A model generated the notes under the pieces. The model did not search any database and was not told the origin of the DNA. It saw only the letters and a program-made list of their open reading frames with translations. The position numbers and the translations under genes are program-made. From Lacrimispora celerecrescens (GTDB taxonomy: Bacteria > Bacillota > Clostridia > Lachnospirales > Lachnospiraceae): a stretch of DNA of 64,000 bases. This document shows positions 1 through 64,000 of the stretch, piece by piece (positions within the stretch are counted from its first letter, which is position 1; each line of letters starts with the position of its first letter). Location of the stretch: assembly GCF_000732605.1 (NCBI RefSeq), contig NZ_JPME01000008.1, positions 186,001-250,000 on the forward strand, given 5' to 3'.

Positions 1-818
1 GAACCGGAAAATACCATGTTTGGTTCACCGTCCAGCTTCATCTGCACCGGCCGATCAGCTTTCTCCTCCACCGGGGAAATCTTGCTTAGATTGTTCAGGA
101 CTTCTACAGCCCTTCCCTTTTCCGTACCGGGTCCCGACTGGTAAAGGACCCTCCACGCCTCGTCTGCCAGCACAAAGTTTCCACTGCTCATATCAATGTA
201 ATCCTGCAGGCTGTCGGGCGTGATGTGAAACGCGGCCACAATGCTCTGCCCCTTCCATTTCGGCCGGGTTATCCGTTTGACATAGGTAAGTACCGGCGCC
301 TTCGTTGGATAGTCTGCATTGGACAGTGGGAAAAAGTACTGGTTTACCTTCAGTTTCTCAAAATCGAAATACCAGGGAAGGTATTGGTTCACCTCTGTTT
401 CATCCTGGGTAAAGTGGATCTTGTCATATCCTGTGACAATGGTCTTCGTCCCTTCATAATAAATATCCAGGCTGACGACATGGGGGTATACCTTCCGCAT
501 CTCCTCCATCTTCTCCTGCAAGGCCAGAATATCTTTGGGAGAACCGCTGATGGACTGCATCTGGGGCAGAAAGATGGGCTCGTTGGGCTTCACATCTGAA
601 AAATAAAGCTGGGGGATATCGATTAAGGACTGCATCACCTGTTTATCAATATTTTTAAATGCCAGGTTCGTGACCCGTTCATTATAGTCTACAAAGCTTT
701 CCAGATAGGCATTTTTGTTCATTTTGTGAAATACAAAATAGTTAAATCCGGAGAGAATGGTGATGCTGAATAGATTGATACACAACAGGATATAAAATAT
801 GGAAAATTTTTTCGACAT
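1..818 (-). CDS. Membrane-anchored sensor/regulator, N-terminal part (cut by window edge)
   Basis: The minus-strand frame is open from an ATG at 818 to the left edge (272 codons, no stop), preceded by a GGGGGAGG ribosome site. The first 30 or so residues form a hydrophobic membrane anchor, followed by a region that would lie outside the cell. In clostridia and paenibacilli this layout next to LplB/YtcP-type importers is typical of AraC-family regulators or sensor kinases with an extracellular ligand domain. The output domain lies outside the window, so its class cannot be decided. It is downstream of and co-directed with the importer genes, so it may sense the imported oligosaccharide. The AraC-like reading is inference from context and N-terminal style. 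Confidence 0.6.
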   Translation of the reverse strand, partial: MSKKFSIFYILLCINLFSITILSGFNYFVFHKMNKNAYLESFVDYNERVTNLAFKNIDKQVMQSLIDIPQLYFSDVKPNEPIFLPQMQSISGSPKDILALQEKMEEMRKVYPHVVSLDIYYEGTKTIVTGYDKIHFTQDETEVNQYLPWYFDFEKLKVNQYFFPLSNADYPTKAPVLTYVKRITRPKWKGQSIVAAFHITPDSLQDYIDMSSGNFVLADEAWRVLYQSGPGTEKGRAVEVLNNLSKISPVEEKADRPVQMKLDGEPNMVFSG

Positions 819-882
819 GAAAATCCTCCCCCAAAAAGATATTGATATTCTATTGTAGCATAATTCTCTCCTCTTGTCTGTC

Positions 883-1794
883 TTAGCCTTTTACGGAGCC
901 TACTAACATTCCTTTAACGAAATATTTCTGCAGAAACGGATAAGTACAGACGATGGGAAGCAAAGATAGGACAAGGGCCGCCATTTTCATTGTTTCTGTA
1001 TGGATGATCACGTCCGTCATTGTCTCCATGTCTGCCGTCTGACCGTTGGTTAAAATGGTCTGCAGCACATATTGAAGTACATAAAGATTGCTCTTGGTCA
1101 CATAGAGCATGTTATCCATCCAGGAATTCCAGTGATGCACACAGTACCATAAGGATATGGTAGCCACCACCGGCTTTGATAATGGCAGGTAAATACCGAA
1201 CAGAACCCGCCAGGGAGTCGCCCCGTCGATCTTTGCCGATTCCTCTAGTTCTCCCGGAATACTCATGAAAAAATTCCGCGTAATAATCAGTGCAAAGCCT
1301 GTGATCAGGCAGGGCAGAATGTAAACCAGGAAATTATTAGTCAGGTGAAGATTTTTGATCAGTAAGTATTTGGGAATCATTCCACCCGAAAAATACATGG
1401 TAAATACCACAAACAGCATCAGACCTTTCCGGTAGGGGAGGTTCACCTTAGATAGGGGATAAGCAGTCATGATGGTTATCAGCACGCCGCTGGACGTCCC
1501 TATGACAGCCCGCAGGATGGTGTTTAGATAGCTGTGCCAGAAATTATTATCCGTAGCAATCTTCTTATAACCTGAAAAATCAAATTTCGTAGGGAACAAG
1601 TGAAAACCTGTGGCGTTCACCACCGAAGCCGGGCTCATGGAAACCGTGATTACCTGCATAAAGGGTAGGATGATCGCAATCACCAATATGGCTGCCATTC
1701 CATAGGCAAATCCATCTACGATCCAGTCTTCACGGCTCCTCTTTCTTTTTCTGACGGAAGCGATCTCTTCGTCGTTATTCTTATTCTTTTTCAT
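883..1794 (-). CDS. Carbohydrate ABC transporter permease (YtcP/LplC type)
   Basis: A 303-residue inner-membrane protein with about six hydrophobic segments. It carries the permease EAA-like loop (ELEESAKIDGATPWRVLFG, about residues 190-210) that contacts the ATPase, and it ends in the VKG motif common in MalG-type permeases. The start at 1794 is chosen because GGAGG lies 7 bases upstream; an earlier in-frame ATG six codons up has no such site. It follows the other permease by 11 bases. No ATPase is encoded nearby, which is normal for these systems because they share an MsmX-type ATPase. The substrate is probably a glycosaminoglycan-derived oligosaccharide, judged from the divergent lyase operon. 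Confidence 0.9.
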   Translation of the reverse strand: MKKNKNNDEEIASVRKRKRSREDWIVDGFAYGMAAILVIAIILPFMQVITVSMSPASVVNATGFHLFPTKFDFSGYKKIATDNNFWHSYLNTILRAVIGTSSGVLITIMTAYPLSKVNLPYRKGLMLFVVFTMYFSGGMIPKYLLIKNLHLTNNFLVYILPCLITGFALIITRNFFMSIPGELEESAKIDGATPWRVLFGIYLPLSKPVVATISLWYCVHHWNSWMDNMLYVTKSNLYVLQYVLQTILTNGQTADMETMTDVIIHTETMKMAALVLSLLPIVCTYPFLQKYFVKGMLVGSVKG

Positions 1795-1805
1795 CTCTAT
1801 CCTCC

Positions 1806-2744
1806 TTACCACAGCGCATAGTCATTCGTCTTCCTGGCAACATAATTGGTCAGAATCACCAGAATAAAGGAAATCGTGTTCTTAAACAAATCCACCGCCG
1901 TAGTGAAGCTGTACTGCATCTTCTGGATACCCATACGGTAAACGAAGGTGGAAATTACGTCGCCTACGGAATACGTGCTGGGGGTTAAGAAGTTATAAAC
2001 CTGCTCGAAACTGTCGTTTAAGATCTTACCTGACTCCATGATCAGCATTACCGTGATGATAGGCGCCAGCGCCGGAAGGGTTACATGGATGATTTTCTTG
2101 ATTCTGCCGGCGCCGTCCATTTCCGCCGCCTCATACAGCGTAGGATCCACCGCCGTCACTGCCGCCAGATAAACGATCGAGCCCCAGCCAATGGATTTCC
2201 ATAGGTCCGACAGTACCAGCACGCCCCGGAAGCACTTGGGCTCCGCTACAAAGAAGATGGACTCAAACCCTAAGTTCTGCAGCAGGATATTGATGGGACC
2301 TCTGGATGGGGAAAGGAATTCGATGATAATTCCTGACACCACAACCCAGGAAACGAAATGGGGTAAATAGGAAATAGACTGAGCAAACTTTTTAAACGGC
2401 ATACATTTGATCTCATTTAAAATCAAACTTAAGATAATAGGCGCCGGGAAGCAGATTAAAAGCTTGTAAAAGCTGATAATGAGCGTGTTCTTCAGTACAG
2501 AGACAAAAAACGGGTCGTTGAAAAGCGCCTTAAAATGCTTAAGGCCCACAAAGGGACTTCCGCTGATGCCCTTAAGGGGATAATAATTCTGGAACGCGAT
2601 CACCAGGCCATACATAGGGCCATAGCAGAATACCAGGAAAAACAGGATGCCGGGAATCAGCATAATGTAATATTCCTTATAATGTGACATATTGTACAGA
2701 AAGCCTTTTTTGACGGGCTTTCCCTTCGCTGTTACTGCTGTCAT
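1806..2744 (-). CDS. Carbohydrate ABC transporter permease (LplB type)
   Basis: A 312-residue multi-pass membrane protein of the LplB/MalF class. The EAA loop reads LYEAAEMDGAGRIKKIIHV at about residues 200-220. The start at 2744 is supported by GGAGG 8 bases upstream; the longer reading frame upstream lacks a ribosome site and encodes no permease-like residues. It pairs with the YtcP-type permease immediately downstream and with the binding protein upstream, forming a three-gene importer transcribed leftwards. Confidence 0.9.
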   Translation of the reverse strand: MTAVTAKGKPVKKGFLYNMSHYKEYYIMLIPGILFFLVFCYGPMYGLVIAFQNYYPLKGISGSPFVGLKHFKALFNDPFFVSVLKNTLIISFYKLLICFPAPIILSLILNEIKCMPFKKFAQSISYLPHFVSWVVVSGIIIEFLSPSRGPINILLQNLGFESIFFVAEPKCFRGVLVLSDLWKSIGWGSIVYLAAVTAVDPTLYEAAEMDGAGRIKKIIHVTLPALAPIITVMLIMESGKILNDSFEQVYNFLTPSTYSVGDVISTFVYRMGIQKMQYSFTTAVDLFKNTISFILVILTNYVARKTNDYALW

Positions 2745-2765
2745 ATGAATTCCTCCGTTAAAGAA

Positions 2766-2800
2766 GGGCAGCTGCGGATATTTTCCTCTCGCGGCTGCCC
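2766..2800 (-). promoter_or_regulatory. Intercistronic hairpin after binding-protein gene
   Basis: GGGCAGC and GCTGCCC arms enclose a loop between the binding-protein stop and the first permease. There is no strong T-run on the minus strand. It is likely an RNA-stabilising or attenuating hairpin that allows the binding protein to be made in excess of the permeases. Similar hairpins follow two other binding-protein genes in this window. Confidence 0.5.
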
Positions 2801-2817
2801 ATCTATGCCACATTTAA

Positions 2818-4425
2818 TTATTTGACTGCGGCTATTTTCTCAGCATAAGCCTGCTGAACTGCTTTTTCTGCTGCTTCTCCGCCTGCTTTTTTGAATTCCT
2901 CCACAAAGGTGTCAAAGTAGTCGATTGGCTTTGCGCCTGTAATTATATCGAAATATGCCTGGTTGGTGAGGGAATCCAGGGTTGCGATAACGTTGGAAAC
3001 CTCTTCTACCGGCGGCGCATTGAAGCGGTAATATCCATTTCCAGTCACTTCATGGCCGAATTTTCTCTTCTGCGGTGTCACATTCTCGGCAAAGTTCACT
3101 GTGCTGCCGAAATCTACCTGAAGCACACCTTCTTTTCTCAAGTCTGTGCCTTCCATGATCCTGATGGGACCTAAGTCTGCCATTTTCCAATGCTTTCCTT
3201 CTATTCCATAGTTCACTAATCTCGCATAATCCATGTCAGAATAATATGCATCCAGCATAGCCAGGAAAGCGTCTACGATGCGTGGATCGCTGGCCCCCTT
3301 GGTGGTCAGACAGGTCATACGTCCGGTTAAATTCCAGCCCTCTGTTCCGGACTGTCCGTCTGGTCCGATGGGTGCCGGCCCGATCACAATATCTCCATCA
3401 GGATTGAGGCCCTTGAATTCCTTCATGCAGACACCCCAGTTTTCCTCATTCTTTGTGTCGGTGCTGGCATTTAAATAATGATAAGGCTGTGCGGAGGTCA
3501 AACCAATCTTCCCATTCATGAAGGAATGAGAAAGCCATGCATATCCGCCGTGGTTTTCGCCTGTGATAAATTCCTTGTCGATGAGGCCCTTGGTATACCA
3601 GTCATGAAGCTTAGCAAGAACTTCCTTGGCTTTTGGCTGGATATAAGGAAAATATGGTACATTATCCTCGCCCAACTGCATCTCCTCTACTTTAAAACGC
3701 GGATTGCCGCCGGTCACACAGCGCAAGCCATAAGCACCAAAGACAGCACCGAAGGTACGTTCTGCCATGGCTGCCGTATCCTTCTTTCCATTTCCGTCAG
3801 GATCCTGCTCCACAAAAGCAGTCAGGACTTTCTCATACTCGTCCAGTGTCTTTGGAACCTCAAGACCTAACTTATCCAGCCAGTCCTTTCTCCAGAACAT
3901 GGCCATAGGAACTGCATCCATGGGGTTTGTCACACCGTAGTTCTTACCTTTGTAGACCAGGGTGCTCCACAGGGATCCGTCGTCATACTGATCTGCAATC
4001 TTTGCATAGTTTGGTGCCTTCTCACGGATCTCTTCTATAGGAAGTTCTCCAATGATTCCGCCATCTACATAATCAGGAAGCTGGCTTAAGTTGTCGATTA
4101 CCAGCACGTCCGGCATCTCGCCGCCGGCAAATCTGACATTTAAGTTTTCCTGGTATTTATTGGAATCCACATACCAGGCTTTCAAGTCAATATTGAAGCG
4201 ATCCTCAATCATCTTTACTACTTCTGCATTATCATCCACCTCTGCGGAGGTAGCGCCTACCAGCCATGTCATCTGTACCGGCTCACCTTTTTCCTCTGCA
4301 GTTGCGGGGGCTTCCGCGGTCTGGCCCTGGGTGCTTTCCGCCGGCTTGGAAGAACAGCCTGCCAGAACCGAGGCTGCCATCATTGATGCCATGAAACCGG
4401 CAATCAGTCGTTTTGATTTCTTCAT
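2818..4425 (-). CDS. Extracellular solute-binding lipoprotein (LipO-like)
   Basis: A 535-residue family 1 solute-binding protein. The N-terminus has a basic start, a hydrophobic stretch and the lipobox SVLAGCSS, so it should be processed and lipid-anchored on the outer face of the membrane. The length fits the large LipO/LplA group that partners LplB and YtcP permeases. The start at 4425 is chosen because the signal peptide begins there and AGGAG lies upstream. It heads the importer operon and is divergent from the sulfatase/lyase operon, which suggests that it captures sulfated uronate oligosaccharides; the substrate is inference. Confidence 0.88.
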   Translation of the reverse strand: MKKSKRLIAGFMASMMAASVLAGCSSKPAESTQGQTAEAPATAEEKGEPVQMTWLVGATSAEVDDNAEVVKMIEDRFNIDLKAWYVDSNKYQENLNVRFAGGEMPDVLVIDNLSQLPDYVDGGIIGELPIEEIREKAPNYAKIADQYDDGSLWSTLVYKGKNYGVTNPMDAVPMAMFWRKDWLDKLGLEVPKTLDEYEKVLTAFVEQDPDGNGKKDTAAMAERTFGAVFGAYGLRCVTGGNPRFKVEEMQLGEDNVPYFPYIQPKAKEVLAKLHDWYTKGLIDKEFITGENHGGYAWLSHSFMNGKIGLTSAQPYHYLNASTDTKNEENWGVCMKEFKGLNPDGDIVIGPAPIGPDGQSGTEGWNLTGRMTCLTTKGASDPRIVDAFLAMLDAYYSDMDYARLVNYGIEGKHWKMADLGPIRIMEGTDLRKEGVLQVDFGSTVNFAENVTPQKRKFGHEVTGNGYYRFNAPPVEEVSNVIATLDSLTNQAYFDIITGAKPIDYFDTFVEEFKKAGGEAAEKAVQQAYAEKIAAVK

Positions 4426-4823
4426 CTCTTCATAATCTCCTTTTTTTACATTATTTTTCAAATCGTTTCTTTGCTTGTTACATCATGATCAGATTGCAAC
4501 CGCGTTTGTTTCTGAGCACATGCTATCATACCATTTTTCTGATGGCAATCCATAAAAATTTGAAAAATAACAATTTTTTGAAATCGTTTTTTCTCATGCG
4601 AAACCCTTGTAAACACTGGGTTTCTTTTGGCTTGTGCCTATATTTCATTCCATTTTCCAACTTTTTGTACGTGAATATATGGGATTTCGCTCATCTTTAT
4701 TTTGTCAGCCACAAAATTTTGGTATTTTGCAAAAAAAATATGGTTGTACGTTATTTTTTCATTTCCTATAATTGGCTTAACTTGAAATTTGTCTTAATAC
4801 GGTATAGAAAGGAATCCATCGCT
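4426..4823. promoter_or_regulatory. Divergent AT-rich intergenic region
   Basis: About 400 bases without a gene between the importer operon (minus) and the sulfatase/lyase operon (plus). It is strongly AT-rich. An extended -10-like TGGTATGAT faces the importer (4525-4533), and a TATAAT faces the sulfatase (4767-4772). I see no clear perfect operator palindrome in it. Confidence 0.5.
4744..4772 (+). promoter_or_regulatory. Putative sigma-A promoter of sulfatase/lyase operon
   Basis: TTGTAC (4744-4749), a 17-base spacer and a perfect TATAAT (4767-4772) lie about 50 bases before the sulfatase ATG. The -35 is weak, as expected of a promoter that needs an activator. Confidence 0.45.
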
Positions 4824-6193
4824 ATGCAGCAGCAACGCCATCCCAACATTCTGTTCCTCATGACCGATGAACACCGTCCCGATCTGGCAGGCTGGGCGGG
4901 AAACCCGGTCATCCGGACACCAAACCTCGACCGTCTGGCAAAAGACAGTGTCATTTTCGACCATGCCTATACTCCCTCCCCCGTCTGCATCCCTGCCCGT
5001 CAGTGTCTCATGAGCGGACGGCTGCCGAGGACCTGCGGATGCCAGGTTTTTGGTGAAGACTTACCTCCCTTTTACCCGACCTTTGCCCGCACCTTTTCTG
5101 AACACGCCTACCATACGGTTTGCTGTGGAAAGCTCCACCATAACGGTCCTGACCAGATGCAGGGGTGGCTTCGACGAATAGGCCGGGACTGCCGCATCAC
5201 TGAGCGGTTTGTCCCGGGGCTTGATATGGAAGAGCTGTCCCGGGTCAGAATCTCCCAGGCAGACCATCGCTGGACCAATGCCAAAGAGGTACAGCGTTCA
5301 GGTCCGGGCCATGCGCGCAATACGGTGGATGACGAATATACCCTGCAAGGGGCTTTGGATATCCTGGAGGAGATTTTTGAGTCCCCTTACTATGACAAAC
5401 CTCAGCAAAACCAACCGCTTCTATTAAAGGTCAGCTTTGTCCTCCCCCATTACCCGTATTTCTGCAGGGAGGACTTATTTAAATATTATTTAAACCGGGT
5501 TCCCATCTACGGAGCAGAACAGCCGCTTTCCGGCCACCCCTATCTGGACACAAAGCACCTTAAGATAGGAACGGATGTAACCCTAAGGGAGGTACAGCGC
5601 ACCACAGCCGCTTATTACGCCATGATAGAAACAGTGGACGGATACATTGGGCAAATCCTTGAGAAGCTTGAGGAAACAGGTCAGGATCCGGATGACTGGA
5701 TCATCCTGTTTACCAGCGACCATGGTGAAATGCTGGGAGAACACGGGATATGGGCCAAGCACAAATTCTATGAAGCCAGCGTAAGAGTGCCCCTGTTTCT
5801 CCGTTTTCCTAAACGCTTTGCTTCCCGCCATGTATCCGAGAATGTGAATCTTTGCGACTTATATGCCACACTTTGTGATCTTTGCGGCATCCCAATCCCA
5901 TCAGGCTGGACAGCCGTTCCTTAACCGGACTTATGGACGGCAGTCAGGACGACTGGGATGATGAAAGCATCAGCCAATACTTAGGAGAATATTTAATGAT
6001 TAAAAAAGGGCCGCTTAAGTACCAATACTACGGCCCAGACATGCCGCCGGTGCTGTTTGATTTGGATAAGAATCCGTCAGAGACCATAAATTACATCCAT
6101 GCGCCGGAGTATCAGGAAGTCATAAGGGCTTTTAAACAGCGCAGTGCAGAGCTGGGATTTGGAGCAGTTACCTCCGGTCCTGTCTGCCCATAG
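4824..6193 (+). pseudogene. Sulfatase (CxPxR type), disrupted by a one-base deletion
   Basis: The type I sulfatase (alkaline phosphatase superfamily) signature is present as CIPAR at residues 55-59; C55 would be converted to formylglycine. The metal site has MTDEH near residue 15 and TSDHGEMLGEHG near residue 300. The start at 4824 is chosen because the conserved beta-strand ILFLMTD begins just after it and AAAGGA lies upstream. Frame 1 stops at 5922-5924, but the C-terminal sulfatase sequence (LDSRSLTGL onward) continues in another frame to 6193. Adding one base at 5904-5906 (GGC to GGCC would do) gives a normal 456-residue protein. It is the first gene of the glycosaminoglycan operon; it has no obvious signal peptide, so it likely acts on imported fragments in the cytoplasm. 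The break may be a sequencing error. Confidence 0.85.
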
Positions 6194-6210
6194 CAAAAGG
6201 AGGAAAAACC

Positions 6211-8240
6211 ATGACAGAAATCTACCCTTCAATCAAAGATATCCTTCCGGAAGGAATGAGCGTCTCCACCCTGCTGTCTCAACTGCGGGAACGAGTACTG
6301 GAGGCCAATCAACATCTTACCGCCCTGGAACGGGGGCAACTGGTAAAGGAACAGTTTCCCGAGCTTGCCGCGGACACGCTACGTCTTGCAGACGAAGCCC
6401 TGGCCGGACAGCTGGTCCTTCCCGGTACAGGCCCGGCACTCTACTATGTAGGCAATCCCCCGGAGTGGACTGTGAACCCTGTAGGGGATAATGAATACAC
6501 CTTTCATTTAAACCGGATGCATCATTGGAAAACCTTATGCGAGGCCTACAGCCTGACCGGTGCGCTCAAATATGCCCAAAAGGCCATACAGGAAATCACA
6601 GACTGGATTGACCGTGTCCCCTGCCCTGCCCTTAAGGACGAAACAGGGGCTTACGCACCCGGCCGATTCGATGGGCTCACTCCTTGGAGGGCCCTGGAGG
6701 TGGGCATCCGCGGATACCGCACCTGGCCCTATGTAATAGAGCTTTTGGCAGACACTCCCTATATGACGGAAGCCTTTCTGGAGAAGCTGCTTCCCTGTGT
6801 CTACGTCCATTGCCGGATCCTCTATGAGATATCCCCCCTCCTTTGGCCCAAGGCAGACCACAACCACTACCTGATGGAGAATTTAGGTTTGCTCTCCTTC
6901 TCCTTACTCTTCCCAGAGATGAAAGGCAGTGAAGCTTTCCGGGCCCATGCCTTAAGAGAGCTGGACCGCTGTATGGACGCTCAGTGCACCCCCTGCGGCG
7001 GACAGATTGAGGGCTGCCCCTCCTACCATAACGGATGTGTCTTTTGGTTCGCCATGCGGAATGTATTTTCCAGAAAGTATCATATAGAAGAATCGGAAAG
7101 CTACACCAGGAGGCTTAACAGCATGTTCCTCCACTCCATCCACTCCACCCGTGCCTGCGGCGGCAATTTCCCCTGGGGCGACAGCCACACAGCCGATAAG
7201 GAAACGATGTGCCTGGCAGCCGTATCTTGCTATATGGCCTCCGGTGACCGGAACTACTTAGCCGCGGCGGCGCATTTTTATCCCATTGCCTCCATCTTAT
7301 CAGACATCCGGGATAATTTGTGGCGGATTCCTGAGATTAACCGCTTAAAGGAGGATTTAAACTGGGCAGAGAAACATCCCAAATGCCCGGAGCTTCCCCT
7401 TCTGGCCTGGCAAAGAGATTTAAATCAGGTATATCTGCGTACCTCCTGGGAAACGGATGCCTTAAGTCTTATGACCGCCTGCCGCACCCCCGTGCAGAAT
7501 CAGCACGCTCATATGGACCCGGGAGGCTTTGATTTCACCGCCTACGGCCTGCCCCTGATCTCCGACCCGGGGATCTATACCTATAAAAGCGGTGAAAACC
7601 GTTACCGTTTCAAGCGTACGGCTTCCCACAACTGTCTCACGGTAAATGAGGCGGACGCCTGGGAATACCAAGGCTCCTGGCATATGGCCCGCAAAAAAGC
7701 GGCTGCATTTGTGCAGTGGAGCAGACAGAAGGGGTGACCTGCATCACCTCCCGCCATGAAAATTATGCTCCGGCCATTGCCACACGGCACTTGGCACTTG
7801 TGAATGACCGGTTCCTGGTAATCATCGACCATGTGACCGGACTTTCGAAGACGGATACCGTCCAGATCCACTATCACTTAAACAGGACCGAACTGATCCA
7901 CAGTGGAATGCGCTCGATCATCTCCTTGGATGATGGCCCTGCAATCGAACTGGCGGTGGGCGACGATCCGGCTGATTTGGTAATAGAAGATGGAAAAATT
8001 TCTACTATTAACGACGTCTGGCATGATTCTAAACTGGTCTGCTTCCATATAACGCCGGTTGAAAACGGAGAATGCTGGTTTGCCACCCTGGCCGTCCCCT
8101 ATCCTCAGTCCCCCGGAAAGCAGACATCATCGGTTCGGCAGCTTTCATCAGACGGCCGTCTCGTGCTGGAATGCCAGGCAGACAATCATGCCTTCCGTCT
8201 GACCTTGGACGGGAATCAATTGATCAGAGAGAACCTTTAA
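6211..8240 (+). pseudogene. Heparinase II/III-like lyase, disrupted by a one-base loss
   Basis: The N-terminal part is an (alpha/alpha) toroid domain with KADHNHYLMENLG near residue 218. The heparinase II/III core follows, with QNQHAHMDPGGFDFTAYG near residue 431. The first frame stops at 7735-7737; the beta-sandwich C-terminus (from VEQTEGVTCITS) continues in another frame from about 7716 to 8240. One lost base between roughly 7693 and 7716 explains this; an A6 run at 7693-7698 is a candidate spot. Repaired, the product is 676 residues, a normal length. AGGAGG precedes the ATG by 6 bases. No signal peptide is seen, so it is probably cytoplasmic, cleaving uronate-containing polysaccharide fragments by beta-elimination. 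Exact substrate (heparan, chondroitin or other) cannot be told. Confidence 0.82.
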
Positions 8241-8343
8241 TAGGACCGTATTTTTTGAATACATAATACAACATGGTGAAAGACGCGCATCATTTTTCTA
8301 TTACTATTTTGCCGCAGGCGTCAGCGGCGGAATGGAGATTAAT

Positions 8344-10488
8344 ATGACCGAAATCAATTCCAACACTGCTTATTCCCCAAAGGGTATAAAACATCGTCGG
8401 CCCATCCCTGACCGCGAAGCAGAAATTACAGATCAACAGCTGTTTGAGGCCCTGGATTTGGAACTGCCCGGGCTTTCGGCTGTGAAATCCGCCTGGAGGC
8501 AGGGTGATACCTCGGCTGCCAAAAAAGCCCTGGTCAACTATTTTGAAACCCGGAGCAATGTGGCCTATTACTATGATTACCGTCGGCTCCCCCTCCAGAA
8601 GATGGAGCCGGATGAGCTGCCCTATGCCTATCAGTCCTCTCTGGGCCTTAGGGGCAGCTTAAAGGAATTCTGCCTGCAGTCCGGGAAAAGCATGATGGAA
8701 CACCGCTATCTCCTTCCAGGTGCCAGAAAGGTAGAGGATTTGGGGCCCGCCTTTGAATCCATGATCCATTTTAATTTCCTGGAGGATCAGGGCAAACGCC
8801 ACCGTCACAGCCTGAACATGTTTGTAAGAGGCCAGTTCCTTGAAGCCCTCTGTGTCCTGTATCATGAAGACGGGGACCGGAATGTACTGGCTTCTTTTAC
8901 AGAAATTATCCATAAGTTTTTTGAGACTTATCCGCTGGTCGTTGAGGATCCGACTCCGGAGGCCAGCCGCTTCCAGTTCACAGAGGATCGGGATGCCATG
9001 AGTGTAGGCTGGCTGACCATGGTGCTCATCAGCCTGTTTTATACCAGAGTTCCATATGAAATCGACACAGACACTGCCTTCGAATTACTAAAGCATATCT
9101 GGTTTCTGGGTATCCAATTCCAGCGCTTTGAGTCAGATAGCTACCGCCCTTACAACCACCATATGTGGGAGCGCGGCCTTGTACCGTTTCTCCTTAGCAT
9201 TCTGCTGCCCGAGATTCCGGATTTCCGTGCCTATAAAGAAAGAGGTGCCGAGATCGTATGTCGCCATATCAAAGAGGACTTTAATGAGGATGGCGGCTAC
9301 AACGAGCATTCCATCGCCTACTGGTCGGGTGCTGCCGTAGGGGAAATGCTGTTTCGCGGGATCTATCTGGCAAAATTAAACCAGGAGCAGCTGTTAGATA
9401 AGGAAGCGGACCGGAAAATGTACGCCACCTTTTCCCTCTTAGCTATGCTGACCCCTCCCGGCCCCCTCTATCCTGCTCTTGGCGACAATGGAGGCCCTTT
9501 GGTGGATCCCATTCTGGGATTAGGCAGAAGCATTATGGACCATCCCATGTGCACAATGCTTTTAGATGCCAGGGTTACCGGGCAGGAAACTGATCCCTCC
9601 GTGCTCCCCCTGGACGTTTGCAGTCAGAGAGCCGGCTTCCTCTGCAGCAAAAGCTCCTATGGCCCCAAAGGAAACTACCTTCTCATGTCCGCCAAGACGG
9701 ACTGTGGCTGTTCCGGCCACAACCACATGGATATGTTGTCCCTGTTTGTCACCTTCCGCGGAGAAGAATTCATCGGAGAGCCTTATAGCGGCAAGCTGTA
9801 TCATTCCATCCGCATGGGCAGCCCGCACCGGGGATATATGTACAACATGACCTCTCACAACACGGTCCTGGCCCATGAGGAGCCTGTACTGCCGGATACT
9901 ATGTATGCCAACAAGTGGGGGGTATACCGTCCGGACTCGCCTGTTACGGACTACCGGACAGAACCAGACGGCATTTATGTAAGGGCTCACCATGATGCCT
10001 ATACCTACTGCCGCCATACACGCAGGCTTTTATTCCATAGAACCCGGGGACTAATTGTACGGGATGAGATGGAACGGGGAAGCCGCCAGACGGCTCCCCA
10101 CATACAGCGCTGGCACTTAATGCCCGGAACTGCCTGCCACGTACTGAATGATACTTCCGTCCTATTGGAGAAAAACGGAGTCTCCATCCTGTGCATATGG
10201 TCCGGCTGCCAGGATATCCGCGTATGGAAAAACACTGCGCTTTGCCCGGAAATATATACCTCCGAGGATCTTCTGGCACCGATTTTGGACATCTGCTTTG
10301 CGGCGCCCGAGGATAAGAAAGTAGATATCAGCACAGTTGGCCTAAGCCTTCTTATGCTGGATGTGACGGACGCACCGGACAGATCCCCGGCCGCACCCTG
10401 GCCCTTAAGCAGCTTAAAGGCACAGCTTAGCGCTGTGATTCCCATGATGGAGGACAAAGAAGCGCTAAACCATTTTCCTTCGCTGTAA
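8344..10488 (+). CDS. Heparinase II/III family polysaccharide lyase
   Basis: An intact 714-residue protein and a distant relative of the preceding lyase. It has an N-terminal helical domain (about residues 60-380, with RPYNHHMWERG near residue 265), the heparinase II/III signature CGCSGHNHMDMLSLFVTF near residue 458, and a C-terminal beta-sandwich. The start at 8344 is preferred because GGAG lies 7 bases upstream; an ATG at 8332 is an alternative. No signal peptide is apparent. Two different lyases in one operon suggest complementary linkage or sulfation preferences. The products would be 4,5-unsaturated uronyl oligosaccharides, matching the GH88 enzyme next door. Confidence 0.85.
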   Translation: MTEINSNTAYSPKGIKHRRPIPDREAEITDQQLFEALDLELPGLSAVKSAWRQGDTSAAKKALVNYFETRSNVAYYYDYRRLPLQKMEPDELPYAYQSSLGLRGSLKEFCLQSGKSMMEHRYLLPGARKVEDLGPAFESMIHFNFLEDQGKRHRHSLNMFVRGQFLEALCVLYHEDGDRNVLASFTEIIHKFFETYPLVVEDPTPEASRFQFTEDRDAMSVGWLTMVLISLFYTRVPYEIDTDTAFELLKHIWFLGIQFQRFESDSYRPYNHHMWERGLVPFLLSILLPEIPDFRAYKERGAEIVCRHIKEDFNEDGGYNEHSIAYWSGAAVGEMLFRGIYLAKLNQEQLLDKEADRKMYATFSLLAMLTPPGPLYPALGDNGGPLVDPILGLGRSIMDHPMCTMLLDARVTGQETDPSVLPLDVCSQRAGFLCSKSSYGPKGNYLLMSAKTDCGCSGHNHMDMLSLFVTFRGEEFIGEPYSGKLYHSIRMGSPHRGYMYNMTSHNTVLAHEEPVLPDTMYANKWGVYRPDSPVTDYRTEPDGIYVRAHHDAYTYCRHTRRLLFHRTRGLIVRDEMERGSRQTAPHIQRWHLMPGTACHVLNDTSVLLEKNGVSILCIWSGCQDIRVWKNTALCPEIYTSEDLLAPILDICFAAPEDKKVDISTVGLSLLMLDVTDAPDRSPAAPWPLSSLKAQLSAVIPMMEDKEALNHFPSL

Positions 10489-10549
10489 TTTAAGAACCAC
10501 ACCCATGGAACCTATTAAAAACATCAAAACTGCAGAATGAGAGGAAACT

Positions 10550-11722
10550 ATGACCCACGAAAAATTGATGAAAAAACCAGAACTCACCCAGGAAGAGGCA
10601 AATGCTGCACTACGTCTCGCCATCCGCCAGACAGAGAGCTGCCTTGGCGAATTTTCCCAGCAATTCAAATCCATATTCTCAGAAGGCGGCTTCTACTCTC
10701 CCGCCCCCAATGAGCAGTGGACCAATGGCTTCTGGACAGGCGAGCTATGGCTGGCCTATGAAAACAGCGGGGATGACCGCTTCCGTGAGGCTGCTGCCAA
10801 GCAGATAGACAGCTTTCTTACGCGCATCGAAACCGGAAACCGCACAGATACCCATGACCTGGGTTTTCTCTACTCCCTTTCCTGTGTGGCAGGCTATAAG
10901 CTTACTGGGAACCAGACTGCAAGAAAGGCGGCGCTGCTGGCAGCCGACCGCTTAAAGTCCCGGTTCCATCAGAAAGGCCGTTTTATCCAGGCCTGGGGCT
11001 CCTTAGAAAATCGGAATAATTACCGGCTGATCATCGACTGCCTGCTAAACCTGCCGTTACTGTATTGGGCCACAGAAGAAACCGGCCTTCCTGAATACGC
11101 CGATGTGGCCAGGGCCCACCTGGAAACTGCTTTAAGCGTCATCATCCGCCCCGACTATTCCACTTACCACACCTATTACTTTGACCCTGATACCGGAATA
11201 CCCTTAAGGGGCGTCACCCACCAAGGCTACTCGGCGGATTCCGCCTGGGCCAGAGGCCAGTCCTGGGGTGTCTATGGCCTGGCCCTAAGCTATCGTTATA
11301 CGAAAGACCCCAAGTATCTGGAAGACTTTAAGCATGTGACCGATTATTTCATCTCCCACCTTCCGGAAAATCTGATTCCTTATTGGGATTTTATTTTTGA
11401 AGAAGGCAGTGAGGAACCATGGGATTCCTCTGCCTCCGCCATCGCCATCTGCGGCATCCTGGAGATGTGTAAGTATTTACCGGAAGCAGAAGCCGCCCCT
11501 TATCTGGCCGCCGCCAAACGGATGATGAAGGCTCTGGTGGACCTTTGCGCCGTCACTTCACCGGAGATTTCCAATGGCCAGCTGCTTCACGGCGTTTACG
11601 GAAAGAAAACCCCTTATAACGACTGTATCGATCACGGCATTGACGAATGCAATCTCTGGGGCGATTACTACTATGTTGAAGCCCTGACCCGCATGACTAA
11701 GGACTGGAATCCTTACTGGTAG
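10550..11722 (+). CDS. Unsaturated glucuronyl hydrolase (GH88)
   Basis: A 390-residue (alpha/alpha)6-barrel enzyme. GH88 hydrates the 4,5 double bond of unsaturated uronic acids left by lyases, releasing the sugar. Visible family motifs are FWTGELWLAYE near residue 63, the aspartate motif THDLGFLYSL near residue 100 and ARGQSWGVYGLALSYRY near residue 235. GAGGAAAC precedes the ATG at 10550. It sits between a lyase and a sulfatase with short spacing, so it completes the breakdown of disaccharides inside the cell. No signal peptide. Confidence 0.92.
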   Translation: MTHEKLMKKPELTQEEANAALRLAIRQTESCLGEFSQQFKSIFSEGGFYSPAPNEQWTNGFWTGELWLAYENSGDDRFREAAAKQIDSFLTRIETGNRTDTHDLGFLYSLSCVAGYKLTGNQTARKAALLAADRLKSRFHQKGRFIQAWGSLENRNNYRLIIDCLLNLPLLYWATEETGLPEYADVARAHLETALSVIIRPDYSTYHTYYFDPDTGIPLRGVTHQGYSADSAWARGQSWGVYGLALSYRYTKDPKYLEDFKHVTDYFISHLPENLIPYWDFIFEEGSEEPWDSSASAIAICGILEMCKYLPEAEAAPYLAAAKRMMKALVDLCAVTSPEISNGQLLHGVYGKKTPYNDCIDHGIDECNLWGDYYYVEALTRMTKDWNPYW

Positions 11723-11731
11723 GAGGCTGCT

Positions 11732-13165
11732 ATGAATGTTATCACCATTTTGTCAGACGAACATTCCTATGAGATGATGCACTTTATCAATCACTCCCTT
11801 TTACGGACCCCGAACTTGGACCGGCTGGCCGGTGAAGGCATCGTCTTTGACAGCTTTTACTCCACCTGCCCGGTGTGCGCACCGGCCAGGGCCAGCTTCT
11901 TTACCGGAGATTACGTGCATCAGCTTGGAACCTGGGACAATTCCACTCCCTACGACGGGACCGTGGAGGGTATTTCCCACCACGCGGTGAGAAACGGACG
12001 CTCCTTCGCCTGTATCGGCAAGACCCATTTCCATCACGAAGGCAGCTATGAATTTACTTTTGAGTCATTGGCCGGCTACATGCACAAACCTGATATCGGC
12101 TGCTATTACAGGGATCAGAAGATCGGAAGGATAGGGGCCGAAAAGCGCTTTGAACGGATCGGTATCAAGACCGAAGAAAGCTTTGACGATCGGGTTCTGG
12201 CTGAAAGCCTGTCCTGGCTGGAGGCGCATCGGGATGAAGAAAATTTCATGCTTTATATCGGCTTTTTGGATCCTCACTTTCCGTTTTATGTAAAACAGGA
12301 ACACTGGGACTACTATAATTCCCGGATCACGGAAATCCCCGATGAACTGCGTCCCCCCTTTACGTCCCTTAATCCTTCCCTGGAATGGATGCGCACTTAT
12401 TTTAAGTGTGAGCAGGTTCCCGAAGAAACCATCCGCAGAGTCCTGGTGGGGTATCACTGTGCCATAGAAGAGCTTGATGAGCGCCTGGGCATCCTCTTAG
12501 ACGCCGTCGACCGTCTTGGTCTGCGTGACAATACGGCAGTCTGCTATTCCAGCGACCACGGCGAACAGCTGGGCTATCACGGGATGTGGTGGAAATGCTG
12601 CATGTTCGAGCAGTCTGCTCATATCCCGCTGATCCTACGGGTTCCAGGAATCACGGCGAAGCGCATACCCACGCCAGCCAGCCTGGCAGACCTTTATCCT
12701 ACATTTTGTGATTTGTTAGACATTCCGCAGCCTAAAGCGATCGCCGGACATAGCCTCATGAAACTAATCATAGACGGCATAGACCCGGACCGGCCGGATT
12801 TCGCTTTCAGCGAATATCACGCCCATGGCATCCCGGACGGGATGTTCATGATCCGCTGGGGACGGTATAAATACGTATTTTACTGCAATGACAGCCCTCA
12901 GATGTTTGATTTGGAAGAAGACCCGGGTGAACATGAAAATATTCTGGAAACCCGCTTCAATGACCCGGAGGTCCAAAGAGTATTGGACAGCTGCCACAGC
13001 CGTCTTCTCTCCGTTTGCGATCCCCATGAAGTCAATGCCCGGGCAAAGGAATTTCAAGAACGTATGAAAAAGGAAATGGGACTAGAAGATTATGCTTCCG
13101 AAAAGGGGCAGTGGGTGCCTCACCCGGAAGCCATTGTTGCGACAAAAAATGAGGTTATTGAATAA
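11732..13165 (+). CDS. Sulfatase (CxPxR type)
   Basis: An intact 477-residue type I sulfatase. C49 in CAPAR is the formylglycine precursor; ITILSDEH at the start and SSDHGEQLGYHG near residue 270 supply metal ligands. The ATG follows GGAGG by 6 bases, nine bases after the GH88 stop. No signal peptide, so it likely desulfates imported mono- or disaccharides. In an anaerobe, activation needs a radical-SAM maturase (anSME), which is not in this window. The enzyme differs clearly from the first sulfatase, so it probably removes sulfate at another position. Confidence 0.92.
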   Translation: MNVITILSDEHSYEMMHFINHSLLRTPNLDRLAGEGIVFDSFYSTCPVCAPARASFFTGDYVHQLGTWDNSTPYDGTVEGISHHAVRNGRSFACIGKTHFHHEGSYEFTFESLAGYMHKPDIGCYYRDQKIGRIGAEKRFERIGIKTEESFDDRVLAESLSWLEAHRDEENFMLYIGFLDPHFPFYVKQEHWDYYNSRITEIPDELRPPFTSLNPSLEWMRTYFKCEQVPEETIRRVLVGYHCAIEELDERLGILLDAVDRLGLRDNTAVCYSSDHGEQLGYHGMWWKCCMFEQSAHIPLILRVPGITAKRIPTPASLADLYPTFCDLLDIPQPKAIAGHSLMKLIIDGIDPDRPDFAFSEYHAHGIPDGMFMIRWGRYKYVFYCNDSPQMFDLEEDPGEHENILETRFNDPEVQRVLDSCHSRLLSVCDPHEVNARAKEFQERMKKEMGLEDYASEKGQWVPHPEAIVATKNEVIE

Positions 13166-13186
13166 GAATAAGAAAGGATTTCAACT

Positions 13187-14677
13187 ATGAACATATACTG
13201 GGGTGACATTCACAACCACTGCGGCATCACCTACGGCTACGGCTCCCTTCAAAACGCCCTGGCAGCCGCCGCAAACCACCTGGACTTCTGTGCAATCACA
13301 GGCCACGCCATGTGGCCAGACATGCATGAACGGACAGAGGATACCGCCTTTGTCGTAGATTTCCACAACAGAGGCTTTCAAAAGCTTCGGGACCACTGGC
13401 CAGAAGTAAACGGCGCTATGGCTGCCGCCAATTCAGACCGCCTGGTGACCTTTCAGGCCTATGAAATGCATTCCTCTCATTACGGAGACCATCATCTGGT
13501 GAGCCCGGATGACGCACTTCCTCTGATTTACCGGGATTCACCCAGAGAGCTTAAGGAGGACTGCGGCTGCCGCTCCCTTACAGTAGCCCATCACATCGGT
13601 TACACGCCCGGCTACCGCGGCATCAACTGGGATGAATATGACGAAACCGTCACTCCCCTGGTTGAGGTATGCTCCAAGCACGGCTGTGCTATGAGCGAAA
13701 CTGCTGCCTATCCCTATTATCACAACATGGGACCCAGGGACAGCCGGAACACCGTTTACGAGGGGCTAAAAAAGGGGTACCGCTTCGGCTTTGTCGGTTC
13801 CACAGACCATCACGCTGGCTATCCGGGCTCCTACGGAGACGGCAAGCTGGCGGTGCTTGCAGAGAAAAAGGACAGGGAAAGCATCTGGGGCGCCTTGGTA
13901 AACCGCAGGACCTATGCCGTAACCGGCGACCGGATCCGATGCGCCTTTGACGTTAACGGTGCCGTCATGGGCTCTATCGTAAACCATACTTCCTCCGCCA
14001 GAGAAATCCATTATGCAGTAGAAGCCTGCTACCCCATTGACAAAATCGTAATCTACCGTAATTTGGAGCCTATCCGCATCGTAGAGGGCCTCCTCTTAAA
14101 GCCCCAGGCCGCAGACCGCCGCTACAAGGTACGGGTTGAAACCGGCTGGGGAAACAACGCAGACTCCTTATACCGCTTTGATTGTTCTGCCGATATTGAG
14201 AATGGCCGTCTTCTTGGCATAGAGCCCTGCTTCAGGGGACGCAGCGTTCTGGCCCCTTCTGCCGAAGACAATGCCTCTCAGGATGATATCAATCAGATCG
14301 ACAACCAGATCCTTCACTGTGGGGAAACAGACGCCGCCTGGCGGTGTGAGACAGTTAAGAATCTTTCTACGCTCCATCCCCAGACCTGTGCCGTCGTCCT
14401 GGAGATCGAGGGAACACCGGATACAAAGGTCCGTCTTTCTATTAACGGTCAGGAAACCTCCCACACAGTAATGGAGCTCATGGCCGCAGGATATAGTTCT
14501 CATATGAAGCCATACCACAGCCAGGCCTACAAGATCCATACGGCCATCAGCACTTCCCAGTACATGGCAGATGATACGTTTACAGACATGGCATCAGGCC
14601 CCAGGGACTTTTACCACATGGAAGTATCACAGCAAAATGGGCACTGGGCTTATGTGACTCCGGTTTATTTTCAATAA
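13187..14677 (+). CDS. PHP-like metal-dependent hydrolase of unknown substrate
   Basis: A 496-residue protein starting with YWGDIHNHCGITYGYGS, the HxH motif of PHP/DUF3604-type metal hydrolases. Further conserved histidines are AITGHAMW near residue 40, VAHHIGY near residue 128 and STDHHAGY near residue 205, together a plausible polynuclear metal site. The C-terminal part (about 240-496) is beta-rich and not recognised. AAAGGA lies before the ATG, 21 bases after the sulfatase stop, so it belongs to the glycosaminoglycan operon. No reaction can be assigned; phosphoester, sulfate-ester, lactone or amide hydrolysis are all possible. Identification as PHP-like rests on the histidine pattern. Confidence 0.72.
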   Translation: MNIYWGDIHNHCGITYGYGSLQNALAAAANHLDFCAITGHAMWPDMHERTEDTAFVVDFHNRGFQKLRDHWPEVNGAMAAANSDRLVTFQAYEMHSSHYGDHHLVSPDDALPLIYRDSPRELKEDCGCRSLTVAHHIGYTPGYRGINWDEYDETVTPLVEVCSKHGCAMSETAAYPYYHNMGPRDSRNTVYEGLKKGYRFGFVGSTDHHAGYPGSYGDGKLAVLAEKKDRESIWGALVNRRTYAVTGDRIRCAFDVNGAVMGSIVNHTSSAREIHYAVEACYPIDKIVIYRNLEPIRIVEGLLLKPQAADRRYKVRVETGWGNNADSLYRFDCSADIENGRLLGIEPCFRGRSVLAPSAEDNASQDDINQIDNQILHCGETDAAWRCETVKNLSTLHPQTCAVVLEIEGTPDTKVRLSINGQETSHTVMELMAAGYSSHMKPYHSQAYKIHTAISTSQYMADDTFTDMASGPRDFYHMEVSQQNGHWAYVTPVYFQ

Positions 14678-14685
14678 ATAATTTT

Positions 14686-14737
14686 GGGGGGCTAAAAGCT
14701 GCGAAATCACTTACAGAATTTCGCGGCCAGAAGCCCC
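14686..14737 (+). terminator. Two-part hairpin at the end of the lyase operon
   Basis: An outer stem GGGGCT/AGCCCC encloses an inner stem GCTGCGAAAT/ATTTCGCGGC. It lies just after the last gene of the operon. There is no T-run, so it may be a transcript-end stabiliser or a factor-dependent stop site, not a classic terminator. Confidence 0.4.
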
Positions 14738-14814
14738 TGAAACAGTGGGCTGTACGGCAGAAATGCCTACACTGCTGCTGTGTATTTCGACCTGACCGGC
14801 GACAGATCCTCTTT

Positions 14815-15609
14815 TCAGTCTCTTTCTCTTAAATATTCCTCAAGGCAGAGGTTTTGATCATTCATTTCAGTGGCGGCCTCAATCCCTACATAGCGATAAT
14901 GCCAAGGCTCATTGCTGACACCTGTAATTTCTGTTTTACTTGGCGGATAGCGGAGGATAAATCCAAATCGGTAACCGTTTTGTTTCAGCCATTTATAAAC
15001 TTCACTTCCGTTTGATTTAACCCCATCCGCATTGATATCCACTGCAATTCCCAACTGATGCTCGCTTGTACCAGGTATGGCAACCCATGTTTCCGCTTCG
15101 GCTTTTGCCTGTGAGACAGTATATCCTTCCGCTTGATAAGTGGCAATTTTTTCTTCCATCAGGCTCTGCTGTTTCTCAGCCGTTCGGTATCCTGAAGCGA
15201 CCACGGGATAAACACCGTCAGCCCTTGCGGCATCAAACATGTTCTGAAGTGCTGGGTATATCCGTGTATCAACAGCTTGTCCATTGGATAATTCGGTCAA
15301 ATCTATGTCGTAATCCTCCGGAATCGCATTCCAGCGATTGACTAAAATCAGGCACCACGAAGTCTCATCATTATTGTTTTTTTCGATACTGGCTGAACTA
15401 ACGTTGGAATTGCCCGTCCCAACGGATAAAATGGGTTCGGGCGAAACTTCTTTCAAGTTTAAACCATTGATGCAGTACCAAAGCAGGCCGATGACTGCTG
15501 CCACTGAGATGAGCCGCAATATCATATGGTTCTTTCTCTTGCGTGAACGTTGTTTCAATGTTCTTTTCCTTTCATAGCCGCTAGAATTATTATTGCAATT
15601 AACCATCAT
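14815..15609 (-). CDS. vanY: D-alanyl-D-alanine carboxypeptidase, VanY family
   Basis: A 264-residue M15B zinc peptidase. It has a lysine/arginine-rich N-terminus, one transmembrane anchor at about residues 30-48, a spacer, and a catalytic domain with VASGYRTAEKQ, TSEHQLGIAVDIN and EPWHYRYVG, which hold the zinc ligands H, D and H. The family trims the terminal D-Ala from peptidoglycan precursors, lowering vancomycin binding sites. The start at 15609 follows GAAAGGAAAG; a TTG seven codons earlier is less likely. It lies downstream of vanR-vanS but behind a terminator-like hairpin. Confidence 0.88.
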   Translation of the reverse strand: MMVNCNNNSSGYERKRTLKQRSRKRKNHMILRLISVAAVIGLLWYCINGLNLKEVSPEPILSVGTGNSNVSSASIEKNNNDETSWCLILVNRWNAIPEDYDIDLTELSNGQAVDTRIYPALQNMFDAARADGVYPVVASGYRTAEKQQSLMEEKIATYQAEGYTVSQAKAEAETWVAIPGTSEHQLGIAVDINADGVKSNGSEVYKWLKQNGYRFGFILRYPPSKTEITGVSNEPWHYRYVGIEAATEMNDQNLCLEEYLRERD

Positions 15610-15641
15610 AATTAAGTTCTTTCCTTTCAATGAATCGGATG

Positions 15642-15683
15642 CAAAAAGCTCCTGCTGGTAAATATCTTACCAAACAGGAGCTT
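15642..15683 (-). terminator. Rho-independent terminator/attenuator between vanS and vanY
   Basis: On the minus strand AAGCTCCTG and CAGGAGCTT arms with an inner GGTAA/TTACC pair are followed by a short T-run. It falls between vanS and vanY. It could end the vanRS transcript or limit read-through into vanY. Confidence 0.65.
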
Positions 15684-15746
15684 CCTGTATTTTAATATGG
15701 AGTTGTTTAATTCCTAAGAAAAGCCTAATATCTGATTGATATCTTA

Positions 15747-16880
15747 CTAATTCATAACCGGAAGAGATACCGTAAAAGCAGTAATACCGTTTTTGCTTTC
15801 CGCCGTTATCATTCCTTCGTGCATGGTTATGATTTCTTTTGCAATAGCCAATCCCAAACCAGCTCCACCCGTATTCGAGGCGCGGGCTTTGTCCAGTCGG
15901 TAAAATTTCTCAAAAATAGAGGATAACTCTTCCGCAGGGATTGTGGTTCCCTGATTTCGAAACGTAATCACCACCTGACGATTCCATTCGCCCGCGGAAA
16001 TGGAGATTTCCGAATGGGGATTGCTGTACGCCACCGCGTTTTTTAAAATGTTATTGAACACACGCGCCAACTGTGCGGGATCTCCATAAACGGTCAGGTT
16101 TTCATCCGCTTGGACCGCTATGGTATTTCCCTTAGGGGCGAGAACCGGATAAAATTCGTCCGCCATTTGAACCAGCATATAGTATAAATCAACTACTTGT
16201 TTTTCAAGTTTGATCTGCTGCGAGTTATAACGGGTGATCTCGAAGAACTCATTTACCAGATTTTCCAGCCGGTATGCTTTCTCCAATGTAATATGGACAT
16301 ATTTTGCCCTTTGCTCCAACGGCATGTCCGGAGCCTCGTCCAACAGACTTAGATAACCAATCACAGATGTGAGCGGCGTCCGTATATCGTGAGCCAGATA
16401 CATGATGAGGTCGTTTTTCCTCTGCTCTGCTTCCTGGGCACGGTAAGCACGATCAGCCAAAGTCTTACGGACCGTGTTCAGCTTCTCTTCAATAGCGGCC
16501 ATTTCAGGAACAAGTTGGATGAACTCATCCTGTTCTGATACCAATTCATCAATCCCACGATTAATTATATCAAAATACCGGGTGAACCGATGGAGAAATA
16601 TGAACAGTAACAGAAAAAATACGATAAGCGCAGCACCGAGGAAAAAAAGTCCAAAATTATAGCGGAACACATAGTGATAGGTGGTAAATGCTTCTTCTTG
16701 CGTCATGTGCAAGAACCTTTGGAAAAATTTTACCAGAAGGTTGCCTACTTTGCCTTTCCAAACCATCATATAGATGACTACAATCACTGAAAATGAAATA
16801 ACAGCCATAATAATTAGCTGCCAAAGCATCTTTTGCCTGAACTTTCTGTATCCAGATGCTTCCTGCAAATTATAGTTCAA
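15747..16880 (-). CDS. vanS: Sensor histidine kinase, VanS-like
   Basis: About 377 residues. Two transmembrane segments (about 20-42 and 80-105) flank a short external loop, then comes a linker, the H-box MYLAHDIRTPLTSVIGYL and an ATPase domain with N-box ILKNAVAYSNPHS and G-box GGAGLGLAIAKEI. The start is unsure: a TTG at 16880 overlaps the vanR stop by 11 bases and gives a VanS-like N-terminus, while an ATG at 16949 would overlap by 80 bases. It should phosphorylate the adjacent VanR-like regulator in response to a cell-wall signal. Confidence 0.88.
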   Translation of the reverse strand: MNYNLQEASGYRKFRQKMLWQLIIMAVISFSVIVVIYMMVWKGKVGNLLVKFFQRFLHMTQEEAFTTYHYVFRYNFGLFFLGAALIVFFLLLFIFLHRFTRYFDIINRGIDELVSEQDEFIQLVPEMAAIEEKLNTVRKTLADRAYRAQEAEQRKNDLIMYLAHDIRTPLTSVIGYLSLLDEAPDMPLEQRAKYVHITLEKAYRLENLVNEFFEITRYNSQQIKLEKQVVDLYYMLVQMADEFYPVLAPKGNTIAVQADENLTVYGDPAQLARVFNNILKNAVAYSNPHSEISISAGEWNRQVVITFRNQGTTIPAEELSSIFEKFYRLDKARASNTGGAGLGLAIAKEIITMHEGMITAESKNGITAFTVSLPVMN

Positions 16881-17571
16881 TTTTATACCCCACTCCCCAG
16901 ATTGTCTTGATGTATTGTGGATTCTCCACCGTATCCCCCATTTTTTCACGTAAATGGCGGATATGGACGGTTATAGTGTTATTGCTTTTCGTGTAATACT
17001 CGTCTTTCCAAATTTCGCGAAAAAGATTTTCTGCGCTAACCACTTTTCCCTTTCGTTCTAAAAGAATACGAAGAATGGAAAACTCGGTGGGCGTAAGGTC
17101 CAGTGGTTTTTCATTCAAAAGGCATTCATGGGTGCTGCTATTTAACACCAAACCGGAATGTACGATGAAACTTTCTTCGGTTGTATTGGCCTGAACTGAA
17201 TTATACTTTTTATAGCGCCGAAGCTGTGCCTTTACCCGGGCTACCAGCTCCAACGGACGAAATGGTTTTGTAATATAATCATCAGCACCCAGGGTGAGCC
17301 CGGTAATCTTATCAATCTCCTGGTCTTTGGCTGTCAGCATGATGATGGGGTAGGCATGCTTCTCTCGAATCTTCTGGCAGAGTGCAAAACCGCTCATATC
17401 TGGCAGCATGATGTCCAAAATAGCAATATCAAGCTCCGTAGTCTCAATGCAAGCAAGAGCCTCTTTTGCGGTATAAAACTTAAAGACCGAATAATTTTCA
17501 TTTTGTAAATAGAGTTCTACCAAATCTGAAATCTCGTGCTCGTCATCTACGACAAGTATCTTTTCCTGCAT
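16870..17571 (-). CDS. vanR: Response regulator, VanR-like (OmpR family)
   Basis: A 233-residue regulator with an N-terminal receiver domain (acidic pocket D9-D10, phospho-acceptor D53 in AILDIMLPD, conserved T and K in MLTAKDQE and TKPFRP) and a C-terminal winged-helix DNA-binding domain (ending TIWGVGYKIEL). The start at 17571 gives the standard MQEKILVVDDE N-terminus and follows AAAGGA. It is first in the vanR-vanS-vanY run. Confidence 0.92.
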   Translation of the reverse strand: MQEKILVVDDEHEISDLVELYLQNENYSVFKFYTAKEALACIETTELDIAILDIMLPDMSGFALCQKIREKHAYPIIMLTAKDQEIDKITGLTLGADDYITKPFRPLELVARVKAQLRRYKKYNSVQANTTEESFIVHSGLVLNSSTHECLLNEKPLDLTPTEFSILRILLERKGKVVSAENLFREIWKDEYYTKSNNTITVHIRHLREKMGDTVENPQYIKTIWGVGYKIEL

Positions 17572-17979
17572 AGATTTTAATTCCTTTCCCTGAACGTCAG
17601 TTATGTATGATTTTACCATTTTGCATGGGGTTTATTTTGATTATTTTCATGATAAATCATTAATATTTTCTTAAGACTATCGTTTGGATTTGAACTTAGG
17701 CGCATATGAACGTATTATTCCCATGTGCATTGTGTATCATGCTTTTATTGACAAAATGTTTCTATTAAGTGTTTTTGAATAACATATTCGTCAGATACCG
17801 TTTTATATAGGTTCTGTAGGTTGGTGTTATTTTATTGGGAGTTCGCAGAAAAGCACAGAGTCCAATAAAAAAAACTACTAACCAAAATACTGAAAGTTAA
17901 TAGTTTTTCTTATACATATATATTATTTGATAAGTATTTTGCTATTTCACTTATCTGCTACTAATTTAAAAAATCTTAT
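17572..17979. other. Intergenic region between vanR and the mannoside operon
   Basis: About 400 AT-rich bases. It must hold the vanR promoter (leftward) but I cannot point to a canonical -35/-10 pair. Near its right side lies the terminator of the mannoside operon. No reading frame of note. Confidence 0.5.
17861..17908 (-). terminator. Rho-independent terminator of the mannoside operon
   Basis: On the minus strand AAAAACTATTAAC pairs with GTTAGTAGTTTTT (one T-G wobble) around a 13-base loop, followed by a run of Ts. It lies 70 bases after the beta-mannosidase stop. Confidence 0.8.
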
Positions 17980-20433
17980 TTACCGAATATCATAAACACT
18001 TCTCAGACGCAGTCCCTTAAGCGAACCGCTGATAATGCTCACCCGCTTTTCCCCTGCCTCCATATCAAAATAATTATCGGTAAGAACCAGATCCTCATTC
18101 TCATTGAGAATCTCAACCGATTTGGCATATGCCTCTGCCGTAATGATGATGTCTGCCCCTTCCATGCGCCATGAAAGCTTCGGTTGTTCGTAGCGATAGA
18201 ATTTGGGCATGGTAAAAATGGCTGTTCCCTCAGAAATCACCACTCCGTCCTGTTCACAGACAAAGTGTACATGATCCTCATAAAGGCTGGCCTCCGGACA
18301 ATCTACCTTATCCAGCCATATGGTGCTCATAGCAGAGACCTTTCTTTCAACAAGCATTTCTTTTCCAATTATTTCTGATTTGGCATTACGCAGAGAATAT
18401 CGCACTTTCACCAGCTGCTCATTCATCGTCTCATTGGCCACATTTAAGCGAAAGCTTTTCTCTAACGGATAAGGACGTGTGTTAATATTTGGATTCTGGG
18501 AAAGCTGCCCCTCCTCTTTACAGGAAATCATAATCGGAGCAAAAAACCTTTTCTCATAATAATGAAGCGCTTTCCAGCGACCGAAATAGTCAATGGATGA
18601 CCAGGAGGTCACTGGCCAGCAATCATTTAACTGCCATACAATAGCTCCCATACAACGTCCCCGGTGACGCCGCCAATGTTCCACCGCATACTTCATGGCT
18701 TCACCCTGCATTAACTGGGATGCATAAACCAATGTTTTTAAATCAGTTGGATATAAAAAGGTCTGAGCCATGTAGTTCATCATCTTGGCATAGCCCATAT
18801 TGCTTCTCTGGTGGCGTTCCATCACATAAGAGAACAAATTCCGGTCTTCCTCGCTGGTAAAGCTTTCGATGGTCTTATACGCTGGCATTGCTTCAAAGCC
18901 GAATTCCGAAGCATAGCGAAACATCTGTTTGCGGTATTCCGTAAATGGCTTGAACCCGTGCCATACCGCCCAGTAATGTGCATCTCCGCGATTCGGGTCA
19001 TTGGGGAAATCATAACCGCCTCCTGAGGAAGGGCTTGAAGGCCAGTAGAAGGTGTCCGGATCTTCACTCTTAATGATTTTGGGAATGATATATTCAAATA
19101 TCTTGATATAATCAGCGCGCAGAGATACCGTTTCTTCAAAGCTTCCATACTCTCCTGCAAGGATCAGCTCTTCCAGTTCATTATTTCCGCTCCAGAGCCC
19201 CAGACAAGCGTGATGGCGAAGCCTTCTCACATTTTGAACCAGTTCTTTTGTAATATTCTCCTCAAATTCCGGAGTCAGCAGATAGGTGGAGCAGCAGAAC
19301 ATGCCATCCTGCCAAACGACCAGTCCCATTTCATCACAAAGATCAAAAAAGTCATCATCCGGATAGTAACCGCCGCCCCATACCCGGACTGCATTGTAGT
19401 TGGCTCGTATACACTGGGTCAGCAATTTCTTTGTTGTCTCCCTGTTTACCCGGGGAACCAGGCAGTCTTCTGGAATATAATCCGCCCCCATGGCAAAAAC
19501 CTTAACTCCATTTACTTCATGGGCGAAGCTCTCCCCCCACTCATCCTTCTCAACCGCCATAGTCATGGTGCGAAGACCAATACGAGTGCTATACACATCC
19601 TGGAGTTCTCCTCCAATATAAAACTCAACCTCCACCTGATAAAGAGGCTGATCCCCAAGACCGTTGGGCCACCAAACTTTGGGATTTTCAATATCTATGT
19701 TTTCCGGGCTGTTCCCATAGATATTCAGCCTGCCCTCAGGATCAGTAATCCTTACTAAAGTCTCTATCTTCTCTGCGTCTCCGGTCATTGCTCCATTGAT
19801 ATCATGCTCGGTAAACAGATTTAAAGTAACCCGCCCATCCATATGCTGCTGGCGGATATGAACATTGGATAGACGCCCCTTTTCCACCACCACAACAGAT
19901 GCTTCCTTATAAATCCCCATGTCTGGCAGGCGGGGCGCCCAGTCCCATCCGGACATGCAGCTGGATTTTCTCAGATAGGGAAATCCGTCCAAAGTATCGG
20001 TGTTGCAGGGGATTCTTCCATTTTTTTCAATCTGCTCATTCATATAGTGAATGGGGGATTCAAATTCCACCCGCAGATGATTTGTTCCCTTTTTCAGTGC
20101 GTGATTCACAGGAAACTCAAAGGTACAGAACATATTGTCGGTATATCCCACATGGATATCATTGAGGTAAACGTTTGAAATGGTGTCCACCCGGTCGAAA
20201 TGCAAAAAGTATTGCTTTTTCTCTTCGATTTCTTCTTTAAATATAAAGTCATTCCGATAGGTATAATCCTTTTCCGACAAGCTTGTCAGAAGGGTTGCAT
20301 TATCCCGGTAAAAGGGATCATCGATACGCTTATGGTTCAGCAAATCGTAATAGAGGGAGAAAGGAATCTGCGTATTTAACGTCTCTCCTTCATAATCCAA
20401 TCTCCACCCCTGATTTAGTAATAATTTATTCAT
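17980..20433 (-). CDS. Beta-mannosidase (GH2)
   Basis: An 817-residue GH2 enzyme. It has an N-terminal jelly-roll domain (about 1-190), an immunoglobulin-like domain, a TIM barrel (about 290-590) and C-terminal beta domains. The acid/base glutamate lies in GLWSGNNELEE and the nucleophile in YASEFGFEAMP. The motif CMSGWDWAPRLP near residue 165 is typical of beta-mannosidases. No signal peptide, so it acts in the cytoplasm on imported mannosides, for example the Man-beta-1,4-GlcNAc core of N-glycans. GAGGAGG precedes the ATG. It ends the operon after the GH38 gene. Confidence 0.93.
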   Translation of the reverse strand: MNKLLLNQGWRLDYEGETLNTQIPFSLYYDLLNHKRIDDPFYRDNATLLTSLSEKDYTYRNDFIFKEEIEEKKQYFLHFDRVDTISNVYLNDIHVGYTDNMFCTFEFPVNHALKKGTNHLRVEFESPIHYMNEQIEKNGRIPCNTDTLDGFPYLRKSSCMSGWDWAPRLPDMGIYKEASVVVVEKGRLSNVHIRQQHMDGRVTLNLFTEHDINGAMTGDAEKIETLVRITDPEGRLNIYGNSPENIDIENPKVWWPNGLGDQPLYQVEVEFYIGGELQDVYSTRIGLRTMTMAVEKDEWGESFAHEVNGVKVFAMGADYIPEDCLVPRVNRETTKKLLTQCIRANYNAVRVWGGGYYPDDDFFDLCDEMGLVVWQDGMFCCSTYLLTPEFEENITKELVQNVRRLRHHACLGLWSGNNELEELILAGEYGSFEETVSLRADYIKIFEYIIPKIIKSEDPDTFYWPSSPSSGGGYDFPNDPNRGDAHYWAVWHGFKPFTEYRKQMFRYASEFGFEAMPAYKTIESFTSEEDRNLFSYVMERHQRSNMGYAKMMNYMAQTFLYPTDLKTLVYASQLMQGEAMKYAVEHWRRHRGRCMGAIVWQLNDCWPVTSWSSIDYFGRWKALHYYEKRFFAPIMISCKEEGQLSQNPNINTRPYPLEKSFRLNVANETMNEQLVKVRYSLRNAKSEIIGKEMLVERKVSAMSTIWLDKVDCPEASLYEDHVHFVCEQDGVVISEGTAIFTMPKFYRYEQPKLSWRMEGADIIITAEAYAKSVEILNENEDLVLTDNYFDMEAGEKRVSIISGSLKGLRLRSVYDIR

Positions 20434-20503
20434 CTATAACTGCCTCCTCACCCTTATAGGCACAAGGCTTTGATTTTGAAAGGGCCCGTTCATGTTTTCT
20501 TCC

Positions 20504-23500
20504 TCACTTATCCAGATTCACTCTATATGTCTTAATCTCAAAGGGCTTGATGGTAAAGGTAAAGCCATCCTCTGTTTTCTCTACCGCACCCTCAACCGGT
20601 TCCTCCATGAGATTGCACTCGGTCACCGTAAACAGCCTGTTATCCATACCAAAGGTAAGCGTTGCCGTAGTCTTTGTGTTTTCGCTTTCGTACAGCCGGA
20701 TAATGATTCCATTTTTATCTTCCGCTATCTTCACTGTCTCCACAATCACATTTTTCCGGTCTGTCCATAAAAAGCTGTCCTGTTCCTTTGGTGCTCCTGC
20801 AAGTACAACGTGAGCCGGATAATTCAGCTTATAGCCCTCCCTAATGGTATTTCCGCCGTAAAGACTTCCCTCATGGGGATAGAGCGAATAGGTAAAGAAA
20901 TGCTCCTCCTGATCGGTGGTCTTATTCGGCTCAATACCGGATTTAATCAGCGTCAGGGATACACATCCATTCTTTACTGAGTGTCCATATTTACAGTCAT
21001 TTAATACGCTGACTCCATAATGGCCTTCTGATAAATCCACCCACTTATGTCCGCAGCTTTCAAACCGCGCCTTATCCCAGCTGGTGTTTTGATGCACCTT
21101 GCGCTTTAAATTTCCAAACTGAATGTCAAATGCCGCTTCATCCGAATGAATATCCAGACAAAATTCTACCTTCAGCAGACATTGGCTGTCCTTCCAGTCC
21201 ACATAGGTATCAAAATCTATGCGCTTTGCATGTCTGTAAAAGCTTATCTTTTGTACAATCATCGAATTGCTTATTCTTCTCTTTATCTTAAGCACCGCGC
21301 TAACCGGTCCGTTGGCCATCCATTCAATCTCATCCGCCTTATCAGCAATCCAGCTTTTTTCTGTATAGAAAATGTCAATATCCCAGTTGTCATAATAGAT
21401 AGGCTTATCTTCAAACATCCGGAACAGATTTGCGCGCCTGCCTTCCTGCACCAGATCACGCCCGGCAGCTTTGTCATAAATGGAGGTAAACATTCCCGTC
21501 TGATCCATCTCCACCCGGTAAAATGGCGTTTCAAAACGGGAACCATCACCAGAAATCCGAGCGGTAACATCCTCGCATTTTTCCGGTTCATTCGTAAAGG
21601 TGTTATACCCCTTGGAGCAAAGATGCTCCAGATATACTAAGTTGGTAATTTCTCCTTCCTGAATGGGATAAGTATGTCCCTCTGCATCCTTAAGGCTTCC
21701 TGTCACCTCCCTGGGCAGACTTACTATATCACTGCGGTCAAAGGACAGCGTATTAAACACGGTTATTTTACCCTTTTGCCTGCACAGTGAATCAAGGCTT
21801 TGCTGAATCAATTGCCCACCAGTCTGCTTAATTTCCTCATACTCCTTCCGGGTTACTTCGTACACTTCCTTAATGGAAGTTCCCGGTAAAATATCATGGA
21901 ACTGATTCAAAAGAATTGTCTTCCACAACTGATCCAGCTCTTCAGACGGATAATTCCCCCCCTTTAAAGCGCATAAGGTCAGGAAAAATTCAGCATCCAT
22001 CATCATTACTTCGCTTTTGCGGTTCGCCCGCTTATTTCGTGCCATGGAGGTGTAGGTTCCCCTGTGATACTCAAAATATAGTTCCCCTTCCCAGGTCTCC
22101 AGACGGCAGTTATCTTTTACCCGTTCATACAGCTCATCAAAGTACTGTCTGGTAAACTTCTGTTCCACTTTTGGGATTCCTCTGATTCCTTTTTCCATGC
22201 GCTTAGAGGTTTCTAACATCTCCCTTGTGGGGCCTCCTCCTCCGTCTCCGTAGCCATAAGAAATCAGAATATCATGATTGAATTCCTTATTTTGATATCG
22301 TTTCCACCCACCCATAATGGCATCAGGATGCAAAATCCCATTGTAGGTAGTAAAAAAATCGTCTTCATTCTGGCCCACACCGAGGGTTGTAATGAGGTGG
22401 GTGAATACCTCGCTTCCGTCTATTCCTCTCCACATAAAGGTATCACTTGGAACCTTATCCACCTGATTCCAGGAAAGCTTTGTGGTCATAAAATAATCAA
22501 TACCGCTTTTCTTCATAATCTGAGGCAGGGAACCGGAGTACCCAAACACATCCGGCAGCCACAGTTCCCGGCATTCAATGCCGAACTCTTCCCGAAAGAA
22601 ACGCTTCCCATACAGAAACTGACGGACCAGAGATTCGCCGGAGGTCAGATTTGTGTCGGCTTCCACCCACATGCCGCCCTCCACTTCCCAGCGCCCCTCC
22701 CTGACTTTGGCTTTCACCTTTTCGTACAAATCCGGATACCGCTCTTTTAAAAACACATAAAGCTGAGGCTGGCTGGACATAAATTTATAGTTTGGATATT
22801 CGTCCATTAATTTAAGTACCGTAGAAAAACTTCTTGCCACCTTTTCTCTGGTCTGCTCCACCGTCCACCACCAGGCAACGTCAATGTGGGTATGTCCGAT
22901 GCAACTTGCAATCACATCATGATAACCGGACATCTTAACATACAAAGCCTGTTCAATATAATTGACCGCCTTGTGTACAGACGTATAAAATTCCGCAGAA
23001 TAAGGCGTCCTTAAATCCAGCAGGTTGATGGTGTTGTTTAAAACCGTCTCAAGGTCGAGCCGTATTTTGTCATCCTTGTCCATCCGGGTAAACGCCTGCA
23101 GCGGAACTAAAAGATCAAAATACAACTGTTCAATTAACAAATCAACCTGCTGCATCTCAAGAAACAGGTTAAATTCCGAATGAAGTGTACCTGTATACGC
23201 CTGTAAATCAAAGATGTAATTATCCCCCCGTATGGCATGATCAATGAGATGTACAGCCCGGTGATTCATATCCAGCCCCTGAATTGCTGTTTTATTCAGA
23301 AACAACAAAAACTGAGGGTTTTTCCCGTCATCCCACTCGTCAACCTGGGTTTTTACCCCCAGCCGAAGAGTCTTTCCTTCCTGCACATCCTCCACCTGAT
23401 AACTTGCCCTGAACCAGTAATGGGCGTCTGGGCCATACCATTTCATTTTCTGCTGGTCAAATTTCTCCCATGGCTGCTCATTTGCATCCGCATCCTCCGG

Positions 23501-23614
23501 GTAGAAGAATCTCCCTTTTTTATATTCAATCTCTTTGATAGGCTCTTTTTTTACAATTACCAGCTCTTTCAGTTGATTGCAAATAACCTCAATCCGTTTA
23601 TCAATAAACCACAT
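20504..23614 (-). CDS. Alpha-mannosidase (GH38)
   Basis: A 1036-residue GH38 enzyme of the usual length. The zinc-site motif IGHTHIDVAWWW lies near residue 240 and the nucleophile aspartate in ELWLPDVFGYSG near residue 350. A long C-terminal beta-sandwich follows. The start at 23614 is chosen for GGGAG 6 bases upstream; an ATG seven codons earlier lacks a site. No signal peptide, so it trims imported alpha-mannosides. It lies between the binding protein and the beta-mannosidase, so both mannose linkages of host N-glycans could be handled by one operon. Confidence 0.94.
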   Translation of the reverse strand: MWFIDKRIEVICNQLKELVIVKKEPIKEIEYKKGRFFYPEDADANEQPWEKFDQQKMKWYGPDAHYWFRASYQVEDVQEGKTLRLGVKTQVDEWDDGKNPQFLLFLNKTAIQGLDMNHRAVHLIDHAIRGDNYIFDLQAYTGTLHSEFNLFLEMQQVDLLIEQLYFDLLVPLQAFTRMDKDDKIRLDLETVLNNTINLLDLRTPYSAEFYTSVHKAVNYIEQALYVKMSGYHDVIASCIGHTHIDVAWWWTVEQTREKVARSFSTVLKLMDEYPNYKFMSSQPQLYVFLKERYPDLYEKVKAKVREGRWEVEGGMWVEADTNLTSGESLVRQFLYGKRFFREEFGIECRELWLPDVFGYSGSLPQIMKKSGIDYFMTTKLSWNQVDKVPSDTFMWRGIDGSEVFTHLITTLGVGQNEDDFFTTYNGILHPDAIMGGWKRYQNKEFNHDILISYGYGDGGGGPTREMLETSKRMEKGIRGIPKVEQKFTRQYFDELYERVKDNCRLETWEGELYFEYHRGTYTSMARNKRANRKSEVMMMDAEFFLTLCALKGGNYPSEELDQLWKTILLNQFHDILPGTSIKEVYEVTRKEYEEIKQTGGQLIQQSLDSLCRQKGKITVFNTLSFDRSDIVSLPREVTGSLKDAEGHTYPIQEGEITNLVYLEHLCSKGYNTFTNEPEKCEDVTARISGDGSRFETPFYRVEMDQTGMFTSIYDKAAGRDLVQEGRRANLFRMFEDKPIYYDNWDIDIFYTEKSWIADKADEIEWMANGPVSAVLKIKRRISNSMIVQKISFYRHAKRIDFDTYVDWKDSQCLLKVEFCLDIHSDEAAFDIQFGNLKRKVHQNTSWDKARFESCGHKWVDLSEGHYGVSVLNDCKYGHSVKNGCVSLTLIKSGIEPNKTTDQEEHFFTYSLYPHEGSLYGGNTIREGYKLNYPAHVVLAGAPKEQDSFLWTDRKNVIVETVKIAEDKNGIIIRLYESENTKTTATLTFGMDNRLFTVTECNLMEEPVEGAVEKTEDGFTFTIKPFEIKTYRVNLDK

Positions 23615-23660
23615 AATGTCTCCCTGCGCCTTCACGCACTCTCAGTATTATTATTTTACA

Positions 23661-23687
23661 AAAGGGGCATATTCCACATGCCCCTTT
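23661..23687 (-). promoter_or_regulatory. Intercistronic hairpin after binding-protein gene
   Basis: A perfect AAAGGGGCAT/ATGCCCCTTT inverted repeat with a 7-base loop directly after the binding-protein stop and before the GH38 gene. On the minus strand it is followed by TTTTG, so it may partly terminate and keep binding-protein mRNA abundant relative to downstream genes. Confidence 0.65.
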
Positions 23688-23694
23688 CATCTCT

Positions 23695-25170
23695 TTATTT
23701 TGCTGCATTAACCTGTGCCTGAGCTGTAGCAAGAATCTTTTCATATCCTGCTTTATTCAGCTCCTCCCTCATGGTCTTTACCAATTCCCGGGGATCCCTG
23801 GCACCTGTCCAGAGTTCAGCCTTATACTTTTCATATACTGCCGTACAATTTGCAATCTCTGTTTTTACTTCACTGGTATCCATATCAAATCCAAGCATAA
23901 CCGAAGGAGCCGCATTAGCATTTAATTCCTTTACCTCATCCCACTGGTTAAATTCGTCACCAACCAGCTGACCCACATTAAAGAAGGTTCCCTGAGTATA
24001 TCCGGCCATGCCCCAGTTTGAATTCAGTTTATTTATCTTTTCACCTTCATAGACAAAGTTTTCACCTTCCACACCATAGAAGAACCAGTTTCTTACCTTC
24101 GGATCTGTGTTTACAAGATTAAGAAGCTGCAGAGCTTTCTCCGGATGTTCACAACCTGCAGAAATGCCGTTTAATGAACCTCTAACGGTGGTGTTGGACA
24201 CAACGGTTTCGCCAAATTTCACTGCTACACAGTCATCAATGCCATTCTGAGGACCCCATATGTTCTTTGCAGCACCACTCCAGCCCTGTGCAGTAAAAAA
24301 TGTTCTGTATTTGTTTGCATCATCCGCATTTGGCGCATCGCCATTGATGATGCCTTCTATGTACATCTTGTGGATAATATCCAGTTCTTTCAGTACCTCT
24401 TCATCCTCCAGCGGATTTACCACCGTCCTGGTCTCATCATTGTACTTTACACCCAAAGGTACAAGGCCTGCACCTATCTGATCGAAGAAGTTGGTAGCAA
24501 GGAATTCCGCTCCGTTCTTGGACATATAATAGGGGGCAGAACCCTCACCTGTCTTGACCACCTTTAAGGCTTCATATAGCTTCTCATAATCTGTTACATG
24601 TTCAAAATCAATCTTATATTTATCTGCAATGGCTTTATCCCAGATAAAATACTGGGAAGATGAGCTGTCTTTGTAGGTTGGCACTGCATAAACCTTGCCG
24701 CCGATGGAGGTCGCCTTCCAATAATCCTCCGGTACCATTTGATACAGGTCAGGAGTCTTTTCCTTCAGCAAATCTGTAATATCCAGAAATGCTCCGGTAT
24801 TTACCTCTGAATTATAACGATTCATATCCGTAAAAAGAATATCAAACTTCTCGCCCGAGTTGACGATTACGCTTCGCCGTTTATCCCAGTCACCCCAAGG
24901 AACAATCTCCATCTCAACATTTACACCGATTTTTTCTTCCAGGTAAGGATTCAACTGTTGAAGCCAAGAGTCATAATTTTCCGGCATTCCATTTCCAACC
25001 TGAATCCATTTAACCGTTACCACCTCGCCATCGGCTGCAGTTTCTTCTTTCGCTTCCGTTACTTTTGTCTCTTTGTTACTCATTGCCGCACTGTTTCCTC
25101 CACATCCGGCCAGCATGGATATCCCCAAAACCGATACTGTAAAAAGCCCCAATATTTTTTTCTTTTTCAT
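23695..25170 (-). CDS. Extracellular solute-binding lipoprotein (mannoside importer)
   Basis: A 491-residue family 1 binding protein with signal peptide and lipobox SMLAGCGG at about residues 18-25. It ends in an AQAQVNAAK-type tail often seen in LplA-like proteins. Its gene follows two permease genes and precedes the two mannosidases, so it probably binds manno-oligosaccharides or N-glycan fragments. AGAGG lies before the ATG. Confidence 0.88.
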   Translation of the reverse strand: MKKKKILGLFTVSVLGISMLAGCGGNSAAMSNKETKVTEAKEETAADGEVVTVKWIQVGNGMPENYDSWLQQLNPYLEEKIGVNVEMEIVPWGDWDKRRSVIVNSGEKFDILFTDMNRYNSEVNTGAFLDITDLLKEKTPDLYQMVPEDYWKATSIGGKVYAVPTYKDSSSSQYFIWDKAIADKYKIDFEHVTDYEKLYEALKVVKTGEGSAPYYMSKNGAEFLATNFFDQIGAGLVPLGVKYNDETRTVVNPLEDEEVLKELDIIHKMYIEGIINGDAPNADDANKYRTFFTAQGWSGAAKNIWGPQNGIDDCVAVKFGETVVSNTTVRGSLNGISAGCEHPEKALQLLNLVNTDPKVRNWFFYGVEGENFVYEGEKINKLNSNWGMAGYTQGTFFNVGQLVGDEFNQWDEVKELNANAAPSVMLGFDMDTSEVKTEIANCTAVYEKYKAELWTGARDPRELVKTMREELNKAGYEKILATAQAQVNAAK

Positions 25171-25201
25171 AATACCTCTCCCTTCTTTTTTTGAATAAGT
25201 T

Positions 25202-26137
25202 CTATCCTTTCACTGCCCCAACCGTAAGTCCCGAAATAAAATATCTCTGGAAGAACGGATAGGTGCATGCAATTGGTACGATAATTATAATCGCCATCGC
25301 CATTCTCGCCCCTTCTTTAGGCATGTTATTCATATACTGCTGCAAAGTCACACCTAACGATGGGTTCTTTGCCATCATCTCCATATTTCTCTGAATATGA
25401 TCCAGTAAAGATTGAATGGAAAATAATTTGGTATCTGTTATGTACAGCGAAGACTGAAACCAGTCATTCCAATAGGCGAAAGACAAAAACAATGCAATGG
25501 TGGCAACAATGGGCTTGGATAACGGGAATGCAATCCGTGCAAAGATGGTGAAATGACTGGCCCCGTCTATCTGGGCGGATTCTACAATGGATTCCGGAAT
25601 GTTCAGCTTAAAAAATGTTTTACAGATAATTACATGAAACGAACTGACACACAGAGGCAGAATAAGCGCCCACAGTGTATTTTTCAGATGTAGAAACTGA
25701 GTGTTGATTACATAGGAGGAAATCATGCCCCCATTAAAAATCATGGGAATGAATACCACCATGGTAAAAAATGAGTTGAATTTAAATTTTCGGATTGATA
25801 ACACGTAACCCATAAGAGTGGTCAGAATAACCCCCATAGCCGTTCCCGCTACCGTTACTGCTGCCGATACGCCCAGCGCCCTTATGATCATCTTTCCTTC
25901 CTTCCACAAAAACAGGTAGGATTCCAACGAAAATTCTTGAGGCCAGAAGCGGTATCCGTTCAATTTAATAGACTGCTCAGATGAGATAGAAATAATAAAC
26001 ACAAAAACAACCGGAATAATACAAATCAACGCAAACAGAATGAACAGAACGTTAAAGCTAATGTTGATTGCGGGTGATATGCGGTTAAGTGTTGAGCTGT
26101 CGGCCATATCCATATCTTTTACTGCTCTTTTTCTCAT
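25202..26137 (-). CDS. Carbohydrate ABC transporter permease (YtcP type)
   Basis: A 311-residue multi-pass membrane protein. The EAA-type loop reads SIVESAQIDGASHFTIFARI near residue 195, and the protein ends in VGAVKG as in MalG-like permeases. AAGGA precedes the ATG. It is translated 14 bases after its LplB-type partner. The importer lacks its own ATPase gene. Confidence 0.9.
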   Translation of the reverse strand: MRKRAVKDMDMADSSTLNRISPAINISFNVLFILFALICIIPVVFVFIISISSEQSIKLNGYRFWPQEFSLESYLFLWKEGKMIIRALGVSAAVTVAGTAMGVILTTLMGYVLSIRKFKFNSFFTMVVFIPMIFNGGMISSYVINTQFLHLKNTLWALILPLCVSSFHVIICKTFFKLNIPESIVESAQIDGASHFTIFARIAFPLSKPIVATIALFLSFAYWNDWFQSSLYITDTKLFSIQSLLDHIQRNMEMMAKNPSLGVTLQQYMNNMPKEGARMAMAIIIIVPIACTYPFFQRYFISGLTVGAVKG

Positions 26138-26151
26138 TTCAGTTTTCCTTT

Positions 26152-27111
26152 CTAAATGATTGAACTTTCGTTATCAATCTTTTTCACAATCGCATTTGCC
26201 ACCAGAATGGTAATACAACATGCCACCGACTGGAAGAAGGATGCCGCCGATGTCATCCCAATTGGAGTTGCTGACTTCAATGCATTAAACACATAGGTGT
26301 CAATGGTTGCAACCGAATTGAAAATCGAGCCCTTAGCTCCCTGTGACAACTGGTAAAAAAGTCCGAAATCAGAATAGAAAATCTTGCCTACATTCAAAAT
26401 GAACATCATAATAATTACATTTTTCAGACTGGGAAGCGTAATATATCTAGTCTGCTGCCATTTGCCCGCGCCATCAATCACCGCCGCTTCATAGAGCGTC
26501 TGGTCAATTCCCGAAATACTGGACAAATAAATAACCATGTTATATCCTGTACTCTTCCACAAATACATAATAACCAGAATAGATGGCCATACATTTTTAT
26601 TCATGTACCACTGATTTGCCGTCTTTCCTACATCTCGCATCATATTATTAATCAGACCGTTGTCATAATTTAAAAACGCATCCAGAAAATATGCTGCAAC
26701 AACCCAGGACATAAAATAAGGGAAAAACATAAGCGTCTGATAGACTTTGGATCTTTTTCTGCTATGGAGCATATTCATCATAATGGCAAGTATTACTGCA
26801 AGTGCTGAGCCCACAACAATAAAAATCAGATTGTAAACAATCGTGTTTCTTAATATCACATACAAATCATTGGATTTAATAAGAAACTCAAAATTCTTAA
26901 AGCCCGCCCATTCGCTATGGATAACATTGTAGATGAAACCTTTCCCAGGCTGAATTTTATAATCCTTAAAAGCGATAATAAGTCCAAACATGGGCATAAA
27001 GCAAAATAAAATATACCAAATGGTTGTGGGCACCGCCATCAGGGTAAGTTCCCAATCACCTTTTGTAGCCTTTCTCTTTTTTGCTTTTGTGTTACTATTT
27101 AATGTTTTCAA
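26152..27111 (-). CDS. Carbohydrate ABC transporter permease (LplB type)
   Basis: About 319 residues with six or so membrane segments. The EAA loop reads LYEAAVIDGAGKWQQTRYI near residue 200. The start is uncertain: a TTG at 27111 has GAGGG at proper distance and overlaps the LacI gene by 17 bases, while a GTG at 27141 overlaps by 47 bases and has no good site. The overlap points to coupling of regulator and transporter translation. Confidence 0.85.
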   Translation of the reverse strand: MKTLNSNTKAKKRKATKGDWELTLMAVPTTIWYILFCFMPMFGLIIAFKDYKIQPGKGFIYNVIHSEWAGFKNFEFLIKSNDLYVILRNTIVYNLIFIVVGSALAVILAIMMNMLHSRKRSKVYQTLMFFPYFMSWVVAAYFLDAFLNYDNGLINNMMRDVGKTANQWYMNKNVWPSILVIMYLWKSTGYNMVIYLSSISGIDQTLYEAAVIDGAGKWQQTRYITLPSLKNVIIMMFILNVGKIFYSDFGLFYQLSQGAKGSIFNSVATIDTYVFNALKSATPIGMTSAASFFQSVACCITILVANAIVKKIDNESSII

Positions 27112-28150
27112 CCTTATCCCTCTTTTCAATTCTTTCCTCACCGTCCAAATTCAGATTTTTCACTGAATTCCGATAGATGATTTCGCCTTCAATCCGCTTT
27201 ATCTCGGGCTTCTTATCAGGTTTTTCGATTCTTTCAATTATCTGCCTGACAGATACTTTTCCAATTAATGAAGCATTCACTGCTACGGTAGTAAGCTGGG
27301 GATCCGTCAACTTGGCATAAATATCATCATCGAAACTGCCTATGGAAATATCATCCGGCACTGTATACCCATGACTATTTAAAGTTCGTGTCAGCCGGAA
27401 GGCTGTTTCATCACAGTTACAGATAAAAGCAGTGGGCATCTCTTTTGGCAGCTCTATATCAACCGCTTTTCCCTCCAGACTCCGGTCAGGAATTACCCAA
27501 TCGTCTCTTAACTGCATGTTTTTTTCCAGCATAGCCCGCAAAAAGCCAAGATAACGGTCGGTAATACTTGTAGTGGAATTAATGGTTCCTACAAATCCAA
27601 TCTTTCTGTGACCCATCCGGATAAGATACCGGGTCATGTCGTACATGCTGTAAACATTCTCGGACACCACCGAATCTGAACGGTGCGTCCGGTCATAGAT
27701 ATCCACGTAAACCTTGGGAATATCAATTTCCTTAACCTGTTCACGTACCTCTTGATCTAAAAGACCCAAAACGAGAATCCCCTTAAAAAGATTCTCCTTC
27801 TTCATCATAGAAATTTCATCGTAAATAGTCGCAGGGCTGGGTGTGAGCATCATAGTGGAATAGTTATAGCGGCCAAGCTCTCTGACAATCTTCTCATACA
27901 TGCGCATATAAATAGCCCCGCCGCCACCTTCTGAGATGAAGCGGCCATTCATGATGATGCCAATCTTCTTTCGTTCAGTTTCCTCTTGAACCGGCATAAT
28001 ATATCCCTGTCTGGCAGCAGCCTCTTTAATCTTATTCTTTAATTCCTCGCCCACTCCTTCTTTATCATTCAGAGCTTTGGACACCGTTACCTTACTGATT
28101 TTCAGTTCATCTGCAATACTTTGCATGGAAACCTTACGTTTTTTCATCAT
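27095..28150 (-). CDS. LacI-family transcriptional regulator (mannoside operon)
   Basis: A 351-residue repressor. The N-terminal helix-turn-helix reads MQSIADELKISKVTVSKALN, followed by a hinge and a periplasmic-binding-protein-like effector domain with GSFDDDIYAKLTDPQLTTV near the end. The start at 28150 follows GGAGAAGAAG. As the first gene of the operon it likely controls its own expression and that of the importer and mannosidases, sensing a mannose-containing sugar. Confidence 0.9.
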   Translation of the reverse strand: MMKKRKVSMQSIADELKISKVTVSKALNDKEGVGEELKNKIKEAAARQGYIMPVQEETERKKIGIIMNGRFISEGGGGAIYMRMYEKIVRELGRYNYSTMMLTPSPATIYDEISMMKKENLFKGILVLGLLDQEVREQVKEIDIPKVYVDIYDRTHRSDSVVSENVYSMYDMTRYLIRMGHRKIGFVGTINSTTSITDRYLGFLRAMLEKNMQLRDDWVIPDRSLEGKAVDIELPKEMPTAFICNCDETAFRLTRTLNSHGYTVPDDISIGSFDDDIYAKLTDPQLTTVAVNASLIGKVSVRQIIERIEKPDKKPEIKRIEGEIIYRNSVKNLNLDGEERIEKRDKVENIK

Positions 28151-28171
28151 CTTCTTCTCCAAAACCTTTAC

Positions 28172-28225
28172 TTTAGTTAACTTTAATCTAATTGTAACTT
28201 AACATATTTTTGTATGATTTGTCAA
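28172..28225 (-). promoter_or_regulatory. Candidate promoter and operator of the mannoside operon
   Basis: On the minus strand TTGACA (28220-28225) is followed after 17 bases by a weak -10 (28197-28202). Just downstream, at 28172-28185, lies TTTAGTTAACTTTA, an imperfect palindrome around AGTTAACT that could be the LacI operator, in a position where binding would block transcription. Confidence 0.4.
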
Positions 28226-28448
28226 TTATATTTTCATTATTGATGTATTTTTGTTTTATTTGAATAGTTTTCAACTTGTATTTTAGTAATTTTTTCCTCC
28301 TCTTTTCTTCATTTTAAAACATTATTTTTTATTGTAAGGTTACAATATATACATATTCATAGTCCATCATCATCTGCTTTTCACCAATCCTCTTTTGCTT
28401 CATCATAGCAGCCAGCTCCTCCCCCACCCATTCAATTTAAAATACTAA

Positions 28449-28493
28449 CGGCACATGGAGAAAGCCTTTTCATAAGACTATCTCCATGTGCCG
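28449..28493 (-). terminator. Terminator hairpin of the GH31/alpha-glucoside operon
   Basis: Perfect 13-base arms CGGCACATGGAGA/TCTCCATGTGCCG lie 58 bases after the GH31 stop. The tail on the minus strand is only moderately T-rich. Confidence 0.65.
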
Positions 28494-28550
28494 CTGCAGA
28501 TTAATTGTTAATTTTTATACAATCTCACATCATCCATATACTCTTTCGAT

Positions 28551-30161
28551 CTAATTCAAACGCCAAACCAATAGTTCTCCCACCCGGCATTTTTTATACA
28601 AACGGCACGGACCTGCCGTTTGTTCTCCGGTCCAATAATCTACCCAATTCCCTTTTGGCAGATATACCTGCCTGCCTTCTGCTCCTTCCTCTAAAACCGG
28701 AGCTACTAATAACTGGGAACCAAACAGATACTCGTCGTCCACCGCGCAGGCCTCTTTATCCTCCGGCCAGTCAATCACCAATGCAGCCATAAGAGGACGG
28801 CCGGTATTTGCACTTAAGCTTGCTTCCTTAAGAATATAAGGCATCAGCCGTTCCCTTTCTTTCGTAAACTTGTGGCAAATATCAAGGATTTCCGGCCTTC
28901 TCGTTACCTTTGCCATATTCCATGGGCTTCTGTCATTGATCTCTTCTTCTGATGCCGCCAGAAGTTCGGAAAACTGGCCGGAAGCAGGCTCTGAGTGCCA
29001 CTGCATGACCGGAGCAAAGCAGGCCAGGCAAAAGGAACGCAGATACAGTTCTGCGGAAGGCATTTTTCCTGCAAAACCCGCAAGGTCAAAGCCCCAGAAG
29101 GGCAGACCTGACAATCCTGCATTTAAGCCCGCCGTCATCACGTGGCGCAGTTCTTCCCAGGTGGACTGCTGATCTCCCGCCCAGTGCATGGGCGTGGTCT
29201 GAGCACCCGTGTAACCGGCCCTGGAAAAGAGTACCCGGTCTTCTCCAATAAAGTCCGTATAAGCCTTGGTGTACGCCATGGCGTAGCCGTTTTTCATTTG
29301 AACTCCAGTACGTCCGTCAAAGAAGCAGGCACCATCGTCATACACAAACTCCCCGCCGTCAGTCTTAAAGCCGTCAACTCCCATATGAAGCAGATATTGC
29401 CGTTTTCCAAACCACCATTCACATGCCGCAGGATTTGTAAAATCCGGTATCATGGAACCGCCGAACCAACGCCCTTCCGGTATCACGTAAGGGGAACCAT
29501 CGGTATTGGTAACAACAAAGCCCTTTTGAACCGCTTCCGCGCAGTCCGCCTCGTGTTCCGTGCAAACGCGCCCCGGCTCCAGTTTTTTCAAAACCGGAAT
29601 CTGCCAGAGGATCAGGCGGATCCCCTTTTCGTGAAGACCTCGGATCATCCCTTCCGGATCGGGGAAACGTTCTTTGTCAAAGCGGTAAAAGGTGGCTTCA
29701 TCGCTCCAGGCTTCGATTACCACCACCGAGGGTTTCATCCCCTGCCTGATCGCTTCCTCCACTACTTCTTCCACCACAGCCTGACGATCCCAGCGGTTGG
29801 CAGACATCCAAAGGCCAAAAGCCCAGTCCGGCGGCAGTTTAGGCCGTCCCGTGAGCTCTGTAAACTTATTGAGTACCTCCAGAGGCTTTCCCGTAAATGT
29901 CCGTACATCGTATTGATCCGGAAGCGTGAAAACGATCCCGTCAGCGGTTTTTTCCGTTGAGACAGTAAACGGTTCCATTGTATCCACATATAGGCCCCCG
30001 CCTCCATCCGTCAGGGCAAATGGAATGGGCAGATAGGTGGAAGCCCCTTGATTGGTAAATGTTTCGTATACGTGGTTTTCCCGGGCCAGGCCCTCCTGAT
30101 TCAATGCGTCAAACCGTTCTCCAAATCCGTAAACGGCCTGACCAGCAAGCAAGCATTTCAT
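28551..30161 (-). CDS. GH31 family alpha-glycosidase, lacking the N-terminal domain
   Basis: A 536-residue GH31 enzyme. It begins directly at AVYGFGERFDALNQEG, the motif normally found 130-200 residues into GH31 proteins, so the usual N-terminal beta-sandwich is absent. The TIM barrel is present: DWAFGLWMSANRWD, nucleophile aspartate in GFKTDGGEF near residue 243, and acid/base region WAGDQQSTW near residue 305. The C-terminal beta domain is present. The start is well supported by GGAGG and an ATGA overlap with the permease stop. GH31 enzymes remove alpha-glucose or alpha-xylose; the exact sugar is unknown. No in-frame upstream extension inside the permease gene encodes the missing domain. 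Confidence 0.85.
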   Translation of the reverse strand: MKCLLAGQAVYGFGERFDALNQEGLARENHVYETFTNQGASTYLPIPFALTDGGGGLYVDTMEPFTVSTEKTADGIVFTLPDQYDVRTFTGKPLEVLNKFTELTGRPKLPPDWAFGLWMSANRWDRQAVVEEVVEEAIRQGMKPSVVVIEAWSDEATFYRFDKERFPDPEGMIRGLHEKGIRLILWQIPVLKKLEPGRVCTEHEADCAEAVQKGFVVTNTDGSPYVIPEGRWFGGSMIPDFTNPAACEWWFGKRQYLLHMGVDGFKTDGGEFVYDDGACFFDGRTGVQMKNGYAMAYTKAYTDFIGEDRVLFSRAGYTGAQTTPMHWAGDQQSTWEELRHVMTAGLNAGLSGLPFWGFDLAGFAGKMPSAELYLRSFCLACFAPVMQWHSEPASGQFSELLAASEEEINDRSPWNMAKVTRRPEILDICHKFTKERERLMPYILKEASLSANTGRPLMAALVIDWPEDKEACAVDDEYLFGSQLLVAPVLEEGAEGRQVYLPKGNWVDYWTGEQTAGPCRLYKKCRVGELLVWRLN

Positions 30162-30982
30162 CCTTTCACACCTCCTACCTGCAATCCTGCTGCAAAATAT
30201 TTCTGTGCCAAAGCATAGATTAGCAGAATCGGGAGCATGGAAACCAGTGCCCCCGCCATAAGCAGGTTGTATTCACTTTTGTACTGCCCATTTAAAGAAC
30301 TTAGAATAATGGGCAAGGTAAATTTAGTCTTTGTGGTCAGCATAACTAAGGGCAATAAGTAATCGTTCCATGAATCCATAAAACAGATAACCGCCAAAGT
30401 GGCCAGGCTGGACTTGCACATAGGGCATATGATCCGCAGAAAGACGGTGAAAACTCCTGCGCCGTCAATGGCGGGCGCTTCCAAATAGACGTTGGGAATT
30501 GTCATCATGCGCTGGCGCAGCATAAACACTGCAAACACCTTGAACACACTTGGCAGAACCAAAGCACCCAGACTATCCACCAGTTTTAACTCGCCCATAA
30601 GTAAGTAAAGGGGAATGAAGAGCACCTGGGAGGGGATCATCATAGTGGCAAGATAAACCAGAAATATGACTTCTTTTCCCTTAAACTCCAGTTTTGCAAA
30701 AGCAAAAGCGGCCATGGCGGAACTTATGATCGTCACAGTCACAGAACTAATTGATACGACCAGGGAATTAAGCATGGAAACAGTCATTCCCTCTTTTTGA
30801 AACAAATCCGTAAAATTATGAAAGGTCGGGTTTTTGGGTATCCACTGGATCGGCAGTGCCATGATCGCACCGTAATCCTTTAACGAAGTGGACAGCATCC
30901 AGAAAAATGGAAGCAAGGTTACAGCCGATAGCAAAACCGCCGTCAAATGGTATAAAACTCCGGATACTGCTTTACGACTCAT
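30158..30982 (-). CDS. Carbohydrate ABC transporter permease (MalG type)
   Basis: A 274-residue protein with six membrane segments, an EAA-like loop YLEAPAIDGAGVFTVFLRI near residue 190 and a VGGVKG end. The start at 30982 overlaps the preceding permease by 11 bases; a longer frame upstream is the other gene read out of frame. The protein overlaps the GH31 start by four bases, showing tight coupling. Confidence 0.9.
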   Translation of the reverse strand: MSRKAVSGVLYHLTAVLLSAVTLLPFFWMLSTSLKDYGAIMALPIQWIPKNPTFHNFTDLFQKEGMTVSMLNSLVVSISSVTVTIISSAMAAFAFAKLEFKGKEVIFLVYLATMMIPSQVLFIPLYLLMGELKLVDSLGALVLPSVFKVFAVFMLRQRMMTIPNVYLEAPAIDGAGVFTVFLRIICPMCKSSLATLAVICFMDSWNDYLLPLVMLTTKTKFTLPIILSSLNGQYKSEYNLLMAGALVSMLPILLIYALAQKYFAAGLQVGGVKG

Positions 30983-31889
30983 AGTACACCCACTTTCTTT
31001 GCAGCACGTTCTGCAGTACGGTAAAGCCAAAAATAATGACAAACAGTACCCAGGACCAGGCCGCAGCATAGCCCATGCGACCAAACTTAAAGGCGTATTT
31101 GTAAATCCGTTCCACCATGACCATGGTTGCCCCATTCGGTCCAGCGTCACCGTTCTTGGTCATGACCATGATCTGCGGGAAAAGCTGAAAAGCATTGATT
31201 AAGGAGAGCATGATTACGTAAAACAAAATTGGTGACAGCAAAGGCAGAGTAATGCTTTTAAATTTTTGAAAATATCCTGCTCCGTCAATGTCGGCAGCCT
31301 CGTAATACTCCGGATTGATTGCAAGCAGACCGCTGAGCAGAATCATTCCGTAAAATCCCATGTCCTTCCACACACTGGCCAAAACGATGGAGGGCATTGC
31401 CCAAACCTCGCTCTGAAGCCATAAAGGTCCCTTAATACCGATGGCTGACAAGGCATTGTTAATGGGACCGTACTCTGGACTTAACATCCATTTCCAGATC
31501 AAAGCTCCAGCCACCCAGCTGGTCAGTACCGGAATGTAGTATAGTACCCGGTAAACAGAAGCCATGCGGCTCTTTCGCTGTATGATCAAGGCAACCATTA
31601 AGGAAAACAGCAGGACCAGTGGAAGGTACATCAGAATGAAGTAGGCGTTATGCCCCAAAACTGCCCAAAATTCTGGATCTTTGACAAGCTGGGAGTAATT
31701 AGAAACCCCTACGAACTTGTCGCCAACAAATTGGAAAAAGCCGTGAAACAGCCTAACCCTGCTTAGTCCCGACCAATCGGTGAGACTAAGCAGTAAAGAG
31801 GCAAAAATAGGAATCAGATTAAACAACACAAGTCCGGCCAAGCTTGGCAAAAGAAAGATAAAAGCTCTTATCCCCTGTTTTTTGTACAT
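30972..31889 (-). CDS. Carbohydrate ABC transporter permease (MalF type)
   Basis: A 305-residue multi-pass protein with EAA loop YYEAADIDGAGYFQKFKSI. The start at 31889 is chosen for GGAGG 8 bases upstream; an in-frame start 23 codons earlier lies over the binding-protein gene. It works with the following permease and the preceding binding protein; no ATPase gene is adjacent. Confidence 0.9.
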   Translation of the reverse strand: MYKKQGIRAFIFLLPSLAGLVLFNLIPIFASLLLSLTDWSGLSRVRLFHGFFQFVGDKFVGVSNYSQLVKDPEFWAVLGHNAYFILMYLPLVLLFSLMVALIIQRKSRMASVYRVLYYIPVLTSWVAGALIWKWMLSPEYGPINNALSAIGIKGPLWLQSEVWAMPSIVLASVWKDMGFYGMILLSGLLAINPEYYEAADIDGAGYFQKFKSITLPLLSPILFYVIMLSLINAFQLFPQIMVMTKNGDAGPNGATMVMVERIYKYAFKFGRMGYAAAWSWVLFVIIFGFTVLQNVLQRKWVYYES

Positions 31890-31918
31890 AGCAGTTCCTC
31901 CTGTCTGGCACAAAAATG

Positions 31919-33232
31919 TCAGTTTAATTTGATCTTCTGTTCCAGTTCCGCCTGACACGCATCCAGTGCGTCTTTCGCGGAAGCATTTCCGGAAACGGCA
32001 TTGTTTAAGTGCTTGCTGATGATCTCCTGCATTTCAGACTGCTGCTTTACCACCGGAGGGGTAACCAGATAATCCAGGGATTTAAACACAGCTTCCCGAT
32101 TCTCAGGAGGAGTGACCTTTAAGTAGGAATCCAGTACATCCTGATAGGTAACAGGCGGAAGTTCCCAGCTTGCATCCACCCGGATTTGTGCGGCTTCCTT
32201 GCTTCCTGCCAGGAATGCAGCAAGAGCGGCGGCGGCCTCAGGATTGGCGGTTTCTTTGTTTACAACATAGGCATTTGAGAAAAAATGTGTGGCTTTTGCC
32301 GTGTTGCCCGGCTCCACTGCCACGTCCCAGGCAAAATCGCAATTGTCGGTAAAGTCACTGAAGGCCCAGATTCCGGTCACAATCATACCCAGGCGTCCGG
32401 ATTTGAACAAATCCCAATCGCCCATGCCGCCCATTTGTGCATCCGAAGGCATCACATTGCTGCCCGTCACCCAATCAGACATGATCTCCAGGGTTTCCAC
32501 ATTTTGCGGTAAATTGACCGTAAAATTCTTGCCATCCTCGCTTAACAAGCTTCCGCCGTTCTGCTTTACCCCTTTGTAAAATTCATGGAAGCTTAAGGGA
32601 CGGTATAAACCATAGGTATCTGCGGATAAGGCGCGGATCTTCTTTGCGGCCTCTGACAATTCCGTCCAGGTCCAGTCGTCGGTGGGATAGGAAACTCCTG
32701 CCTTGTCAAATAAATCCTTGTTATATATAAGAACCACATTGGAGAAGGAATTGGGGATTCCAAATTGTTTTCCATCGTACTTGAACGCTTCCAAAGCCGT
32801 CTGGTTAAAGCCTGATGTATCCCCGATCAGATCGCCGATGTCTAAAAGTACATCTTCCGACGCATAGGCCACAAAATTTTCAAAATTCAGTTCAAATACG
32901 TCTGCCGCACTGCCGCCGACGATTTTTGACTGCAGTTGTGTGAAATAGTCATCATAACCAAAGCTTTGCAGTTCCACCTTGACATTTGGGTATTGCTCGT
33001 TAAATTTTGCAATCATTTTTTTCAATGCTTCCTCGGATGCACCGCTGCCAGAGAACTGGTCCAGGCGAATTGTGACCGATTCATCGGCCCCTGCCGCGTT
33101 TTTCTCCGTTTGGGCATCTGCCGATTTGCCTGCAGGTTTTTCTGTAGTATTGGAGCCGCAGCCGGAGAGTAAAACAGCGGCACATGCCATTGCACTTACG
33201 GCCCATTTGCATTTTCTAGCCAATTTCTTCAT
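31919..33232 (-). CDS. Extracellular sugar-binding lipoprotein
   Basis: A 437-residue family 1 binding protein with signal peptide and lipobox VLLSGCGS (about residues 20-27). The gene is preceded by GGGAGG. It lies behind its LacI regulator and ahead of two permeases in an operon with GH65 and GH31 enzymes, so an alpha-linked gluco-oligosaccharide is the likely ligand; the precise sugar is not visible. Confidence 0.9.
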   Translation of the reverse strand: MKKLARKCKWAVSAMACAAVLLSGCGSNTTEKPAGKSADAQTEKNAAGADESVTIRLDQFSGSGASEEALKKMIAKFNEQYPNVKVELQSFGYDDYFTQLQSKIVGGSAADVFELNFENFVAYASEDVLLDIGDLIGDTSGFNQTALEAFKYDGKQFGIPNSFSNVVLIYNKDLFDKAGVSYPTDDWTWTELSEAAKKIRALSADTYGLYRPLSFHEFYKGVKQNGGSLLSEDGKNFTVNLPQNVETLEIMSDWVTGSNVMPSDAQMGGMGDWDLFKSGRLGMIVTGIWAFSDFTDNCDFAWDVAVEPGNTAKATHFFSNAYVVNKETANPEAAAALAAFLAGSKEAAQIRVDASWELPPVTYQDVLDSYLKVTPPENREAVFKSLDYLVTPPVVKQQSEMQEIISKHLNNAVSGNASAKDALDACQAELEQKIKLN

Positions 33233-33245
33233 AATAACTGCCTCC

Positions 33246-34268
33246 CTAATCGAACGAATGGTTGTCGCGCACCGATCCTCTTTCTACCAAAGTTAATGGA
33301 AATACTTTATTTTTGGGGGTGCGGTCCTCGTTTATTAAAAGTTTCACTGCTTCTGTTCCCTTATCAGCCACATCCTGATGTATGGTAGTAAGAGGCGGAT
33401 CACATGCCCTGGAAAGCAGAGAATCATCAAAGCCTATGATGGAAATATCCTCCGGAACCCTTACGCCCTTCTCCCGCAGTCCTACGCATAAGCCCACCGC
33501 TAAAATGTCTGCAGAAACAAATACCCCGTCAGGCCTTTCGGTCAGTCCCGCCAGATATTCTCCCATTTTACAGCCGTGCTCAAAAGATACTTCTCCTGCT
33601 AATAAAAGGGATTTCTCCGGACTTAATCCGAACTCCTCCAGAGCCTTTTCATAGCCCTGACAACGTAAAAAATTCACGCCCTTATCATTGATCTGTCCTG
33701 TCACATAGGCAATCTTTCTAAGCCCCTTTTCCAGCAGATATTTCGTTGCCATATACCCGCCCTGCTTATCATCCACGCAAATGGAGTGAAAGCCGGAAGC
33801 TTCGCAGTAACTGTCCACCAGTACTACAGGGATGTTTAAGGCTTTTAACTGACGGCATTCCTCATCATCGTTCATTCCTACCACGATCACGCCGTCTAAT
33901 CCCCGGGTTCTGGCTACTTCCGCATACGTCTGGCCGGAATCGGCTCCGGAAATCAGAATATGATAGCCGCTTTTGCGGGCTGTATACTCCGCCGCCGACA
34001 TGAAATCACCGTAAAAGGGATTGGAAAACATAAATTCCTTTCCTGACTCCGTTTGCGGAATCAGAACACCCAATAAGTTGCTCTTGTTGTTTGCCAGGGT
34101 GCGGGCCGCCTGATTTGGAATGTATCCCAATTCCTTTATCGCGTCATTGACCCGCTTAATCGTTTCGGGACTTAAGCTTTGCGAGGGTGTATTATTGATT
34201 ACATAAGATACCGTGGCTATGGAAACCCCCGCCTTTTCGGCCACGTCCTTTAAACCTGGTCTCTTCAT
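33246..34268 (-). CDS. LacI-family transcriptional regulator (alpha-glucoside operon)
   Basis: A 340-residue repressor with helix-turn-helix LKDVAEKAGVSIATVSYVIN at residues 5-24 and an effector domain ending near IIGFDDSLLSRACDPPLTTI. GGAAGG precedes the ATG. It lies inside the operon, between the GH65 gene and the binding-protein gene, with gaps under 25 bases, so it is probably co-transcribed and autoregulated. Confidence 0.92.
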   Translation of the reverse strand: MKRPGLKDVAEKAGVSIATVSYVINNTPSQSLSPETIKRVNDAIKELGYIPNQAARTLANNKSNLLGVLIPQTESGKEFMFSNPFYGDFMSAAEYTARKSGYHILISGADSGQTYAEVARTRGLDGVIVVGMNDDEECRQLKALNIPVVLVDSYCEASGFHSICVDDKQGGYMATKYLLEKGLRKIAYVTGQINDKGVNFLRCQGYEKALEEFGLSPEKSLLLAGEVSFEHGCKMGEYLAGLTERPDGVFVSADILAVGLCVGLREKGVRVPEDISIIGFDDSLLSRACDPPLTTIHQDVADKGTEAVKLLINEDRTPKNKVFPLTLVERGSVRDNHSFD

Positions 34269-34287
34269 AAAATCACCTTCCTTTCTT

Positions 34288-36438
34288 CTATTCCTCTTCC
34301 GTTATCAGCGTTCCACCTTCTCCGTCGATCACCGCCAGGTATCGTTTTCCTTTTACATTAAAGTGAAAAGATAAACGTTCCCAGTCCTTTGGGAGCCTTG
34401 GAAATAACTCCGGCTTGCCATTGTCCAGTGACAGACCTGCGAAACCAAAAATCACCGCCTGCCAGGAGGCACCTACTGCTGCCAAATGAATGCCTTCCCG
34501 CTCCGTATTCTTCATCCGGTTTTCCAGATCCAGAAACAGGCTCTTGTCAAAATATTCACTGGCTTTCTGCTCCAAGCCCAAATTTGCCGCCGCCCAGGCA
34601 TGAATCCCAAAGCTTAAGCTGGAATCGTGAAGCGTCAGCGGTTCATAGAAATCCCAAATAGCCTTTTGCTCCTGTTTTGTAAACCATTCCGGCTTTAGAA
34701 CCATGAGCAGTACTAAATCCGCCTGCTTTAACACCTGATACCTTTGCAGCCAGTCGAAATCGTACTGGTGGTAGGCCGCACTTCCGTCCCCGGCCTTCTG
34801 TCCCGGAAATGGTTCCAGCCGGAGGAAATTGTCGTCCTGAATGTACAAGTCCTTGTCCGGATCGTATTCAATCCGGCTCTTTTCTAAGATATCACGCCAT
34901 TTTTCCATTTCTGAAACACTGGCTTTTGCGTCCTTTCTCTGGACCGCCTGTAAAGCCAGTCGGAGATTATGACGAGCCAGTAATACCGTATAGGCGTTGT
35001 TTCCTGAAACGCCGCAGTATTCGTCAGGTCCTTTGACAAAGAGCAGATTGTAAACATCATTTCTTTGGTCATAAGAAAATCTCCCGGCCCAATACCTGGC
35101 AGTTTCCACATACAGCTGCGCCGATTGGCTTTCCAGGGTTTCATCTCCTGAGACCGTTAAATAATTTTCAACGGCATAAGCCACGTCTGCGGTAATGTGA
35201 ATCTCACAACGGCCGATGTCCCAGCTTTGGCATTGTTCTATGCCGCCTATGGCGCACATCCACGGATACCTGGCACCCGGAAGATTCAGTGCCTCTGCGT
35301 TCTTTTTTGCGTCCGGCAAGGTGTTTAAGCGAAACAGAGCCAGATTTCTTGCGGCTTGCGGATCCGTATACAGGTAAAACGGAAACAAGAAAATATCCGT
35401 ATCCCAGAAGCAGCAGCCTTTATACCGTCCGTGGGTCAGCCCCCTTGCACCAATGCTGACCGTTGGGTCATTGTAAGGGCAATTCTGCATAAGCTGAAAT
35501 ATATTGAAGCGTAGGGCTGACTGTATGGAAACGTCGTTTCCTTTTTGGGTAATCTGTATGTCGGCTTGGTCCCAGCGATATTTCCAGGCCCGCTCGCTGT
35601 CTTCTAACAGCTTAGCAAAGGATTGGGTTATGATGCGGGGGCGCAAGTCTTGCCCGCCTTTATAGAAAGTTTCTGAGTCCTGTACTTCTTCCTGATCCCG
35701 TAAATATGCTTCCGTATAAAGAATCTTTTCGATTCTCACCGTTTCCCCTTCCTGCAGCGGGATATTGAGTTCTTTCGCCGGACAATCAGTCACCGAAGCG
35801 TCCTTTGCCGAGCCACGGCTTTGAACGATGCGGGCCGTGACGGCTACGGTCATACGACCGGAAACCTTACTGTCAGCCTTTAAAAAGCAGTAATCTTCTC
35901 CTATCTCCATTTCAGATACAGAGAGCAAAGAAACGGTGTCCAGGTTCTCTTTGGTCTGATCATCATCCACAGGCAGGTTCACGGTGTTCCCGTCTATCCC
36001 CATGATAACGGCTGCGTTCCCGCTGTAGTTTAAGGCCGTTAATTCTAGCGACAAGGCTGACACATGTTTGTTGTCCATGCTGATAAAACGGGAAATCTTG
36101 ATTTGCGTTTTCCTTCCTTCCCGATCTTCCCACACCGCCTTCCTCTCAAAAAGGCCGTTTTTCATATCCAGGGCTTGGGAAAAAGATCGATATTCCCCAG
36201 TCCCTAAGGATAATTGAAAGTGAAACAAATCCGGCAGATTCACCATATCCGTAACACCGGGACTGATGTACTCAAATCCACCCGCTAAATAGTTACAGCG
36301 CTCGTAAGCCTTTGCCCCGTCCATGAAAAATGCACAGCGGGATCCCAAATAACCGTTTGCCTGACTGAATATGCTTTCCAAAAACTTTGGGTTCTCTCTG
36401 CCCTCACAGCGTATTTTCCATGGCTCATACTGAATCAT
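34288..36438 (-). CDS. GH65 family alpha-glucoside phosphorylase
   Basis: A 716-residue protein with the GH65 layout: N-terminal beta-sandwich starting FLESIFSQANGYLGSR, linker, (alpha/alpha)6 barrel with ARGLTHGRYKGCCFWDTDIF near residue 335 and the catalytic acid in FVKGPDEYCGVSGNNAY near residue 480, then a C-terminal beta domain. Family members split maltose, trehalose, kojibiose or nigerose with phosphate, giving beta-glucose 1-phosphate. Specificity cannot be read here. AGGAG precedes the ATG, and the gene overlaps its upstream neighbour by 14 bases. No beta-phosphoglucomutase gene is in the operon. Confidence 0.9.
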   Translation of the reverse strand: MIQYEPWKIRCEGRENPKFLESIFSQANGYLGSRCAFFMDGAKAYERCNYLAGGFEYISPGVTDMVNLPDLFHFQLSLGTGEYRSFSQALDMKNGLFERKAVWEDREGRKTQIKISRFISMDNKHVSALSLELTALNYSGNAAVIMGIDGNTVNLPVDDDQTKENLDTVSLLSVSEMEIGEDYCFLKADSKVSGRMTVAVTARIVQSRGSAKDASVTDCPAKELNIPLQEGETVRIEKILYTEAYLRDQEEVQDSETFYKGGQDLRPRIITQSFAKLLEDSERAWKYRWDQADIQITQKGNDVSIQSALRFNIFQLMQNCPYNDPTVSIGARGLTHGRYKGCCFWDTDIFLFPFYLYTDPQAARNLALFRLNTLPDAKKNAEALNLPGARYPWMCAIGGIEQCQSWDIGRCEIHITADVAYAVENYLTVSGDETLESQSAQLYVETARYWAGRFSYDQRNDVYNLLFVKGPDEYCGVSGNNAYTVLLARHNLRLALQAVQRKDAKASVSEMEKWRDILEKSRIEYDPDKDLYIQDDNFLRLEPFPGQKAGDGSAAYHQYDFDWLQRYQVLKQADLVLLMVLKPEWFTKQEQKAIWDFYEPLTLHDSSLSFGIHAWAAANLGLEQKASEYFDKSLFLDLENRMKNTEREGIHLAAVGASWQAVIFGFAGLSLDNGKPELFPRLPKDWERLSFHFNVKGKRYLAVIDGEGGTLITEEE

Positions 36439-38242
36439 CTTCTGTATCTCCTTCCTTTAACCCTTCCATTAAACAATAGGCCAAAAAGCCGGCGCAGGTT
36501 GCAAATGCGGCGCCTGTGGTACATTCGCCTGTCAATTCATCCACGCTTTCACAGGCAATTCCATTGTCCATGGACGCCCTGCGCAGAAAGTCTAAAGACG
36601 CTTCCTTCCTGCCGCTGATCAAACCGTTAGCAACGCTCAGTATCCAGGGATGAGGCGCATGGGGGCAGCCTATGTCTGAAAAGGGCTTTCCCGCAAAAGA
36701 GTATTGATAATCCGGGCTTCTTATGATCTCAACCGTATTCTGCCAAACGGGATCCTCTCTGTCGCAAAATCCGAAATATGGCAAAAGCTCTAAACTACCC
36801 GGCGGTTCATCATACACATCCCAGTTCCCGTCTTCGTCGACGGACCAGGCAAAAATCTTTTTCCCCTGATACTCCTTAATACAGTGGGTGCGAATTCCAT
36901 GAAACAAGCTCAAAACTTCCTCTTCTAACCACTTAAGCGTTTCAGTAGGCCACAAATTTCGGTATAAGTTCCCCAGATCTCGCAGACACCGCCAGGTCAA
37001 AACATTGTTATACGTGCCGTAAGGATAAATTCGCATGTCATCCGTTGGCTGTAAAAAAGTTTCATACAGATGCAGGGCATCGCTTCGCTTGGTCTTTAGA
37101 ATTGAAAGAATCTTCTTTACTCCCCTCTCGATATGGCCCTCCTGCAAAGCGGAAACCTCTCCCGTTGCATCTACGTAACGGCTAAGAGCCATTAAGGGAG
37201 CGCACAGTTCATCCAGTTCAAACCCCGGTTCCAACACTGTTCCATCTATGTAACGGCTGTGAATGCCGATTTGTTTGATCTGACGGGTAAATACGTAGTC
37301 CAAAAGTTCCTTTGCATACTGCGGATCCGCCTTAAGAATCGAAGGAAAACTCCACAGCAGACTGTCCCGGTCCCAATAAGCCGCGCTGACGTAATACCTG
37401 GGACTTCTGGACGTGACCATGACTACTTCCTCCGTATCCATCGTCATGCCCGTTGCATAAAAGAAGTTGAAGAATAAGTTCCTGTTTAACAGGGAATCCA
37501 CTTCCGGAATACCCACAGTTTTCCGGCGCTCCGACAACCAGCACAGAGTCTCCTTATAAACTGCATCAAAACTCTGCCGCAGAAGTTCCTTCGCCGCCGT
37601 GGCCGCGGACACCTCTTCAAAGCCTACACCCCAAAAGGTATCTAACACGACTGATTCGCCGGGCTTTAACAGACAATCATAGGTCCCCTTATAGCGGATC
37701 TCCTCTCCCTGTTCAAATTCCCAGGCTACCGGCAAAGCTGCCATAGGCGCAAATGCCATAACCGGCATTCCAATGGATAAATCAAAGACCGGGCCGTCAT
37801 TCCAGCCTGAGCGGTAAACCGTCCTCTGCCCCGTAATCGTCTTATCCTCGTTGACGCTGTGAGTCACTTTTCCCCATGCACCGAGGAAACCGCATGAGAT
37901 TTCCTTTTCTTCGTCGGAATGATTCGCGATCGTCAAGCGTATGGCAAAAGCCTTCTGACCTATGGGAGCCAGAAAAATACCCTCTGTACAAATACCATCC
38001 TTCGTTGATTCAAACCTGGGAATCCAGTCATATTCCCGCTTCCATCTCAAATCACAGAGCAAATCTCCACTCACCGCCCGCACAAAGGGCCGTATGAGAG
38101 GTTCGCTTTCGCCGCCCCAAAAGGCCAGCATCCCTTTGTAACCCATATGCAGAACTGTAAAGCTTTCTATGGAAGCCGTGTTCTGGTCCAATGTCGGCAG
38201 GCTGACAAATTCGTTCCCCGTGGGTATATAGCAATCTTGCAT
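36425..38242 (-). CDS. (alpha/alpha)6-barrel glycoside hydrolase, family uncertain
   Basis: A 605-residue protein. The N-terminal half (about 1-230) is a beta-sandwich; the C-terminal half is an (alpha/alpha)6 barrel with AYWDRDSLLWSFPSIL near residue 305, a possible substrate-binding motif YDEPPGSLELLPYFGF near residue 490 and HAPHPWILSVANG near residue 540. This resembles GH15/GH125-like and MGH1-like proteins, but I cannot fix the family. The start at 38242 follows GGGGAGG; no signal peptide, so it is cytoplasmic. It is the first gene of the alpha-glucoside operon and may debranch or trim the imported oligosaccharide before phosphorolysis. Confidence 0.68.
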   Translation of the reverse strand: MQDCYIPTGNEFVSLPTLDQNTASIESFTVLHMGYKGMLAFWGGESEPLIRPFVRAVSGDLLCDLRWKREYDWIPRFESTKDGICTEGIFLAPIGQKAFAIRLTIANHSDEEKEISCGFLGAWGKVTHSVNEDKTITGQRTVYRSGWNDGPVFDLSIGMPVMAFAPMAALPVAWEFEQGEEIRYKGTYDCLLKPGESVVLDTFWGVGFEEVSAATAAKELLRQSFDAVYKETLCWLSERRKTVGIPEVDSLLNRNLFFNFFYATGMTMDTEEVVMVTSRSPRYYVSAAYWDRDSLLWSFPSILKADPQYAKELLDYVFTRQIKQIGIHSRYIDGTVLEPGFELDELCAPLMALSRYVDATGEVSALQEGHIERGVKKILSILKTKRSDALHLYETFLQPTDDMRIYPYGTYNNVLTWRCLRDLGNLYRNLWPTETLKWLEEEVLSLFHGIRTHCIKEYQGKKIFAWSVDEDGNWDVYDEPPGSLELLPYFGFCDREDPVWQNTVEIIRSPDYQYSFAGKPFSDIGCPHAPHPWILSVANGLISGRKEASLDFLRRASMDNGIACESVDELTGECTTGAAFATCAGFLAYCLMEGLKEGDTEDDSV

Positions 38243-38311
38243 AAATAACACCTCCCCATTTTTACTGAAGCGTTTAAGTAGTATGTATAAAACTATTGAT
38301 ATTGTATAATA

Positions 38312-38341
38312 ACAATATACTCTTTTTTGTTTTTTTGTCAA
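38312..38341 (-). promoter_or_regulatory. Putative sigma-A promoter of the alpha-glucoside operon
   Basis: On the minus strand a consensus TTGACA (38336-38341) is followed after 17-18 bases by ATATTG/TATTGT as a weak -10, about 70 bases before the first gene. No clear operator was identified next to it. Confidence 0.5.
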
Positions 38342-38404
38342 TATATTTTAATAAATTTCTTTACCCCGATGGAAGTTTATGCAAAGTTAACGATAAAAAT
38401 CAAA

Positions 38405-38441
38405 AGAAACCCCATTATTGTAATTTAAAAATGGGGTTTCT
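38405..38441 (-). terminator. Rho-independent terminator after the oxidoreductase operon
   Basis: Perfect arms AGAAACCCCAT/ATGGGGTTTCT with a 15-base loop; on the minus strand the stem is followed by TTTTGATTTTT. It lies just after the Gfo/Idh/MocA gene and ends the eight-gene operon. Confidence 0.82.
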
Positions 38442-38472
38442 CTGCTTCTAAAATTCTCCAGCCACTATCCAA

Positions 38473-39615
38473 TTAAAAGCTCAACGCGCCCTCCGGCTGG
38501 TTTTGCGCATAATTCCCGCCCAAATATCCTCTTGGCAGCATAGGCCGTCTTTCAAATCTGGATTTCATCTCATAAAACCCTTTCGTTTCCCCGCTTTCAA
38601 TGATTCCCGTAAGGATTTCCAAAGCATGAAATGCCATATCACCATTTGTCCTGGGCACACGGCCTTTCCTTAAGGCCCAGGCCATCTCTGCCACTCCAAG
38701 ACCTCTGTCATCACCATCGTATCCATGGGTATGTGGGAATACGATAGGCTCTGTCCGGCCTTTTAAGATGACCTTCACATCGCCGCCAAAGAAGTTGGGA
38801 TCCTCCAGGAATATGATACCTTCCGTGCCGTAAAATGCCACATAAGGCTTTTCTGTGCGGATGCTTCTGGAATTAAAATGTAGCGTTCCCATACAGCCGC
38901 TTTTAAAGCGTAGAATACCCATAAGATACGTCTCTGATTCCTGGGAATAAGTCTCCCCAAAATTATCATTCTTTACAAAATAATGCTTCTGCTCCGGCAT
39001 GAAAACGCCGGACATTCCGCACACTTCCTCCACCTCTCCAAGCACGTTAATCATGGCAGTGGTATAATAAATTCCCACATCAATCCCAATTCCGCCTCCC
39101 GCTTTCGCTGTGTAGGGAAATTTCTCAGCCAAAAGCCGGGCATCCCTTTGAAGGACAGCCACGCTGGATGTCACGGTTCCGATCATGCCCGATTCCACCA
39201 AGTACCTGGCGGTCTGCACAGCCGCCCCCAGAAATGTGTCCGGTGCGCTGCATAGCAGCTTCCCCTTCTCATCAGCCAGGGCTATCAGCTCTTTTGCCTG
39301 GGTAATGTCAGCTGCCAACACCTTTTCCGTATACACATGCTTCCCATTCTCCAGAAGGTTCTTTATCACCTGGTAGTGAGCGGCAGGATTGGTCAGATTC
39401 ACTACGATTTCAATTTCGGTATCCTCCAGTATTTCTTCCATTGTCATGGCACGAATGCCGTAAGCAACAGCTGTTTCTTCTGCCAACTGGCGGTTTAAAT
39501 CACAACATCCTGCTAATTCCAGGATTTCAAAGGTCTTTGACATGTTTTCAATATAGATCCGGCTGATAGCTCCGCACCCGATTACCGCTGTCTTTACTTT
39601 CTTTATACCTTTCAT
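38473..39615 (-). CDS. Gfo/Idh/MocA family oxidoreductase
   Basis: A 380-residue NAD(P)-dependent dehydrogenase. The Rossmann motif AVIGCGAISRIYIENM is at residues 9-24, and YTEKVLAAD near residue 95 corresponds to the EKP motif, here without the proline. The C-terminal alpha/beta domain carries GGGIGIDVGIYYTTAM near residue 172. Members oxidise or epimerise sugars, sugar acids and inositols. AAGGAGG precedes the ATG. As the last gene of the operon with GH1 and two dehydratases, it may oxidise the released sugar; the substrate is unknown. Confidence 0.88.
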   Translation of the reverse strand: MKGIKKVKTAVIGCGAISRIYIENMSKTFEILELAGCCDLNRQLAEETAVAYGIRAMTMEEILEDTEIEIVVNLTNPAAHYQVIKNLLENGKHVYTEKVLAADITQAKELIALADEKGKLLCSAPDTFLGAAVQTARYLVESGMIGTVTSSVAVLQRDARLLAEKFPYTAKAGGGIGIDVGIYYTTAMINVLGEVEEVCGMSGVFMPEQKHYFVKNDNFGETYSQESETYLMGILRFKSGCMGTLHFNSRSIRTEKPYVAFYGTEGIIFLEDPNFFGGDVKVILKGRTEPIVFPHTHGYDGDDRGLGVAEMAWALRKGRVPRTNGDMAFHALEILTGIIESGETKGFYEMKSRFERRPMLPRGYLGGNYAQNQPEGALSF

Positions 39616-39627
39616 ACGAAAGCCTCC

Positions 39628-40974
39628 TTATACCGCATTCTGCTCAATTACCTTTGAATACCAATGTCCGCTTTCCTTGATAATTCTTTCCTGGGTATTG
39701 AAGTCCACGAATACGATTCCGAAACGGCTGCTATATCCGAATGACCACTCAAAGTTATCATACAAAGACCACTGGAAATATCCCTGTACATTAACTCCCT
39801 GGGAAATGGCCTCCCTAAGTGCTGTTAAATGCCTGTGGAGATAATCCTTCCTTGCGCCGTCTTCCACTTTTCCTTCCATGGAAACCACATCCGGGAAGGA
39901 AGTTCCATTTTCCGTTATGTAGATCTTGTCAATTCCGTAATCATTCTTCATCCGCAATAGCATCGTTATCAGGCCTTGCTCTGTCACCGGCCAGTTTCTG
40001 TCATTGACAGGAACGTATTTGGGATTCTCTATCTTAAACCCAAGAGGCCATACGCTGTCATCTGCCTTCACATGAAAGTCATTGTAATAATTCAGGCCGA
40101 TGAAGTCCAGCTTTTGTCCAATGAGCTTCATGTGTTCCTCTTTAAATTCCGGAAGTCTTACTCCCTTGGAACGGTAAAACTCAATCATTTCCTGAGGATA
40201 TCTGCCATACACAATGGGCTCAGCAAACCAGCGGTTTAAATACCCATCTGCCCTGGCTGCTGCCTGGATATCCTCTGGCTTATCTGTAAGAGGAAGCCTT
40301 CCCATAAGGTTTAAGGTAATTCCAATTTCCCCATCACAGCCCTTTTTACGGAAATAATCCACCGCAAGGCCGTGACCTACATAAAGATAGTAAGACACCC
40401 GTACCGCAGTAGAAAAATCCCGGATACCAGGAGCCTGACGCCCTTCGGAATTGCCTAAGAACGCAGCACAATAAGGTTCATTTAATGTAATCCATTTCTT
40501 CACCCTGCCATGAAATGCATCTATAACAACCTTTGCGTATTCCAAAAAGTATTCCGGCATCTGAGGATTGGCCCATCCGCCTATATCCTGCAGGGCCTGA
40601 GGAAGATCCCAGTGGTATAACGTGATATACGGTTCAATTCCTGCATTTAAAAGTTCATCTATAAGATTGCTGTAAAATTCAAGCCCTTTTTCATTGACTT
40701 CCCCGTATCCCTTTGGAAAAATCCTGGACCAGGCAATGGAGAACCGGTAAGCCTTGATTCCCATATGCTTCATCAAAGCTACATCCTCTTTGTATCTGTG
40801 ATAATGGTCGCATGCTATTTTTCCATCATCTCCATTTAACACATTACCGGGAACAAGGCAATACCTGTCCCATATTGTTTCTCCTCTTCCGTCTTCATCC
40901 CAAGCACCTTCAATCTGGTAAGACGCAGTAGCCGCCCCCCATGCAAAGCCTTCCGGAAACTGTCTCTGTCCCAT
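39628..40974 (-). CDS. GH1 beta-glycosidase
   Basis: A 448-residue GH1 enzyme. It has the N-terminal signature FPEGFAWGAATASYQIEGAW, acid/base glutamate in TLNEPYCAAF near residue 165, and nucleophile in IYITENGTSF near residue 350. The start at 40974 is chosen for AAGGAGG 8 bases upstream; an ATG nine codons earlier overlaps the VOC gene and is less likely. No signal peptide; it hydrolyses imported beta-glucosides or related beta-glycosides. The 6-phospho type is unlikely because the operon uses an ABC importer and not a PTS. Confidence 0.93.
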   Translation of the reverse strand: MGQRQFPEGFAWGAATASYQIEGAWDEDGRGETIWDRYCLVPGNVLNGDDGKIACDHYHRYKEDVALMKHMGIKAYRFSIAWSRIFPKGYGEVNEKGLEFYSNLIDELLNAGIEPYITLYHWDLPQALQDIGGWANPQMPEYFLEYAKVVIDAFHGRVKKWITLNEPYCAAFLGNSEGRQAPGIRDFSTAVRVSYYLYVGHGLAVDYFRKKGCDGEIGITLNLMGRLPLTDKPEDIQAAARADGYLNRWFAEPIVYGRYPQEMIEFYRSKGVRLPEFKEEHMKLIGQKLDFIGLNYYNDFHVKADDSVWPLGFKIENPKYVPVNDRNWPVTEQGLITMLLRMKNDYGIDKIYITENGTSFPDVVSMEGKVEDGARKDYLHRHLTALREAISQGVNVQGYFQWSLYDNFEWSFGYSSRFGIVFVDFNTQERIIKESGHWYSKVIEQNAV

Positions 40975-40990
40975 GATTCCGACCTCCTTC

Positions 40991-41452
40991 TTATTCATCA
41001 CGCTCTAGCAGCTCTACCACTACTTTCAGGCTGTCCAGCGCATCCATGAATGCATATCTTCCATTGCCTCTCCTGTACTCACCTTTTTGCAGCAGTTCCA
41101 TTCCCCAATCCTCACAGGCGCTGATGGTCTTTTGCATACCTTTTACATTAAATGAAATATGATGGATTCCTTCACCAAACTGTTCTAAATGCTCCTTCCA
41201 GATGCTTGGCTCTTCATTAGGCTGGATCAGTTCCATCTGTAAATCTCCGAAATAGAAGAATGTCATGTAGCACTTTGCCTTTGGCGCCGGCTCTCCCCTG
41301 TACTGCGTCTTTGTAATCTCGAATTCACCGCTATTTACGGTTTCAGGTTCCTCTACCCCGAAAAAGCGTGCAAACTCCTTTTTTGTCTTCTCAATATCAT
41401 TTACCAGAAATCCAATCTGTGCCAGTCTCATGTCCTCAATTGGTTTGTCCAT
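40991..41452 (-). CDS. VOC (glyoxalase/dioxygenase fold) protein
   Basis: About 153 residues with the paired beta-alpha-beta-beta-beta modules of the vicinal oxygen chelate fold: AQIGFLVNDIEKTKKEFA at the start and GIHHISFNVKGMQKTI near residue 90. Putative metal ligands are E in MELIQP, H in IHHISF and E in VVELLE. The reaction is unknown; members include epimerases, isomerases and glyoxalases. The start is ambiguous between ATGs at 41464 and 41452; the latter has better spacing from GAAAGG. Confidence 0.75.
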   Translation of the reverse strand: MDKPIEDMRLAQIGFLVNDIEKTKKEFARFFGVEEPETVNSGEFEITKTQYRGEPAPKAKCYMTFFYFGDLQMELIQPNEEPSIWKEHLEQFGEGIHHISFNVKGMQKTISACEDWGMELLQKGEYRRGNGRYAFMDALDSLKVVVELLERDE

Positions 41453-41473
41453 AATTATTCTCATCCTTTCAAT

Positions 41474-42487
41474 TTACGCATTTTCCATTGTTTTTAATTT
41501 CTCTATCGCTTCCATCAAACCTTTTATGTAAGCAGTATCCGCATAGCGCACCTTGTGGCCCCAGTCTCTGTCACCTTCAATGCCAGGCACGTGGTCACTG
41601 ACCATAAAGCCGTCAAATCCTGAATGCATCAGTGCATATACCACCTGGAAGGGATCGAAATTCCCTTCTCCCAGGAAACATTCCTGGAATTTAGGCACCG
41701 TACCTTGTACATCCCTCATGTGGGCATAAATCAGCTTTTTCCTTGGCCCGAAATAGTCAATGGCATCAAAAATGTTCTTTGCCCCGCCTTTCATCTGGGA
41801 AAAGGTTCCGATACAGAACAGCAATCCCCAATTCGGGCTGTCAATCATGGCTTCCGCCCGTTTATAGCTGTCCACATCAATAAACATCCTTGCAATTCCT
41901 GACAGGCTTTTTATTGGCGGGTCGTCCGGATGCAGAGCCATGGTCACATGGTATTCCTCCGCCACCGGTATGACCCGTTTCATAAAATATTCAAAATTCT
42001 CCCACAGCGTTTCCACGTCAGGCACCATCACATCTCTTCTCTGGCCAAAATCCGCCATATCATCAATGCCCTGCTTCTGTTTTTCTAAGTCAAAGGCCTG
42101 CACAGAAGCGCCATACCTTCCTACGGGAGCGTGATTTTCCGTTCTCCAGACAAAGGACGGTGAAAAGTGATACCCCAGCACGGGGATCCTGACACGGCCC
42201 AGGCTGCGGATGGATTCACAGACATTTTCAATCTGCTTATCTCTTCCCTCCAGACCCAGCATCGCTTTGTCATAAAAAGAAATTGGCATGTTTTCCATTG
42301 CTTCCACGATTACACCGTACCGGTCGCATCGTTCTTTAAAACGAGCCAAATCATCGTACTTCCAGTACTTATCCGCAGGCAGATCATAAGGGAGGTTGAA
42401 CTGTACTCGGTCAATCCCCATCTGCCTTGCGTTGGTCAGGATCTCCTGATCCACACTCCGAATCTGTCCATATGCTAATCTCATCAT
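41474..42487 (-). CDS. uxuA: Mannonate dehydratase (UxuA family)
   Basis: A 337-residue TIM-barrel enzyme. UxuA converts D-mannonate to 2-keto-3-deoxygluconate in hexuronate breakdown. Family features include IRIPVLGYHFSPSFVWRT-like sequence near residue 105, MALHPDDPP near residue 190, IYAHMRDVQGT near residue 262 and MVSDHVPG near residue 302, which supply metal-binding H, D and C/H residues. It is shorter than E. coli UxuA (about 394), like many Firmicute forms. It sits six bases after an enolase-superfamily gene. No uxaC, uxuB, kdgK or kdgA gene is in the window. Confidence 0.85.
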   Translation of the reverse strand: MMRLAYGQIRSVDQEILTNARQMGIDRVQFNLPYDLPADKYWKYDDLARFKERCDRYGVIVEAMENMPISFYDKAMLGLEGRDKQIENVCESIRSLGRVRIPVLGYHFSPSFVWRTENHAPVGRYGASVQAFDLEKQKQGIDDMADFGQRRDVMVPDVETLWENFEYFMKRVIPVAEEYHVTMALHPDDPPIKSLSGIARMFIDVDSYKRAEAMIDSPNWGLLFCIGTFSQMKGGAKNIFDAIDYFGPRKKLIYAHMRDVQGTVPKFQECFLGEGNFDPFQVVYALMHSGFDGFMVSDHVPGIEGDRDWGHKVRYADTAYIKGLMEAIEKLKTMENA

Positions 42488-42493
42488 AACCTG

Positions 42494-43903
42494 TCAGCTC
42501 CATATCCGGTCCAGAGAGGTCTCCTGGTTCCATTCATCGGTAGATACCCATACATCTTTGCCCTTCATAGGCCCGTGTTCACGGATCAGTTCCTCGTTTA
42601 AGGACTCAATTCCAAGACCAGGTGCATCCGTCACTGCCGTAAAGCCATCCTGCACAATAGGCTTCACCGGTCCTATGATCAAATCCTGCCACCACTCAGA
42701 ATCAAAAGCGTCATGCTCCTGTACAAAGAAATTCTCACTGGCAGTAGCCATATGGGCACCAGCTAAGGCTGATATGGGGCTTTCACACATATGGAGTGCC
42801 ATAGATACTCCATATCTGGCCGCCATATCACCCAGTTTCTTGGTTTCCAGGATTCCTCCGGAAGTCAAGAGGTCCGGATGCACCACATCCAAGGCACCTG
42901 CCTCAAAAAGAGGTTCAAAGGTCTCTGTCAGGTACATATCCTCTCCCGTTGCAAGGGGAGAAGTCGTTGCATGCTTTAGTTCCTTGTATTGATCCGTCAG
43001 ATACCAGGGGAGCATATCCTCCAGCCATGCCAGGTTATATTTTTCAAGCCTTCTTGCAATCTTAATCATATCCGGAAGAGGAAAATGCCCGAAATGGTCA
43101 ATGGCCAATGGCACTTTTGTACCAATCACGTCCCGCACCCTTCCAATGTATTCATCCAGATGCGCCAGCCCTTGTTCCGTCACATGCATATTGGTAAAGG
43201 GGTGTGAAATCCGGTTAAAATCATACAATGCCGCATTGGCTGCAGAACCTTCAGCCCTTGTACCGGTTCTTGAAACCCGGCGTACTTCTTCCTCCACAGC
43301 CCGCAGCTCATTGACCCAGTCTAAGGGACCGGAATAATTCCCCTCCTGCGCCATAAGAAGCTCCACACTAAGGATCTTTACTGCCGTAAATCCCTGATCC
43401 ATATATCCTTTTAAGATTTGTCCCACTTTCTCAGGCTCCATTAAGATGCCAGTGGCCCTGCCTTCCTCAATATGGGTATCTGCATAGAGCCTGACCTTAT
43501 CCCGGAACCTTCCTCCCAATAGCTGATACACAGGAACCCCGTACGCTTTACCTGCCAGATCCCAGAGGGCCAGTTCAATGGCACAAACGCCTGCAGACTG
43601 TCTGGACTGACCACCGAATTGCTTGATTTTTCTAAAAATACGATCTACCTCACAGGGATTCTCACCAATAATCCTGCTCTTTAAATATTTTAAATAAGTG
43701 GCGCTGGCGCCGTCACGCATTTCCCCATATCCGCTGATTCCCTGGTTGGTGTCAATTCTCACCAGATAACAACCCCAGGGAGGAAGATCCACCTTGGTGA
43801 ATTTTACATCCGTGATCCGTAACATAGACGGATTGGAGCTTTGCCTTACAAAATTCAGACACTCTTCATAATTAATATCTGTCCGACCGCTCTTATGTTC
43901 CAT
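42494..43903 (-). CDS. Mandelate racemase/enolase-superfamily sugar-acid dehydratase
   Basis: A 469-residue protein, longer than the usual 370-420 of the family. The N-terminal capping domain starts ITDVKFTKVDLPPWGC, and the barrel carries metal ligands in LAIDHFGHF (D), WLEDMLPW (E) and ATGEDMYL (E), then HPDLLTSGGI and LHMCESP. The extra length appears to lie between residues about 180 and 250 (ELRAVEEEVRRVSRTG region). Members dehydrate aldonic acids such as mannonate, gluconate or galactonate. The start at 43903 follows GGAGG. It is unusual to have this and UxuA side by side. Confidence 0.82.
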   Translation of the reverse strand: MEHKSGRTDINYEECLNFVRQSSNPSMLRITDVKFTKVDLPPWGCYLVRIDTNQGISGYGEMRDGASATYLKYLKSRIIGENPCEVDRIFRKIKQFGGQSRQSAGVCAIELALWDLAGKAYGVPVYQLLGGRFRDKVRLYADTHIEEGRATGILMEPEKVGQILKGYMDQGFTAVKILSVELLMAQEGNYSGPLDWVNELRAVEEEVRRVSRTGTRAEGSAANAALYDFNRISHPFTNMHVTEQGLAHLDEYIGRVRDVIGTKVPLAIDHFGHFPLPDMIKIARRLEKYNLAWLEDMLPWYLTDQYKELKHATTSPLATGEDMYLTETFEPLFEAGALDVVHPDLLTSGGILETKKLGDMAARYGVSMALHMCESPISALAGAHMATASENFFVQEHDAFDSEWWQDLIIGPVKPIVQDGFTAVTDAPGLGIESLNEELIREHGPMKGKDVWVSTDEWNQETSLDRIWS

Positions 43904-43975
43904 CGTCAACCTCCTGTCCATTCCAACTCTTATTCACTATTTTCTAATCATTCATTACTGCCCAGCCAGCTGCAG

Positions 43976-44830
43976 TTAACCTTTTACCGCACCGTCTGCC
44001 ATACCCTTGACAAAATACCTGTTGCATGAAAGGAAAATAAGGAGTACCGGAAAAGCTACTATGGCCGATGCAGCCATCGTGGAACCCCAGTCCACCGCAA
44101 ACTCTCCTGCAAACATGTGGATAGCAATGGGAAGTGTTCTTGTCTTAGTCGATGTACTCAAGTTCAAAGCAAAAAGGAATTCTTCCCATGCATGGATGTA
44201 GGTGTAAATAGCCACAGAGATCAATCCCGGTTTTGCAATGGGCAAAACCACTCGAAACAGCGCCCCGATTCCTGTACAACCATCAATTTTAGCTGCTTCC
44301 TCCAGTTCCTTTGGCACTGTCTCAAAAAAGGAACTGAGCATGATAACACCCATAGGAATCGTCAGTGCCAGATCTGCCAGGATCAGTGAAAAATGAGTAT
44401 CCAAAAGCCCTGTTTTTGCAACCAGGAAATACAAGGGGATGATGATTACCACACTGGGAATCATCTGTCCGAACAGAAGGGCAATCTTAAGCACTCCATG
44501 TCCCCTAAACTTATATCTGCTTAAGCCGTAACCTGCCAGAATGGAAATAAGCAATGTAATTACAACCACACTGACCGTAATGATGATGCTGTTGACAAAA
44601 GCGTCAAACATCTTGGAATTAGTAAGTACATTAACATAATTGCCCAATGTAGGTGTGTCTGGGATGATCTGAGGAGGGATATCATACTGTTCCGTAGGAA
44701 GCTTGATGGATGTGGACAGCATCCAGATTGCCGGGAACACGGCTGCCAGAATTACAAGAAGTAAGATTGCATAGGTGCAAATCTGCCAGACAATATTTGT
44801 TCTTGTTACAGATTTTTTCATTTTCACCAT
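43976..44830 (-). CDS. Carbohydrate ABC transporter permease (MalG type)
   Basis: A 284-residue membrane protein with EAA loop ELEEAAKIDGCTGIGALFRV near residue 190 and a DGAVKG end. The start at 44830 is set by AGGAGGGG seven bases upstream and lies one base after the stop of its partner. An upstream in-frame ATG would overlap that partner and lacks a site. Confidence 0.9.
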   Translation of the reverse strand: MVKMKKSVTRTNIVWQICTYAILLLVILAAVFPAIWMLSTSIKLPTEQYDIPPQIIPDTPTLGNYVNVLTNSKMFDAFVNSIIITVSVVVITLLISILAGYGLSRYKFRGHGVLKIALLFGQMIPSVVIIIPLYFLVAKTGLLDTHFSLILADLALTIPMGVIMLSSFFETVPKELEEAAKIDGCTGIGALFRVVLPIAKPGLISVAIYTYIHAWEEFLFALNLSTSTKTRTLPIAIHMFAGEFAVDWGSTMAASAIVAFPVLLIFLSCNRYFVKGMADGAVKG

Positions 44831-44831
44831 G

Positions 44832-45710
44832 TTAATTCCCCTCCTTTTCTCTTGTAAGATAGAGATATACAAGACTTACGAACATAGATAACGCAAACAA
44901 TACCGCACTGGCTGCACTGGCTATCCCGAAATCATAATCCATGAATGCCCGTTTATAAATGTACATGGCCATAACTTCTGTCTTATGAGCTGGTCCGCCC
45001 TCTGTCATTGCGTAAATAAAAGTAAATGCATTCAGGGTCCAGATGATCATTAACAGGGTTGTCGAATAGCAGGTTGCGGCGATTGATGGCCAGGTCACAT
45101 TTTTAAAGATGCCAAATACATTTGCTCCATCAATAACCGCAGCCTCTTTCAAATCCTTGGATACACTCTGAAGGGATGCCTCGATCATCAGCAGGATGAA
45201 CGGGAACATCTTCCATGTGTTGACTGCAATGACAGACCACATGGCAATCTTGGGATTGGACAGCCATGTCTGGTTCTTTTCAATGATTCCCAGAGAGCTG
45301 AAAATGAAGTTGATAATACCATAATCAGCATTGTACATCCACTTCCACACAGCGGAACCGATGATGCTGGGAGTTACCCATGGGATCATTAACAGGATAC
45401 GAATAAGAGTCTTCCCTTTCACAAATGGCTGATGAAGGATCAAAGCCATGATAAAGCCCAGACCAAACTGGAAGAAAACACTTCCAAACGTCCATACTAA
45501 CGTATTTGTGATAGAACCAAGGAACACCTTATCCTCAAACAACTTTTTGTACTGGGAAATGCCGCAGAAAACAGGAGCTTCCAGGAACAGGGTGTTGTTA
45601 AAGAACCCCATGACCAACGTATAAAGCAACGGATATATCATGACTACTGCAACGGTAATCACAGCAGGAAGTACATATCCGGCTCCTGAACGTTTGATTT
45701 TTCTAAGCAT
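44832..45710 (-). CDS. Carbohydrate ABC transporter permease (MalF type)
   Basis: A 292-residue membrane protein with about six hydrophobic segments and the EAA loop DLKEAAVIDGANVFGIFKNV near residue 195. AAAGGTG lies before the ATG. It is the middle gene of the importer and is separated from the binding-protein gene by a hairpin. Confidence 0.9.
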   Translation of the reverse strand: MLRKIKRSGAGYVLPAVITVAVVMIYPLLYTLVMGFFNNTLFLEAPVFCGISQYKKLFEDKVFLGSITNTLVWTFGSVFFQFGLGFIMALILHQPFVKGKTLIRILLMIPWVTPSIIGSAVWKWMYNADYGIINFIFSSLGIIEKNQTWLSNPKIAMWSVIAVNTWKMFPFILLMIEASLQSVSKDLKEAAVIDGANVFGIFKNVTWPSIAATCYSTTLLMIIWTLNAFTFIYAMTEGGPAHKTEVMAMYIYKRAFMDYDFGIASAASAVLFALSMFVSLVYLYLTREKEGN

Positions 45711-45737
45711 ACTTTCATTTCACCTTTCTCTTTTAAA

Positions 45738-45769
45738 AGGCAGGCCCTGCCTGTGAACAGAGCCTGCCT
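45738..45769 (-). promoter_or_regulatory. Intercistronic hairpin after binding-protein gene
   Basis: AGGCAGGC/GCCTGCCT arms lie between the binding-protein stop and the first permease; on the minus strand TTTT follows. It probably lowers permease transcription relative to the binding protein or protects its mRNA 3' end. Confidence 0.6.
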
Positions 45770-45782
45770 GCCCCACTTCGGT

Positions 45783-47072
45783 TTACTTTAACAGTTTCGT
45801 TGTTGCCTGATCTAACAGACCGCTGGCTTCCTCGGCAGACATATCCTCAGAAAGCATCAGCTGAAGGTTATCCATGATAGCCTGGCGGATACCTACAATG
45901 TTCTCAACTGCCGGAAGTGCATTCGCATACTGTAAAGCGTCTGCATTTGGCTTGATGATTTCTTCCGGATAGTCTGTGTAACGGGCCGCTACTTCTGCCG
46001 TACCTGTGAAAGTATTTGTATAGATAGCTGCAATATCAGGTCTGCTAAGGAATTTCACAAATTCCCATGCCGCTTCTTTCTCCTTGCTGGATTCTGCAAC
46101 CGCTACAGACCAGCCTCCTAAAATGGTGTTCCTCTCAGCACCGTTCGCAGTGGGAACCATGGTGCATGCAAAATTCAAATCCGGATTTGCCTTCACAATT
46201 TCAGCCAAGTCATAAATGCCGCTTAAGTACATCGCAATTTTGCCGCTGGCAAACAGGGTGCGGTTTGCAATGTTGTCATTCTCCAGTAAGGATGCAGGTG
46301 CATAAGCTGCCAGATCCTTATAAAGCTGTGCCGTCTGGACCGCCACATCACTTCCAAGCGCAGATGCAGTATTGTCAGCATTCAAAATATCACCACCGGA
46401 AGAACGGAGCATGGTTATGTACTGGAAAGAGAAATTCGAGTAATTTGTTCCGCAGAGGCCATAACCATATACATCACCGTTCGTACATGCAGCCGCAACC
46501 CCTTTTACCTCATCCCAGGTTGCAGGAGGTGTTTGATATCCTGCTGCCGACAGGATGTCCTTGTTATAGAACATAACATATGTTTCACTGCGGAATGGAA
46601 GGCCATAGAGTTTTCCGTTCACAGTGGAGGCATCATTAGCACCTTTGACGAACTGATTCACATCCAGGGAATCCTTTGCCACGTATTCATCAAGCGGTGC
46701 AAGCAAACCTGCATTACCGAACGTGGTAACCCAGTCCAGCGCGCAGGACAGGACATCTGGAGCCGTACCATTTTTAAGCGCTAGCATGTATTTATCATTT
46801 GCAAGATCTGCCTGGAACTCCGCTTCAATCTTAATATCAGGGTGTTCCTTGTTCCATATAGCCTCTACCTCCGGCCAAACAGCCTCCTGCCAGTTGCCAT
46901 CCCAAAATTTAATGGTAACGGGTTTTCCTGAAGCCTCTGTTTTCTGATCAGACTGGGGAGCCGGACTCTCAGATTTCTGTTCTCCCTTTGCTGAAGAGCA
47001 TCCGACCATAAGTCCTAATGCCATTGTTGCTGCCATAGTCATACTTAATGTTCTCTTCACTACCTTTTTCAT
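45783..47072 (-). CDS. Extracellular sugar-binding lipoprotein
   Basis: A 429-residue family 1 binding protein with signal peptide and lipobox GLMVGCSS at about residues 19-26. It is the first gene of the eight-gene operon and lies behind a promoter and operator. AAGGAGG precedes the ATG. The co-encoded GH1, UxuA and enolase-family enzymes suggest a beta-linked oligosaccharide that contains an uronic or aldonic acid; this ligand is inference. Confidence 0.9.
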   Translation of the reverse strand: MKKVVKRTLSMTMAATMALGLMVGCSSAKGEQKSESPAPQSDQKTEASGKPVTIKFWDGNWQEAVWPEVEAIWNKEHPDIKIEAEFQADLANDKYMLALKNGTAPDVLSCALDWVTTFGNAGLLAPLDEYVAKDSLDVNQFVKGANDASTVNGKLYGLPFRSETYVMFYNKDILSAAGYQTPPATWDEVKGVAAACTNGDVYGYGLCGTNYSNFSFQYITMLRSSGGDILNADNTASALGSDVAVQTAQLYKDLAAYAPASLLENDNIANRTLFASGKIAMYLSGIYDLAEIVKANPDLNFACTMVPTANGAERNTILGGWSVAVAESSKEKEAAWEFVKFLSRPDIAAIYTNTFTGTAEVAARYTDYPEEIIKPNADALQYANALPAVENIVGIRQAIMDNLQLMLSEDMSAEEASGLLDQATTKLLK

Positions 47073-47109
47073 GTTTTTCCTCCTTGCTCTTTTTACCCTT
47101 TTTCTAAAA

Positions 47110-47123
47110 TGTTAACGTTTTCA
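47110..47123. promoter_or_regulatory. LacI-type operator 1
   Basis: TGTTAACGTTTTCA, an imperfect palindrome centred on AACGTT, lies about 10-20 bases downstream of the -10 of the importer promoter, where a repressor would block it. The same core recurs at 47220-47233. Confidence 0.6.
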
Positions 47124-47138
47124 TTTTATTACAACTAC

Positions 47139-47167
47139 ATACTAGCAAATACTTGTGCATTTTGCAA
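47139..47167 (-). promoter_or_regulatory. Putative promoter of the importer/dehydratase operon
   Basis: TTGCAA (47162-47167), a 17-base spacer and TAGTAT (47139-47144) on the minus strand, about 65 bases before the binding-protein ATG and overlapped downstream by operator 1. Confidence 0.55.
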
Positions 47168-47219
47168 GCTTTTTTTAACTTATCATTTAATTTTTAATCG
47201 TTTTTGAACATTTTATTTT

Positions 47220-47233
47220 TATAAACGTTTTCA
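47220..47233. promoter_or_regulatory. LacI-type operator 2
   Basis: TATAAACGTTTTCA shares the AACGTTTTCA core with operator 1, 110 bases away. It lies upstream of the -35 of the LacI gene promoter. Two sites at this spacing would allow DNA looping or joint control of both divergent units. Confidence 0.55.
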
Positions 47234-47253
47234 TTTTTAGCCACTTTCCTGCC

Positions 47254-47282
47254 TTGAAAGTGATTTTCAGATATGATATAAT
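47254..47282 (+). promoter_or_regulatory. Sigma-A promoter of divergent LacI gene
   Basis: TTGAAA (47254-47259), a 17-base spacer and perfect TATAAT (47277-47282), about 40 bases before the ATG at 47321. Confidence 0.75.
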
Positions 47283-47320
47283 GAAAAAAGTACAAATATT
47301 TTCATAAGAAGGGATTAAAA

Positions 47321-48340
47321 ATGAAAACCATAAAAGATGTAGCAGCTTACTCTGGCGTTTCTTTAACCACTGTATCCCGAGTAGTTAATGGCTCTGATAA
47401 AGTCTCTCCCAAAACCAAAGCCAAGGTTGACCAAGCCATAAAGGAACTGGGATATTTTCCTAATAATGCAGCCCGCTCACTGGTAAAGAAGCAAACAGAT
47501 TCCATTGCTATCCTGCTGCGCAATATACATGATCCTTTTTTCACTGATCTTATTCGCGGTATTGAAGACGCCTCCGCTCTTCTTGGGCGTAACGTCATAT
47601 TCTGCAGTCCGGGAAGAGATGAGAAAGTCAGGGACCGCTATATTGAATACCTGACAAATGGTATTTCAGACGCCATCATCTTATATGGTTCACTTTTTTC
47701 AGACAAAGCAATGATTGAGCATCTGCAAGAAGTGGGATTTCCCTTTTTGTTGATAGAAAACAACTTTCAGATGATGCCGGTTAACCAGTTCCTTATTGAC
47801 AATGTAACTGGAGCAAAGGATGCGGTGAATTATTTAATCAGTCATAATCATAAGCGTATCGCCCATGTGATGGGCAATCCAAATAAAAAAGTCATCTTGG
47901 AGCGTTTCAGCGGCTACATGGAGACCATGCAGGACAACGGTCTGATAATCCAGGATTATTATATCCAGAATACCCTTAATGACTCTTCACTCTCTCTGCC
48001 CAATTTCAGGGAAATGATGGCCCATCCAGAAGGTGAACGGCCCACCGCTATTTTCTGCAGCAATGACAAGATTGCCATGCAGGTAATTAACGAGCTGCAG
48101 CAGTCTGGTTTTAAGGTACCTGAAGATGTTTCTGTTGTAGGATTTGATAATCTGATTACATACGGCTTTTCCTACCGGGGACCGAGGATCACCAGCATTC
48201 AGCAGCCTTTGTATCAGATTGGGTACGACAGCATCCTGTCCATAGATGGGATGCTTCAGGGCAGTATCACAACACCTATTAACAAATTCTACCAGGCTAC
48301 TTTGGAGGAACATGAGACGGTGTGCTTTTGCACGGAATAA
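47321..48340 (+). CDS. LacI-family transcriptional regulator
   Basis: A 339-residue repressor with N-terminal helix-turn-helix IKDVAAYSGVSLTTVSRVVN and effector domain containing HKRIAHVMGNPNKKVI near residue 183 and VVGFDNLITYGF near residue 275. It is transcribed away from the eight-gene importer/dehydratase operon and both promoters carry AACGTT-type operator sites, so it most likely represses that operon and itself. AAGAAGGGA precedes the ATG. Confidence 0.93.
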   Translation: MKTIKDVAAYSGVSLTTVSRVVNGSDKVSPKTKAKVDQAIKELGYFPNNAARSLVKKQTDSIAILLRNIHDPFFTDLIRGIEDASALLGRNVIFCSPGRDEKVRDRYIEYLTNGISDAIILYGSLFSDKAMIEHLQEVGFPFLLIENNFQMMPVNQFLIDNVTGAKDAVNYLISHNHKRIAHVMGNPNKKVILERFSGYMETMQDNGLIIQDYYIQNTLNDSSLSLPNFREMMAHPEGERPTAIFCSNDKIAMQVINELQQSGFKVPEDVSVVGFDNLITYGFSYRGPRITSIQQPLYQIGYDSILSIDGMLQGSITTPINKFYQATLEEHETVCFCTE

Positions 48341-48425
48341 ATGATAGGCGGATTTATTAAGGAAACTACCTGGCCATAAGACAGCTTGAGATTTTAAATG
48401 GGCTTATTATTGAATTTAATAAAAA

Positions 48426-48478
48426 TTGAATGACGCAGCAAAAAAGGTCTTATTACCCCTTTTTGCTGCGTCATTCAA
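48426..48478. terminator. Bidirectional rho-independent terminator
   Basis: A perfect 19-base inverted repeat (TTGAATGACGCAGCAAAAA and its complement) with a 15-base loop separates the plus-strand LacI gene from the convergent nucleoside hydrolase gene. The A and T runs in the stem suit termination in both directions. Confidence 0.85.
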
Positions 48479-48531
48479 CGTCTTCACATAATTAATCAAT
48501 GTATATTTATATATTCTCCACCCCCACCGCC

Positions 48532-49401
48532 TTAATCCATGGGAACCCGCATCCACGCATCATAAATTTGATCCTTAAACGCCATTTCCTCACCAATCAC
48601 CGGAAGATTGCACACACAGTTGCCTTCTTTGGCCTCCTGCAGATACCCCCGTTTTAAATCTTCCGTCGAGATAAGCAGCGTCTTTCTCTCATCCGTAAAA
48701 AGCTCCGGATTCATCAAATATACTGCCGCGGTCACATCCCAGTTATAAAAACCGCCGATGCCATAGTCCTCCTCATTATACCCAAACCAATAATCAGTTT
48801 TCTCACGGATGTATGCAGCGGCCCTGTTATCTGAATTGAATAAACGTTCCTTATACTCATCCCTTGTAAACAGCACCTTCAGGCAATGATTCCCTGTAAT
48901 CACCGAGACATTCCTTCCTTTCGTAAGCACCGTCCACGTGGCAAAGGGATCACAGGAGAAATTCAGCTCGTCCATTACCTTTTTCTCAAACACAAGCGGG
49001 CTTGTAATCCCACCCATTACCACGATTTCTTTTACCTTCTCAAAAAAATGGTTGTCCCTTTCATAAGCCCCCCGGAGATTTGTAAGGGAACCGGTTGCAA
49101 GAATCGATAAAGATCCTGCATACTGATCCGCCATCTCTGCAAGGTAATCTGCTGCTTCACTTTCGTATGCCCCGCATCTTTCCCCGCCCATTTTCACCGG
49201 AATGTCCTCACGTCCCAAATCCTTTAACATGTTTCTACAGGTGTTGTATACAACATCCAACCGATTATTTCCATAAGTTGCCGTAATCCCGTGCACTTTC
49301 GCTTCCGGGCAGCCAAGAAGGTACATGAACGCAAGACCATCATCAACATCACAGTCCTTTACCCCAAATGTATTGTCACAGTCAAATATCACATGCTTCA
49401 T
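48532..49401 (-). CDS. Nucleoside hydrolase (IunH/RihB-like)
   Basis: A 289-residue protein with the nucleoside hydrolase calcium/ribose motif, here DCDNTFGVKDCDVDDGLA at residues 7-24, plus ATGSLTNLR near residue 100, VVMGGITSP near residue 130 and ELNFSCDPFATW near residue 147. The family cleaves the N-glycosidic bond of nucleosides. The first aspartate motif is DCDNTFGVKDCDVDD rather than the common DTDPGxDD, so the substrate may be atypical. It starts six bases after the ABC ATPase stop and closes the 14-gene operon, suggesting that the imported ligand or a derivative is a nucleoside. Confidence 0.85.
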   Translation of the reverse strand: MKHVIFDCDNTFGVKDCDVDDGLAFMYLLGCPEAKVHGITATYGNNRLDVVYNTCRNMLKDLGREDIPVKMGGERCGAYESEAADYLAEMADQYAGSLSILATGSLTNLRGAYERDNHFFEKVKEIVVMGGITSPLVFEKKVMDELNFSCDPFATWTVLTKGRNVSVITGNHCLKVLFTRDEYKERLFNSDNRAAAYIREKTDYWFGYNEEDYGIGGFYNWDVTAAVYLMNPELFTDERKTLLISTEDLKRGYLQEAKEGNCVCNLPVIGEEMAFKDQIYDAWMRVPMD

Positions 49402-49407
49402 CTAATT

Positions 49408-50429
49408 TTACGCTCCTCTCCGAAACCAAGTTACTCCGTTTTCCTCTATAGAAATACCGGTCCGGTCTCCTTCTTCCAGTCCCAGCCTCTCCAGTTCATG
49501 ACTCATGACCTGACTTACTATCACGCCCTCCGGTACCTCTATCTTCACTTCCGCCATCTCTCCCATAAATGCAATTCCGGTAATTGTATAGGTTCCCTCT
49601 CTTTCAAGGGTTACGGAATACGGCCGGATCATGGCCTCATAATCCCCGTCTTCCAGTTCTGAACTCATCTCAAACAGACTGCTATAAAACCTGTGATTTA
49701 TCATTCTTCCCTTCACATAGTTCACCCTGCCGAAATATTCCGCCACTGCCTTTGAAACCGGATGACGGAACATATTCCTTGGCGTGTCGTACTGTAAAAT
49801 CTGTCCCTCATTCATGAGCGCAATCCTGTCCGACATCTGCATTGCTTCTCTTTTCTCATGGGTCACAAGAATCGTGGTAATCTTCCGTTCCTGATGCAGT
49901 TTCTTCACAAGATTCCCCATCTTCAGCCTTAAGCATTCATCAAGTCCAGAAAACGGTTCATCTAAGAGCAGCACTCGCGGATTTGCAGCAAGAGCCCTTG
50001 CCAGTGCAACTCTCTGCATCTGCCTCCGGATATTTCCTTTATCTTCCGGTTCTCAAAGCCCGTAAGCTGTACTTCTTCCAGCAGCTTTTTCACCGTTTTC
50101 TTCCGAACATCTTTCGGTACTTTTTGAAGCTCCATGGGAAATGCAATGTTCTGTTCCACTGTCATGTGGGGAAACAGTCGTAAATCCTGAAATACGATGA
50201 CCGTCCCTCTTTTCTCAGGCGGAATCCCAGCAACCGATGCATTCTGGATCCGGATATCTCCCTGTTGGATTTCCAGAAGTCCGGCTATGCTTTTCAAAAG
50301 CGTTGTCTTTCCGCACCCGGAAGCACCAAGAAGCGAGATGAATTCCCCTTCCCGTATATCCAGGCTGATCCCATTAAGAATCACTTTTTTCTGCAGTACT
50401 ACTTTTAAATCTTCAACCATAAGGCTCAT
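49408..50429 (-). pseudogene. ABC transporter ATPase (YnjD-like), disrupted by a one-base deletion
   Basis: The first frame has Walker A GASGCGKTT near residue 40 and Q-loop VFQDLRLF, and runs to ISGG of the signature before going out of frame. The second frame begins with MQRVALARALA and contains Walker B VLLLDEPFSGLD, the H-loop ILVTHE and a C-terminal TOBE-like domain. Adding one base at 50020-50024 (GGC to GGCC) restores ISGGQMQRVALARA and a 340-residue protein. The start at 50429 follows GGGTGAGAG. As it stands the importer would lack a working ATPase unless the sequence is wrong. Family placement with YnjD/thiamine-iron type importers is inferred from the neighbours. Confidence 0.85.
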
Positions 50430-50458
50430 TGTTTCTCTCACCCTTTTCCCTTGTCGTC

Positions 50459-51280
50459 TCATTCCGATGTATAAAATTCTCCGCCCCCGTGTTTCATAAA
50501 GCGGCCTGCCGCCCACTCAAACACTCCAAACACCAGCAATGTCACGCCTAGAAACAAGGTGCTGTAAATACAGGCTATGTTTCTATTTCCGCTCTGCAGA
50601 TAAGGAACCATAAGGATCGTAAAGGTCTTTACATTTCCCCCGCCAATCATCAGCGTGAGAAAATACTGGCTGAAGGAAACGATATAGGACATACTCACCG
50701 CGGAAAGAATCACAGGCATTAACATCGGCAGAGACGTTTTATAAAAGGCTTTAAAAGGGGAGGCCCCCAGGACTCTGGCCTGTTCTTCCAGCCTGCTTCC
50801 TACAGCCGCCGTCCCATCCATGATGAGGCGTATCGCATAAGGGAGTGAACAGATCAGATGAGCAATGATGACCCCTGTAATCCGGTTATTAAGCCCCATT
50901 TTAATAAATGTAATCTGTATCCCCATTGCAAATACAGTGGCAGGAACCATAAATGGAAGGATGGTAAAAAAATACACCACCTGTTTTCCAGGGAAACGGT
51001 ATAACAATATGGCTCTCGCCGTCATAATGCCGATCACCGCTGATAAGACTGCTACAACCGTGGAAATTAAAATGCTTGACCAGAGGATTTGCAAAAGCTC
51101 CTTTTTTCTTCCTGCTATTTCAAAGATCGCTCTCTTTGAAAACACCTGAGGCGCCAAATCCGGCCATGTCCACCGTTCTGTAAAAATCCATAATAACAGA
51201 GTGACCGCCGGAACAAGAATGGCAGCCAGCAAAACGAACTGTGTAATGCTTATAAATATTGACTTTCTTTTATTCTTCAT
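50459..51280 (-). CDS. ABC transporter permease (YnjC-like, second half)
   Basis: A 273-residue protein with six membrane segments and a permease loop RLEEQARVLGASPFKAFYKTS near residue 180, as in importers for spermidine, iron, thiamine and the YnjC group. E. coli YnjC is one long fused permease; here it is split into two genes. It lies four bases after its partner and ahead of the ATPase. Confidence 0.85.
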   Translation of the reverse strand: MKNKRKSIFISITQFVLLAAILVPAVTLLLWIFTERWTWPDLAPQVFSKRAIFEIAGRKKELLQILWSSILISTVVAVLSAVIGIMTARAILLYRFPGKQVVYFFTILPFMVPATVFAMGIQITFIKMGLNNRITGVIIAHLICSLPYAIRLIMDGTAAVGSRLEEQARVLGASPFKAFYKTSLPMLMPVILSAVSMSYIVSFSQYFLTLMIGGGNVKTFTILMVPYLQSGNRNIACIYSTLFLGVTLLVFGVFEWAAGRFMKHGGGEFYTSE

Positions 51281-51283
51281 AGT

Positions 51284-52153
51284 TTATTGTTCTTCCGTTA
51301 AACATTTCACACTTTTCCGCATCATCAAAAAATATAGCAGCGAGCTGATAAGGGAAATCGCAATAATAATTCCATTTAAAGCCATGGCATAAGGCCGGTT
51401 TCTTAAATCCGGATGAATGTACTCCTGATACGCAAGAACTGGTAATGCCTTGGGAACCGTGGCCCCAAGCAAAAGGGGAAGCTCATATGCTCCCAGAGCG
51501 AATACAAAAATAATCAAAAATCCGCTTATTATTGTATTTCTGCACAAGGGCAGCGTCACCCTCCAGAACACCGTCCACGTTTTCGCTCCAAGGTTTGTCG
51601 CCGCTTCTCCCAGACTTCCGTTAATATTTGCCATCAGCGCGATGACGAAATAAATAATAAAGGGAATTTCTTTCCACAGATATGCCATGATGATTCCGAT
51701 CCCGTGAGGATCATAGATAAGCATGGGAAACTGCTGCTGTTCCTGTATCATGCCAAGCGCATAGGCAGCCCTGGCCAGGATTCCGTTCCTGGAAAAAATG
51801 TTGATAATAAACAGTGCCGTAACCACATGAGGCACAATGATCGGAAGCTGAATGATACGCATAACTGCTACCTGAGTCTTCTTTCCCATCACGCATACGC
51901 CGCAAAAAAATACGCCGCCTGCCGTTGCAAGAACCGATGAAAACAACGCAATCCTGAGGCTGTACAGCACCGATCTCATCATATCCGGCCGTGACAGAAC
52001 CTCTTTATAATACAAAAGTGTTGGCTTCTTTAACCCAAAAGCTGGAATTACCCCTAAACTTTGGGTAATTCCAGTTACTAATCCAATCATAAACAAAAGG
52101 GTAAGCAATATTTGGGGAGCCAAAAGAACATATGGCATCAGCTTATCTTTCAT
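51284..52153 (-). CDS. ABC transporter permease (YnjC-like, first half)
   Basis: A 289-residue protein with six membrane segments and the loop GEAATNLGAKTWTVFWRVT near residue 200. The start at 52153 overlaps the binding-protein stop by one base (TAATG), a sign of translational coupling; a longer start at 52180 is possible. It forms the transmembrane pair with the next gene. Confidence 0.86.
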   Translation of the reverse strand: MKDKLMPYVLLAPQILLTLLFMIGLVTGITQSLGVIPAFGLKKPTLLYYKEVLSRPDMMRSVLYSLRIALFSSVLATAGGVFFCGVCVMGKKTQVAVMRIIQLPIIVPHVVTALFIINIFSRNGILARAAYALGMIQEQQQFPMLIYDPHGIGIIMAYLWKEIPFIIYFVIALMANINGSLGEAATNLGAKTWTVFWRVTLPLCRNTIISGFLIIFVFALGAYELPLLLGATVPKALPVLAYQEYIHPDLRNRPYAMALNGIIIAISLISSLLYFLMMRKSVKCLTEEQ

Positions 52154-53397
52154 TATTTTCCTGCCACTTCTTCGGTCCATATTTCTTCAATTATGGGAAC
52201 AAGCTCAGCCGGCATTTCCGGAAGACGTTTTGATAACAGCTCTTCCTGGGGAATCGTTCCCTTTCCAAGGTCCACCCCATCAAATGATGCTTTCTGCTCC
52301 TTTGAAAGCTTTGAATTATCAAGAACCGGAATGACTTTTAATGTATCATAACGGTCAGCCTGAATTTCCGGAGACAGCATTTCATTGATTGCCACCATTG
52401 CTCCTGCCTTATTCCCTGAATTTGCCGCAATGGCCATAAAGTTGGTATTACCGATGGTCCCTTTCTCAAACTGGAACGACTGTGTTGTCTGCGTATATGC
52501 CCCGTCCGCTATCTTAACAGCAGTTCCGTAGGCATCATAGGTCATGTTCAGCACAACCTCTCCGTCTGAAAACATATTGTCCAGGGTCGTTGAGGAATCC
52601 GGGAAGGTTTTTCCTTCATTCCATAAGTACGGATTCAGCTCCCTTAAATATGCCATTGCAGGTTCCACAGCAGCTTTTACCGTTTCCTTATCCCCTTTCA
52701 TATCCAAAAACTGTTCGTAGCCGCAGATTTCATAGATTATATTTCTAACAAACGCACTTCCTGTAAAATCCGGAAGCGCCGGATAAGTCACCTTTCCCGG
52801 ATACTTCCGGACAAACTCCTTAAAGTCTTCGGCGCTTTTGGGCATGTCCGGGGTTACAGCCGTATCCGCAATCATCACGATCTGCGCTTTTCCATAAGGA
52901 GCTTCAAATCCTTCAATGGGATACGCAAAATCCAGTGTTACATCTTTGGACTTTGCATCTACATAATCTTGAAAATTGGGAAGTTTATCCACGAAAGGCC
53001 CATAGAGCATATTGTTTTCTTTCGCAGAACGGAAGTTTTCTCCGTTGATCCAGATCATGTCAATGCTTCCGTTCTTTTCGCCCGCCTGGATTTCTCCTGA
53101 CAATTGGCTTAACACCTGATCAATATCCATTGGAACACGTTCCATGGTAATGTCATACGTTTCCTTCATTGCCGGTGCGAAGGTATTGTCCAGCCATTCA
53201 TTCAGCTTCTCATCCCCGCCCCATCCATAAAATGTAACGGTAGTGCCCTTTGCTTCTTCCTTCATTGTTTCGAAGGACATCTCTTCGGTTACTGAAGCCG
53301 TTTTATTCTCTTCTTTTGGTCGTTCATTGTTCCCGCAGGCTGTCATGGAAAAAGCTATCGCAACTGCCAGAAGTGCTGCCGAAATTCTTTTTTTCAT
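52153..53397 (-). CDS. ABC transporter substrate-binding lipoprotein (YnjB-like)
   Basis: A 414-residue lipoprotein with lipobox FSMTACGN at about residues 16-23. The mature part starts VTFYGWGGDEKLNEWLDNTFAPAM; together with DMIWINGENFRSAKENNMLYGPF near residue 118 it resembles the YnjB family and more broadly iron/thiamine/spermidine-type binding proteins. It differs clearly from the sugar-binding proteins elsewhere in this window. The ligand of YnjB is unknown. The gene follows a rhodanese lipoprotein by 38 bases. Confidence 0.83.
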   Translation of the reverse strand: MKKRISAALLAVAIAFSMTACGNNERPKEENKTASVTEEMSFETMKEEAKGTTVTFYGWGGDEKLNEWLDNTFAPAMKETYDITMERVPMDIDQVLSQLSGEIQAGEKNGSIDMIWINGENFRSAKENNMLYGPFVDKLPNFQDYVDAKSKDVTLDFAYPIEGFEAPYGKAQIVMIADTAVTPDMPKSAEDFKEFVRKYPGKVTYPALPDFTGSAFVRNIIYEICGYEQFLDMKGDKETVKAAVEPAMAYLRELNPYLWNEGKTFPDSSTTLDNMFSDGEVVLNMTYDAYGTAVKIADGAYTQTTQSFQFEKGTIGNTNFMAIAANSGNKAGAMVAINEMLSPEIQADRYDTLKVIPVLDNSKLSKEQKASFDGVDLGKGTIPQEELLSKRLPEMPAELVPIIEEIWTEEVAGK

Positions 53398-53435
53398 CTC
53401 TTTTCTCCGTTTTTCACTGTTTTACCGCAGGCTTA

Positions 53436-54323
53436 TTATTTTACAAATGCTGCCTGGACGTCACCGTCTTTTGCCCCGTTTTCAATGATAAACAGATTCT
53501 TTTCATCAAAACCAGCATCCTTTAACACGGAAATCGCTGTCTTTGCGCATTTATTTCCGCTGTAGCATAAGAAATATACCGGCTCTTCTTTATTAAGCTT
53601 CTCTGCTGCCAGTTCATACATTGCTGTCTGTGCATCGGCACTTTCAAAATCCTTTAAATTAACCTGAAGAGAATTTTCCAAATGGCCTCCTGCATATGTA
53701 TCATCATCACGTACATCCACGATCTGTGCGTCCTTCTTTGCAATCACATCTGCTGCTTTTGCATACTGCCAGTCTATGCCTTCTTCCGCACGGTTTGTTG
53801 TCAGCGCACCTTTTTCTTTTGCCAGGGCTTTTGCTCCCCCTTCAACTGTGTAGATAAGACCTGCATCGATTCCAGCCTCCTCTAACACCTTTGTTGACTT
53901 CTGAGCCCCTCTTTGCCCGCTGTTGCAGATAATATAGATTTTCTCTCCGTCCTTTAAGTTTTCTTCCGCATATGCTTTCATCTGATCTGCCAGGGATTCG
54001 TCTTCCAGAGGGAAGATAGGACACCATTCCGAATTGGCAACTCTTCCTGCCCCGTAATTTGACCACTCCCTTACATCAAGGACATGTGTTTTCCCGTCAG
54101 CTGCCGCCTTTACTGCATCCTCTGCAGGTACAAACTGGTATTCCTCTTTCCCTGTGTTTTCTGCTGCTGATGTAACTTCCCCTGCCGTTGTGCCTTCTGC
54201 TGCCACTGTGCTTTCCACTGCTGCGGATTCTTTCTTCTCTCCCGTAATTCCAGAACTGCATCCTGCAATCATGGATACTGTCATTGCTGACACTAAAACT
54301 GCTGATAAAAACTTCTTTTTCAT
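53436..54323 (-). CDS. Double-rhodanese lipoprotein
   Basis: A 295-residue protein with signal peptide and lipobox SMIAGCSS, an alanine/threonine/glutamate-rich linker (about 25-60) and two rhodanese domains. Active-site cysteines are present in both: ICNSGQRGAQKS near residue 133 and LCYSGNKCAKTA near residue 252. It should be anchored on the outer face of the membrane. Rhodaneses carry persulfide sulfur or selenium on the cysteine. A second rhodanese lipoprotein starts the same operon. GGAGG precedes the ATG. Confidence 0.9.
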   Translation of the reverse strand: MKKKFLSAVLVSAMTVSMIAGCSSGITGEKKESAAVESTVAAEGTTAGEVTSAAENTGKEEYQFVPAEDAVKAAADGKTHVLDVREWSNYGAGRVANSEWCPIFPLEDESLADQMKAYAEENLKDGEKIYIICNSGQRGAQKSTKVLEEAGIDAGLIYTVEGGAKALAKEKGALTTNRAEEGIDWQYAKAADVIAKKDAQIVDVRDDDTYAGGHLENSLQVNLKDFESADAQTAMYELAAEKLNKEEPVYFLCYSGNKCAKTAISVLKDAGFDEKNLFIIENGAKDGDVQAAFVK

Positions 54324-54463
54324 AAATACTTCCTCCTTGGTTTTCGGTGCGTATATATTTTTTCAGCACCGTGTTATGATGATTATTAAGGCAATTCCTC
54401 TTCATTTAAGCGGAACCGCCATAGTTACCGATTCGTTTATTCCATATATTTATATATCAACGA

Positions 54464-55468
54464 TCAGCCAACAAATCCTGCTATTTTATCCAGGAATCCA
54501 TGGCTTAAATACGCCTCCAGCTTACAGGCTGTAGATTCATTGATTATTTCTTTGTCCGGCTGCTTATATTCTACCCAGGCCATTGCACACCAGGTGATAC
54601 CCCGCAGACACGTAATGGGGATATATGCCCAGGTCCGTTCTTTCAGACCGTCAACATTAAATCTACCTGCAGCCTTTTTGATATACGCATCTGTAAATTT
54701 CTCCATCTGTTCACTTTCTAAAATCACATCGGTCTTCCAAAAAGTTGTTGTGGGTGCAAGAAAGTGACCCAGATCCTGTGCCGGATCACCGTAAATCGGC
54801 TTTTCCCAGTCAATTAAGTAATTCCCTTTTCCTTCCCCGTTAATAAGAAAATTCGTAGAGTTCAGCTCTGTGTTAATGCAGCACCGGTGGCCTGGCTTTG
54901 TCAGACTGTCTGCCCTTTCCCAGCCTCTGTCAAGCATCCTGCGTATTTTTCTTTTCTTCCCTTCGTCCCCAAGAGCGGACTCTTCATACGTACGAAACAT
55001 CTCCTCGCATTCTTCCAAAATTGCTTTTAAAGGATTGTCCGGAGCTACCAGCGGCGTCTTCTTTCCAAGGTCAATGCTGTGTATATCCGCGAGGCAGTCT
55101 GCTGCATAAAGCAGTTCTTTTTCATAATCCAATGCATGTCCGGGAAGGTACTCCATTACCATTACTCCAAAGGGAAGCTTTTCCTTCGTTCCATCCACAT
55201 ATAAGGGTCTTGGCGTGCGTCCCGAATCTTTTAACAGCTCCAATGCCTGGAACTCATAGCCAATCTGATCTTCAAGATGCATTTGGCTTCCAAAATTTAC
55301 CCTCAGAATCAGCTTCTTCCCTGTCACCGGGTGAAGAAACAGGTAGTTTCTGTTATATTCACCCTGAGCCAGCATCCGGTATTCTTCTGTAACCTCCTTA
55401 GGAAGCCCCAGTCTTTCCCGGTATCCTTTCCACTTGATGTATTCTTCTAATCCCTGTACCTGATCCAT
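54464..55468 (-). CDS. APH-fold phosphotransferase with altered catalytic loop
   Basis: A 334-residue protein of the aminoglycoside/choline kinase fold. The nucleotide-binding lysine region KKLILRVNFG lies near residue 52, and hinge VMVMEYLPGHAL near residue 103. The usual catalytic HGDxxxxN loop reads NTELNSTN (near residue 200), so the catalytic aspartate is a glutamate and the histidine an asparagine. The metal-binding aspartate remains in YLIDWEKPIYGDPAQDL. It may be an atypical kinase or a non-catalytic binder. The start at 55468 follows GGAGG; 11 bases separate it from the glycosyltransferase stop. Confidence 0.8.
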   Translation of the reverse strand: MDQVQGLEEYIKWKGYRERLGLPKEVTEEYRMLAQGEYNRNYLFLHPVTGKKLILRVNFGSQMHLEDQIGYEFQALELLKDSGRTPRPLYVDGTKEKLPFGVMVMEYLPGHALDYEKELLYAADCLADIHSIDLGKKTPLVAPDNPLKAILEECEEMFRTYEESALGDEGKKRKIRRMLDRGWERADSLTKPGHRCCINTELNSTNFLINGEGKGNYLIDWEKPIYGDPAQDLGHFLAPTTTFWKTDVILESEQMEKFTDAYIKKAAGRFNVDGLKERTWAYIPITCLRGITWCAMAWVEYKQPDKEIINESTACKLEAYLSHGFLDKIAGFVG

Positions 55469-55479
55469 CTCAACACCTC

Positions 55480-56817
55480 CTATCTGATATCCCGGTACAT
55501 ATCCGAGATACGTTCTATGGAAGCTCCGTCCCGGTACATTTTTCGAAGCCGGTTCATTTTCCACATGAGCTTCAGTTTTGGTACGGTCCCTTTTGGAAAA
55601 CGCCTGTCCGATGTATAAATTCTTCTCCCTGCCATCCCAAGCTTCACCCGTTTTTCCTTTAATGTCAGTGAGAACTGGTAGTCTTCCATGATCGGAATCT
55701 CAGGAAACATTCCAACTTCAAAAAATAATTCCCGGTCTACAAAAATCCCCTGGTCTCCAAACATGACCTTCCGGTCCTTAACTCTATGGTTAGAAATCAC
55801 CCTGCATGTAAACATGAAAAAGTTATGGGAGTGAAATGCTATCCCAAAACAACCGGCTCGGTGATCCCTCATCACCCGCCTGATTTCCGCCAGTGGCTTT
55901 GGCGGAAGCTCACTGTCACAATGAAGGAAAAACAGAATATCTCCGCAGCTTGCTTTTGCTCCTGCGTTCATCTGCCTTCCCCTGCCTTTTTCACTGTGCA
56001 GCACGGTATATCCGGGATCTATTAATTCCAATGTACGGTCTGTACTTCCCCCATCCACAAACAATATTTCACATTTTCCCTGCAATTCCTTTAACTGCTC
56101 CTGAAACATTACAATTCTTTTTTCTTCATTATATATAGGGATAATAATTGAGATCGGAGTGATTCCAGCCGCATACCGCCCGGTTTCCGACTGCTTCAGT
56201 TCCTTCCTTACGCGCATCCGTTTCCGATACTCTTTTAAATCCGATGGAGTGTCCAAATCCCAAAGCTTCTTCGTATAGCCCACCGTAATTCCGGACTGGG
56301 AAAGAGCCTTTATGGTTTCCTCCAAGACCGCCCCATGTCCATACTGGTCAAGACCAAAGGCTTCCCGTCTGGCTTTCTTCATCCCTACGAGATAATATCC
56401 TCCGTCATGTGTTTTCCCGAACACCACATCCTTGGTTTTAAGCACTTCAAATGCCCGCATTAGATCACCGGAACGCAGTTCTGGCACATCCGTTCCTATC
56501 AGAATGCATTCCTCATAACCCATAGCAAATACTTCTTTAAATGCCCGGTACATCCGTTCCCCCAGATGTTCCCCCTGCTGCGGAAAGTACCCTTTTTGCT
56601 TTCCCATTATTTCCTTTAGATATCTCTTTTGTTTATCTTCTTCCGCGGTATAACAGACAAAAAAATTTGCCCGGCACTTTTCACATTCCTTATTCATGTC
56701 TTTCAAAAAACAAATATGAAGATTTGCACATTGCTGCGGACTAAGCTGGGGCATCATCCTGGTCTTTGTTATTCCCGGAATTGGTACTCTTGTAAATATG
56801 ATAATTGCCCGTCTCAT
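55480..56817 (-). CDS. Fused bi-domain glycosyltransferase/nucleotidyltransferase (TIGR04282-TIGR04283 type)
   Basis: A 445-residue fusion. Residues 1-200 match the DUF2064/TIGR04282 type (IIIFTRVPIPGITKTRM at the start, LIGTDVPELRSGDL near residue 100, THDGGYYLVG near residue 132, LWDLDTPSDLKEY near residue 187). Residues 220-445 match the TIGR04283 GT2 type (SIIIPIYNEEKRI, FVDGGSTDRTLELI, FLHCDSELPPKPL, GDQGIFVDRELF, MEDYQFSLTL). These two families occur as neighbouring genes and are annotated as arsenosugar-biosynthesis (earlier rSAM/selenodomain-associated) transferases. Here they are one polypeptide. The ATG directly follows the stop of the upstream gene. Donor and acceptor are unknown. 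Confidence 0.88.
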   Translation of the reverse strand: MRRAIIIFTRVPIPGITKTRMMPQLSPQQCANLHICFLKDMNKECEKCRANFFVCYTAEEDKQKRYLKEIMGKQKGYFPQQGEHLGERMYRAFKEVFAMGYEECILIGTDVPELRSGDLMRAFEVLKTKDVVFGKTHDGGYYLVGMKKARREAFGLDQYGHGAVLEETIKALSQSGITVGYTKKLWDLDTPSDLKEYRKRMRVRKELKQSETGRYAAGITPISIIIPIYNEEKRIVMFQEQLKELQGKCEILFVDGGSTDRTLELIDPGYTVLHSEKGRGRQMNAGAKASCGDILFFLHCDSELPPKPLAEIRRVMRDHRAGCFGIAFHSHNFFMFTCRVISNHRVKDRKVMFGDQGIFVDRELFFEVGMFPEIPIMEDYQFSLTLKEKRVKLGMAGRRIYTSDRRFPKGTVPKLKLMWKMNRLRKMYRDGASIERISDMYRDIR

Positions 56818-57270
56818 TTATATAATCTTTCCTAAAATTTCTAGTGTATCTTCCACTACCTTGGGGCAGAACTGAAGAAGCAGCCCCTGCTCCATCACCT
56901 TTGCCAGCTCTTCCTTCTTTGAAATATCATGCCCCAGTAATTCACGGCAGATACAGGAAGGATATCTCTCCCCAAACAGCCTCTTAAATTCCCCGGTTTT
57001 CTGCATCATTATCTGCTTTTGCCCGGTATCTCCCTCTTCACTATGCCCGTATTTCATTCCAAGCACCATCAAAGCCCCTGTAACAGCGCCGCATGTTTCC
57101 CCGCACTGCATACCTCCCCCAAAGGAGGCAGAAACCTTCCTAAGCAGTTTCTTATCGGCTTCTAATTCATCCGCAAACGCCCCTGCAACTACCTGAGAAC
57201 AGTCAATTCCCTGGAGGAATAGTTCCTGGATTTCTTCAAAAGTGATATGCTGTCTTTCATAAGTACCCAT
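56818..57270 (-). CDS. C_GCAxxG_C_C family redox protein
   Basis: A 150-residue protein with conserved cysteines C24 (GIDCSQVV), C56 and C60 (QCGETCGAVTGALMVLG), a CIC pair near residues 104-106 and a further cysteine near residue 136, the pattern of the C_GCAxxG_C_C family. The biochemical role of the family is not established; the cysteines suggest redox activity or Fe-S/metal binding. It is a cytoplasmic protein, two bases after the TVP38 stop and abutting the glycosyltransferase gene. Confidence 0.88.
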   Translation of the reverse strand: MGTYERQHITFEEIQELFLQGIDCSQVVAGAFADELEADKKLLRKVSASFGGGMQCGETCGAVTGALMVLGMKYGHSEEGDTGQKQIMMQKTGEFKRLFGERYPSCICRELLGHDISKKEELAKVMEQGLLLQFCPKVVEDTLEILGKII

Positions 57271-57272
57271 TC

Positions 57273-57977
57273 TTATTTCTCTCCTTTTTGTCTTTGTTTT
57301 TCCACGTATATTTTTCTTGCCATTACAATGAACGCAGACAATGCAAACAAGATCATAAGCCCTGTTACAAATAATTTTGCACCACCTGTCAGCATTCCTC
57401 CCACATAGGAATACACAATGGTCGCCGGAAGCTGACCGATACCGGTTGCAAGAAAGAAGGAGCCAAATGACATGGATGTTAGTCCTGCCCCATAGCTTAC
57501 AAGGTCAAAGGATACAAAGGGTAAAAGACGGCAGACCAAAATCGTACTTTTTCCATACTTTTCAAAGAAAGCATCCACCTGTTTTAATCCGGCCTTGCTT
57601 GTAAACCTTTCTGCCACATCTCTTCCCAGAACTCTTGAGATATAAAAGCATAGCGCAGCTCCCGCCATGGCACTTGTCCATGAAAGGATCGCTCCCTGCC
57701 ACCAGCCAAACAGGTTGGCATTTGCAAAGGTTATGAGAAAGGCTGGCAGAGGTGCCGCTATTGACTGAAATATCATAAGTCCAAAGGATATCACGGCCGC
57801 ATACGCCCCCCAGGATGCGATGAAATCTTTCACCACTCCAAAATCGCCGCTTGCAAACATTTTAAATACCAGATTCATGGTTCCTTTTACTGATGGTATC
57901 CCATAATAACTTGCTATCGCAGCCCCAATCCCTAATATCAACACGAATTTCTTAATCCATTTACTCTTTTTATCCAT
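57273..57977 (-). CDS. TVP38/TMEM64 family membrane protein (YdjX/YdjZ-like)
   Basis: A 234-residue protein with about five or six membrane segments. The family core (SNARE-associated/VTT domain) is seen in FANANLFGWWQGAILSWTS near residue 85 and RLLPFVSFDLVSYGAGLTSM near residue 145. The family moves or flips an undefined substrate, possibly lipids or metalloid compounds. It overlaps the preceding Fe-S gene by 8 bases. Two such proteins flank the Fe-S gene, as ydjX and ydjZ flank ydjY in E. coli. Confidence 0.9.
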   Translation of the reverse strand: MDKKSKWIKKFVLILGIGAAIASYYGIPSVKGTMNLVFKMFASGDFGVVKDFIASWGAYAAVISFGLMIFQSIAAPLPAFLITFANANLFGWWQGAILSWTSAMAGAALCFYISRVLGRDVAERFTSKAGLKQVDAFFEKYGKSTILVCRLLPFVSFDLVSYGAGLTSMSFGSFFLATGIGQLPATIVYSYVGGMLTGGAKLFVTGLMILFALSAFIVMARKIYVEKQRQKGEK

Positions 57978-58971
57978 TATTTTTCTCTCTCCGGTATTTT
58001 GTCATCATTCGGTTTACCACAGATCTGCCTGTGTCCGGCCCCTCGTTTCTCTCTAGTATTTCTAAAAGAATATGCTTTGTATCCTTGTATCCCTTTCTTA
58101 CAAAGTTCCCTGAACAGGAAGCACAGTAAGTATATATGGTCTTCTCACTCTCCTGCCCGATGCTGCATACCATCTGTTTTGCCAGATCCTTTTCTTTGTT
58201 CCCGGCGCAGCCTCCAAGCCCGCAGCACTGCACATGAGCGATCAGATCCGGTTCTTCCTTTAAAAACGCCCGTATGAAGTCCAACTGCTCTTTATTTTCC
58301 CTGTCCGGACAAGGCGGAAATATGGTAAGTCTTCCTTCAATCATTTTCCCGATTCCAAGCTCCTGTAATTTTTCATATATACTTACTACATTTACGTTCA
58401 GGCGAGGTTTTAAATAAGCATAGCAATTTGGACAAAGGGTAATCACTTCGTCCACACCGATTTCTCTAAGCTTTTTCTCAATTCTTCCAATAATCTCTTC
58501 TTCCTGCTTCTCCATTCCAAGCTCTGCGATGGGCTTTCCGCAGCAGTCAAATACTGTCCCAACATCTGCTCTTTCCCGAAACAGTTCCATCAGGTACTTG
58601 GTCGTCTTGGGATAATAAGCCGGAAAATTACAGCCGGGAAAAAGGACGCTCTTCTTCGCCCCAAGACCGTAATTCTGAAATAAATAGTTCTGTTTCTCCC
58701 TTACAAGCATTCCGTATCCCTTTTCACGAAGCTGTCCATCATTCCTCCGGACCTGCTCCTTTCGCATTCCTAAAACGACTTCTCTTCCGTCGATACCTTT
58801 GGGACAGACTTCAGAACATCTGCCGCATAAAAAGCAATGATAAGAAAGCTCCTCCAGCTTTTCTTTATCACCAATATCTATTTTGTATTTTTCCAGAAAG
58901 AGACAGTGCTGCCGGCAGATATGGCAATGAATGCATGCATCCGGATCCATGATTCTCGGCTTATCTTCCAT
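57970..58971 (-). CDS. Fe-S oxidoreductase with CCG domains (GlpC/HdrB-like)
   Basis: A 333-residue protein. Two [4Fe-4S] motifs lie at C13-C16-C19-C23 and C46-C49-C52-C56. Two CCG-type modules follow: FDCCGKPI with LCPNCY, and VQCCGLGGCAG with TYCASCSG, which in HdrB-like proteins bind a further cluster at a catalytic site. It is likely a membrane-associated electron carrier or a reductase of a disulfide-, selenide- or metalloid-like substrate. It overlaps TVP38 genes on both sides, so the three are co-translated. It takes the place that YdjY, a ferredoxin-type protein, has in E. coli. Confidence 0.88.
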   Translation of the reverse strand: MEDKPRIMDPDACIHCHICRQHCLFLEKYKIDIGDKEKLEELSYHCFLCGRCSEVCPKGIDGREVVLGMRKEQVRRNDGQLREKGYGMLVREKQNYLFQNYGLGAKKSVLFPGCNFPAYYPKTTKYLMELFRERADVGTVFDCCGKPIAELGMEKQEEEIIGRIEKKLREIGVDEVITLCPNCYAYLKPRLNVNVVSIYEKLQELGIGKMIEGRLTIFPPCPDRENKEQLDFIRAFLKEEPDLIAHVQCCGLGGCAGNKEKDLAKQMVCSIGQESEKTIYTYCASCSGNFVRKGYKDTKHILLEILERNEGPDTGRSVVNRMMTKYRREKNNG

Positions 58972-59642
58972 CCTGACCCTCCTGTATGTATCTCTTTTTT
59001 AAGAATACTCCCATTCCCATCACTCCAATTGCCAATACCGCCGCGATCCCCATATACAGCATCCGGTTTTCTTTGTCCGCAAGCCCAGCCGTACCAACTG
59101 TGTACATCGCAGTACCCGGAAGCATGAAAACCAGAGAACCGATTATGTAAGTGCTGAATTTAATATCTGTAATGCCGTAGGCAAAGTTTTGAAGGTTATA
59201 GGGAAATACCGGTACAAGCCTTGTAATGATGAGGACAAACAACTGGTTTTTTCCCGAATTGTCAAACAACCATTTATTTAAATATTTGTTCTTTATTACC
59301 ATTGGCCTGACAGCGTCTTTTAAAAAAAAAACGCCCAGCCGCAAATGCAAGAACCGCCCCGATTGTGGTTGCCGCGGAACAACATATTGTCCCCAGCACG
59401 GGTCCAAATAAGAGACCGGCAAAAATTGCAAATGTGACCCCCGGAAGGGCCAGAAAGGCACAACCCGCAATGGTGAGCAGCATATAGATTGCAATGGCAT
59501 AGGGGAGATTATTCTCTACCGCCTGCTTTAAAAAAGCCAGATTATCCATATTGCTGATATAGGAAGACCACCCAAATATATGATTCAAGCAAAGAATCAC
59601 AACGATGGTTCCTGCAAATACCCACATCTTTTTATTATTCAT
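58961..59642 (-). pseudogene. TVP38/TMEM64 family membrane protein, disrupted by one extra base
   Basis: The N-terminal half (ATG at 59642) runs through LALPGVTFAIFAGLLFGPVLG to AAGRFFFK, then leaves frame at a run of ten A (T on the minus strand) at 59322-59331. The C-terminal half, FLKDAVRPM to LVPVFPYNLQNFAYGITD and on to 58961, is in another frame. With nine bases in the run the two halves join into a normal 226-residue protein. It could be a sequencing error in the run, slippage, or true loss of function. It overlaps the 143-residue gene upstream by 8 bases. Confidence 0.85.
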
Positions 59643-60066
59643 TCTTTTTCTTTCCCCATATCATATGTATCGCCCCTGTTTTTATGATTTGCAACAGCGC
59701 TGCCACTCCAAGCATCAGACTGATAAAATAGTACGCTCTCATGGTCTTTGTGGAGCTGATATAAGTGAAAGTTCCATACAACGCTGTGAGAATAACCATG
59801 GCAAAATGCATTGCAACCTCCAGTCTCCCCTTTTGCCTGCGCCGGATAACCAAAGCTGCCAAAAGCACAACCGTCAATGCTGTCAAAACTGAAACTGAAG
59901 TGTATTTTAATGTTTCCATGGGAAACGTACGCTCCCATCCTTGACTTTTATAAATCACATATCTTGCCATCCCCATTTTTTTACGGGTAAAATACTGGAT
60001 GAGGTATGCACCCGCTAAAAATAGAAGCTCTGCAAAGGTCATAATAAAATATCCTATCTTTTTCAT
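59635..60066 (-). CDS. Small membrane protein of unknown function
   Basis: A 143-residue protein with four predicted membrane segments (about 5-25, 52-75, 84-105 and 112-132) and positively charged ends. I recognise no family. It lies between the first rhodanese gene and the second TVP38 gene, overlapping the latter, so it is part of the operon. It could be a partner of the TVP38 proteins or a quinone/heme-linked subunit, but no heme or quinone motif is obvious. Confidence 0.7.
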   Translation of the reverse strand: MKKIGYFIMTFAELLFLAGAYLIQYFTRKKMGMARYVIYKSQGWERTFPMETLKYTSVSVLTALTVVLLAALVIRRRQKGRLEVAMHFAMVILTALYGTFTYISSTKTMRAYYFISLMLGVAALLQIIKTGAIHMIWGKKKNE

Positions 60067-60091
60067 TTTGCTATCTTCCCATGTTAAAATA

Positions 60092-60118
60092 AGCGCTGCC
60101 GCTTCCGCGTCCAGCGCT
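60092..60118 (-). promoter_or_regulatory. Intercistronic hairpin after the YnjE-like gene
   Basis: AGCGCTG/CAGCGCT arms with a 13-base loop lie just after the first rhodanese gene; TATTTT follows on the minus strand. It probably tunes expression of the rest of the operon relative to the abundant secreted protein. Confidence 0.5.
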
Positions 60119-60131
60119 CATATATTTATTG

Positions 60132-61212
60132 TTATTTTGCTGCTTTGTCCTTGGAAAGATTTCCTACCGTGGTATATTCACATTTACCGCTTTCAGGATC
60201 TCCCACTTGCACCGGTAGACTGTCATCCATCTGCCACTGATACCAGCCTCCGTCATAAAGTTCTGCGTTGGTATAGCCGTTTTCGTAGCAGATCAGAAAT
60301 GGGATTGTGGCTCTCCAGCCCGTTCCGCAGTAAAATGCCAGTTCATTGTCAAGAGAGGCTCCGGATTCTTTTAAATATCCTTCCAGCACATCAATACCAA
60401 CTGTCGTTCCATCTGCCTTATTATAGGAACCATCGTCAGTATCATGTCCCCAAATCGCGCCTTTGGGTTCTCCTGCTTTATCGATATATCCGTATCCGCT
60501 GGTTTCTCCAGAGAATTCTGCCTTGCTTCTGATACTCACTAATTTGAAATTGTTGTCACTCTCAAGTTTTTCTTTTACATCATCAATGGAAATAATATAT
60601 TCCGGATGGGCGGGAACTGTTGTTCCAAATGCCTTGTCTGTCGCTTTCGGCTTATTGCTGCCTTTTTCCGTACCGTATCCGGCTTTCGTCCAGGCCTCAA
60701 ACCCGCCATCTAAGCATTTTACATTATCTACTCCTGCCCAGAGCAGAGTAAATGCAACCCTGTCATCCGCGGAATTTATTCCATCCGCTCCATAGCAGAT
60801 GACTGTCGTATCTTTTGTTATACCATAATCGGCCATCAGCTTTTCGATTTCTTCCGGCGTACGGATGTTCCAGTATTCTTCTGATTCTATATAATCCGTA
60901 TTCATATGATAAGCACCCTTGATATGGCCTTCTGTATATGCAGGATTATCTGCTTCTTCCCCCCATGCACATTCCAGAATTACATAATCAGATGATTCTT
61001 CCTGATTCCCGTCAATAACACTTTGTACCCAGTCGGGCGATACGTACACCTTTTTTTTTATCCACAGGATCGGCTTTTACATCAGTCTTTTCTTCTTTCT
61101 CTGTCTTCTTCTCGCTGTCAGCAGGTTTACTTTCTGACTTTGCTGAACATCCTGCGGTCAGTGATACTGCCATGGAAAGACACAGCAATGCACCTAGTAC
61201 CCTTTTTTTCAT
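60132..61212 (-). pseudogene. YnjE-like multi-rhodanese lipoprotein, disrupted by one extra base in an A9 run
   Basis: The signal peptide and lipobox (SLTAGCSA near residue 22) and a lysine/glutamate-rich linker are in one frame; the rhodanese part, from VYVSPDWVQSVIDG, is in another. The switch is at nine A (plus-strand T at 61051-61059); eight would restore a 359-residue protein. The catalytic part has ICYGADGINSAD (cysteine, middle domain) and FYCGTGWRATIPF (C-terminal domain), the latter matching the CGTGWR loop of E. coli YnjE. It is the promoter-proximal gene of the 14-gene operon and should face outside the membrane. The homopolymer could be a sequencing error or a slippery phase-variation tract. 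Confidence 0.86.
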
Positions 61213-61253
61213 AATACTTCTTCTCCCAATATGTATAATTTTTTGCTATATTA

Positions 61254-61282
61254 ATTATAAGTAGGTACTGCTGTTGAGTCAA
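61254..61282 (-). promoter_or_regulatory. Sigma-A promoter of the rhodanese/TVP38/Ynj-like operon
   Basis: On the minus strand TTGACT (61277-61282), a 17-base spacer and perfect TATAAT (61254-61259), about 40 bases before the first ATG. It is the strongest-looking promoter in the right half of the window. Confidence 0.75.
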
Positions 61283-61309
61283 ATTGATTTAATCGATAAG
61301 TAACCGGCC

Positions 61310-61332
61310 ATTTATAGATTATATCTATAAAT
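61310..61332. promoter_or_regulatory. Perfect palindrome upstream of the operon promoter
   Basis: Ten-base arms ATTTATAGAT/ATCTATAAAT around a 3-base centre, 28 bases upstream of the -35. The position suits an activator or a dimeric metal- or redox-responsive regulator; the factor is unknown. Confidence 0.55.
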
Positions 61333-61360
61333 CAAAGTTCAAACTGTTACTTTTTTGGCT

Positions 61361-61399
61361 AAAAAAGACCATTGCAAATCACTTTGCAACAGCCTTTTT
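61361..61399 (-). terminator. Terminator of the BFD-like gene
   Basis: TTGCAAA/TTTGCAA form the inner stem, with A- and T-runs outside pairing as an extension. On the minus strand the hairpin ends in CTTTTTT. It separates the BFD-like gene from the operon downstream. Confidence 0.7.
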
Positions 61400-61488
61400 A
61401 ACAACTTCTTATAGCAATATTTTCATATAAATACCCAATAAGTTAATAAGATAAAACACTTAGCCGGGTTATAAAATCAATGCAAAAA

Positions 61489-61698
61489 TTATTTTTCTTC
61501 TTCCCAATTATCCAAAATAAGCTGTATTTTTTCTCCGCAACGTTTTCCTTTACAGCTGCCATTGCCAGTATTCGTCATACTCCATACTTTTTCAACGGTA
61601 TCTGCACCTTCTGAAATTGCCTTTTTTATTGTTTGCTTAGAAACTCCTTTGCAGATACATACCTTCGTTAATTTATCTATAATTTCCTGATTGTCCAT
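61489..61698 (-). CDS. BFD-like [2Fe-2S] protein
   Basis: A 69-residue protein with VCICKGVSKQTIKKAI and TGNGSCKGKRCGEKI, the cysteine pattern (CxC ... CxxxxC) of bacterioferritin-associated ferredoxin-like domains. Stand-alone forms carry a [2Fe-2S] cluster and pass electrons. GGAAGG precedes the ATG. It has its own terminator, so it is a separate unit, but it lies directly upstream of the rhodanese/Fe-S operon and may serve it. Confidence 0.85.
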   Translation of the reverse strand: MDNQEIIDKLTKVCICKGVSKQTIKKAISEGADTVEKVWSMTNTGNGSCKGKRCGEKIQLILDNWEEEK

Positions 61699-61735
61699 TG
61701 TTTGTTTTTTCCTTCCTTCATCTAAATTTAAGCCA

Positions 61736-63028
61736 TTAAATTCCCAAACGTCTCTCTATATAATATTGATTATTAATAATAAGCCACATTTGGGCATCGA
61801 ATCTCATAACAGTCCAAAGAGATAAACCCTGGAGATTATATTCTCCTGCCAGCGCTGCCCGTGCATCAAAGCTTCTTGCATCTTTAAACCATATTATATG
61901 CATAATTCCACTACTGTCACTATAATAGAAATAAGGTGATTGCGCCGCTTCATTAAATTGTATTGGTATATTATTTTCCGCTGCAATTAGTACTGCATTT
62001 TCATTGGTTATTACAGTGGCTTCTGTGGCACCGGGAACATAGGGAAGTGTCCAATCATAACCAAGTGTGGTGATACCTAGAAAAATTAATTCAGATGGAA
62101 TAATACTAACCGCATAATCCAACAAGCTTCTCAAAAAATCAACCGGAAAGATTGAGCTTGGATAGCTGTGAGACCTTGCCCAGTCATAAGATGAAAATAT
62201 AATTCCATCCACATATTCAGCAAATTTAGAATAGTCTAATTTTTCAAAACTGGCATATGGGGTTTCACTATTCGTAACCGGTGTTGTGGTGATCACGATC
62301 CTGACACCCTCTGAATGAAATATCGCTGAAGCTTTTTTCAAATATTCTGCAATATTATTTATATTGTCTAAGGTGATGTCTTCGACATATATGTTGATAC
62401 CATAATATCCTTTTGCTTTCACTATTTGAAGAGCATTATTAATAAGACTATCCTGTATAGCAGGATTATTTAAAATTTCATAGTTCACTTCACGACTGGC
62501 TATTCCCTCTCCCGAAATCGTGGAAACAAACAACATGGGCGCAACACCATATGATTTAGCCAGCTGGATAAGTTCCGTATCGTCAGCAGTTGCGATAATC
62601 TCTCCTAAACTTGTAGCTCTATAATTGAAAATAGTCAAATACGTTAAAAAAGGAAGTGTTTTTATTAATACAGATTTATCTATATAGGAAAAGATGTAGC
62701 CACTGGTGGCAATTGTTTTTGATTTATCCGTTTGATATTTTATAACAATCGTTTCACCGGAGTACAAATATTCTCTATCGGAGAGATAGGGATTGTTCCT
62801 TAATAATTCCATTGTTGAAACACCGTGCTTCTCTGCAATACTTTCTAAAGTGTCACCTGCCTGGACGGTATATACTGTTTCAGGTTGAACAATCACAATC
62901 GTTTGGCCTATTGCTAAATTGTCTGGGTTAATAATTCCGTTTTCCAATATTAATCTGTCAACAGGAATTTTGTAATACTCTGATATTGTAAAGATGGTTT
63001 CACCAGGTTGGACAACGTGTATGATCAT
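61736..63028 (-). CDS. LysM-GH18 protein (YaaH/SleL-like)
   Basis: A 430-residue protein with two LysM peptidoglycan-binding repeats (about 1-48 and 50-97) and a GH18 barrel (about 105-430). The GH18 catalytic DxxDxDxE is degenerate: GYYGINIYVEDI keeps the glutamate but has tyrosine where an aspartate is usual. Similar proteins lie in spore coats/cortex of clostridia and bacilli and act as glucosaminidases in germination. No signal peptide is present, which fits a spore-coat protein made in the mother cell. The start at 63028 follows GAGG; a TTG four codons earlier is less likely. Confidence 0.86.
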   Translation of the reverse strand: MIIHVVQPGETIFTISEYYKIPVDRLILENGIINPDNLAIGQTIVIVQPETVYTVQAGDTLESIAEKHGVSTMELLRNNPYLSDREYLYSGETIVIKYQTDKSKTIATSGYIFSYIDKSVLIKTLPFLTYLTIFNYRATSLGEIIATADDTELIQLAKSYGVAPMLFVSTISGEGIASREVNYEILNNPAIQDSLINNALQIVKAKGYYGINIYVEDITLDNINNIAEYLKKASAIFHSEGVRIVITTTPVTNSETPYASFEKLDYSKFAEYVDGIIFSSYDWARSHSYPSSIFPVDFLRSLLDYAVSIIPSELIFLGITTLGYDWTLPYVPGATEATVITNENAVLIAAENNIPIQFNEAAQSPYFYYSDSSGIMHIIWFKDARSFDARAALAGEYNLQGLSLWTVMRFDAQMWLIINNQYYIERRLGI

Positions 63029-63193
63029 AGCTATCCTCAAATGATCTTATTAATTCTATTATATGCCAACCCTATCTGTTCATAACAATATGTTACAAAC
63101 AATTACATGATTTTTTGATAATCATATTCAATAGCGGGACTAGATAGTCCTTGTCCAGGTTTATATCCTTCAAAAGAGAAATTCGAAAGGGTT

Positions 63194-63230
63194 AAAAGCT
63201 ATCCCCTATTTGCGTTAAGGGATAGCTTTT
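63194..63230. terminator. Hairpin terminator between the LysM-GH18 and PAS-LuxR genes
   Basis: A perfect AAAAGCTATCCC/GGGATAGCTTTT inverted repeat with a 13-base loop lies about 90 bases after the regulator stop. It probably ends the PAS-LuxR transcript (minus strand), with TTTT at the base of the stem. The remaining bases of this 288-base gap hold no gene. Confidence 0.65.
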
Positions 63231-63316
63231 CCGTTAATTGTGGTCAAATCTATCGTCAATGTATTTTAAGGCTGCAAATAGACTATTTTATATGGCAGCA
63301 TTAATATAGAAATATA

Positions 63317-64000
63317 TTATATATCTTTCATATACTCTTTCAAGATATCTTGTAAGTTATCTTCATTGTTCAGACCTAACTTCTTTCGAATATTGGTTCT
63401 ATGATAATCTACTGCCTTTTTAGATACGCAAAGTTTATCCGCGATTTCTTTACTCACATATCCGGCCCTAATAAGTTTTGCAATCGTCAATTCTTTCTCT
63501 GACAATCTTATTACTTTAGGATTCATTTGTTGAGGTATGCCCATGATTCCCATTTCAAGCTGATCTTTAACAATGCTATAACTTTCTTTATCCAAAATTT
63601 CTTCCAAATAACCCAAAACTGAATTCACAGCTTTTGTTACATTGTTTACATAACTCTTTTCCCTGTCATACATTTCCTTTTCTTTTCTAGCTGAAAGTTC
63701 TTGCAAAAATTCGTTTTGATCTTCTACCAGTTTTTTTTCAGAAACACTCTTTCGTTCATTTGTTATATCCCGCACATATTCTATCACCATAAACACATTT
63801 CCATCATGGTCATGAATCGGTACACTAAATAACCGGTGCCATTTCTTTTGCCCTTTTATGGAACAGTGATACTGTATGGCCGTCTCCGGTTGTTGGCTCT
63901 CAATCGTTTTTAGAACTGGGCAGACTTCACAGGGTTCACTTCTATCATGATAAAGCTCATAACATTTATGTCCCAAGCCATTTCCCTTTTCTTTATACCA
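63317..64000 (-). CDS. PAS domain LuxR-type regulator (5' end outside window)
   Basis: The frame is open to the right edge, so the N-terminus is missing; 227 residues are visible. A PAS/PAC fold comes first, with GHKCYELYHDRSEPCEVCPV (a cysteine-rich PAS motif) and VIEYVRDITNERK, then a predicted coiled coil (about 85-130 of the visible part) and a C-terminal LuxR helix-turn-helix (LSEKELTIAKLIRAGYVSKE, VSKKAVDYHRTNIRKKLG). It likely senses a small molecule or redox signal and binds DNA. Its targets are unknown. Confidence 0.85.
   Translation of the reverse strand, partial: WYKEKGNGLGHKCYELYHDRSEPCEVCPVLKTIESQQPETAIQYHCSIKGQKKWHRLFSVPIHDHDGNVFMVIEYVRDITNERKSVSEKKLVEDQNEFLQELSARKEKEMYDREKSYVNNVTKAVNSVLGYLEEILDKESYSIVKDQLEMGIMGIPQQMNPKVIRLSEKELTIAKLIRAGYVSKEIADKLCVSKKAVDYHRTNIRKKLGLNNEDNLQDILKEYMKDI

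Follow-up and report, generated by a model that had tools for sequence, protein, structure and literature searches.

A DUF2064–glycosyltransferase fusion protein in Lacrimispora celerecrescens and its possible role in sugar activation

The locus described here raises the question of whether two protein families joined in one chain act in sequence on a single substrate, and whether that substrate is an arsenosugar, as the database names of the families suggest. In the window—the whole 64,000-nucleotide stretch of the Lacrimispora celerecrescens genome that we analyzed (contig NZ_JPME01000008.1, positions 186,001 to 250,000)—the minus strand carries one frame (56817→55480) that encodes 445 amino acids plus a stop and contains no internal stop, with several stops occurring in plus-strand frame 1 across the same positions. 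The N-terminal part matches the NCBIfam model TIGR04282 with 198.8 bits (cut-off, 134) over residues 5-194, and the C-terminal part TIGR04283 with 235.3 bits (cut-off, 182) over residues 222-441, each along the complete profile (1-189 of 189 and 1-221 of 221 positions, respectively); the Pfam families DUF2064 (97.6 bits) and Glycos_transf_2 (66 bits) are likewise above their gathering thresholds. The models of the CofC/FbiD guanylyltransferases stayed below cut-off (Pfam CofC, 21.7 versus 22 bits; TIGR03552, 36.7 versus 105 bits) and neither half falls in another family, so that the assignment of the halves to DUF2064/TIGR04282 and GT2/TIGR04283 in the preliminary description stands. The chain is composed as follows:

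55480..56817, minus strand: fusion protein of 445 aa, DUF2064/TIGR04282 plus GT2/TIGR04283 (HMMs, recurrence, alignment, AlphaFold2 model)
56236..56805, minus strand: N-terminal DUF2064/TIGR04282 domain, residues 5-194, with a CofC/FbiD-like nucleotidyltransferase fold (Pfam, NCBIfam, fold search)
56155..56235, minus strand: linker, residues 195-221, mainly helical in the predicted model
55495..56154, minus strand: C-terminal GT2/TIGR04283 domain, residues 222-441 (Pfam, NCBIfam, fold search)

That an assembly error or a missed stop between the halves had produced this frame is ruled out by recurrence, since the fusion recurs as a single open frame at 19 further distinct loci; the existence of the one-protein fusion is thus confirmed at 20 distinct loci, the window included, in the family sample and the named-genome scan together. 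The proteins of the other loci are 41-69% identical to that of the window, the comparison for L038 being confined to the fused portion. A protein search of the family sample (200 genomes; E ≤ 1e-50) found matches in 10 genomes, nine in one frame and one (G019) split, and the named-genome scan provided 13 loci, each a single frame of full or nearly full length; L048 and L050 were left out as duplicates of L034 and L035, being the same loci as those of G124 and G038. Among the carriers are Clostridium clostridioforme, Merdimonas, Mordavella, Catonella, Muricomes, and Miniphocaeibacter; by NCBI rank the fusions belong mainly to the Lachnospiraceae, with one in the Eubacteriaceae, one in the Peptoniphilaceae, and two in the Clostridiaceae. 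At the level of the order (295 genomes, E ≤ 1e-30) six genomes had matches, two of them fused and four with the halves in separate frames, and three congeners of the window's genome gave no match in that sample at that threshold, the gene therefore being patchy within the genus. Term searches of a collection of open-access papers returned none on the fusion. A separate peculiarity was noted at L038 (9668-11746, minus strand), where a 692-aa frame contains diverged DUF2064 and GT2 domains together with an extra N-terminal stretch overlapping the frame of the Fe-S gene.

The two families had also been held to be usually adjacent genes, a statement that is true outside the fused clade. Among the 398 genomes of the phylum sample TIGR04283 exceeded its cut-off in 26 and TIGR04282 in 27, the window's genome being the only one with the fusion as judged by open-frame length. 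We inspected 26 loci (L120-L145; TIGR04283 exceeds its cut-off in 25 and falls short of it in L145), in 18 of which the GT2 gene is directly followed by the DUF2064 gene on the same strand; one has the order DUF2064-kinase-GT2 (L125), two have divergent neighbors (L127, L128), two have both genes apart and on opposite strands (L142, L144), and in the remaining three (L123, L141, L143) DUF2064 was not found by HMM within the stretch, L123 having a fragment. In the wider phylum, then, the pair consists of separate genes, mostly in the reverse order to that of the fusion.

Read-through of the usual gene order is, accordingly, not favored as the origin of the fusion, in which DUF2064 comes first; the likelier precursor is the order DUF2064-kinase-GT2, present at L125 and at L040, where a nucleoside hydrolase and DUF2064 share one 547-aa frame (7568-9211, minus strand), followed by the kinase and then by GT2. 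In the unfused G636 and G629, some 1.06-1.07 kb lie between the two domains, and kinase matches fall within those gaps. In a GT2 tree of 53 rows a single branch set the 20 fusions apart (support, 92/82; 93% of bootstrap trees). In a poorly resolved DUF2064 tree of 50 rows, which speaks against a single origin, the fusions did not form one group and required two changes, one change being sufficient in 0% of 200 bootstrap trees; the well-supported branches of that tree are compatible with a single origin.

The survey of the fusion's frequency and neighbors also gave us a map of its operon context. In the window all genes of the operon lie on the same strand, with gaps of at most 140 bp and mostly with overlaps or a few bases between them:

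60132..61212, minus strand: two-domain rhodanese, YnjE-like, frame-broken, with a separate-frame N-terminal stretch resembling a lipoprotein signal (Pfam, HMM)
59635..60066, minus strand: small conserved protein of 143 aa without Pfam match (recurrence in relatives)
58961..59642, minus strand: TVP38/VTT membrane protein 2, YdjX-like, frame-broken (Pfam, HMM)
57970..58971, minus strand: Fe-S / cysteine-rich (CCG) domain protein (Pfam, NCBIfam)
57273..57977, minus strand: TVP38/VTT membrane protein 1, YdjZ-like (Pfam; its HMM gives Escherichia coli YdjZ 323 bits)
56818..57270, minus strand: C-GCAxxG-C-C family redox protein (Pfam, NCBIfam)
54464..55468, minus strand: APH-fold small-molecule kinase, 334 aa from the likely ATG (Pfam APH, 72.2 bits; Foldseek)
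53436..54323, minus strand: two-domain rhodanese lipoprotein, the second rhodanese (Pfam; lipobox by eye from the translation)
52153..53397, minus strand: YnjB-type ABC substrate-binding protein (NF008633, 477.6 bits versus a cut-off of 203; E. coli YnjB, 249 bits)
51284..52180, minus strand: ABC permease 1, YnjC-like (HMMs)
50459..51280, minus strand: ABC permease 2, YnjC-like (HMMs)
49408..50453, minus strand: ABC ATPase, YnjD-like, frame-broken (HMMs)
48532..49401, minus strand: IU_nuc_hydro-family nucleoside hydrolase (Pfam, 132.9 bits; the family is homologous to solved nucleoside hydrolases)

Three of these genes—those of the YnjE-like rhodanese, the TVP38 protein 2, and the ATPase—are frame-broken relative to their homologs in relatives, the break adjoining a single-base run in two of them, and the breaks may reflect either sequencing error or decay; the fusion, the kinase, the binding protein, the permeases, and the hydrolase are single intact frames. 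The G+C content of the operon (44.4%) does not contrast with that of the rest of the window (45.8%), no riboswitch reached the Rfam gathering score between positions 47000 and 64000, and no tRNA was found in the 64 kb.

Homologs of the operon's two TVP38 proteins, of YnjB, YnjC, and YnjD, and of the YnjE rhodanese are encoded in the ydjXYZ-ynjABCD-ynjE genes of E. coli K-12, as recognized with HMMs built from the operon (YnjE, 266 bits; YnjD, 149; YdjX, 121; YnjC, weakly; YdjZ and YnjB as listed above), so that the window operon may be regarded as an extended relative of ydjXYZ-ynjABCDE; E. coli YdjY and YnjA matched none of the operon-built HMMs. The E. coli stretch inspected differs in containing no GT2, DUF2064, kinase, or nucleoside hydrolase, and a single permease gene as opposed to the two in the window. 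Because E. coli thus possesses the importer, TVP38, and rhodanese homologs without the pair, those proteins need not serve a sugar pathway. The E. coli genes appear in an FNR regulon table (PMC3688515).

Regarding the catalytic potential of the fusion, the AlphaFold2 model, built from 44 aligned sequences, had a pLDDT of 94.5 and a pTM of 0.90. The N-terminal domain found its best solved match, both by fold (Z, 30.3; 27% identity) and by sequence, in 3cgx, a protein of Desulfovibrio desulfuricans G20 with the title of putative nucleotide-diphospho-sugar transferase, which structure is nevertheless a separate chain; the fold is further shared, at 17-18% identity, by the probable nucleotidyltransferase MM2497 (2i5e; Z, 21.7) and by the CofC/FbiD-type 3-phospho-D-glycerate guanylyltransferase 7p97 (Z, 20.8) and Rv2983 (6bwh; Z, 19.6). 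These matches bear out the earlier suggestion that the domain is nucleotidyltransferase-like. For the C-terminal domain, the best fold match was the fucosyltransferase WrtF (9omm; Z, 20.9), tied with 6p61, WrtF having been solved with GDP-fucose among other ligands. In 19 aligned fusions the N-terminal domain conserves without exception R10, T17-K18-T19-R20, D110, D138-G-G-Y-Y (138-142), D187, and D189, and the C-terminal domain D255, D301, FGDQG (353-357), E378-D379, and R405-R406, these including acidic and basic residues such as one would expect in either active site. We take D255, D301, and E378-D379 to be the catalytic GT2/GT-A motifs and assume that the aspartates of the N-terminal domain match the metal ligands of FbiD. 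The C-terminal domain has both the fold and the conserved acidic motifs of the GT2/GT-A enzymes, and the model as a whole points to a CofC/FbiD-like nucleotidyltransferase domain followed by a GT-A glycosyltransferase domain.

We therefore considered a route in which a nucleoside, brought in by the YnjBCD-type importer or of intracellular origin, would be split by the nucleoside hydrolase; the pentose so freed would be phosphorylated at C1 by the APH-fold kinase; the N-terminal DUF2064 domain would transfer a nucleotide to the resulting sugar-1-phosphate; and the C-terminal GT2 domain would move the sugar from that NDP-sugar to an acceptor to give a glycoconjugate, the last two steps being joined on one chain. 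The hydrolase and the kinase would in this manner constitute the two-step counterpart of a one-step nucleoside phosphorylase. Each reaction, the order of the reactions, the C1 position, the nucleotide, and the chemistry of the sugar are what we infer, and we put at about one half the probability that the fusion, as a bifunctional enzyme, catalyzes both final steps of such a sugar-activation route, with the hydrolase and the kinase upstream. The fusion by itself is no proof of sequential action, the likelihood of which is raised by the presence of a kinase and a nucleoside hydrolase in the neighborhood; the two-step reading, according to which the donor used by the C-terminal domain is the product of the N-terminal one, is plausible. 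In favor of the route, the fusion is followed in the window by the kinase gene, which in the unfused L125 and L040 is situated between DUF2064 and GT2, and in L040 the hydrolase is itself joined to DUF2064; the presence of SelD in all 35 module genomes tested (see below) likewise counts in favor of the model. The element borne or received by the sugar in these genomes is probably a chalcogen (Se or S) and not arsenic, that assignment being the weakest point of the model.

The kinase itself calls for some caution. Its fold search with Foldseek returned APH, choline kinase, and MTR kinase without singling out 1-kinases; a role as a 5-methylthioribose kinase or sugar 1-kinase would be one possibility within the APH fold. 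The motifs NTE.N..N and DWEK are invariant in 24 aligned sequences, the glutamate of the former standing at the place of the catalytic aspartate in the usual APH motif HxD, so that kinase activity is not certain. The scans of this protein used 54464-55504 or 54467-55504, that is, 12 additional upstream residues. A comparable logic of import, phosphorylation by an enzyme of the APH/choline kinase class, activation with a nucleotide, and transfer operates in phosphocholine decoration, which involves the LicA kinase, the LicC nucleotidyltransferase, and the LicD transferase; the nucleotidyltransferase and transferase families of that system differ from those of the fusion.

The genes surrounding the pair, for their part, follow a pattern of their own. 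With our own HMMs and thresholds, we counted 49 loci of at least 9 kb (the short stretches L146-L153 being left out), of which 18 have ArsS, 15 have YnjB, and none has both, an outcome with a chance of 0.0002 if the two were independent and ancestry is ignored; among the 20 fused loci the figures are 7, 9, and 0, respectively (chance, 0.004, ancestry again ignored). The kinase accompanies YnjB in 15 of 15 loci as opposed to ArsS in 5 of 18, and the nucleoside hydrolase is present in 11 of the 15 YnjB loci and in none of the ArsS loci, whereas a homolog of the AhpD-like TIGR04169 is absent from the former and occurs in 13 of the 18 latter. Nine of the ArsS loci come from the phylum sample and lie outside the fused clade; no kinase or hydrolase occurs in the stretches inspected there, which, together with the scarcity of the kinase at ArsS loci in general, counts against the proposed route. 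Neither ArsS nor YnjB was present in the stretches of L033, L037, L044, and L047, ArsS lying about 1.4 kb beyond the inspected edge on the contig of L033. In G124 and G005 ArsS is encoded elsewhere in the genome, G124 combining a YnjB locus with an ArsS gene on another contig; the exclusivity is thus a rule on loci and not on genomes. Within the fused clade parsimony required four changes between ArsS and the importer, a number of which the well-supported branches of the poorly resolved tree force one or two, so that repeated exchange is suggestive only. Since ArsS interchanges with the importer and the nucleoside hydrolase around the same enzyme, a nucleoside-derived sugar is indicated as the substrate, and the database name "arsenosugar" is called into question. 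The natural fusion, moreover, suggests which two enzymes cooperate and offers a single protein with which to test the substrate of two uncharacterized families.

Pairs of the same two families are found in the ArsS clusters on plasmids of Burkholderia glumae and Acinetobacter portensis, there as separate genes, TIGR04283 followed by TIGR04282, with ArsS in the stretch; the window, unlike those plasmids, has them fused with DUF2064 first, lacks ArsS, and contains the kinase, the importer, and the nucleoside hydrolase. Methylthioadenosine phosphorylases yield a sugar-1-phosphate directly, and an enzyme annotated as such is encoded directly before the pair in B. glumae and, in A. portensis, on the opposite strand some 2 kb past the pair. 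Two routes to a sugar-1-phosphate—hydrolase plus kinase here, phosphorylase on the plasmids—may therefore adjoin the same pair. No such phosphorylase is listed in the two other ArsS plasmid stretches (2 of 4 plasmid records having it) and a search of the Bacillota stretches L032-L053 and L120-L153 with a two-seed HMM was negative; we accordingly rejected it as a general partner, the idea of a phosphorylase resting on two plasmid records.

A first alternative is that the fusion is a true arsenosugar enzyme, activating and transferring the 5-dimethylarsinoyl-ribose derived from the ArsS product, and that the organism of the window scavenges an arsenical nucleoside through the importer. Both halves do pass the NCBIfam models with that name; ArsS exceeds our HMM threshold in 7 of the 20 fused loci, and the four ArsS proteins of fused loci that were scanned with TIGR04167 (L032, L035, L039, L042) passed that model; and a radical SAM enzyme—ArsS, by the title of the work cited there—adenosylates arsenic in oxo-arsenosugar biosynthesis (PMC12159101). 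The gene content nevertheless makes this alternative unlikely. The window's genome, 99% complete, has no ArsS match over the 300-bit cut-off of TIGR04167 (best, 51.7 bits) and no ArsM match (NF008823) at E ≤ 1e-30, and no arsenic gene was recognized with Pfam and NCBIfam among the window proteins scanned, so that the "arsenosugar" type of the preliminary description is a doubtful label here and is not supported for this genome. Among the 35 module genomes tested, 15 have ArsS over cut-off and 20 are without it at E ≤ 1e-30; an ArsM-family match occurs in 14 of the 35 (12 over cut-off), namely in just 5 of the 15 ArsS-positive genomes (3 over the curated cut-off) versus 9 of the 20 ArsS-negative ones, which distribution shows no clear link to an arsenic trait via ArsM, a methylated arsenical being conceivably supplied by neighboring organisms. 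In G005 and G544 an ArsM-family match, below cut-off, lies near the ArsS gene, for which reason arsenic chemistry may occur in those two.

Selenium is the second alternative: the GT2 domain would join a selenium nucleophile to an activated pentose, or a selenium-bearing pentose would be moved by the pair, in either instance leading to a selenosugar by a route unlike that of SenB. SelD is present in all 35 module genomes versus 67 of 200 in the family and 260 of 398 in the phylum background, without correction for ancestry, in a count that leaves out four unfused order-sample genomes and those of the named-genome scan; it occurs in 10 of 10 family module genomes and in 26 of 26 phylum genomes with TIGR04283 (uncorrected p ~1e-5 each), SelD being one of three traits tried along with ArsS and ArsM. 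In addition, NCBIfam names point to selenoprotein members in the rhodanese-related, C-GCAxxG-C-C, and ArsS families, and a Se-glycosyltransferase exists in SenB (PMC10891094). Against this alternative, other uses of selenium could account for SelD: of four genomes checked, three have SelA, and in the window's genome, where SelA was not found at E ≤ 1e-30, SelD lies on contig C25 (L156) beside a selenium-associated LysR regulator and XdhA, both over cut-off, with a cysteine-desulfurase-family gene having a weaker SclA match and a guanine deaminase-like gene under cut-off. The SelD of this genome thus likely serves the selenium of molybdenum hydroxylases, and with a likely use of its own for SelD the link between module and selenium is statistical and indirect; nor did any selenium-specific NCBIfam family exceed its cut-off among the window proteins scanned. 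We accordingly regard this alternative as unlikely. Broader still, and a conjecture to which we give little credence, is the proposition that in most anaerobes the pair does not merit the name "arsenosugar" and that the fusion is the core of an unrecognized selenium-linked pathway, in which a nucleoside-derived pentose would be converted to an NDP-pentose and joined to or moved with selenium, ArsS and the importer plus hydrolase being interchangeable front ends.

It is improbable that the substrates of the two halves are unrelated and that the fusion serves only co-expression or assembly with other operon proteins: in L127, L128, L142, and L144 the two genes are indeed not neighbors on the same strand, and a Hymenobacter plasmid stretch, in an incomplete gene table, lists TIGR04283 and ArsS and no TIGR04282, but both halves keep their conserved residues in the 19 aligned fusions, the genes are adjacent in 18 of the 26 phylum loci, and the two-domain model is of high confidence (pTM as above).

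Returning to the neighborhoods of the pair, we noted a third context at L127, L133, L123, and similar loci, where TIGR04283 and TIGR04282 occur with an LPG_synthase_TM flippase-like protein; some of these loci have a small protein that by HMM weakly resembles the C-GCAxxG-C-C family, and in some the place of ArsS is taken by another radical SAM protein, BioB-like or of a different kind. Finally, the ArsS gene beside the fusion in G191 (contig C1, 2414404-2415291) has one in-frame TGA and possibly encodes a selenocysteine form.
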